This document shows positions 1 to 29,428 of a stretch of DNA of 29,428 nucleotides, one piece after another (within the stretch, counting starts at the first letter, position 1; the number at the start of each line of letters is the position of its first letter). The position numbers and the translations under genes are program-made. Location: positions 51,372 through 80,799 of the IMG/VR virus record IMGVR_UViG_3300030085_003864. One strand, written 5' to 3'. The notes under the pieces are model-generated. The model was not told the DNA's origin. It was given only the letters and a program-made list of their open reading frames with translations, and did no database searches. Source of the DNA: a virus.

Positions 1-1
1 T

Positions 2-295
2 AAAATGGATGAGGGTTGTCATTACAGAACACATTTAGACCAATGGGTTAGTAATATTGGTTGTATATATTATATTAATCAATCGTGGATGTGGGATTGG
101 GGAGGAATATTTCATTTAGATACGGCCTCAGAAGAAACTGATGATAGTGATTCTGTTGTTCCGATTTTTCCAAAATTCAATCGTGCGTTAATTATGAACA
201 ACACACTTGAAAAATTTAAATTTCCACATTTTATAAGTCATGTGGCAGATTACGCTAAGTATCCAAGATACACATTAATTACATTTGGGAGATAA
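2..295 (+). CDS. 2OG-Fe(II) oxygenase, C-terminal part (5' end outside window)
   Basis: The frame is open to the left edge, so only the C-terminal part is present; the ATG at 5 is probably internal. Counting from that Met, the fragment shows the order expected of a prolyl-4-hydroxylase-type double-stranded beta-helix: an HxD iron-binding motif (H10, D12), a Tyr-Ile-Asn-Gln strand, a Trp-Asp-Trp-Gly-Gly turn, the 'PKFNR' strand, a distal His (H79, in ISHV) and a basic residue that would bind 2-oxoglutarate (R88, in PRYTL). Such enzymes hydroxylate a protein, sugar or small molecule; the substrate is unknown. It lies immediately upstream of sugar-nucleotide genes, so a role in glycan or surface modification is inferred. 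The family call is from motifs only. Confidence 0.7.
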   Translation, partial: KMDEGCHYRTHLDQWVSNIGCIYYINQSWMWDWGGIFHLDTASEETDDSDSVVPIFPKFNRALIMNNTLEKFKFPHFISHVADYAKYPRYTLITFGR

Positions 296-297
296 AA

Positions 298-1272
298 ATG
301 TTTAAAGATAAAAATGTTTTAGTAACGGGTGGAACTGGAATGATAGGTAGAGAATTAGTACAACTACTATTAGATAGGGGAGCAAAAATAAGAGTAGCTT
401 CTCTCGATGAACCAGTTGATTTTTTTGAAGAAGTAGAATTTCACAAAGTAGACTTGACGATATATGAGAATTGTGAAAAAATATGTGAAGGTATGGATTA
501 TGTGTTTCATGTTGCTGGTATAAAGGCGTCTGCAGAAATGCCTAAAATAAAACCCTTAAATTATTTTATTCCATTGGTAAAATTCAATATCAATATGATG
601 GAGGCCGCATTTAAATCAGGAGTAAATTGGTATTTATACACAAGTTCATATGGAGTTTACACACCATCAGAAATATCACATGAAGATGATATGTGGAAAA
701 CCTTTCCCTCAGACAATGATAAGTTACCTGGTTGGGCAAAACGAATGGGTGAATTACAGGCAGAAGGTTACAAAATACAATATGATTGGGACAACATATC
801 TATTGTAAGACCTGCTAATGTTTATGGTAAGTGGGATAACTTTGAATTAGAAACTGCGATGGTAATTCCATCCTTGATTAGAAAGGCAGAAGAAGCTGGT
901 AAAGGTGGTACGATGAGTGTTTGGGGAGATGGAACACCAATTAGAGATTTTATTCATTCTAAAGATGTGGCAAGAGGAATGATTTTTGCAGTTGAAAACA
1001 AGATAACCGAACCATTAAATCTTGGAAGTGGTGTTGGTGTTAACATAGGAGAACTTGCAACAAGTATTGCAGATAAATTTGGATGTGAGGTAGAGTTTGA
1101 TTCATCCAAACCAAATGGAGACCATAAAAGAATATTGGATATGTCAAGGGCATATAATTATGGATATGAGAATTCTGTGTCGGTTAAGGACGGAATTGAC
1201 GATACTATTGATTGGTATTTAGAAAACAAAAATAATAAATTGGATTTTAGACATAATCCATTTGAGGATTGA
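298..1272 (+). CDS. GDP-L-fucose synthase-like NAD(P)-dependent epimerase/dehydratase (extended SDR)
   Basis: Residues 6-17 carry the Rossmann dinucleotide motif TGGTGMIG (G11, G14, G17). A TSS strand lies at 115-117, and the C-terminal half follows GDP-L-fucose synthase: 'RPANVYG' then 'WDNFE' at 171-183, 'VIPSLIRK' at 189-196, and 'VWGDGTPIRDFIH' at 208-220. Length, 324 residues, is normal. The active site is altered: where SDR enzymes have YxxxK, this protein has P144-G-W-A-K148, so the catalytic Tyr is replaced by Pro, and the fucose-synthase His before VIPxL is Met188. It may have changed chemistry, act as a partner subunit, or bind rather than turn over sugar nucleotide. A GGGAGA Shine-Dalgarno at 287-292 supports the ATG. 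A second homologue follows at 2980. Confidence 0.85.
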   Translation: MFKDKNVLVTGGTGMIGRELVQLLLDRGAKIRVASLDEPVDFFEEVEFHKVDLTIYENCEKICEGMDYVFHVAGIKASAEMPKIKPLNYFIPLVKFNINMMEAAFKSGVNWYLYTSSYGVYTPSEISHEDDMWKTFPSDNDKLPGWAKRMGELQAEGYKIQYDWDNISIVRPANVYGKWDNFELETAMVIPSLIRKAEEAGKGGTMSVWGDGTPIRDFIHSKDVARGMIFAVENKITEPLNLGSGVGVNIGELATSIADKFGCEVEFDSSKPNGDHKRILDMSRAYNYGYENSVSVKDGIDDTIDWYLENKNNKLDFRHNPFED

Positions 1273-1273
1273 T

Positions 1274-2254
1274 ATGGGATATTTAAAAGTAACGAATAAA
1301 TTTTGGCAAAGTGATATCTGTACTGGTTTTGGAAATCGTATTCCACATTGGGCACTGGCGTATAAAATAGCCGAACACCATGATTTTAAATTCACTATTT
1401 TACTCGACTCGTTTTATTGGCCAGAAACCACTTATGTTGATTTTCCACACACCGAATCTACTTTTTTAGATGATAATCTACACGGAGAGTTTATAGAACT
1501 AACAATGGATGAGAGTATATTGGATTTAGACACATCTAAAAATTATTATTTAAATGGTGATCGTATAGAAAATGTAGAAGCATCAGAACCAAGTACAGTA
1601 GAGAAAACTGGAATTTTTTATTTACCTCCAGTTTACACATTATTAAAATTAAAGAGTTCTTATTTAGAGTCTTTAATAAAAGATAAAGTAAAAAATGCCA
1701 TAGGTGTTCATGTGAGAAAAAATAATGTTACTCCTGTTAGTATGGATGTCGGTGATATCTACGAAAGAAATACTGATTTGTATAAGGCATATAAAGAGGT
1801 AGACTATCTTAGTGATTTTAATGAATTGATACGGATATACAAAAGTCACGATACTAAAAATCTTGAAAGATTTACTGATAACCAATTACTTTATATAAGT
1901 AGTGATATATCAACAACATACAGAGATTTAAAGGATATGAATGAACAAGAACTTTTTTCTTTGTTTCCTAATTATAGTGATTTTTTTGTTACAAAAGAAA
2001 TATATCAAGAATATAATTGTATAGATTATAGTGATATAATTCCAAATTATGATTGGAAATTTCCAATAGGAGCTCTTAATGATAGGGGTTTATTAAAAAG
2101 TGGTGGACATTCTAATTTAGTTTATTTTAAAAAAGTATTGAGGGATGTTGTTGATTTGTTTAGTTTAGTGTATTGTAAAGATTTTATACCAGCATTATCC
2201 ACTTGGTCTGTTTTTGTGGATCAATATAGAATGGAAATTCAAAATGGAGAATAA
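1274..2254 (+). CDS. Putative fucosyltransferase-like glycosyltransferase
   Basis: The ATG at 1274 is preferred to an in-frame TTG at 1262 because GAGG at 1264-1267 lies 6 nt before it; this gives 326 residues. Near the N-terminus, TGFGNRI (residues 17-23) resembles the GLGN(R/Q) donor-binding loop of GT11/NodZ/O-fucosyltransferase families. GVHVRKN (144-150) resembles their HxRR motif, and a later 'LLYISSD' segment resembles the (A/S)TDD strand. A 'GGHSNLVYF' and 'STWSVF' C-terminus fits the acceptor-side loop of the same fold. These residues are seen directly; assignment to a GDP-fucose-using transferase is inferred from them and from the flanking fucose-synthase-like genes. Other GT-B transferases remain possible. 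Confidence 0.55.
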   Translation: MGYLKVTNKFWQSDICTGFGNRIPHWALAYKIAEHHDFKFTILLDSFYWPETTYVDFPHTESTFLDDNLHGEFIELTMDESILDLDTSKNYYLNGDRIENVEASEPSTVEKTGIFYLPPVYTLLKLKSSYLESLIKDKVKNAIGVHVRKNNVTPVSMDVGDIYERNTDLYKAYKEVDYLSDFNELIRIYKSHDTKNLERFTDNQLLYISSDISTTYRDLKDMNEQELFSLFPNYSDFFVTKEIYQEYNCIDYSDIIPNYDWKFPIGALNDRGLLKSGGHSNLVYFKKVLRDVVDLFSLVYCKDFIPALSTWSVFVDQYRMEIQNGE

Positions 2255-2990
2255 AGCACCCTTACACTATGTTGGTAATCCTAAAGGTTTGGGATTAACT
2301 TTTTATGAAAAAGTAGCTTCGACTTCACTTACGAGATTTTTCAGGCCACATATTTTTGAAGATAGTAAATGGACAAAAATGATGGTTGTTATGCGTAATG
2401 AACAAGACAGATGGGTTTCAGGATTCATACAGGATTTAAAGTTGAAGTCATCTGGAAATCCATCACCTTATCGTAATTTTAAAGATTTTTCAAAAGGAGA
2501 TGTTTTGACTTGGGATTTAGATAGACAGAGATACTTTTTAGATGTTTTATCAAAAGAAGGTAGTCCATACTATACACCCAATTTGTTCGGTCAAAATGGT
2601 GGTCACAATCATTTAGGTGATACAGATTGGCAACCACATATTATAAATTTAATTAGAAATAAAAATGTGTGGTTTTGTGAACTTGAAGATTTATCTGATT
2701 GGGATTTTTGGGATTTTTGTAGTTATACAGATAATAGTTATACCAATAAGTGGAATCGTGATAATTGGATAGAACATAATAACGAAAAAGATAACACGAA
2801 TACGGCAACTGATTATAGTAATTCTGTTAGTAATTTTAAAAAATTAGTTGTACATTATTTAGAGAGAAATTATGATGACAATTTTGGATTTATTCATAAA
2901 ATGTTAATGAAAAATCAGGCTACAATAAAATGGATAATAGATTCAGAAAGATATTATAAAAACTATATTGGAGATAACAATGTTTTTTAA
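2244..2990 (+). CDS. Putative PAPS-dependent sulfotransferase-like protein
   Basis: The ATG at 2244 (248 residues) overlaps the upstream gene by 11 nt; a TTG at 2214 would lengthen the overlap and is not favoured. Residues 22-28 read EKVASTS, close to the 5'-phosphosulfate-binding loop (PKxGSTS) of sulfotransferases. Residues 48-60 read VVMRNEQDRWVSG, matching the 3'-phosphate-binding pattern (hhRxPxxRxxSxY) with R51, R56 and S59. The rest is Asn/Asp/Trp-rich and not diagnostic. If correct, it would move sulfate from PAPS to a glycan hydroxyl, matching its place between sugar-nucleotide and transferase genes. No PAPS-making gene is visible, so donor would come from the host. Confidence 0.5.
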   Translation: MENKAPLHYVGNPKGLGLTFYEKVASTSLTRFFRPHIFEDSKWTKMMVVMRNEQDRWVSGFIQDLKLKSSGNPSPYRNFKDFSKGDVLTWDLDRQRYFLDVLSKEGSPYYTPNLFGQNGGHNHLGDTDWQPHIINLIRNKNVWFCELEDLSDWDFWDFCSYTDNSYTNKWNRDNWIEHNNEKDNTNTATDYSNSVSNFKKLVVHYLERNYDDNFGFIHKMLMKNQATIKWIIDSERYYKNYIGDNNVF

Positions 2991-3927
2991 AAATAAAAAA
3001 GTAGTAGTAACAGGTGGTAGTGGGATGATTGGAACACACTACATAAAAGAACTTTTAAATCGTGGTGCTAAAGTTAGAACACATACACATAATAGACCTT
3101 TAAATGTTGTAGATGATAGGATAGAGGTTTTAGAAAATCTTGATTTAGAAAAGTTTGATGATTGTATGAAACTCGTAGATGGTTCAGATTATATAGTTCA
3201 TTCTGCAGGTAAAATATGTCATCCATCCGATGTACCAACTGATTTTAAAATAGCAAAAAGTCAAATATCTCTTGTATCTAATCTTTTAGAGTCGGGTAAT
3301 AAATGTGGTGTAAAGGGATTTTTAGACATAAATAGTTCTACTGGTTATCCTGATAGAAGATATCCGATTACAGAAGATGAATATTGGGATGATGAACCAT
3401 ATATTTCATACTACGGATATGGGTGGTCAAGAAGATATAGAGAAAAGATTATGGAACATTGTTCTCATTTTTCTGATATGAAAATTTCAATCGCTCGTGG
3501 AACTGCAATGTTTGGTCCTTATGATAATTTCGACACAAAGACTTGTCATGTAATACCTGCACTTATTCACAGAGTTTTAAAAGATGAAAATCCGTTTGTG
3601 GTTTGGGGAAGTCCTGATGTGGTTAGAGATTTTCTTTATGTTAAGGATGTGGTTAAAGGTGCATTACTAATATTAGAAAAGGGGGAATCTATGAGACCAT
3701 ACAATCTTGGTTATGGTTCAACCGTAACTATCGGTGATATTGTCGATACGATATTAAAAGTTACAGGTAAAACTCCAAAGGTAGAATGGGATAATTCAAA
3801 ACCAACCACCATTCCGTACAGAATGGTCAGTACTGATAGGATAACAACAGAACTTGGATTTCAGCCTGATTACTCCTTTGAAGAAGGTATAAAAGAAACA
3901 ATTGAGTGGTATAAAAATAATGAATAA
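2980..3927 (+). CDS. GDP-L-fucose synthase-like epimerase/reductase (second copy)
   Basis: ATG at 2980 follows GGAGA at 2970-2974 and gives 315 residues; the 11 nt overlap with the upstream gene suggests translational coupling. TGGSGMIG (11-18) is the nucleotide-binding motif. 'FGPYDNF' (178-184), 'CHVIPALIHRV' (189-199) and 'VVWGSPDVVRDFLYVKD' (207-223) follow the GDP-L-fucose synthase (WcaG/Fcl) pattern closely, including its catalytic-region His (H190) and a Ser pair near 119-120. The catalytic Tyr-Lys motif reads Y147-G-W-S-R151, with Arg replacing Lys. The enzyme would epimerise and reduce a GDP-4-keto-6-deoxy sugar. No GDP-mannose 4,6-dehydratase is in the window. Compared with the copy at 298, this one keeps Tyr and His. 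Confidence 0.85.
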   Translation: MFFKNKKVVVTGGSGMIGTHYIKELLNRGAKVRTHTHNRPLNVVDDRIEVLENLDLEKFDDCMKLVDGSDYIVHSAGKICHPSDVPTDFKIAKSQISLVSNLLESGNKCGVKGFLDINSSTGYPDRRYPITEDEYWDDEPYISYYGYGWSRRYREKIMEHCSHFSDMKISIARGTAMFGPYDNFDTKTCHVIPALIHRVLKDENPFVVWGSPDVVRDFLYVKDVVKGALLILEKGESMRPYNLGYGSTVTIGDIVDTILKVTGKTPKVEWDNSKPTTIPYRMVSTDRITTELGFQPDYSFEEGIKETIEWYKNNE

Positions 3928-5233
3928 ATTAATTTTTGGATTTGACCAATTTAAAGAAGATGGTGATCCTTTACCAAATCTTGAAAACTTTGAGTTTGAT
4001 AATAAAAAAATATGTAATTGTGGAAATGTATTTTTAGGAATGTTACAAGACATTAAATTTGATTATCAAGAAACAGCAACAAGACAATGGGAAGATTTGA
4101 GTATGGAAACTTTACCAATTGAGAGTATAAAAAATAATTACATTTATCATGTTGATGTTAATTGTTTTGCTTGGGCATTTGGATACCACAGATGGCCAGA
4201 TAAATTTGATGATGTAAGTATTTTAGATTCTATTTCTACTGAAGTTATAAAAGATATTCAAAATGGTAAGTGTAAATTATTAGTTAATTATGGGTATGAA
4301 GGATTGGGTTCACATCATAGAGATAGCTTGTCTTGTATACCATTACTTGAAAGGATACATTTAATTTTAGAAAAATATAATATTCCACAAGAGAGTTTTA
4401 TTTACATGGATAGTAATCATGCATATGAAAATATTGATTTAAATACTAAAATTAATATTATACAATATGAATATTGTGCGTTAGACCAATGGAGATTTAC
4501 AAAACAAAATCCATTAATGATGTATCACGGAAATAATAAATCATCAAGAAATATGAAAAAGTGGTTAAATTCTAAAAATAAAATAAGAAAAAAATATTAT
4601 CTTTCATTTAATAGATTACCTAAAGACCATAGAGTTAAATTGATTGTAAGTTTAAATAAACATGATTTATTAGAAAAGGGATATGTTTCTTTTGCAAACA
4701 AAATTACTGATTGGGATTGGAGAGACATGGTTAGTGAAGAAGAAAAAACATCACTCGAAAATAAAATGCCATTGGTTATTGATAATCCTGATTTAAGTTT
4801 ATGTAAACATTCTTACGATGTTTTTGATATCAAATACTTTTTAGATAGTTATTTTCAGATAGTTACTGGTAATAACTTTACTGATTGGGATGATCAATTA
4901 ATTTTTAGTGAAAAAATTTGGAAACCTATAACTAATTTACAACCATTTATTTATTTAGATGATGTGGGTGCACTAAAGAAATTACAAGAATACGGATTTA
5001 AAACTTTTGAACCATTTATCGATGAGAGTTATGATGGAATTTATGATACTGAAAAAAGATTTAGTATGGTAGAAAATGAAATTATTAAATTATGTAATAA
5101 ACCAATCGAAGAAATACACGAATGGTATTGGTCAATAGAAGATATTATAAAACATAATTATTATCATTTTTACGAAAAATTTATACCTGACATGAAATCA
5201 AAAATGATTAACCAACTTGAGGAATTGCTGTGA
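3920..5233 (+). CDS. Putative glycosyltransferase-like protein (ESYD family, member 1)
   Basis: ATG at 3920 (437 residues) overlaps the preceding gene by 8 nt. I do not recognise an exact family. The central part has a 'YYLSFNRLPKDHR' segment and the C-terminal part has 'FSEKIWKPI', 'PFIYLDD', and 'GFKTFEPFIDESYD', followed by a helical tail. A Ser-Glu-Lys before a hydrophobic Pro-Phe-Ile strand is reminiscent of the donor-binding 'TEK' region of GT10-type and other GT-B transferases. The same order (NR-like strand, PFI strand, GF(K)(T/S)F, DESYD) recurs in the proteins at 5230 and 7197, so the three form a family. Sugar transfer is inferred from motif and context; no structure or activity can be claimed. 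Confidence 0.5.
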   Translation: MNKLIFGFDQFKEDGDPLPNLENFEFDNKKICNCGNVFLGMLQDIKFDYQETATRQWEDLSMETLPIESIKNNYIYHVDVNCFAWAFGYHRWPDKFDDVSILDSISTEVIKDIQNGKCKLLVNYGYEGLGSHHRDSLSCIPLLERIHLILEKYNIPQESFIYMDSNHAYENIDLNTKINIIQYEYCALDQWRFTKQNPLMMYHGNNKSSRNMKKWLNSKNKIRKKYYLSFNRLPKDHRVKLIVSLNKHDLLEKGYVSFANKITDWDWRDMVSEEEKTSLENKMPLVIDNPDLSLCKHSYDVFDIKYFLDSYFQIVTGNNFTDWDDQLIFSEKIWKPITNLQPFIYLDDVGALKKLQEYGFKTFEPFIDESYDGIYDTEKRFSMVENEIIKLCNKPIEEIHEWYWSIEDIIKHNYYHFYEKFIPDMKSKMINQLEELL

Positions 5234-6519
5234 GTTGGGGTGATTGGGATACTAAAGAAAATTCACCAACCGTTGGAAAGATGGTATTGGAATCGACTGA
5301 TTTTTCTCAATATAAATGTACGCTCAGTTGTTGGAATGATGATGGAAACTTCGGTTTTGTAAATAATTCTACTGATGAAAACTACAAATATCATTTGTGG
5401 TTTATTCCATCGGATACAATATTTCAAAATATGGACAATGAATCTTTTTTAAAAGAATATATAGAACACACATTTCCACATCCTGAAATTACACATAATG
5501 ATGATAGGTTATGGATAGTTATCGACAGACGAATGGAAAGTTTAAGTAAAGAATCTGCAGTAGACTTAAAAAGTAAAATTAAAAAACTTGGATATAATAC
5601 AGACAGAATTAAATTTTTTTGTAATTCATTTTATGAAAATCAAAACTTACTTGTGAATTTTCCATTTGAATTTTATTTGAGGTCATTAAGATTTAAATTA
5701 TCTGATGAAAAATTTGGTGAATTAGTGGATAGGGATATTGCGATTAATCATGAATATAAAGGTGAACCAAAAGGTTACAAAAATTGGTTACTTAACTTAG
5801 ACAACACAGAACCAAGACCTTACACTTTTCTATCATACGCAGGAAGTTTACCACCACACAAGTTATTATTGTTGTCGGAGTTATATAGAAAAAAATTAGA
5901 TAAATATTGTTTAATATCGGCATTAAATAGAGATGATGAATACCCATCATCCTTACGAGAAAAGGTAAGAGAATTTAATCCAAGAGGATTAGATAGTCTT
6001 AATGAAAGTGAAATTTTAGGTAGATTACCAATTTATCTTGATGTAAATAGAAACCTTTCTAAAAGTGAAACGGTTGGGTACGAGGTGTCTTTACCTAATG
6101 GTGAGGGTTCATCAGAAATTGGAGATTCCCAACCAAAAAAAGTTCATTACAATCAGACTTATTTTTATCTTGCAAATGAAACATCATATGATTGTGCAAG
6201 AATTACATCTCACATTAAATCTGCTATTTTACATCCGATGATTTTTAATGCAGGAGCAGGTACTTTAAAATTATTTAAATCTTGGGGATTCAAAAGTTTT
6301 CCAAATGTTTTTGATGAATCCTACGATGATATAAAAGATGATATGAAACGACATGATTTTGTAGTGAGAGAAATAGAAAGAATTTGTTTATTAAGTGAAG
6401 AAGATAAACACAAATTATATTTGGAATCCATACCAACAATAAAATATAATCAAAATATATTTATGAATTTTGATATAAAAGGATTGATTTCTAATATGTT
6501 TAGTCAAATAGTGAGTTAA
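5230..6519 (+). CDS. Putative glycosyltransferase-like protein (ESYD family, member 2)
   Basis: The GTG start at 5230 overlaps the previous stop as GTGA, with GAGGA at 5219-5223 spaced 6 nt upstream. The 429-residue product is a clear paralogue of the one at 7197. They share an N-terminal 'YHLW' segment, a 'LW(I/V)VIDR' strand, 'LSDE.F', 'INHEYKG.PK', 'NLDN.EPRPYTFL' and a nearly identical end with 'GFKSFPNVFDESYD' and 'EIERICLLSEE'. The SEK motif of the 3920 protein is missing here; an 'Ile-Leu-His-Pro-Met-Ile' strand takes its place. A glycosyltransferase role is inferred only from family resemblance and context. Confidence 0.5.
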   Translation: MSWGDWDTKENSPTVGKMVLESTDFSQYKCTLSCWNDDGNFGFVNNSTDENYKYHLWFIPSDTIFQNMDNESFLKEYIEHTFPHPEITHNDDRLWIVIDRRMESLSKESAVDLKSKIKKLGYNTDRIKFFCNSFYENQNLLVNFPFEFYLRSLRFKLSDEKFGELVDRDIAINHEYKGEPKGYKNWLLNLDNTEPRPYTFLSYAGSLPPHKLLLLSELYRKKLDKYCLISALNRDDEYPSSLREKVREFNPRGLDSLNESEILGRLPIYLDVNRNLSKSETVGYEVSLPNGEGSSEIGDSQPKKVHYNQTYFYLANETSYDCARITSHIKSAILHPMIFNAGAGTLKLFKSWGFKSFPNVFDESYDDIKDDMKRHDFVVREIERICLLSEEDKHKLYLESIPTIKYNQNIFMNFDIKGLISNMFSQIVS

Positions 6520-6520
6520 T

Positions 6521-7204
6521 ATGAAAAACAAAAAAATATTAATTACAGGAACTAATGGTTCACTCGGAGCCTTTTTAGTTAATAAGTATGAAAATCCAAT
6601 TTGTATTACAAGAGAAAATCCTATTACAGACGATATTATATCAAATGGAGTGGATACGATAATACATTGTGCATTTAATTCTAAGTTAGAAGAATTACAA
6701 AAAGTATCCAAAAGTTGTTTTGAGGATAATGTTGATTTGACTTATTCGTTGGTCAAAGTACCACACAAAAGATTTATTTATATTTCAAGTATTCAAGTTG
6801 CACCACATTCATTAACACCTTATGCCATATTTAAAAAAATAGCCGAAGATATTGTACAAGATAATTGTGAAAATCATCTAATACTACGAGTGTCTTGTTT
6901 TCTACCACAACCAAAAAAACAAAGTTCATTTTTTAAAATTGTTAATGGAGAAAATATAACACTAACGGAAGATTCAGTTAATGATGTTATATATTGTGAA
7001 AACATATACGATTCCATAGAATCAAATTTAAGTGGTGTTAAGTATTTAGTATCGAGAAAAACCATTACAACAAAAGAAACAGCAGAACTATTCAATAGTG
7101 ATACTAAGTTTGGAAGTTATCATTATGATGTCGGTGAGATAAAAAGTGATATAGATGTAGGAAAAACAAGTAAAGAAATTTTAAAGGAATTTTTTAATGG
7201 ATAA
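6521..7204 (+). CDS. Short SDR-family NAD(P)-dependent sugar reductase/epimerase
   Basis: The 227-residue product starts one base after the upstream stop. It has a Rossmann motif GTNGSLG (10-16), an 'IIHCAFN' strand where extended SDRs place 'VIHLAA', a Ser pair at 89-90 and an intact catalytic motif Y101-A-I-F-K105. It therefore keeps the residues that the two larger epimerases in this cluster have lost. At about 70% of normal extended-SDR length, it has a reduced substrate-binding domain, closer to dTDP-4-keto-rhamnose reductase-type proteins. It is likely a 4-keto-sugar reductase for the product of neighbouring enzymes, but the substrate is unknown. It sits between two paralogous transferase-like genes, overlapping the next one by 8 nt. 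Confidence 0.75.
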   Translation: MKNKKILITGTNGSLGAFLVNKYENPICITRENPITDDIISNGVDTIIHCAFNSKLEELQKVSKSCFEDNVDLTYSLVKVPHKRFIYISSIQVAPHSLTPYAIFKKIAEDIVQDNCENHLILRVSCFLPQPKKQSSFFKIVNGENITLTEDSVNDVIYCENIYDSIESNLSGVKYLVSRKTITTKETAELFNSDTKFGSYHYDVGEIKSDIDVGKTSKEILKEFFNG

Positions 7205-8492
7205 GGAATTTTCAGATTTTATATTTCGTCAAAATAAATTTCTTGATTATGATAAATTTAAAGATTTTAATGTAAGTTTACACGGAAATTTTGAAGATCC
7301 TGATTGGAGTTCTAATCATATGTATAGTGAGTATGATACTTCTCGTAGTAAATATCATTTGTGGGTGGTACAATCTAATGATATTTTCTTGGCAATGTTT
7401 GAACAGAACATAGCATATTTAAAAAAACATATAATTGATGTATTTCCACCAAAAGAAGAAACTTGGAATAATAAATCTTTATGGGTAGTTATAGATAGAA
7501 AAACAGAGAGTTTAAATTATAAATCTGTAATTCCATTATTAGACTTATTAATGGAAATGGGATACAACACCAAACAAGTAAAATTTTTATGTAGTTCACA
7601 TGAAAAAGAAAAAATACTTGTTGGTTTTACATTAGAATTATATGCAAGAGCACAATATTTTAAACTATCTGATGAAGAATTTTCTTTAATATATAAAGAA
7701 AAGGATATGGCAATCAATCATGAATACAAGGGGAAACCTAAAGATTATAAAGAATGGTTGTTAAACTTAGACAACATAGAACCAAGACCTTATACTTTTT
7801 TAAATTACAATGGAACTTTACCAGGTCACAAATTAAAGTTATTATCAGAAATTCACAATAGAAATTTAGAAAAGTATTTTTTATTATCGGCAACAAATAG
7901 GGATGGTGATAGTATAGAGTCTATTAAAGAAAAACTACTTTATCCATTTGAAAGTGAAACCGAAGAAATCCCAATAGATTTAACAGATAATTCAAAACTA
8001 TTAGAAAAATTACCTATATATCTCGATATAACAAGTGATATGGATAGTCGTTTATGTTCATTTAAACACGGAGTTTATCGTTCTGAAATAGGAAATTCCA
8101 ATCCTAAAAAAATTCATTATGATAAAACCTACTTTAGTGTTATTAGTGAAACTTCTTTTAATTCTAAAAGAGTAGTCGGTGATCCTTGGAAGTGTATGAT
8201 ACTACATCCGTTTATACTAAATGCAGGTGCGTATAGTTTAGAGTTGTTTAAATCGTTTGGATTTAAAAGTTTTCCAAATGTATTTGATGAATCTTATGAT
8301 AAGATTGAAAATCCAATAGAACGAAGTAAATTTATTATAAATGAAATAGAAAGAATTTGTTTATTGAGTGAGGAAGAAAAGCATCAGTTGTATTTAGATT
8401 CTATTCCGATACTAAAATACAACCAAAACCATTTGTGTAATTTTGATTTAAATAATTTTTTACTTGAGGTTTTTAATGAAGTTGTTAGTTAG
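7197..8492 (+). CDS. Putative glycosyltransferase-like protein (ESYD family, member 3)
   Basis: This 431-residue protein is the close paralogue of the one at 5230: shared 'KYHLW', 'LWVVIDR', 'AINHEYKG', 'NLDNIEPRPYTFL', 'LPGHKLKLLSE' and C-terminal 'GFKSFPNVFDESYD' blocks at matching positions. Differences concentrate in the first 60 residues and around residues 235-265, where an acceptor-binding loop could lie. The ATG at 7197 overlaps the SDR gene by 8 nt. A tandem duplication split by the short SDR gene explains the arrangement. Function is inferred as glycan assembly; the fold and donor are not demonstrable from sequence alone. Confidence 0.5.
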   Translation: MDKEFSDFIFRQNKFLDYDKFKDFNVSLHGNFEDPDWSSNHMYSEYDTSRSKYHLWVVQSNDIFLAMFEQNIAYLKKHIIDVFPPKEETWNNKSLWVVIDRKTESLNYKSVIPLLDLLMEMGYNTKQVKFLCSSHEKEKILVGFTLELYARAQYFKLSDEEFSLIYKEKDMAINHEYKGKPKDYKEWLLNLDNIEPRPYTFLNYNGTLPGHKLKLLSEIHNRNLEKYFLLSATNRDGDSIESIKEKLLYPFESETEEIPIDLTDNSKLLEKLPIYLDITSDMDSRLCSFKHGVYRSEIGNSNPKKIHYDKTYFSVISETSFNSKRVVGDPWKCMILHPFILNAGAYSLELFKSFGFKSFPNVFDESYDKIENPIERSKFIINEIERICLLSEEEKHQLYLDSIPILKYNQNHLCNFDLNNFLLEVFNEVVS

Positions 8493-8507
8493 GTTATATT
8501 TATCAAT

Positions 8508-10523
8508 ATGAAAAACCTTTTAATATGTGAGTTTAGTAATATTTTTGGATACGGAGAGGTTCGTTTGCCATATAGTACTGGTGTGATATGGAGTCATTGT
8601 AAGTCAGATAAAATTATATCTGAGAATTATAGGGTAAGTAATTGGATATATTGGAAAGACGAAAAAGAGAATATAATGAAACACATCACAGAAAAACCAG
8701 ATATTGCAATTTTTTCTTGTAATGTATGGTCTTGGACTCTATCCAATGAAATAGCTGAATTGATAAAACAAAAATGGCCTGATTGTGTGGTTATATATGG
8801 TGGACAGATGCCACCTCGTTCAAATAATACAAGATGGGTTAGGAGAAATCCATCAATATATGACTTCTTCAAAGGACGACCTTTTGTAGATATTATAGCA
8901 CATCACGAAGGAGAAGAAACTGTAAGAGAATTGTTGATAGAATTGTTAGAAGAAAAACCTGACCTGAGTAAAATTTTGGCAATTTCATATAAAAATGAAG
9001 ATTTAACCACGAGTATAAATTTACAACGGGATAGAATCAAGGATTTAAATTCTATGCCAAGTCCTTACTTGGATGGAACATTTGATAAATTAATTGCTGA
9101 AAAACCTGACCATATACGAAAATTCAAAATGACGGTCGAACCATCAAGAGGATGTCCTTACGCTTGTACATTCTGTGAAATCGGTGATACACTTTATACT
9201 AAAATAGAAAGACATTCTATTGAAAAAATATGTGCAGAGTTAGATTGGGCATCAAAAAATAAAATAGAATTTATAGATTGTGCAGATAGCAACTTCGGTT
9301 TATTTCCTGAACATAAAGAGATGGTTGAATACATGGGTAAGAAAAAAAGAGAAACTGGTTACCCAATTAGATTTTCAGTATCTTGGTCTAAAGGACACGC
9401 CGACAGAGTGATGGATATTGCCAAAATAATGCAAGAAGAAGAACTTGATAAAACAGGTGTAACTATAGCATTACAATCGATGAATCCAGATACACTCAAG
9501 GCAGTAAAAAGAAAAAATATCGATAATGGTAAATTGGCGGAATTCTTAAAAAAATACGAGTTAGATGAACTCGATACTTATGTAGAATTGGTAATGGGAT
9601 TACCATTAGAAACATTAGATACTTGGGTTGATGGATTATGTTATTTAATGGAAATAGGTCTACATACATCAGCAAAAATGTTTCCTTGTGCAGCATTACC
9701 AAACACACCAATAGCCGAAAAGGAATATGGAGAATTATATGGAATTCAGTATGCACAAATATATGAATCAAATCACACACCATACAATCCTGTGGCTCAA
9801 AGTGGTGGATGGGATATTGTAATTGGAACGAAATCTATGCCACATGAGGATTGGAAGATGGCATATATGTTCAAATGGTTAGTGGGTTGTTTTCATTGGT
9901 TAGGAATAACTCAATTTATTAGTAGATATTTAAGAAATATAAATGGTGTTTCATTCAGAGATTTTTATTACAATTTATTAAAATTTGCACAACAAAATGA
10001 GGATACATTTATTGGTTCAGAATTAAAAGCAACTTTGAGTAGTTTAGAATTTGCGATAGAGAACCAATTTTCATTGGGTAGAGTTGTAGAGGAAGTAGAT
10101 GAGGATAGAGCAAAAAATCAACTTATATGGGATTACGATGAGGCAACAGCAATACAATTAAATTTAAAAAATAATAAAGAAAGATTTTACAAAGAACTTA
10201 GGGTTTTCTTAAAAGATTATTTAAACCAATCATTTGAAGATGATTTGTGGGATGACATTATAAGGTATCAAATAAATGGTGTTATAAACCCGTATGATGA
10301 ATATCCATTTGTAAAAGAATTTAATTATAATATTCATGATTGTATTTTAGGAAATACAAAAACACTTAAAAATGGTGGGTATAATATTGAATTCAATCAA
10401 AGTTGGGCAGATAATCCTAAAAATAAAAAAGGATACTTTGGAGATAAATTTCAATTTGCATGTGAAAAATTATGGTGGTTAAGAAATCGTGGTGAGTATA
10501 AGGCAAAGATACGGGAGGTGTAG
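8508..10523 (+). CDS. B12-binding-domain radical SAM enzyme
   Basis: The 671-residue product has a cobalamin-binding-type Rossmann domain at the N-terminus: 'DIAIFSCNVWSW' at 65-76, 'YGGQMPP' at 97-103, then 'HHEGEETV' at 132-139. The radical SAM core follows, with R214-G-C-P-Y-A-C-T-F-C so that C216, C220 and C223 would bind the 4Fe-4S cluster. Typical later strands are present ('FIDCADSNFGLF', 'VTIALQSMN', 'VELVMGLPLETLDTW'). A 200-residue C-terminal extension is of unknown function. Class-B members often methylate unactivated carbon or phosphorus; some do other rearrangements. Placed after sugar genes and before two oxygenases, it may modify a sugar, lipid or peptide. The reaction itself is not readable from the sequence. 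Confidence 0.88.
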   Translation: MKNLLICEFSNIFGYGEVRLPYSTGVIWSHCKSDKIISENYRVSNWIYWKDEKENIMKHITEKPDIAIFSCNVWSWTLSNEIAELIKQKWPDCVVIYGGQMPPRSNNTRWVRRNPSIYDFFKGRPFVDIIAHHEGEETVRELLIELLEEKPDLSKILAISYKNEDLTTSINLQRDRIKDLNSMPSPYLDGTFDKLIAEKPDHIRKFKMTVEPSRGCPYACTFCEIGDTLYTKIERHSIEKICAELDWASKNKIEFIDCADSNFGLFPEHKEMVEYMGKKKRETGYPIRFSVSWSKGHADRVMDIAKIMQEEELDKTGVTIALQSMNPDTLKAVKRKNIDNGKLAEFLKKYELDELDTYVELVMGLPLETLDTWVDGLCYLMEIGLHTSAKMFPCAALPNTPIAEKEYGELYGIQYAQIYESNHTPYNPVAQSGGWDIVIGTKSMPHEDWKMAYMFKWLVGCFHWLGITQFISRYLRNINGVSFRDFYYNLLKFAQQNEDTFIGSELKATLSSLEFAIENQFSLGRVVEEVDEDRAKNQLIWDYDEATAIQLNLKNNKERFYKELRVFLKDYLNQSFEDDLWDDIIRYQINGVINPYDEYPFVKEFNYNIHDCILGNTKTLKNGGYNIEFNQSWADNPKNKKGYFGDKFQFACEKLWWLRNRGEYKAKIREV

Positions 10524-11312
10524 GTGAAAGATATTATAAAGATACCTTCCAAGTGGAATCGTATTTTTAGAAAAGAGGTTATACGATTATTATCAGAAAG
10601 AGATGTTGTAGATGAGAAGTTTTTTGATTTAGAAAATTTACACAAAACGGTTGATATGAAACTATTTGATTATGTTGTTAGAGAAAAAGAAAATGAATTA
10701 CAACATATGCTTTATGAAACGGATATCAAATTCATATCTACATACCATCGATTTTTAAGTGAATTACATGATTATTTAAAGTTTGATTTTTATTTTCAAT
10801 CAACACCAACGATAAGATTTCATGCACCAAATTCTAAAAATGAATTTAAATTTCCTGAATTCCATTCGGATATACAATATGGTCATCCACCACAAGAAAA
10901 TAATGTTTGGATATCTTTAACTAAAAATAAACATTCTAATTTTCATGTTATAGATAAAGAAAAAAGTATTTCTTGGTTAAAAGAATATGATTCAGATTGG
11001 AATGTTTTTTCTAAAGTTGCATATGAAACGAGAGATATAAATTCTGATTTTAATAAAAAAGGATTAAAATTATCAAATGAGATACCATCAACACTTGATA
11101 ATGTTTTTATGTTTGAATCATTTTGTATTCATGCAGGTACACCACGAACTGAGGAAACAAGAGTTTCAATGGATGTAAGAATTAATCCAGTAGATAAATT
11201 TGTTGATGGTTATATGGGATTTGGTGTGGTTAAACCACAATTTAAACCAGGTGGAAGATTTGGTTACTATGAAAAATCAATTGGAGAGTTATGTGAAAAC
11301 GGTAGAATTTGA
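10524..11312 (+). CDS. 2OG-Fe(II) oxygenase (StrG/phytanoyl-type) 1
   Basis: GTG directly follows the upstream TAG and has a strong GGGAGG at 10513-10518 spaced 5 nt. The 262-residue product has an HxD facial-triad motif (H114-S-D116), followed by 'GHPPQENNVWISLT', and a distal 'CIHAGTP' His (H203) with Arg residues at 213 and 219 in 'ETRVSMDVR'. This arrangement matches StrG/phytanoyl-CoA-type oxygenases, which hydroxylate sugars, peptides or small metabolites with Fe(II) and 2-oxoglutarate. The neighbouring gene encodes a second member, and a radical SAM enzyme precedes it, so the three probably act on one product. The substrate is unknown. Confidence 0.75.
   Translation: MKDIIKIPSKWNRIFRKEVIRLLSERDVVDEKFFDLENLHKTVDMKLFDYVVREKENELQHMLYETDIKFISTYHRFLSELHDYLKFDFYFQSTPTIRFHAPNSKNEFKFPEFHSDIQYGHPPQENNVWISLTKNKHSNFHVIDKEKSISWLKEYDSDWNVFSKVAYETRDINSDFNKKGLKLSNEIPSTLDNVFMFESFCIHAGTPRTEETRVSMDVRINPVDKFVDGYMGFGVVKPQFKPGGRFGYYEKSIGELCENGRI
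11283..11288 (+). promoter_or_regulatory. Ribosome binding site deciding a GTG start
   Basis: GGAGAG lies 4 nt before GTG at 11293 inside the end of the previous oxygenase gene. It argues against the upstream in-frame ATG at 11200, which would overlap that gene by more than 110 nt and add a segment unlike the family. Confidence 0.6.
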
Positions 11313-11952
11313 TACAAAAAAATACACATTTAAAAATTTAGTTTCTGATGTATTTCATATAGAAAAATTAGAAAAGATACATGAGCTACGAAAAGATTTG
11401 TTGCCAACTGAATCTCTCAATCTATATACTGAAAGTTCTACAAAATTTCATGATACATTTTATACAAGGTTAAATGACAATTGGACAGAATTTTATGAAA
11501 TGTATGATGGTTTTATTCATAATGAAGTAACCAAGTTATTTGATGAACCATTTCATTACCAAAAATGGCCTACATTTAGGGTTCATATTCCAAATGACCA
11601 GGCAATACATACTTGGCATTCAGATGGTGATCCTCTACATAAACATCCACCAGGTGAAATTAATTTTTTTCTACCATTAACAAAATGTTATGGAACTAAT
11701 ACCGTATGGGTAGAAAGTGAACCTATGAAATTAGATTTTAAACCAATTGAATTAGAGTATGGACAATACTATATGTTTAATGGTAACAAATGTATGCATG
11801 GAAATAAACCCAACAAAACAACTTTGACAAGAGTTAGTTTTGATTTTAGAGTAATTCCAATATCAAAGTACAATCCAAATTGGGATATTAATTCACCAAC
11901 ATCCAATACAAAGTTTGTAGTTGGACAATATTATACAAATCTCAAAGACTAA
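11293..11952 (+). CDS. 2OG-Fe(II) oxygenase (StrG/phytanoyl-type) 2
   Basis: I choose GTG at 11293 (219 residues). The product repeats the pattern of its neighbour: H109-S-D111 in 'TWHSDGDPLHKHPPGE', a 'NFFLPLT' strand, distal 'MHGNKPN' (H169) and 'TRVSFDFRVIP' with R180 and R186. These give the complete iron- and 2OG-binding set. The protein is somewhat more typical of the family than the 10524 product, which has extra N-terminal and C-terminal sequence. Two tandem oxygenases with overlapping reading frames suggest two hydroxylations in one pathway or a heteromeric pair. This is the last gene before the candidate promoter at 11978. Confidence 0.78.
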   Translation: MKTVEFDTKKYTFKNLVSDVFHIEKLEKIHELRKDLLPTESLNLYTESSTKFHDTFYTRLNDNWTEFYEMYDGFIHNEVTKLFDEPFHYQKWPTFRVHIPNDQAIHTWHSDGDPLHKHPPGEINFFLPLTKCYGTNTVWVESEPMKLDFKPIELEYGQYYMFNGNKCMHGNKPNKTTLTRVSFDFRVIPISKYNPNWDINSPTSNTKFVVGQYYTNLKD

Positions 11953-11977
11953 ATAACTTCCAATATTTCTATTTCCT

Positions 11978-11986
11978 TATATTTAT
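11978..11986 (+). promoter_or_regulatory. Candidate late-type promoter motif TATATTTAT
   Basis: TATATTTAT sits in the 67 bp gap between the oxygenase cluster and the first tagged cargo gene, 33 nt before the ATG at 12020. Similar 9-mers occur in the gaps before 19819 (30 nt) and 26774 (34 nt). T4-like late promoters are a single AT-rich octamer (TATAAATA); this motif is not that octamer on the plus strand. It could be a divergent version or chance in an AT-rich genome. Confidence 0.35.
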
Positions 11987-12019
11987 TAGTGAATCATTAC
12001 ACCTAAACGGAGTTTGCTT

Positions 12020-12790
12020 ATGATAAAATTGATGGATTTGTTGAATGAAGGAGTTCGAGATCCAGGTATATTTAAGGCTATATTTTTGGCTGGAGGACCT
12101 GGTAGTGGTAAATCATATGTTGCACAACAACTATTTGGTATACCTGAAAAGATAAATGTATCTAAGTATGGACTAAAAATGGTCAATCAAGACCAAGAAT
12201 TAGAATTGTTTTTAAAAAAATACTTTGGAACTCTTGATATTGATAATATGCCTAAAGATTTGTTCAGACAACTTACAGATCCTGAATACGATGATTATAG
12301 TGGAATGAGAGGATATGCAAAAGAATTGAGTAAAGCTAGATTAGAAAAGTATTTAGAAGGTAGAATGGGAGTTATAATTGACGGAACAGGTCATAAATTT
12401 AAATCTGTTAAGAAGAAAAGAACTAAATTGATGAATTTAGGATATGATACATTTATGGTATTTATAACAACTTCATTAGAAGTTGCACAACAAAGAAACG
12501 AAACACGACCACGAAGATTACCTGCAGATATAGTTGAAGATAGTTGGAAAGATGTACAATCAAATTTGGCATACTTTCAAGGATTGTTTGGGGCAAGTAA
12601 CTTTTTAATTGTGGATAATAATAAACATTTAACTCCTGAACAGGCAAAGAAAAAGTTTAATATGTTAGTTGATAAAGGAGTTAAGAAATTCTTAAATAAA
12701 CCAATAAAAAATAGACAAGCAAAAAAGTGGATTGAGAAACAAAATCTTATTCCCAAAAAAGATTTAAAACAGATGTTGAGAGGAAGATAG
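12020..12790 (+). CDS. Capsid-targeted P-loop kinase (zeta-toxin/polynucleotide-kinase-like)
   Basis: GGAG at 12009-12012 is 7 nt from the ATG, giving 256 residues. The N-terminus reads MIKLMDLLNE and then G, matching a gp21-type cleavage signal (LxE) after residue 10. A Walker A motif GGPGSGKS occupies 25-32 after a hydrophobic strand. Later, 'VIIDGTGHKF' and an arginine-rich lid ('RNETRPRRLP') resemble the AAA_33/zeta/polynucleotide-kinase group, which phosphorylates nucleic acid ends, nucleotides or UDP-sugars. It is the first gene after the candidate promoter. I infer that it is packaged in the capsid and acts early in the host; whether it is RNA-directed or a toxin-like kinase is open. 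Confidence 0.75.
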   Translation: MIKLMDLLNEGVRDPGIFKAIFLAGGPGSGKSYVAQQLFGIPEKINVSKYGLKMVNQDQELELFLKKYFGTLDIDNMPKDLFRQLTDPEYDDYSGMRGYAKELSKARLEKYLEGRMGVIIDGTGHKFKSVKKKRTKLMNLGYDTFMVFITTSLEVAQQRNETRPRRLPADIVEDSWKDVQSNLAYFQGLFGASNFLIVDNNKHLTPEQAKKKFNMLVDKGVKKFLNKPIKNRQAKKWIEKQNLIPKKDLKQMLRGR

Positions 12791-13140
12791 TGATTAAACT
12801 TGTAGATATATTGAACGAGTATTCTCACAATAATGGTTCTACTGTTGGTGCAGACGCAGGTGAACCCGATACGGGTTGGACAAGTGCTAAAAAGAAACGA
12901 AAGTTAGGAGTGGATAGTAATAAACCTGAACCTTGGTTTGAAAAGGGAAGATATACTCAACTTGATTTTCCAAAGGCGGATAATCCATACAAAGGAGATA
13001 AAGATAAAAATATACAGAGGGTTCAAGTGATAAAAAAAGTTGTCAATACTGGACTTAAATATGAAGATTTTTATGACGCCATAGCAAGTTGGGATAAATA
13101 TGGTGGTCAAGATTATTCAACGGATTTTGAAAGTGAATAA
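12790..13140 (+). CDS. Capsid-targeted small protein, DFPxxDN family
   Basis: GTG overlaps the previous stop by one base (TAGTG), with GAGAGGAAG just upstream. The 116-residue product begins MIKLVDILNE followed by Y, the repeated tag. The rest is charged and Asp/Gly/Lys-rich with no recognised domain. A segment 'YTQLDFPKADNPYKG' is mirrored by 'MQQVDFPASDNIYGG' in the protein at 21211, so the two share a small domain. After tag removal it would be a soluble internal protein of about 106 residues. No function assigned. Confidence 0.6.
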   Translation: MIKLVDILNEYSHNNGSTVGADAGEPDTGWTSAKKKRKLGVDSNKPEPWFEKGRYTQLDFPKADNPYKGDKDKNIQRVQVIKKVVNTGLKYEDFYDAIASWDKYGGQDYSTDFESE

Positions 13141-13276
13141 ACATTTAAAAGACCAAGAAGTGGGATACTTTGAACATTGGTGGAGGGCTATGAAAATTAG
13201 TGGAGCACTTTTTATTCACGCTTTTCTACCAGATGTTTTAAGTGATTACGCAAGTAAGGAAATATGTGATGATTAA
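13133..13276 (+). CDS. Small membrane-type protein, DUF6356-like
   Basis: This 47-residue frame fills the otherwise empty stretch 13141-13268 and overlaps both neighbours by 8 nt, as most genes here do. GTG at 13133 starts it and TAA at 13274-13276 ends it. The product has 'VGYFEHWWRAMKIS' followed by a hydrophobic run 'GALFIHAFLP', resembling the short DUF6356 family of phage proteins with a conserved His/Trp segment and an 'HAxxP' membrane-embedded part. It lacks the MIKL tag. The family resemblance is from memory of the pattern; no function is known to me. Confidence 0.55.
   Translation: MNKHLKDQEVGYFEHWWRAMKISGALFIHAFLPDVLSDYASKEICDD
13256..13260 (+). promoter_or_regulatory. Ribosome binding site deciding the 13269 start
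   Basis: AAGGA is 8 nt before ATG 13269 and 5 nt before an adjacent in-frame GTG at 13266. Both give the MIKLKDLLTE N-terminus, with or without one extra Met. The longer GTG at 13242 has no such site and would bury the tag. Confidence 0.5.
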
Positions 13277-14192
13277 ATTAAAAGATTTATTAACTGAGAG
13301 TAGAGGACCCGTTTGGATAGGTAATAAGTGGTTTCCTGCCCATACTCAAACAACATTAACAAATTTAAAGTATGGGGATAAGATAGCACTCTATCCTAAA
13401 TTACACGAAAAGATGTTTGGTAAAATACCTGTTAGTTCCTTTCATGTAACAAATCCTAACAATCTTAATTCATTAACACGGATACTTGGTAAGAAAAAAT
13501 CCATATCAACATTTACTCGTGCGAATCACGACTCACCATTGGCAAAAGGTAGAGGTATTCAGACTGGCACGGGTGGTGTTATTTTTTATCTACAAGGACA
13601 TTTATTAGCAAAAAGATATATGGACTTTGATACGGTACCTGACAAAACTGGTCGTAGGTGGATTGAATCACATTACATAACTGGTGATAGAATGATTTTT
13701 AAAAATGCAATGAAAAGGGCTGGATTGTTTAAGAAACTTGAAAAGTTAGAAGATAAGATTAGAAAAATAGATAAAAAATTTGAGAATTTATGGCTGTCCA
13801 AACCTTTATCTGATCCTGATAGGATAGAATATGATGATTATAAAAGATTAACGGCAGAAGAATCAGGAACTCTCGTTGCTAAATATATAAAAGAGTGGTT
13901 TGATTGGCAAAACAAGTGGTTGATGAAGAATAAATCAAAAATAAAAAAGAATCTTATAAATCCAGAAGATAAACCGAGTGCTTGGTGGAATGAAATTCTT
14001 ATGTACAATCCTAAAATTATAGATGTTTTTGTAATGGAGAGAATTACAAGACAGAGTGATTGGTGGCAGATTCAACCTGAACTCGAAAAAATTCTATCAA
14101 GGGCAAGTGGTAGTAAACCACTAACAACAGGAACACCAGCACAATTCCGTAAGTGGTATAAAAAACGAGAAGGTAAATTAGACCAAGTATGA
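13269..14192 (+). CDS. Capsid-targeted protein, possible ADP-ribosyltransferase-like domain
   Basis: The N-terminus MIKLKDLLTE then S is the repeated tag with an LTE cleavage site after residue 10. The 307-residue product is otherwise unfamiliar. An N-terminal region 'SSFHVTNPNNLNSL' and 'KKKSISTFTRAN' followed by 'GTGGVIFYLQG' resembles in outline the strand-STS-strand region of ADP-ribosyltransferases, but I cannot place the catalytic Arg or Glu with confidence. A Lys/Asp-rich helical middle follows, then an unassigned C-terminus. The overlap with the next gene is ATGA. Being internal cargo is inferred from the tag; enzymatic role is uncertain. Confidence 0.6.
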   Translation: MIKLKDLLTESRGPVWIGNKWFPAHTQTTLTNLKYGDKIALYPKLHEKMFGKIPVSSFHVTNPNNLNSLTRILGKKKSISTFTRANHDSPLAKGRGIQTGTGGVIFYLQGHLLAKRYMDFDTVPDKTGRRWIESHYITGDRMIFKNAMKRAGLFKKLEKLEDKIRKIDKKFENLWLSKPLSDPDRIEYDDYKRLTAEESGTLVAKYIKEWFDWQNKWLMKNKSKIKKNLINPEDKPSAWWNEILMYNPKIIDVFVMERITRQSDWWQIQPELEKILSRASGSKPLTTGTPAQFRKWYKKREGKLDQV

Positions 14193-14551
14193 TTAAACTA
14201 AGACAACTAATATCAGAAAAAGTTATTGCCTGTGGTGAATGTGTTTCGTGGGCTTGGAAATACTACATGACCAATCAACACAATAAAAGAGCAAAAGTCG
14301 TATTTGGTTCAGTTCAAAATAAATGGACTTCCAAAGGAAAAAGATTTAAGCATGTTTGGATTGTAGATGGTAATAAAATTAAAGATTGGCAAACTATGGT
14401 TGCTGGACATAATGCAGACCACGCCTTTAAGGGAATGCCAAAAAGATGGTTTAAAGATACTTGGAATCCAAGAAAAGATAAAGAGTATGGGATGAAACAA
14501 GCAGCAGATAATTTTAAAAGAACTAAAACAATGTTAGGTTGGAAGTGGTAA
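14189..14551 (+). CDS. Capsid-targeted papain/NlpC-like cysteine hydrolase
   Basis: The 120-residue protein begins MIKLRQLISE then K, the tag ending in IxE. Directly after the tag comes 'ACGECVSWAW', where C18 followed by Val-Ser and a helix resembles the nucleophile of papain-fold/NlpC-P60/transglutaminase-like enzymes. 'FKHVWIVDG' gives a candidate catalytic His (H55) and 'KIKDW' a candidate Asp (D66), in the expected order and spacing for a small Cys-His-Asp triad. Such a domain could be a peptidase, amidase or deamidase. Removal of the tag would leave the nucleophile only 7 residues from the new N-terminus. Assignment is by motif reading. Confidence 0.6.
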   Translation: MIKLRQLISEKVIACGECVSWAWKYYMTNQHNKRAKVVFGSVQNKWTSKGKRFKHVWIVDGNKIKDWQTMVAGHNADHAFKGMPKRWFKDTWNPRKDKEYGMKQAADNFKRTKTMLGWKW

Positions 14552-16140
14552 TGATTTATCTTTCTAATTTAATTCCGTTGAATGAGTATTCTAAATTTAG
14601 GCTCAACATCCCCTCTGACATAAAGAATATACACAAACTTTTTAAGAAAAACAAGAAAAAACTTTTCGTAGTTGGTGGAGCAGTTAGGGATGCAATATTA
14701 GGAAAGAACCCAAAAGATTTTGATTTAGCCACCGATGCTAAACCTGACGAGGTATTAGCAATAGCAAAGAAAGGTGGATTGAAAACCGTAGAGGTTGGAA
14801 AACAATTCGGTGTCGTGATAGTGAACGGACATGAAATAGCAACATTCAGAAAGGATATTGGTAAAGGGAGACGCCCAAGTTCAGTTGATTATACCGACAT
14901 CGAAGGTGATGTTAAACGGAGAGATTTGACCATAAATGCGTTGTTCTATGATATGGATAGAGGTGAGATTGTAGACTTGGTTGGTGGAATAGCTGATTTG
15001 AAAAAGAAAAAAATCAGAACGGTTGGAAAACCTATCGAAAGATTTGATGAGGATCCGTTGAGAAAGATGAGAGCATTAAGATTTCAAGGTGCACTTGGTG
15101 GTAAGTTAGGAAAGGAAACAGAAAAGGCACTAAGACAAAATCCAAGTCTTAAAGGTGTGAGTAAGGAAAGAATCAGAGATGAATTTGTGAAATCAATTAG
15201 AAAGGCAAAATCAACTAAAAGGTATTTACAATTAGCTGATTCGTTGGGATTTACAAAACAGATATTACCTGGTTTTCAAGTTAAAGTTCCATACATAAAT
15301 GAAAACGATTATATTTTATTTTTAGCTTGGATTTTACGAAAAAATGATGTAAATTCAATAAGGAAATTGAATGGTTTAGCCTATCCTAATCAAGAAATAG
15401 TTGATATTCAGTTTTTGAATTCATTACAGAATTTTAAACCTGAGAATATTTTCTTGATTAAAAAGTTTCAAGAAAAGACCAATTTGAGTAAAGGTCAAAT
15501 TTTGAAATGGGGTAAATACATTGGAAAAGATTTTAAAAAATTAGTTAGGTTTAAACTATCAGTAAAAGGTAGTGATGTTCCAAGCGATTTAAAAGGAAAG
15601 GACATAGGTAAGGCAATACAAAATATGGAAAAAGATAAATTCTTAAATGAAATAGCAGTTCGGAAAAAACCGAAGAAATTCAAAGACATTTATAATGCAC
15701 TACCAAGTGATTTAAAGAAAAGAGTTTACAATCTTAAAAATTACGAACAAAGGAGAGACCATCATCCCGAAGGTAATGTGTTGAAACATACGATTGCCGT
15801 TACCAATAGGGCACTCAAAACAGGTGATATAGATTTTGCATTATCAGCACTATTTCATGATATCGGTAAAGATGAAACTGCAAAACTACATCCCAAGAAA
15901 GGTTTTTGGACACATTATGGGCATGAGAAAGTTTCTGCTAAACTTGTATTGAAGTATAAGAAGTGGATAAAATCAATGGGTGGTAATGTTGCTGATATTT
16001 ATTACATAGTAAAACAACACATGAGAATGAAGGTATTTGATAAGATGAAATGGACAAAACAAGATAAATTGAGTAAATTTAGAGCTTTTCCAAAACTCAA
16101 GAAGTTCTCACAAACTATGGATATAGGTGGAAGAAGATGA
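14551..16140 (+). CDS. Capsid-targeted tRNA CCA-adding enzyme / poly(A) polymerase with HD domain
   Basis: ATG at 14551 overlaps the upstream stop (TAATG), giving 529 residues. Residues 1-12 read MIYLSNLIPLNE and then Y, a tag variant ending in LNE. The class II polymerase-beta-type nucleotidyltransferase head is complete: GGAVRD at 42-47, DFDLAT with the metal-binding D56 and D58, RRDLTIN at 123-129 and 'EDPLRKMRALRF' at 167-178. A long helical middle leads to an HD phosphohydrolase domain with H413 and 'HDIGK' (H436, D437). Bacterial CCA-adding enzymes with HD domains also trim cyclic phosphates from tRNA ends. Finding it behind a capsid-targeting tag suggests virion delivery and an early role in tRNA or RNA 3'-end maintenance. 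Confidence 0.88.
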   Translation: MIYLSNLIPLNEYSKFRLNIPSDIKNIHKLFKKNKKKLFVVGGAVRDAILGKNPKDFDLATDAKPDEVLAIAKKGGLKTVEVGKQFGVVIVNGHEIATFRKDIGKGRRPSSVDYTDIEGDVKRRDLTINALFYDMDRGEIVDLVGGIADLKKKKIRTVGKPIERFDEDPLRKMRALRFQGALGGKLGKETEKALRQNPSLKGVSKERIRDEFVKSIRKAKSTKRYLQLADSLGFTKQILPGFQVKVPYINENDYILFLAWILRKNDVNSIRKLNGLAYPNQEIVDIQFLNSLQNFKPENIFLIKKFQEKTNLSKGQILKWGKYIGKDFKKLVRFKLSVKGSDVPSDLKGKDIGKAIQNMEKDKFLNEIAVRKKPKKFKDIYNALPSDLKKRVYNLKNYEQRRDHHPEGNVLKHTIAVTNRALKTGDIDFALSALFHDIGKDETAKLHPKKGFWTHYGHEKVSAKLVLKYKKWIKSMGGNVADIYYIVKQHMRMKVFDKMKWTKQDKLSKFRAFPKLKKFSQTMDIGGRR

Positions 16141-18941
16141 AGAACATCAACATAGATAAAGAAATGGAATTATTCCTTGAAGCGGCCTGTGGGGTTGGAC
16201 AGAATCCTGAAGATACAGGATGTGAACCTGCTGGTGCCTCAAAGGCAAAATCCAAACCAAAAGTTAAAATTCCAAAAATTAAAATGCCAAAATTTAAAGC
16301 TCCATCTTTCGCCGATATAGAAAAGGGAAGGAAGGAAAAGGAAAAAAAGAGAAACAGACCAGATAGAAAACCAAATGTGGTAGATGGTGTTGATGTGATT
16401 AGAGATAAAGAAGATGAACAACATTTTATGGATGACTTCCATTTAAAAGGAGATGGTGGTGTTGACATGGAAGAACATGATAAGAAGATGACAGAACAAT
16501 GGCAAGAACAACAAAAGAAAAGAACACCAAAAGAAAGAAAACAAATTAAAGAAGATATTGCAAGTTGGAAACAACTTGGTGGGTTTGAGGCTCAAGAACG
16601 GGCCGTAGAAGATGGAACTCATACGAGAGAAGAAATCCAAGAAAGAAACGAAAGAATTAGTGAAATTTCTCACACTACCATTACTAAGGTTGACAAACCA
16701 ATAGAAAGGGGAATATCAGTTCCGAATGATGTAGCAGAACAAATCTTAGCTGATTTCGAAGAAGGAGAGATGGCTGAGATACCTGATGAAAGTGGACATG
16801 GTTCAAGTGGATTTAGTACAAGTGCCGAAACTGCAAGAGGTTTTGCAGATGTCGATGATGATAATCCAGAACAAACATCAATAGTATTTAGAATAGAACC
16901 AAATTCAAATGGAGAAGTTAGAGGTGCCTTTATTGATGGTGAAGGAGAGGATTTTCAAGGTGAAGGAGAAATAACTCGTAGTTCTAAATCAAAGGCAAAG
17001 GTCAGAAAAGTAGAACGAGTTAGGTTACCAAATGGAAAGATGGTGGTTACGGTTATTCTAACAGAACCAGATGATTTATCAGAAGTAGTTGTGAGAGAAG
17101 AAAAGGGTAAAGTGGATATGATATCAAGAAAATACTTAGAAGGACCTATAAACCCAAAACCACAGAAGGTAAAGAAAAAGGTCAAAAAGGAAAGTAGTCT
17201 TGTAGCAGAACTTGTAAATCCAATTTTAAAGGAGCATAAGTTACCATTGATTAAGGAAGAAAAATCAAAAATTAAAAAGGTTGTTGGTATCTATGGTGGT
17301 AGATATCAACCATTTGGCCCACATCACTTAAAGACTTACAAGTGGTTAAAGTCAAAAGTAGATGATGCATACATCACCACATCAGACATTAAAAAACCAC
17401 CTAAACATCCTATGAATTATAGTGAAAAAGTTAGACATATGACCAAGATGGGTGTTCCTAAGAATCGTATTATCAAGGAAAAAGTTCCATTAGTAGCAAA
17501 TAATGTGCTAAAAAAATACGATTCCGAGACCACAGCCGTGATATATATATTTGGAGAAAAGGACGCGGGTAGATTAGCAGGTGGTAAAAAGAAAGGTGGT
17601 GGTTTATCATACTTTCAAGATTATAAAAAGAATAAAAATAATCTAAAGGGATATGAAGAACACGGATACTTTATGACTGCCCCACATCAATCAGTAAGAG
17701 TTGGTGGAAAAGAAGTTAGTGGAACGGTAATGAGAGAATTACTCGGTTCACCTAAGTTTTCCGATAAAGAAAGAAAAAAGTTATTCAAAGATGCCTTTGG
17801 TTATTTTAATCAAGGTATTTACAATATGATGACCAATAAGTTCAGAAAGTTATTTGAGATTAAAGAGAATTTAATTACAGAAAAATTAGTAGCCGCAAGG
17901 AACAAGGGACATTTAAAAAATGGTGGTAAAACTGCTTTAAGTACAAGTGGAATAATTTCTAAGTTTAAAGGTAGGGGTGATATATCAGATGCATTTAGTT
18001 TTGCTATGAAAGACTTAGAACGAGCCATAGGTTCACTTTCTGCAAAACAACGAGAAAAGATATTTAAAAATGGTAGGGCTTGGATGAATCTTGAGGTTAT
18101 GTGGCCTAAGTCAGCAAATGTGATAAACTATGACAAGGCCGAAATTGTATTTCACGGGGCAATAGAATATGATGATAATGGAAATGCTATAGGTGAGGTC
18201 AAAGATAGTGCAAGAATGTTGGCTGGTATGATTAAACAAGTCAACCAAAACATACAGAAACGATATAAGATTGGAAAACCAAACTTTTTAACCGTACCTA
18301 AATCTCAAAACTTTGAAAAAAGAAAAAAATATTTTGTAAATAAATTAAATAGATTACAAAAACAATATAATTTAAAAGATAACGATACATTGGCTATGTA
18401 TCACCAAAGGTATTGGGAAGAATATATATTTAACGCAGCAAAACAACACGGATTTACAATTCCAAAGACACCATTAAAGAATTTAACGAAAAGATGGGCA
18501 TTCTTTGACAAATCATATAAAATTCCAATGATTAAAAAAGATTTTAAGAATCATCCTGAATTTTTAGATTGGGTATTGACTACGGATAAAGTAGACCATT
18601 CTAAAATGGTGAAACAAAATATGAAACCATTTGAGGAATTGTTCTTTGAGGTTGGAGCAGAAATAATGACAAATGTAAGTGGTTGGTTAGCAGCCAATCC
18701 TGACTCCACGGTTCAGAGAGTGAAGAAACAATTAGATTCCGCAATTAAAAATGTTCGTGCTGGTGGAGATTTGAAAAAATTAAATACTTTAAAATTACAA
18801 TTAGACAAGTTAAATAAGATTGGTGGACTAAAAGCAATAGTTCCGAGTGAAGGAATAGTTTTTAAATATAATGGTAAGACCTACAAATTTACAGGAGCAT
18901 TCGCACCAATCAATCAAATAACAGGTCTTATGACATTCTAA
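16137..18941 (+). CDS. Capsid-targeted multidomain protein: ADP-ribosyltransferase + NMN-adenylyltransferase-like + ligase-like C-half
   Basis: The 934-residue product starts with an imperfect tag ending 'ELFLE' then A (residues 11-16), then a Lys-Pro-rich stretch (about 36-55). Domain 1 (about 185-335) shows the R-S-E ADP-ribosyltransferase pattern: R191-G, S227-T-S229 and E276-G-E278. Domain 2 (about 380-565) has 'GGRYQPFGPHH' (387-397) and 'SGTVMRELL' (528-536), as in NMN-adenylyltransferase/cytidylyltransferase-like folds, although the first His of HxGH is Gly394. Domain 3 (about 583-934) opens at 'EKLVAARNKG' and ends with EGIVFK (905-910) and 'TYKFTG' (915-920), like nucleic-acid ligase motifs IV and V, but lacks KxDG. 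IxE/LxE sites at 364-366, 372-374 and 580-582 lie in the linkers, so cleavage into separate domains by the prohead protease is possible. T4 Alt is a packaged ADP-ribosyltransferase and is a functional parallel. Confidence 0.75.
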   Translation: MKNINIDKEMELFLEAACGVGQNPEDTGCEPAGASKAKSKPKVKIPKIKMPKFKAPSFADIEKGRKEKEKKRNRPDRKPNVVDGVDVIRDKEDEQHFMDDFHLKGDGGVDMEEHDKKMTEQWQEQQKKRTPKERKQIKEDIASWKQLGGFEAQERAVEDGTHTREEIQERNERISEISHTTITKVDKPIERGISVPNDVAEQILADFEEGEMAEIPDESGHGSSGFSTSAETARGFADVDDDNPEQTSIVFRIEPNSNGEVRGAFIDGEGEDFQGEGEITRSSKSKAKVRKVERVRLPNGKMVVTVILTEPDDLSEVVVREEKGKVDMISRKYLEGPINPKPQKVKKKVKKESSLVAELVNPILKEHKLPLIKEEKSKIKKVVGIYGGRYQPFGPHHLKTYKWLKSKVDDAYITTSDIKKPPKHPMNYSEKVRHMTKMGVPKNRIIKEKVPLVANNVLKKYDSETTAVIYIFGEKDAGRLAGGKKKGGGLSYFQDYKKNKNNLKGYEEHGYFMTAPHQSVRVGGKEVSGTVMRELLGSPKFSDKERKKLFKDAFGYFNQGIYNMMTNKFRKLFEIKENLITEKLVAARNKGHLKNGGKTALSTSGIISKFKGRGDISDAFSFAMKDLERAIGSLSAKQREKIFKNGRAWMNLEVMWPKSANVINYDKAEIVFHGAIEYDDNGNAIGEVKDSARMLAGMIKQVNQNIQKRYKIGKPNFLTVPKSQNFEKRKKYFVNKLNRLQKQYNLKDNDTLAMYHQRYWEEYIFNAAKQHGFTIPKTPLKNLTKRWAFFDKSYKIPMIKKDFKNHPEFLDWVLTTDKVDHSKMVKQNMKPFEELFFEVGAEIMTNVSGWLAANPDSTVQRVKKQLDSAIKNVRAGGDLKKLNTLKLQLDKLNKIGGLKAIVPSEGIVFKYNGKTYKFTGAFAPINQITGLMTF

Positions 18942-19204
18942 TGGAAGATTTCGAAGATATACAAGAAATCTTTAAGATGAAAAAAATGAGTAATATTAAG
19001 TTTATTATTAATATTATTGGTTTGTTAGGTGCATTAGGTGGTGGATGGTATAAGTTAGAAAGTAGGGTATCGGCATTAGAAACACAGATGGAACAAGAGG
19101 ATAAGGTAAAATCGATTCAAGCCGAAATAGAATTAATGAAAAGAGATCAAGAACTTGAAGAATTGAGATTCAAGTGGAAACTTGATTCGTTACAAAGGAG
19201 TTAG
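18941..19204 (+). CDS. Small membrane-anchored coiled-coil protein
   Basis: The 87-residue protein overlaps the upstream stop (TAATG). After an acidic start it has one predicted membrane segment at about 19-36, Ile/Leu/Gly-rich, followed by a heptad-like coiled coil to the C-terminus ('LESRVSALETQMEQED' onward). It could be an inner-membrane spanin-like, holin-associated or core protein, but nothing in it decides. No MIKL tag, so it is not clearly cargo. Confidence 0.55.
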   Translation: MEDFEDIQEIFKMKKMSNIKFIINIIGLLGALGGGWYKLESRVSALETQMEQEDKVKSIQAEIELMKRDQELEELRFKWKLDSLQRS

Positions 19205-19208
19205 AGTT

Positions 19209-19781
19209 ATGGAAACAGAACATCAACGACATCAGAAAGCAAGAGAAGCTATACTGAGAGGTGAGGAAGCACCAAAAAGAATTATGGTTCAGATGACCAA
19301 TACTAAAGAAGATAAGGAAAGGTCAGAGGAAGCAAGATTAGAAAGAGAACGAAAAAGTGATAGAGCGGATGCGTTAAAAGAGGCAAGAACACCTTGGTTT
19401 TGTCCTGAATGTAATAAGGTAATGAAACACCGAAATGACGATAAAATGTATAGATTAAATGGACATTGTTTTGATTGTCAACTTCAATTTGAACATAAAC
19501 TAAGACTTGAGGGTAAGTATGAAGAATGGGAAAACAAAAGAATATTGAATAATCAACTTGCATACCTTAAAGACCAAATAGAAAGTATAGAAGTTTGGAA
19601 AAAAGACGCATCAAAACAAGTGGTGGCATATGACCAAGTTGGTGTTAAGGACATAGAATTACACAAGGAAACTTGGAGTAATAATAAAGAACAAGTTGAA
19701 GTAATGGCAGCTGAGTCGCTTGAAGAATTAAATAAAATGAAAGAAGAAGTGGAAGAAAAACTCAATAGTTTAGAAGTTTAA
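19209..19781 (+). CDS. Zinc-ribbon coiled-coil protein of unknown function
   Basis: ATG at 19209 is chosen; AAAGGAG at 19192-19198 lies 10 nt upstream and the in-frame ATA/ATG region at 19182 lacks a site. The 190-residue protein is highly charged. A four-cysteine zinc ribbon (CPEC, then CFDC about 20 residues later) is flanked by an N-terminal Arg/Glu-rich helix and a C-terminal coiled coil ('LEELNKMKEEVEEKL'). Similar zinc-ribbon proteins occur among phage proteins of unknown role. It ends immediately before the candidate promoter at 19780. Confidence 0.6.
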   Translation: METEHQRHQKAREAILRGEEAPKRIMVQMTNTKEDKERSEEARLERERKSDRADALKEARTPWFCPECNKVMKHRNDDKMYRLNGHCFDCQLQFEHKLRLEGKYEEWENKRILNNQLAYLKDQIESIEVWKKDASKQVVAYDQVGVKDIELHKETWSNNKEQVEVMAAESLEELNKMKEEVEEKLNSLEV

Positions 19782-19788
19782 TATTTAT
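19780..19788 (+). promoter_or_regulatory. Candidate late-type promoter motif AATATTTAT
   Basis: AATATTTAT lies in the 37 bp gap before 19819, 30 nt from the GTG. It is a one-base variant of the motif at 11978 and 26731. Confidence 0.3.
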
Positions 19789-19807
19789 ATGTGTGAAAGT
19801 ATATATC

Positions 19808-19811
19808 GGAG
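19808..19811 (+). promoter_or_regulatory. Ribosome binding site deciding a GTG start
   Basis: GGAG lies 7 nt before GTG at 19819 but 16 nt before the ATG at 19828. It selects the GTG, which restores the MIKxKxLLxE tag. Confidence 0.55.
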
Positions 19812-19818
19812 AAATTAA

Positions 19819-20079
19819 GTGATTAAAATGAAGAAATTATTAGAAGAAAAGGTAGACCTTGATGATATTTCTATGAATCACCAAAAATTACTCAGAGTTG
19901 GAAGTGATTATATTCATAAGGCACGAGATGGACGACTTTGGTATGAATTAGAAAATGATATTAAAAAGAGTAAGAATAGAACTTTACTGAGATACTTTAA
20001 AAAGTATGATAAAGCCCGACTTGAACTTCAACATGCTGGTGCAATGTTAACGAGAGCATTTAACTTGGAAAAAAGATGA
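19819..20079 (+). CDS. Capsid-targeted small helical protein
   Basis: The 86-residue product begins MIKMKKLLEE then K, a tag variant ending LEE. The rest is a short basic helical protein rich in Lys, Arg and Leu with no recognisable domain, resembling in size and charge the small T4 internal proteins. The stop overlaps the next start (ATGA). Internal-protein role is inferred from the tag. Confidence 0.55.
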   Translation: MIKMKKLLEEKVDLDDISMNHQKLLRVGSDYIHKARDGRLWYELENDIKKSKNRTLLRYFKKYDKARLELQHAGAMLTRAFNLEKR

Positions 20080-20462
20080 TTAAATTAAAAGAGATAGTAT
20101 CAGAGGTGTACAAACATCAATTATATGGAAGTGATACACAACACTTTTTTGTAAAGAAACCATTCAATCTTTATGTTGCTAGTGGTGATAAAGAACCTAC
20201 TGGACAATGGTCTACTGCTGGACCTGGTGGTAACAAGATGATTTACAGAGATAAGCCTACTATGGTGAGAGCTGAAAAAGGAATGCAGATTAGTAACTTA
20301 CCAGGTGGTGTATTTCTTATAGATAGAAAAAAGAAACAGGCAGTTAGAATCATTGTTAAAAAGGGTGGAACGGGTAGACCAAAAAATTTAGAAGAAATAC
20401 CACCAAAAGGACACAGAAACTTTATAGATTATAGTAAATGGAAAAGGTGGTTAGATAAATGA
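20076..20462 (+). CDS. Capsid-targeted protein of unknown function
   Basis: The 128-residue product begins MIKLKEIVSE then V; the residue three before the cut is Val rather than Leu/Ile, so cleavage is less certain. The remainder is Gly/Lys/Pro-rich with short strand-forming segments ('MQISNLPGGVFLIDRKKKQ') and no family I recognise. It overlaps both neighbours by 4 nt. Confidence 0.55.
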   Translation: MIKLKEIVSEVYKHQLYGSDTQHFFVKKPFNLYVASGDKEPTGQWSTAGPGGNKMIYRDKPTMVRAEKGMQISNLPGGVFLIDRKKKQAVRIIVKKGGTGRPKNLEEIPPKGHRNFIDYSKWKRWLDK

Positions 20463-21211
20463 GAGATTATTTAAAAGAATTTAGTGGTGATGTCATTGGT
20501 GATTTTTTAGTTGAGAATGATATTAAAGATATTTTAAACGAGGCAAGTCCTGGTAAAAATTCACCAACAGATGACGGCCCACCTACATTTTATCATTCAT
20601 TGGGACAATATAAAAAAGAAACGGAAGATTGGATAACACAATTACAAAATGATTTGGGTTGGAAAGTAATTGACTATATATTAAGTGATGGGGCAATGGA
20701 TCCTGAAGAAGATTATACTATGTCTCACAGAGCAATAAATCCTATTTCACATGGTAAAGTGAATAAGTATAAAAAGACTTTACGAGATATAATGGAGCCG
20801 TTAGGTTGGAGAGTAGTACAATGGATGGGTGTTGATAAAGACCAATTGATAGCAGGACCACCAGTTGCATCTGGTATTGATGCACAAGGTCGTCAAGAAG
20901 ATAATGAAATGAGAACCAATCAAGCAGCAAAGAAAAGTGGAAAGAAATTTAGTGGTACTAAAAAACGACCAAGACTTCATGTTGAAAAATATTCACCACT
21001 TTCAAAGGATTGGTGGAATGATGAACTTAGAGAATTACTTACAGAAGGTGGTGCTTACGGACACATGGCACACCCTTTTGATGATAAGGATTTAACATTT
21101 AAAGATTTAAAAAATATCATAGAACGAGGTTTAGGTGGTCAATTAAATCGTGAAGATAATGTAACGGAAAAGCTTGACGGACAAAACCTTATGATTAGTT
21201 GGAGAAACTAA
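20459..21211 (+). CDS. Capsid-targeted protein ending in N-terminal half of ligase-like domain
   Basis: The 250-residue product has 'DILNEASPG' near its start, giving a cleavage site after E28, and a second in 'RELLTEGGAYGH' after E196. Between them is an unrecognised soluble region with a Lys/Arg-rich segment. After the second site, 'GGAYGHMAHPFDD' opens a short domain that ends 'VTEKLDGQNLMISWRN', where K238-x-D240-G241 is the adenylation motif of covalent nucleotidyltransferases (ligases/capping enzymes). The ORF stops at once after SWRN. The following ligase part (KLVAARNKG...) lies in the 16137 protein. Thus this looks like half of a split or rearranged enzyme. A pseudogene origin is the alternative. 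Confidence 0.65.
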   Translation: MRDYLKEFSGDVIGDFLVENDIKDILNEASPGKNSPTDDGPPTFYHSLGQYKKETEDWITQLQNDLGWKVIDYILSDGAMDPEEDYTMSHRAINPISHGKVNKYKKTLRDIMEPLGWRVVQWMGVDKDQLIAGPPVASGIDAQGRQEDNEMRTNQAAKKSGKKFSGTKKRPRLHVEKYSPLSKDWWNDELRELLTEGGAYGHMAHPFDDKDLTFKDLKNIIERGLGGQLNREDNVTEKLDGQNLMISWRN

Positions 21212-21894
21212 TGAATATATTTGAACAAAAATTGTGGAAGTTAATTAATGAAGCTTCACCAACTGGTACTTCAGGATATGGTGCTGGTATCACTACGGGT
21301 GATGCATGGCCAGATGGATTGTTTACCAAAAGAGGTGAAAGACGATACATAGGACCTGCAAGTTTAACTCGTGGGATGCAACAAGTTGATTTTCCAGCAT
21401 CAGATAATATTTATGGAGGACCCGATAGTCAAAATAACGAAAGACGGGCAAAAAGAGATGCTGGTAAATTGTATAAATATTTAAGTGATCCTGATGGTAA
21501 TTCAGAAATTAAGGCAGATGAATTGAGAGATGATACACCACCATTATCACCTAAACAAAGGGTTTATGGGATACACGGATTTCATAGAAAACAAGAGTAT
21601 ACCATTCCACCTGAGACAGCAAATTTTATCACGACATCCGACACATTAATTAAACCTACAACACCACCTGAAGGAACGGTTAGTGGTGGAGTTCCAGCAA
21701 CTCCAGAACCTGGTTCAAAGGAAATGGGAAGTGCAAGTGGATACAGACAAGTAAATCCAAAGGGAGAATCCGTATTTGCAAGTAATAAAAAACTATGGAA
21801 CAAGTGGAAAGACCATAGAATAATGGGTAAGGTTAAAGGTAGAGAATGGAAAGGTTCAAAGTTAGTGGATTTGTTACCAAAAGGAGTTAAATAA
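21211..21894 (+). CDS. Capsid-targeted protein, DFPxxDN family
   Basis: ATG at 21211 overlaps the upstream stop by one base; 227 residues. The N-terminus MNIFEQKLWKLINE then ASP matches a cleaved tag, with 'INEASP' nearly identical to the 'LNEASP' in the preceding protein. 'GMQQVDFPASDNIYGG' shares a small motif with the 12790 protein. The middle is Pro/Thr-rich ('TTPPEGTVSGGVPATPEPG') and probably flexible, and the C-terminus has a basic Trp-containing segment ('LWNKWKDHRIMGKVKGREW'). No enzymatic motif is seen. Confidence 0.6.
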   Translation: MNIFEQKLWKLINEASPTGTSGYGAGITTGDAWPDGLFTKRGERRYIGPASLTRGMQQVDFPASDNIYGGPDSQNNERRAKRDAGKLYKYLSDPDGNSEIKADELRDDTPPLSPKQRVYGIHGFHRKQEYTIPPETANFITTSDTLIKPTTPPEGTVSGGVPATPEPGSKEMGSASGYRQVNPKGESVFASNKKLWNKWKDHRIMGKVKGREWKGSKLVDLLPKGVK

Positions 21895-22181
21895 TGGCCA
21901 TTACAATTGATGTAAATGTTGGAGATACCATTTTAGGTGGTAGATTCAAAAATAAAAAAATTAAAGTTAAAGATATTGGTAAAGATGAACATGGAATGCC
22001 AACAATAAACGGAAGAAAGGTAGTCAACTTTAGAATACTTAAATCTGTTGAGGAAAAAATTGTTAGGGATAAGGACGGATACGGAAAATATGATAAAAAC
22101 GATGATAGTGAATTTGATGAACCAGCTAAGACTAAAAAGTTAGAGGGTAAATCTACATACAAACAAATAATGGAGATGTAA
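21894..22181 (+). CDS. Small beta-rich phage protein of unknown function
   Basis: The 95-residue protein overlaps the upstream stop (TAATG). 'VNVGDTILGGRFKNKKIKVKDIG' style strands followed by 'GMPTINGRKVVNFRI' suggest a small SH3-like beta domain. A Lys/Asp-rich C-terminal tail ends in 'TYKQIMEM'. The pattern is one I associate with small proteins in T4-like phage accessory clusters, without known function. No tag is present. Confidence 0.55.
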   Translation: MAITIDVNVGDTILGGRFKNKKIKVKDIGKDEHGMPTINGRKVVNFRILKSVEEKIVRDKDGYGKYDKNDDSEFDEPAKTKKLEGKSTYKQIMEM

Positions 22182-22183
22182 AT

Positions 22184-22498
22184 ATGGATTTTTTAAAGAA
22201 ACTTTTAGTTGGTATTTTGGGACTTTTTGGTCTGAGCACTATTTTGAGTGCTAAAAAATCAAAAGAAGTAGAAGAACTTGGTAAGGTTATTAAGGAACAT
22301 AAGAAAAAAGAAAAAGAAGTAGCCAAGGAAGTTGAAAAACTACAAGAAAATAAAACCAAAAATAAAAAAGAAATAACAAATTTAAAAAGAAAACTCACTC
22401 GTACTAAAAACGAAGTGAAGAAAATGGAAGTAACTTTTGAAAAGGATGATGTAGATGATGCAGCAGCCTTTTTAAGGAAGTTTTCTAAATCTAAATAA
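22184..22498 (+). CDS. Small membrane-anchored coiled-coil protein
   Basis: The 104-residue product has one N-terminal hydrophobic segment (about residues 7-24, 'LLVGILGLFGLSTILSA'), then a long Lys/Glu-rich coiled coil and a short 'DDAAAFLRKF' helix. This is type II membrane topology with a coiled-coil stem, seen in inner-membrane spanins and in several unknown phage proteins. There is no lysis gene nearby to support the spanin reading. Confidence 0.5.
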   Translation: MDFLKKLLVGILGLFGLSTILSAKKSKEVEELGKVIKEHKKKEKEVAKEVEKLQENKTKNKKEITNLKRKLTRTKNEVKKMEVTFEKDDVDDAAAFLRKFSKSK

Positions 22499-22523
22499 TT
22501 ATATACATACAAGGAGAAATTAA

Positions 22524-22808
22524 ATGGCAACACCAACTTATCCAAGTACCCATAGGTCTCAACCAGCATATAAGGGTACTGGTGATTACAATAAAATAAC
22601 AAAAGTTGCTTCTTCAACAACATTTCATGCGACTGGTTCAAACGCTGGAGCCGCATTTATATGTGAGGATGTAAGTAATGTTGTTATTCACGCTGCAAAT
22701 GGTGGAACAATACCAGGAACTGCATTAACGGCAGATACACTTTATCCAATCGGAACAAGAAAAGTAGTGATTGGTTCAAGTGGTGTAGTTTATGTATTAC
22801 ACAGATAG
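22524..22808 (+). CDS. Small beta-rich putative virion protein
   Basis: A strong AAGGAG at 22511-22516 sits 7 nt before the ATG. The 94-residue product is Thr/Ser/Gly-rich with repeated short strands ('GAAFICEDVSNVVIHAANG', 'KVVIGSSGVVYVLHR'), low in charge, unlike the lysine-rich neighbours. This composition fits an abundant small structural or decoration protein. No family is recognised. The upstream 25 bp gap has no copy of the 9-mer motif. Confidence 0.5.
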   Translation: MATPTYPSTHRSQPAYKGTGDYNKITKVASSTTFHATGSNAGAAFICEDVSNVVIHAANGGTIPGTALTADTLYPIGTRKVVIGSSGVVYVLHR

Positions 22809-22816
22809 GAGTTAAT

Positions 22817-23242
22817 ATGAAATATCTTTGGATATTACTATTATCCATTCCATTATTTGGACAAGAAATACAGAAGGATGGTGAAACACCAACTTCATTT
22901 ACATATGACGAAGCGTTAGAAATGTTAAAGGCTCGTGATGCACAATGGGAAGAAAAGATTGCAAAGGCAAATACATTGATAGAATTTCAAAAGTTAGCCA
23001 TCAATCAATCTGATTCTGTTATTGCTAAATTAGAAGAACAGACTAATGTTGATTCTCTAATGTTAGTTGCTCAGAAAAAACAAATTGAATCTCTACGGGC
23101 TCAAAATGATGCAAACGAAAAGATGGTAAAATTAGCAAAACCAAGTTGGTATGAAAATAAATGGTTGTACTTTACCTATGGAGCAGCATCAGTAATTGTT
23201 CCAACTTATTTTGGTATTAAGATAGTGGACTTGGCAAATTAA
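22817..23242 (+). CDS. Secreted coiled-coil protein with C-terminal membrane segment
   Basis: GGAG at 22808-22811 is 5 nt before the ATG. The 141-residue product has a signal-peptide-like start (MKYLWILLLSIPLFGQE, cleavage likely near 15-17), a long coiled coil (about 45-105) and a hydrophobic C-terminal segment (about 115-137). It would be exported and anchored at its C-terminus, with its coiled coil in the periplasm. A role in lysis, such as spanin-like membrane bridging, or superinfection exclusion is possible but not shown. It lies directly upstream of terminase. Confidence 0.5.
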   Translation: MKYLWILLLSIPLFGQEIQKDGETPTSFTYDEALEMLKARDAQWEEKIAKANTLIEFQKLAINQSDSVIAKLEEQTNVDSLMLVAQKKQIESLRAQNDANEKMVKLAKPSWYENKWLYFTYGAASVIVPTYFGIKIVDLAN

Positions 23243-24813
23243 TGGATAATAAACTCAAAGAGGTAATTAAACAAGAATATATAAAGTGTGCAAAAGATCC
23301 CGTATACTTCTTAAAAAAGTACGCTGTAATTCAACATCCAATGAAAGGAAAAGTACCATTTGCACTATATCCATTTCAAGAATCATCATTGAATCAATTT
23401 AAAGATAATAATTACAACATCATTTTAAAGGCACGCCAGTTGGGAATCTCAACATTAACTGCAGGATATGCATTATGGATGATGACATTTCAATCAGACA
23501 AGAACATATTGGTTATAGCAACTAAACAAGATACCGCTAAGAATTTGGTTACTAAAATCCGAGTGATGCACGCAAACCTACCGAGTTGGGTAAGGTCAGG
23601 TTGTGTTGAGGATAATAAATTATCATTACGATACTCAAATGGTTCACAAGTAAAAGCAATATCAAGTACTGAGGACGCAGGTCGTTCAGAGGCACTATCT
23701 TTACTTGTGATTGATGAGGCAGCATTTATCGACAAGATTGATACAATATGGACTGCTGCACAAAGTACTCTATCAACTGGTGGACAATGTATAGCACTAT
23801 CCACACCAAATGGTGTTGGTAATTGGTTTCATAAAACTTGGGTAGGTGCAGAAGAAGGTGAGAATGATTGGAATACAATTAAATTACATTGGACGGTACA
23901 TCCCGATAGAGAACAAGATTGGAGAGATGAACAAGATAAGTTATTAGGACCGAGTGGAGCAGCACAAGAATGTGATTGTGACTTCATCACTTCTGGTCAA
24001 GGTGTTATTGACGCACGAATTCTTGAAGAATATAAAAAGACACAAATTGAAGAAGCAGTTGAGAAACGAGGAATAGATAGTAACTTGTGGATATTTAGAC
24101 AGCCAGATTATACAAAAAGTTATGTAGTGGCAGCTGATGTTGCTCGTGGTGATGGTGCCGACTTTTCTGCATTTCATGTAATAGAAATAGAGAGTATGGA
24201 ACAAGTTGCAGAATACAAGGGGAAACTTTCTACAAAGGATTTTGGTAATTTATGTATGAATACTGCTATGGAGTATAACAACGCATTACTTGTTATTGAG
24301 AACTCAAGTATTGGTTGGGCAGCCATTCAACAAGTAATTGATAGAGAATATGATAATCTATTTTATACAAGTAAAGATTTAAGGTATGTTGATGTCGCAA
24401 GACAAGTAACAAACCGATATAGAAATTCCGAAAGACAAATGGTTCCTGGTTTTTCAATGACAATGAAAACAAGACCATTAGTAATCGCAAAATTAGAAGA
24501 ATATTTCAGAGAGAAGGCTGTTATCGTTCATTCGGACAGATTGATTGATGAATTATTTGTATTTATATGGAACAACAACAGAGCCGAAGCAATGGAAGGA
24601 TATAATGATGACCTTGCAATGAGTTTGGCAATTGGATTGTGGGTAAGAGATACTGCACTAAGGTTGAACGCAGAGGGAATCGCCCTACAAAAAACAGTCC
24701 TAAGTAAAATGTTAGATTATGAAGCAGTTTACACACCACAAGATAATAAGAATGATTCTTGGACAATGAAAGTTGGTGAGGAACAAGAAGATCTAACTTG
24801 GTTAATTAAATAA
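23242..24813 (+). CDS. 17: Terminase large subunit (gp17-like)
   Basis: The 523-residue product has the packaging ATPase N-terminal domain: 'LKARQLGISTLTAG' Walker A region at 62-75, Walker B 'LLVIDEA' at 154-160 (D158, E159) and coupling motif 'ALSTPNG' near 185-191. The RNase H-fold nuclease domain follows, with acidic residues D299 ('VAADVARGDG'), E353 ('VIENSS') and D456/D457 ('YNDDLA'). The usual Walker A Lys position is Ile69, as in some phage terminases that keep the preceding Arg (R65). It cuts concatemers and drives DNA into the prohead through the portal encoded next. Start overlaps the previous stop (TAATG). Confidence 0.95.
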   Translation: MDNKLKEVIKQEYIKCAKDPVYFLKKYAVIQHPMKGKVPFALYPFQESSLNQFKDNNYNIILKARQLGISTLTAGYALWMMTFQSDKNILVIATKQDTAKNLVTKIRVMHANLPSWVRSGCVEDNKLSLRYSNGSQVKAISSTEDAGRSEALSLLVIDEAAFIDKIDTIWTAAQSTLSTGGQCIALSTPNGVGNWFHKTWVGAEEGENDWNTIKLHWTVHPDREQDWRDEQDKLLGPSGAAQECDCDFITSGQGVIDARILEEYKKTQIEEAVEKRGIDSNLWIFRQPDYTKSYVVAADVARGDGADFSAFHVIEIESMEQVAEYKGKLSTKDFGNLCMNTAMEYNNALLVIENSSIGWAAIQQVIDREYDNLFYTSKDLRYVDVARQVTNRYRNSERQMVPGFSMTMKTRPLVIAKLEEYFREKAVIVHSDRLIDELFVFIWNNNRAEAMEGYNDDLAMSLAIGLWVRDTALRLNAEGIALQKTVLSKMLDYEAVYTPQDNKNDSWTMKVGEEQEDLTWLIK

Positions 24814-24824
24814 TAGAGGATAAA

Positions 24825-26708
24825 ATGGCAAAAACAAATCTAAGAAGTAGACTACAAAGACTTTTTTCCACGAATGTAATCGTAAGACATGCAGGTGGTA
24901 GAAGGTTAAAGATTGCCGATACAGGAAAAGTACAAGCACAAACAAGAAACAATCTTATAGACAGGTGGTCAAGACTTCACACTTCTCAGGCAACAGGTGG
25001 TTACGGACACGCACAATCAATTAGTTTCCAATCACAACGACTTGGGTTGTTTAGAGATTATGAGGAAATGGATAATGATGCAATAGTAGCAAGTGCACTT
25101 GATATATATGCAGACGAATCCACAATGAAAAATGAATATGGTAAAATATTAGAAGTTAATTCAGATAACGAAAATATTCATGATATATTACACAATTTAT
25201 TTTATGATGTATTGAATATAGAATTCAATTTATGGCCTTGGGTTAGAAATATGTGTAAGTACGGAGATTTTTATCTATTTTTAGATATCAAGGAAAAGTA
25301 TGGAGTTACAAATGTAGTACCACTTTCACCTTATGATGTGACTCGTCTTGAAGGAGAGGATCCAGAGAACCCATACTTTACACAATTTATGGTTGAAAAT
25401 GGTGATAATAGACATAGTTCACGGATGACAGAAGGAAAGACATTAGAAAATTTTGAAATAGCCCACTTTAGATTATTATCAGACTCTAACTTTTTACCTT
25501 ATGGTAAAGGTATGATTGAAGGAGCTCGTAAAATTTGGAAACAATTATCTCTTATGGAAGATGCTATGTTGATACATCGTATTATGAGAGCACCTGAAAA
25601 GAGAGTATTCAAAATTGATATAGGAAACATACCACCTGCAGAAGTTGAAAACTTTATGCAAAAGATAATTAATAAGATGAAAAAGGCACCAGTTATAGAC
25701 CAAGCTACAGGTGAGTATAATCTAAAATATAATATCCAAAATCTTACAGAAGATTTTTTCCTACCTGTTCGTGGTGGAGATAGTGGAACTCAGATAGATA
25801 GTTTGGCAGGATTAACTTATGAGGCTGTAGATGATATTGAATATTTGAGAAATAAGTTAATGGCAGCATTAAAAGTTCCAAAGGCTTTTCTTGGATATGA
25901 TGAAGCCGCAGGTAGTAAGGCAACATTAGCAGCAGAGGATGTCAGATTTGCCAGAACAATCGAAAGGATACAGAGGATTGTTGTTAGTGAATTACACAAA
26001 ATTGCAATAGTACATTTATATTCACAAGGATATACAGATGAAGAACTTGTCAATTTTGAATTGAATCTAAAAAATCCATCCACGATATACGAGGAAGAAA
26101 AGATTGAATTGTGGAATAACAAACAAAGTTTAGCCCAATCTATGATGGACTCTAAGATAGCAGATACAGATTGGATTTACGATAATATTTTTAAATTTAC
26201 TGAAGAAGAAAAACAAGAAGTTAGGCTCGGATTACTTAAAGACCAAAAGAGAAAATTCAGATGGTCACAGATTGAAATGGAAGGTAATGATCCTGTTCAA
26301 AGTAATGAAGCAGTCGGAACTCAAGGAGCAATGATGGACGCTGGTGGAGCAGAGGGTGGAATGCCAGGAGTTCCAGGACCACAACCACCAGGAGCAAGAA
26401 CAGCAAGAACGAGTCGTGAATTAGAAATGGATATGCCAGACGATGGGTGGCCAGGAAGTGGTCGTCCAAAGGAAGGTCCTAAACATGGAAAGGACTCAAG
26501 TGTCAGAGGTCGAGATCCACTTGGTAGTCATGATAAGAGAAAGGGTGGTAGTGGAAGTCCAAAATATGGAATTGCATTGGCACACTATGATGCGTTGAAG
26601 AAAAGTTTAGGTAAAGTCAGTAAGGAAGAAGTAAAAATAATCACAGAAACTTCAGATGTGGAACAAGAATATAAAAATGAGGTAGATTCGACTTTAAGTG
26701 AAACTTAA
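24825..26708 (+). CDS. 20: Portal vertex protein (gp20-like)
   Basis: AGAGGA at 24815-24820 precedes the ATG. The 627-residue product is a T4-type portal: 'MAKTNLRSRLQRLF' start, a 'DYEEMDNDAIVASALDIYADE' helix region, 'SPYDVTRLEGE', 'GMIEGARKIWKQL', 'MRAPEKRVFKIDIGN', 'KAFLGYDEAAGSKATLAAEDVRF'. It forms the dodecameric ring at the head-tail vertex. It is about 100 residues longer than T4 gp20; the extra is mainly a Gly/Pro-rich, probably disordered section near 505-590 followed by a short helical end. Adjacent to terminase, with no tail genes between. Confidence 0.95.
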   Translation: MAKTNLRSRLQRLFSTNVIVRHAGGRRLKIADTGKVQAQTRNNLIDRWSRLHTSQATGGYGHAQSISFQSQRLGLFRDYEEMDNDAIVASALDIYADESTMKNEYGKILEVNSDNENIHDILHNLFYDVLNIEFNLWPWVRNMCKYGDFYLFLDIKEKYGVTNVVPLSPYDVTRLEGEDPENPYFTQFMVENGDNRHSSRMTEGKTLENFEIAHFRLLSDSNFLPYGKGMIEGARKIWKQLSLMEDAMLIHRIMRAPEKRVFKIDIGNIPPAEVENFMQKIINKMKKAPVIDQATGEYNLKYNIQNLTEDFFLPVRGGDSGTQIDSLAGLTYEAVDDIEYLRNKLMAALKVPKAFLGYDEAAGSKATLAAEDVRFARTIERIQRIVVSELHKIAIVHLYSQGYTDEELVNFELNLKNPSTIYEEEKIELWNNKQSLAQSMMDSKIADTDWIYDNIFKFTEEEKQEVRLGLLKDQKRKFRWSQIEMEGNDPVQSNEAVGTQGAMMDAGGAEGGMPGVPGPQPPGARTARTSRELEMDMPDDGWPGSGRPKEGPKHGKDSSVRGRDPLGSHDKRKGGSGSPKYGIALAHYDALKKSLGKVSKEEVKIITETSDVEQEYKNEVDSTLSET

Positions 26709-26730
26709 ATGATGAATTATTAGAAGTTTT

Positions 26731-26739
26731 TATATTTAT
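26731..26739 (+). promoter_or_regulatory. Candidate late-type promoter motif TATATTTAT
   Basis: TATATTTAT lies in the 65 bp gap between the portal gene and 26774, 34 nt before the ATG. The gap contains nothing else I recognise apart from GGAG at 26762-26765. Confidence 0.35.
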
Positions 26740-26773
26740 AGATGAAGAAATATACAATTTAGGAGCATAAATT

Positions 26774-27640
26774 ATGGGCCAACGAGTAAAACACTCGAAG
26801 ATTAAGAATACGGGAATACTATTTGAATTATTATCCCGTCAAATTACCGTAGATATGATAAGTGGCGGTGAAACCTCTAAATCAGTCGAGTTACTAAAAA
26901 AATTCTTTAATGAGAATTCAGAACTTGGGAAAGAAAATCAACTTTATCAGGTATTATTAAAGGAAAATTATAAATCGTCTCATAAGGCAGAAAAATTATT
27001 ACAAGTAGTATTAAAATCAAGAGAAAAGTTACAAAATAAAAAACTGCGAAACGAAAAATACAATCTTATAAAAGAGATTAAAGAAAATTATAATGTAGGA
27101 GACTTTTTTAGGGCACGAATTCCAAATTATAAAGTATATGCTTCAATTTACAAATTATTTATGGCAGAAACTGTTAATTTTCTCAACCCAGCAGATGAAG
27201 TGGATAGTTCATTTTGTATTACTGAACACATAACTCGTAATAAAGTTAAGAAAGTTCAAGTAGATTCAGAAAGTCTTATTGATTTCAAGAAAGAGGACAA
27301 AGACATACAGGCATTATCTTATCAGTTAATGGTTGAAAACTTTAATGGTAAGTATAAGAGTCTTAATTCTATGCAAAGAAATCTATTAAAGGAATATATA
27401 AATAATATTTCTAATACTAATTCATTAAGAGAATTTATAGATGGTGAAGTGAAGAAAGTAAAACAAATTCTTACAAAAATTTTACCTAAAGTGGATGATG
27501 ACATTACAAAAATTAAATTATCTGAGGCAATAAAACAGACATCAACTATTTCTAAAGGTAGAATTGTTAAAGATAAACAAGTAGTTGCATTAATGAGGTA
27601 CTATGAACTTATTAAGGAGATAAGGAATGTCACTTCCTAA
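26774..27640 (+). CDS. Conserved head-module protein of unknown function
   Basis: GGAG 8 nt upstream supports the ATG. The 288-residue product is helical and lysine-rich, opening 'KHSKIKNTGILFELLSRQIT' and continuing with repeated Leu/Lys helices. It has no catalytic motif. It sits between portal and prohead protease, where T4 has the small core genes 67 and 68, but is far longer than either product. A role in prohead core or assembly is inferred from position only. It has no obvious N-terminal cleavage tag. Confidence 0.65.
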   Translation: MGQRVKHSKIKNTGILFELLSRQITVDMISGGETSKSVELLKKFFNENSELGKENQLYQVLLKENYKSSHKAEKLLQVVLKSREKLQNKKLRNEKYNLIKEIKENYNVGDFFRARIPNYKVYASIYKLFMAETVNFLNPADEVDSSFCITEHITRNKVKKVQVDSESLIDFKKEDKDIQALSYQLMVENFNGKYKSLNSMQRNLLKEYINNISNTNSLREFIDGEVKKVKQILTKILPKVDDDITKIKLSEAIKQTSTISKGRIVKDKQVVALMRYYELIKEIRNVTS

Positions 27641-28103
27641 AAAAGATATATTCCGTAACCTCATTAGAGAACTGATTAAAAAAGAAATCGATGAGGCTAA
27701 CTCTACCGCAACTGCTGGTGGTGAATATCAAACACCACATTCGTTCAAGGGTAGTAATAAAAAAGGTAAGAAGAAGAAAAAGGCTGGATATCAAGACGGA
27801 CACGAGGATCCAACAATTGGTACTGATAATTTTAAACCAAAAGATCCTAAATTAAGAAAAGAAGGTAGATATCATGATTTTCGTAATGATGATTCTATGT
27901 CCCCTAAACAAAAAATTGGAATGGCAATGAGAGAGACTCGTGATAGTCTTACTGAGTTAGAGCGACTTGTCAGATATAATGTTAGATTAAAAAATGAGTT
28001 AAATGTTGACTCAAGGTCATATTGGAAGAATACACATAAGGCTTTACACAAAATAAGTGAGAGGTTAGTAAAACTAGCAAACAAAGTTGGTCAGCTACAT
28101 TAA
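27627..28103 (+). CDS. Probable prohead core/internal protein with cleavage site
   Basis: The start overlaps the previous gene by 14 nt, with AAGGAG at about 27614. The 158-residue product has 'KKEIDEANSTATAGG' near residues 18-32; the IDE then A fits a gp21-type cleavage site after about residue 23. What follows is Gly/Lys-rich and flexible with 'GGEYQTPHSF', then a C-terminal helical part. The placement between portal and protease genes and the site suggest a prohead core component processed during maturation. Confidence 0.6.
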   Translation: MSLPKKDIFRNLIRELIKKEIDEANSTATAGGEYQTPHSFKGSNKKGKKKKKAGYQDGHEDPTIGTDNFKPKDPKLRKEGRYHDFRNDDSMSPKQKIGMAMRETRDSLTELERLVRYNVRLKNELNVDSRSYWKNTHKALHKISERLVKLANKVGQLH

Positions 28104-28108
28104 AGATT

Positions 28109-28294
28109 ATGTCATTCGAACAGAACAGAAAGTCTTTTATGGACTCTTTGTTTGGTATTTCAACGATGCTAAAAAGATGGCATACAGAAATACAGAAGAA
28201 AGATGTTGATAAAAACTATATGATTGAAAAGTTAACCTTGTGGATTAAAAAACTTGAAGATTTAAGACACGAGATTATGATGAGGAAAAGTTAG
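28109..28294 (+). CDS. Small helical protein of unknown function
   Basis: The 61-residue product is a single amphipathic-looking helical protein ('MLKRWHTEIQKKDVDKNYMIEKLTLWIKKLEDL'). It starts 5 nt after the previous stop and ends overlapping the next start (TAGTG). Tight packing supports it being real; the function is unknown. Confidence 0.5.
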   Translation: MSFEQNRKSFMDSLFGISTMLKRWHTEIQKKDVDKNYMIEKLTLWIKKLEDLRHEIMMRKS

Positions 28295-28632
28295 TGATAA
28301 AACTCAAAGATTTATTAACAGAGGCTAGTCTTTCAGAAGAAATGAAAGAATTAAAGCTCTATATTGACAACGATTCGAGTCTTTACAGACAAAGATACAT
28401 GCCAATATTAAAAAATCTGTCAAAAAAGAAGAAAAAAGGTCAATATCGTCAAAGATTAGCCCAAAAGGCATTTTTGTACTTAATTGATGATGGTGCAAAA
28501 CGATATGTTAGGTCTTATGGTGGAAATCATTTAGATGTTTTTCCAAAAAGACAAAGAAAACAGTTGGCAAAAGATTATGCTGAGGAATTTGAAGAAATTT
28601 TTAAAAATCAAGAATATGATTTTATGAGATAG
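28294..28632 (+). CDS. Capsid-targeted small protein
   Basis: GTG overlaps the upstream stop. The 112-residue product begins MIKLKDLLTE then A, identical to the tag of the 13269 protein, even though it sits 15 kb away in the head module. The rest is basic and helical ('LKNLSKKKKKGQYRQRLAQKAF', then an acidic end). It resembles a small internal protein. Its place directly before the prohead protease is notable. Confidence 0.65.
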   Translation: MIKLKDLLTEASLSEEMKELKLYIDNDSSLYRQRYMPILKNLSKKKKKGQYRQRLAQKAFLYLIDDGAKRYVRSYGGNHLDVFPKRQRKQLAKDYAEEFEEIFKNQEYDFMR

Positions 28633-28639
28633 GAGTGAA

Positions 28640-29263
28640 ATGATGTCAAAACAATTAATAGTAGATTATTTACCATTTGAGGTAACAAGAGAACAGATAA
28701 ACGAATCAATTAAACAAAATAATGGTCGTTTAGTTGTTCATGGTGTTCTACAAAGGTCAGATGCCAAAAATCAAAATGGTAGGGTGTATCCACACGAGAT
28801 TTTGGCAAGAGAATCTGATAAATATGATTCTCAGTTTATTAAACAAAAAAGAGCTATGGGTGAGTTAGACCATCCTGAGTCATCAGTAGTCAATTTACAA
28901 AATGTATCTCATAATATTACCGAAATGCATTGGGAAGGTAAGAATTTAATCGGTACGGTTGAAGTATTGGGAACACCAAGTGGTAATATATTAACAGAAT
29001 TATTTAAAGCTGGAATTAAACTTGGTATAAGTTCTCGTGGTATGGGTTCAGTTTCACCATTAGCAGAAGGTGATGGGCAACAAGTAGGGGATGATTTCGA
29101 ATTGATAGCATTTGATTTCGTATCAAATCCATCTACACATGGAGCTTTTCTATATCCTATGAAAGAAAGTGTTGGAAACGAAATACCTATTACAGAAGGT
29201 AGAACCTGTGGTAAGTATTGTAAAGTTGAAAGTATAATAAACGATATAATTCGTGGAGAATAA
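28640..29263 (+). CDS. 21: Prohead core protease (gp21-like)
   Basis: GGAG at 28632-28635 precedes a double ATG (28640/28643). The 207-residue serine protease has the expected order: 'NGRVYP' (46-51), 'GELDHPES' with catalytic H78, 'GISSRGMG' with nucleophile S132, and 'AFDFVS' with D159. It cleaves head core and internal proteins after (L/I)xE during maturation. Its own C-terminus contains 'IPITEGRT' (about 182-189), a fitting self-cleavage site. Its presence makes processing of the many tagged proteins in this window plausible. Confidence 0.93.
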   Translation: MMSKQLIVDYLPFEVTREQINESIKQNNGRLVVHGVLQRSDAKNQNGRVYPHEILARESDKYDSQFIKQKRAMGELDHPESSVVNLQNVSHNITEMHWEGKNLIGTVEVLGTPSGNILTELFKAGIKLGISSRGMGSVSPLAEGDGQQVGDDFELIAFDFVSNPSTHGAFLYPMKESVGNEIPITEGRTCGKYCKVESIINDIIRGE

Positions 29264-29265
29264 GA

Positions 29266-29428
29266 ATGAGTAATTTATTAAAAAATTTAGTCAAAGAAGA
29301 TTGGTGGAGTGATTTATCATCAGCAGAACAAGCAGCATATATCAAAAGACATCCTGGTTCTCAAAAGGCACAGGCAGCTGCTAAGAAAAAAGATGAACCA
29401 AAAAGTGATAAACCAAAACAAAAACCAT
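29266..29428 (+). CDS. Tagged head-module protein, 5' part (scaffold position; truncated by window)
   Basis: ATG at 29266 follows GGAG within the end of the protease gene. The 54 codons seen encode 'MSNLLKNLVKEDWW', where LVKE resembles the tag end though with Val at P3, then 'SDLSSAEQAAYIKRHPGSQK' and a Lys/Pro-rich low-complexity run. In T4 the scaffold gene 22 follows gene 21, so this could be its counterpart, but the sequence seen so far is more like the tagged internal proteins. Confidence 0.5.
   Translation, partial: MSNLLKNLVKEDWWSDLSSAEQAAYIKRHPGSQKAQAAAKKKDEPKSDKPKQKP

Follow-up and report, generated by a model that had tools for sequence, protein, structure and literature searches.

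The glycan island of this T4-type phage contains a cassette of seven enzymes that probably makes a rare dideoxy sugar, and not fucose as was first suggested. There is a roughly even chance that the island is best described as a nucleotide-sugar cassette following a dideoxy-sugar route, inserted together with many glycosyltransferases and decorating enzymes between the fibre and head modules. A more specific and more tentative proposal is that the cassette is a mobile possession of uncultured phages, and that it makes a C2-branched 3,6-dideoxy sugar, perhaps a heptose, with the participation of a Tyr-less SDR, for the phages' own virions or for host glycans. If this is true, the sugar nucleotide would be of a kind undescribed from viruses, and the Tyr-less SDR would be a cassette-specific enzyme.

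The island occupies 59 kb, between roughly 4.4 and 63.3 kb on an 80.8-kb contig, and ends near position 11952 of the window, which is the whole 29,428-nucleotide stretch analysed here. Its approximately 58 genes, which build and attach unusual sugars in this bacterial virus, all lie on one strand (plus in the window), with a fibre gene on one side and T4-type head genes on the other. The first-pass annotation had described a phage deoxy-sugar island with nucleotide-sugar enzymes and transferases adjoining the head genes, and this description holds, the region from 298 to 6519 being a slice of the 59-kb island and not the whole. Its remark that such a set is unusual so near head genes has to be read with a reservation: cyanophages are known to carry LPS-type clusters, and GMD, Fcl, NodZ and sulfotransferase genes occur in some of them. 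The six ORFs of the slice (298-1272, 1274-2254, 2244-2990, 2980-3927, 3920-5233 and 5230-6519) are real, and the junctions between them measure +1, -11, -11, -8 and -4 bp; they are therefore translationally coupled, as had been proposed.

The cassette begins about 4 kb upstream of position 298. It consists of a GDP-sugar 4,6-dehydratase (DmhA), an RmlC-type epimerase, the E1alpha and E1beta subunits of a two-subunit ThDP enzyme, a ColD-type 3-dehydratase and two extended SDRs, SDR1 (298..1272) and SDR2 (2980..3927). The search for a GDP-mannose dehydratase upstream, advised by the first-pass annotation, thus leads to a GDP-sugar 4,6-dehydratase about 4 kb from 298, but its nearest solved relative is the GDP-manno-heptose 4,6-dehydratase and not GMD. 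Its best PDB match is the heptose enzyme 7us5 (E 2e-63, compared to 1.5e-26 for GMD, 1db3), and the copy in one relative (locus L014) scores 376 bits against the heptose enzyme and 152 against GMD, although such similarity does not separate GDP-heptose from GDP-mannose as the substrate. The ColD-type enzyme is closest to ColD itself (2gms, E 4e-49) in the aminotransferase fold, and in all 78 sequences it has a His in place of the PLP-binding Lys, the hallmark of the 3-dehydratases (PMC8987622). The epimerase matches PF00908 above cutoff (E 1.8e-29). The E1alpha and E1beta proteins match profiles of the PDH E1 type and keep the ThDP motif GD...DNN; on the window's contig E1alpha, at 208 aa, and E1beta, at 181 aa, are both short. 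On this contig the dehydratase gene lies at 47241-48272, the RmlC-type gene at 48254-48790, E1alpha at 48748-49374, E1beta at 49359-49904 and the ColD-type gene at 49873-51069.

The seven genes travel together. Among 80 viral loci with SDR1, the neighbouring genes are ColD in 78, E1alpha, E1beta and SDR2 in 77 each, DmhA in 72 and RmlC in 69; all seven occur together in 61 of the 80, in several gene orders. The reverse scan, starting from ColD, found 57 of 80 phage loci lacking the other six genes, and the linkage is therefore one-way: the presence of ColD does not imply the cassette. Control phage glycan loci have at most three of the seven genes, and the complete cassette was seen in no record of the annotated phage collection. 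The 'transketolase' loci of cyanophages S-SM2 and P-TIM68 were considered as known members and rejected, as they encode E1-like proteins but do not have SDR1, ColD and RmlC together.

Ever since cyanophage genomes were sequenced, phages have been known to carry LPS-type clusters; even the function of these clusters has been doubted. Those of the T4-like cyanophages (P-SSM2, S-SSM7, S-SM2, S-SCSM1, S-SRM01 and ACG-2014f) resemble the present island in being large and phage-borne and in having GMD/SDR, aminotransferase-like and glycosyltransferase genes, some with NodZ and a sulfotransferase in addition. They differ in having at most three of the seven cassette genes in the loci checked; SDR1 is no more than about 33% identical to its matches in the phage records listed. 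The cassette thus appears to be a new variant of a kind of cluster that is itself already known. Seven enzymes are kept together on dozens of viral contigs with intact catalytic residues and closely resemble a biochemically solved bacterial pathway, and the product is therefore directly testable with enzymes and substrates in current use. The cassette is a way into the question of whether phages decorate their own virions with sugars or alter the host surface.

The solved pathway is that of the Campylobacter jejuni HS:5/HS:11 capsule (PMC10440746). The HS:5 route to GDP-3,6-dideoxyheptose uses a 4,6-dehydratase, a PLP-dependent C3-dehydratase, a C5 epimerase and a C4-reductase, and needs no ThDP enzyme. 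All four enzyme types are found in the cassette, linked to each other. The cassette differs in being phage-borne and in having, in addition, a ThDP pair of the E1 type and another SDR, one without the Tyr. E1-type pairs of the alpha-KADH2 class put C2 branches on keto sugars (PMC12247030, PMC4753412). The routes with AviB1/B2, Pau11/12, KbDH or, for yersiniose, YerE share with the cassette a 4-keto deoxy sugar, a ThDP-dependent enzyme of the E1alpha/E1beta type and reductases, and the phage E1alpha/E1beta pair, with its ThDP motif, likewise lies beside a 4-keto sugar pathway. These systems belong to bacterial antibiotic or LPS pathways, whereas branching by the phage pair is deduced by analogy. 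The comparison suggests that the ThDP pair adds a two-carbon branch.

What is observed is a set of linked genes with recognisable family signatures and with catalytic residues that are conserved; from these we infer a substrate, an order of steps, a C2 branch and an acceptor of the following kind. The 4,6-dehydratase would convert GDP-D-glycero-D-manno-heptose (probable) or GDP-mannose (less likely) into a 4-keto-6-deoxy sugar. The ColD-type PLP enzyme would then remove the C3 hydroxyl, the RmlC-type cupin would epimerise C5, and the two-subunit ThDP enzyme would place a two-carbon unit on the C4 ketone. Reductions by SDR1 and SDR2, the latter as a C4-reductase of the DdahC type, would follow. 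Finally, the GT-B proteins and other transferases, together with a variable set of modifiers (the sulfotransferase-like protein, 2OG oxygenases and the radical SAM protein), would attach the product to a virion protein or to a host surface glycan.

It is also conceivable, although unlikely, that the product is an unbranched GDP-3,6-dideoxyheptose or a colitose-type sugar and that the ThDP pair works elsewhere, for example in a transketolase-like supply of sedoheptulose 7-phosphate or in another branch of the pathway. The fit of the four enzyme types to the HS:5 route, with no ThDP enzyme there, speaks for this. The heptose-kinase-like genes (rfaE domain I) near the cassettes in 49 loci of relatives and the rfaE domain II-like genes in 26 speak for it too, and equally for the branched heptose of the main reading. 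Against that main reading, HldE-type kinases usually supply ADP-heptose, not GDP-heptose, and the rfaE-like models from the relatives have no match on the incomplete 80.8-kb fragment. Neither gmhA nor hddA nor hddC, for the supply of GDP-heptose, was recognised among its ORFs. Literature searches found no paper on phage virion glycosylation or phage heptose genes. Against an unbranched product, the PDH E1 alpha profile gives E1alpha 119 bits and transketolase only 14, the E1 genes follow SDR1 closely, adjoining it in 77 of 80 loci, and the second SDR would be left unexplained.

Less probable still is the synthesis of GDP-fucose, followed by fucosylation and sulfation of a glycan. The first-pass annotation had called SDR1 and SDR2 GDP-fucose-synthase-like. 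Both are indeed extended SDRs whose top NCBIfam model is GDP-L-fucose synthase, but they score 152.7 and 126.7 bits against the Fcl equivalog NF047922, whose cutoff is 500, and catalytic residues are missing. SDR1 shares with E. coli Fcl/WcaG, its first PDB match (E 7e-31), the fold family, the length, NADP binding and the catalytic Ser. In all 92 relatives Ser and Lys are kept, while the catalytic Tyr (Tyr136 in Fcl) is replaced by P, A or G and the equivalents of Cys109 and His179 are absent; in the window's SDR1 the residues at the Ser, Lys and Tyr sites are Ser116, Lys148 and Pro144. In SDR2 the Tyr and, in all 82 sequences, the His are kept; Cys109 has no equivalent, and Lys is replaced by Arg in the window's subgroup. 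Neither protein therefore has the full Ser-Tyr-Lys, Cys109 and His179 set of the epimerase-reductase. The C. jejuni heptose C4-reductases MlghC and DdahC (PMC7949155) are Fcl-like SDRs as well. SDR2 has Thr and His at the positions of DdahC Thr110 and His180, and is probably, by its residues, a DdahC-like C4-reductase. MlghC provides a precedent for a reductase without the Tyr, the site being Phe136 in MlghC and P, A or G in SDR1; by PDB E-value, SDR1 is nearest to E. coli Fcl. The GDP-sugar 4,6-dehydratase upstream would also serve fucose synthesis, and GMD, Fcl and NodZ are all present in cyanophage S-SCSM1 (PMC9602691). The heptose-type affinity of the dehydratase, the Fcl scores and the SDR residues nevertheless rule out fucose as the leading reading, and the ColD-type enzyme and ThDP pair would be superfluous for it.

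The putative GDP-fucose-type glycosyltransferase at 1274..2254, an accessory gene present in four close relatives, has the GFGN...A and IGVHVR motifs resembling those of GT11/GT23, which shuffled sequences never matched; such motifs alone are insufficient as proof of a fucosyltransferase. This much of its designation as fucosyltransferase-like stands, while Pfam, PHROG, NCBIfam and PDB searches gave no significant match and no GT11, GT23, GT65 or GT10 profile or structure was recovered (the AF2 model, from five sequences, has pLDDT 30). The accessory gene at 2244..2990 encodes a putative PAPS-dependent sulfotransferase. As proposed, it has both PAPS-binding motifs, 5'-PSB and 3'-PB (KVASTS...RNEQDRWVS), at normal spacing, a pattern found in one of 2333 proteins and in no shuffled sequence, but its match to Sulfotransfer_1 (PF00685; E 0.006, 16.5 bits) is below the cutoff of 22. 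The gene has no PDB match, no viral relatives by pattern scan and no counterpart in close relatives, and the proposed sulfation of the glycan, which depends on this single sub-threshold gene, is not sustained.

For the P-SSM2, S-SM2 and S-SSM7 clusters the possibility was once raised that such DNA is mere stuffer, or was acquired and is now decaying (PMC3037559), and the quick turnover of accessory genes between relatives might suggest that the present island likewise has no function in its phage. This is very improbable: the catalytic residues do not vary between diverged relatives, the 58 coupled one-strand ORFs show no visible decay apart from two assembly-gap sites, and the cassette is retained through several gene orders.

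The proteins first described as long and transferase-like, at 3920..5233, 5230..6519 and 7197..8492, are indeed of this kind and belong to a family with ten paralogues in this genome. Their fold is predicted to be GT-B, from a model for 3920 and by alignment for the paralogues. The AF2 model of 3920 (pLDDT 79, pTM 0.83) has BshA as its best Foldseek match (3mbo, E 6e-4, probability 1.0), with global TM of about 0.4-0.5 and only three matches at E <= 0.001. Searches of annotated phages with 7197 and 3920 gave no match, while the family of 3920 occurs in at least 570 viral loci; it is thus a large, unnamed family in phages.

The remaining island genes of the window lie on either side of this series. 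A 2OG-Fe(II) oxygenase (contig 51056-51666; Pfam 2OG-FeII_Oxy_4 and Oxy_3 above cutoff) is split by a 10-base run of N, its C-terminal part being at 2..295 and its N-terminal part upstream. Just beyond the slice, at 6521..7204, is a short SDR-like protein of 227 aa (Pfam Epimerase, E 1.5e-5; phrog_540, 4e-11). The B12-binding radical SAM protein at 8508..10523 is above the Pfam cutoff for Radical_SAM, and its best match is the KedN5-type C-methyltransferase model NF033712 (E 3.5e-65), at a sub-threshold 220 of 700 bits. The product of 10524..11312, without a match in Pfam, is a putative 2OG-Fe(II) oxygenase-like protein by its HxD...H pattern and is conserved in four loci of relatives (L006, L007, L008 and L025). 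A second putative protein of this type, at 11200..11952, is the final gene of the island.

The glycan island, which the first-pass annotation had placed at window positions 298-6519, is real and is ten times the size of that stretch. The window makes up the final 29,428 bases (positions 51,372-80,799) of an 80,799-base IMG/VR contig. When the 51 kb upstream of the window were read and their ORFs called, the island was found to span contig positions 4,382-63,323 (to window position 11,952), with 58 ORFs, every one on the plus strand, and a median gap between ORFs of -8 bases. Its GC content is 0.30, compared to 0.37 for the preceding fibre genes and 0.33 for the subsequent head and packaging genes. 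The ORFs named originally are all present (ATG starts at 1274, 2244, 2980 and 3920, GTG at 5230), and their junctions of +1, -11, -11, -8 and -4 bases agree with the translational coupling proposed for them.

The two extended SDRs of this stretch, SDR1 (298-1272) and SDR2 (2980-3927), had been labelled GDP-fucose synthases. The superfamily is correct, but the label fails, since they reach only 152.7 and 126.7 bits with the Fcl model (cutoff 500) and their catalytic residues are altered. The Ser and Lys are invariant among 92 unique relatives of SDR1 from viruses and cells, but the other sites differ: the catalytic Tyr is replaced by P, A or G, Cys109 mostly by V and His179 always by M. SDR2 keeps its His in 82/82 sequences; the subgroup of the window has Thr at the Cys site, retains the Tyr and has Arg replacing Lys. 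In C. jejuni, DdahC uses Thr110 and His180, and MlghC is able to reduce despite being without the Tyr (PMC7949155). The SDR2 family also has a Tyr four residues ahead of a GW motif in 82/82 sequences, and the canonical catalytic Tyr site is variable (Y/V/A); a shifted catalytic Tyr is possible.

Both SDRs belong to a cassette of seven genes. With SDR1 as bait, relatives were found at 166 viral loci and at 27 cellular loci, from bacteria and a few archaea. At the 80 of the 166 viral loci used for linkage counts, the partners within 8 kb of SDR1 are the ColD-type 3-dehydratase (78/80), E1alpha, E1beta and SDR2 (77/80 each), the 4,6-dehydratase (72/80) and the RmlC-type epimerase (69/80). The complete set is present at 61/80, and contig ends cut many of the remainder. 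The commonest gene order occurs at 42 loci, a third order at 10 and that of the window at 4. Some viral contigs are near-identical to one another; there are 69 distinct viral SDR1 sequences. Seven control phage stretches (cyanophages, Mel-JY01, immuto) have at most three of the seven genes. The partners also occur often at the cellular loci, though with less regularity (SDR2 19/27, E1alpha 16/27, ColD 14/27, E1beta 13/27, dehydratase 10/27). The linkage is weaker in reverse: a scan starting at ColD found the majority of viral loci without the other cassette genes. Phages thus commonly carry ColD-type dehydratases, and the cassette is one of the contexts in which these occur.

In the tree, viral SDR1 forms a single strongly supported clade, within which three Thiothrix-type rows fall. 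These single-cell or MAG contigs (L039, L045 and L047) have E1alpha and E1beta adjoining the phage-clade SDR1, and L045 and L047 carry an additional SDR1 of cellular type. They may be viral contigs that ended up in bins, or the genes may have come from phage by transfer.

The 4,6-dehydratase of the window's genome is nearest to 7us5, the C. jejuni GDP-D-glycero-D-manno-heptose 4,6-dehydratase (E 2e-63; GMD 1.5e-26), and that of L014, a locus with its own copy, scores 376 bits with the GDP-manno-heptose enzyme versus 152 bits with GMD. For the PLP enzyme, the closest match is ColD, and His replaces Lys, the hallmark of 3-dehydratases (PMC8987622); the RmlC homologue is above the Pfam cutoff. 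The 4,6-dehydratase, ColD-type, RmlC and Fcl-like reductase genes match the four enzyme classes of the C. jejuni HS:5 GDP-3,6-dideoxyheptose pathway (PMC10440746). The last two cassette genes are an E1alpha/E1beta ThDP pair; the two-subunit enzymes AviB1/B2, Pau11/12 and KbDH put, or are proposed to put, a two-carbon branch on keto sugars (PMC4753412, PMC12247030). Taken together, the seven genes are therefore most economically read as making a branched 3,6-dideoxy sugar, although the branching, the starting sugar and the sequence of reactions are inferred. Heptose-kinase-like and heptose-phosphate nucleotidyltransferase-like genes, all below curated cutoffs, lie beside the cassette at 49 and 26 loci, respectively; none was seen on the window's own fragment. 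The fucose reading of the island is unsupported.

Glycosyltransfer by the long transferase-like proteins (3920, 5230 and 7197) is supported, as the structure model of 3920 (pLDDT 79, pTM 0.83) matches GT-B enzymes, BshA best (E 6e-4, probability 1.0). Their family has ten copies in the window's genome and relatives at at least 570 viral loci. The members scanned are covered by no Pfam, PHROG or NCBIfam model, and two members had no match in annotated phages. The proposed fucosyltransferase, 1274, is by its motifs a putative GDP-fucose-type transferase. The case for sulfation is weak: 2244 has both PAPS motifs, but its Pfam match is sub-threshold. The close relatives L006, L007, L008 and L025 lack this gene, which is therefore likely to be a recent accessory; the genes between SDR1 and SDR2 vary from relative to relative.

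The island further encodes, also on the plus strand, a TibC/Aah-type O-heptosyltransferase (contig 4382-5329; 241.6 bits, curated cutoff 200), an NDP-sugar dehydrogenase above cutoff, a GT92 protein, a GT7 and laminin-G-like fusion, a DUF6071 protein, carbamoyltransferase pieces, 2OG-Fe(II) oxygenases and several B12-type radical SAM proteins. The heptosyltransferase gene lies directly 3' of a fibre gene (also at PP395634.1:7573-8424), which suggests heptosylation of a fibre protein. In the upstream stretch L003, three neighbouring GT7-like galactosyltransferases (12841-14322, 14665-16146 and 16360-17868) are fused to a laminin-G/concanavalin-like lectin domain, with Pfam support shown on the middle one, and two structural-looking proteins (3219-4361 and 6489-8030) end in a Hint/intein-like domain (CLPGTLITMSD...VHNKG). 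The B12-binding radical SAM proteins lie in the upstream stretches L004 and L005 and at window 8508-10523; two of those scanned are nearest to the KedN5 C-methyltransferase family, and the annotated phage collection holds just one weak relative of the protein at 8508-10523.

The terminase is nearest to those of Microcystis phage Mel-JY01 and the Flavobacterium phages 'immuto'. No comparable island was found in the stretches of these phages examined; Mel-JY01 has one gene with a TibC-like domain between its structural and head genes, the domain lying within a 3.7-kb gene annotated FkbM. The island is of a kind already known, as LPS clusters of T4-like cyanophages have been known for long (PMC3037559). 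Some of these contain GMD, Fcl and NodZ (PMC9602691), and some have a sulfotransferase annotation. Searches of the annotated phage collection with SDR1 and E1alpha as queries did not turn up the seven genes linked as a cassette, and no paper describing such a cassette was found in the open-access literature.

Beyond the island, many head-region proteins (window 12020, 12790, 13269, 14189, 14551, 19819, 20076 and 28294) begin with near-identical leaders that terminate in an (L/I)xE-like motif (MIKLKDLLTE, MIKLMDLLNE, MIKLRQLISE, MIKLKEIVSE and others). The leaders resemble the capsid-targeting sequences of T4, which are cleaved by the prohead protease. Among the proteins with such a leader are an AAA/zeta-toxin-like kinase and a tRNA-nucleotidyltransferase/polyA-polymerase plus HD protein, which means that the capsid may contain packaged enzymes. 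Ahead of the terminase module, window 16137-18941 encodes a 934-aa protein with a sub-threshold cytidylyltransferase-like domain, and Mel-JY01 has a gene annotated cytidylyltransferase-like at a corresponding place.
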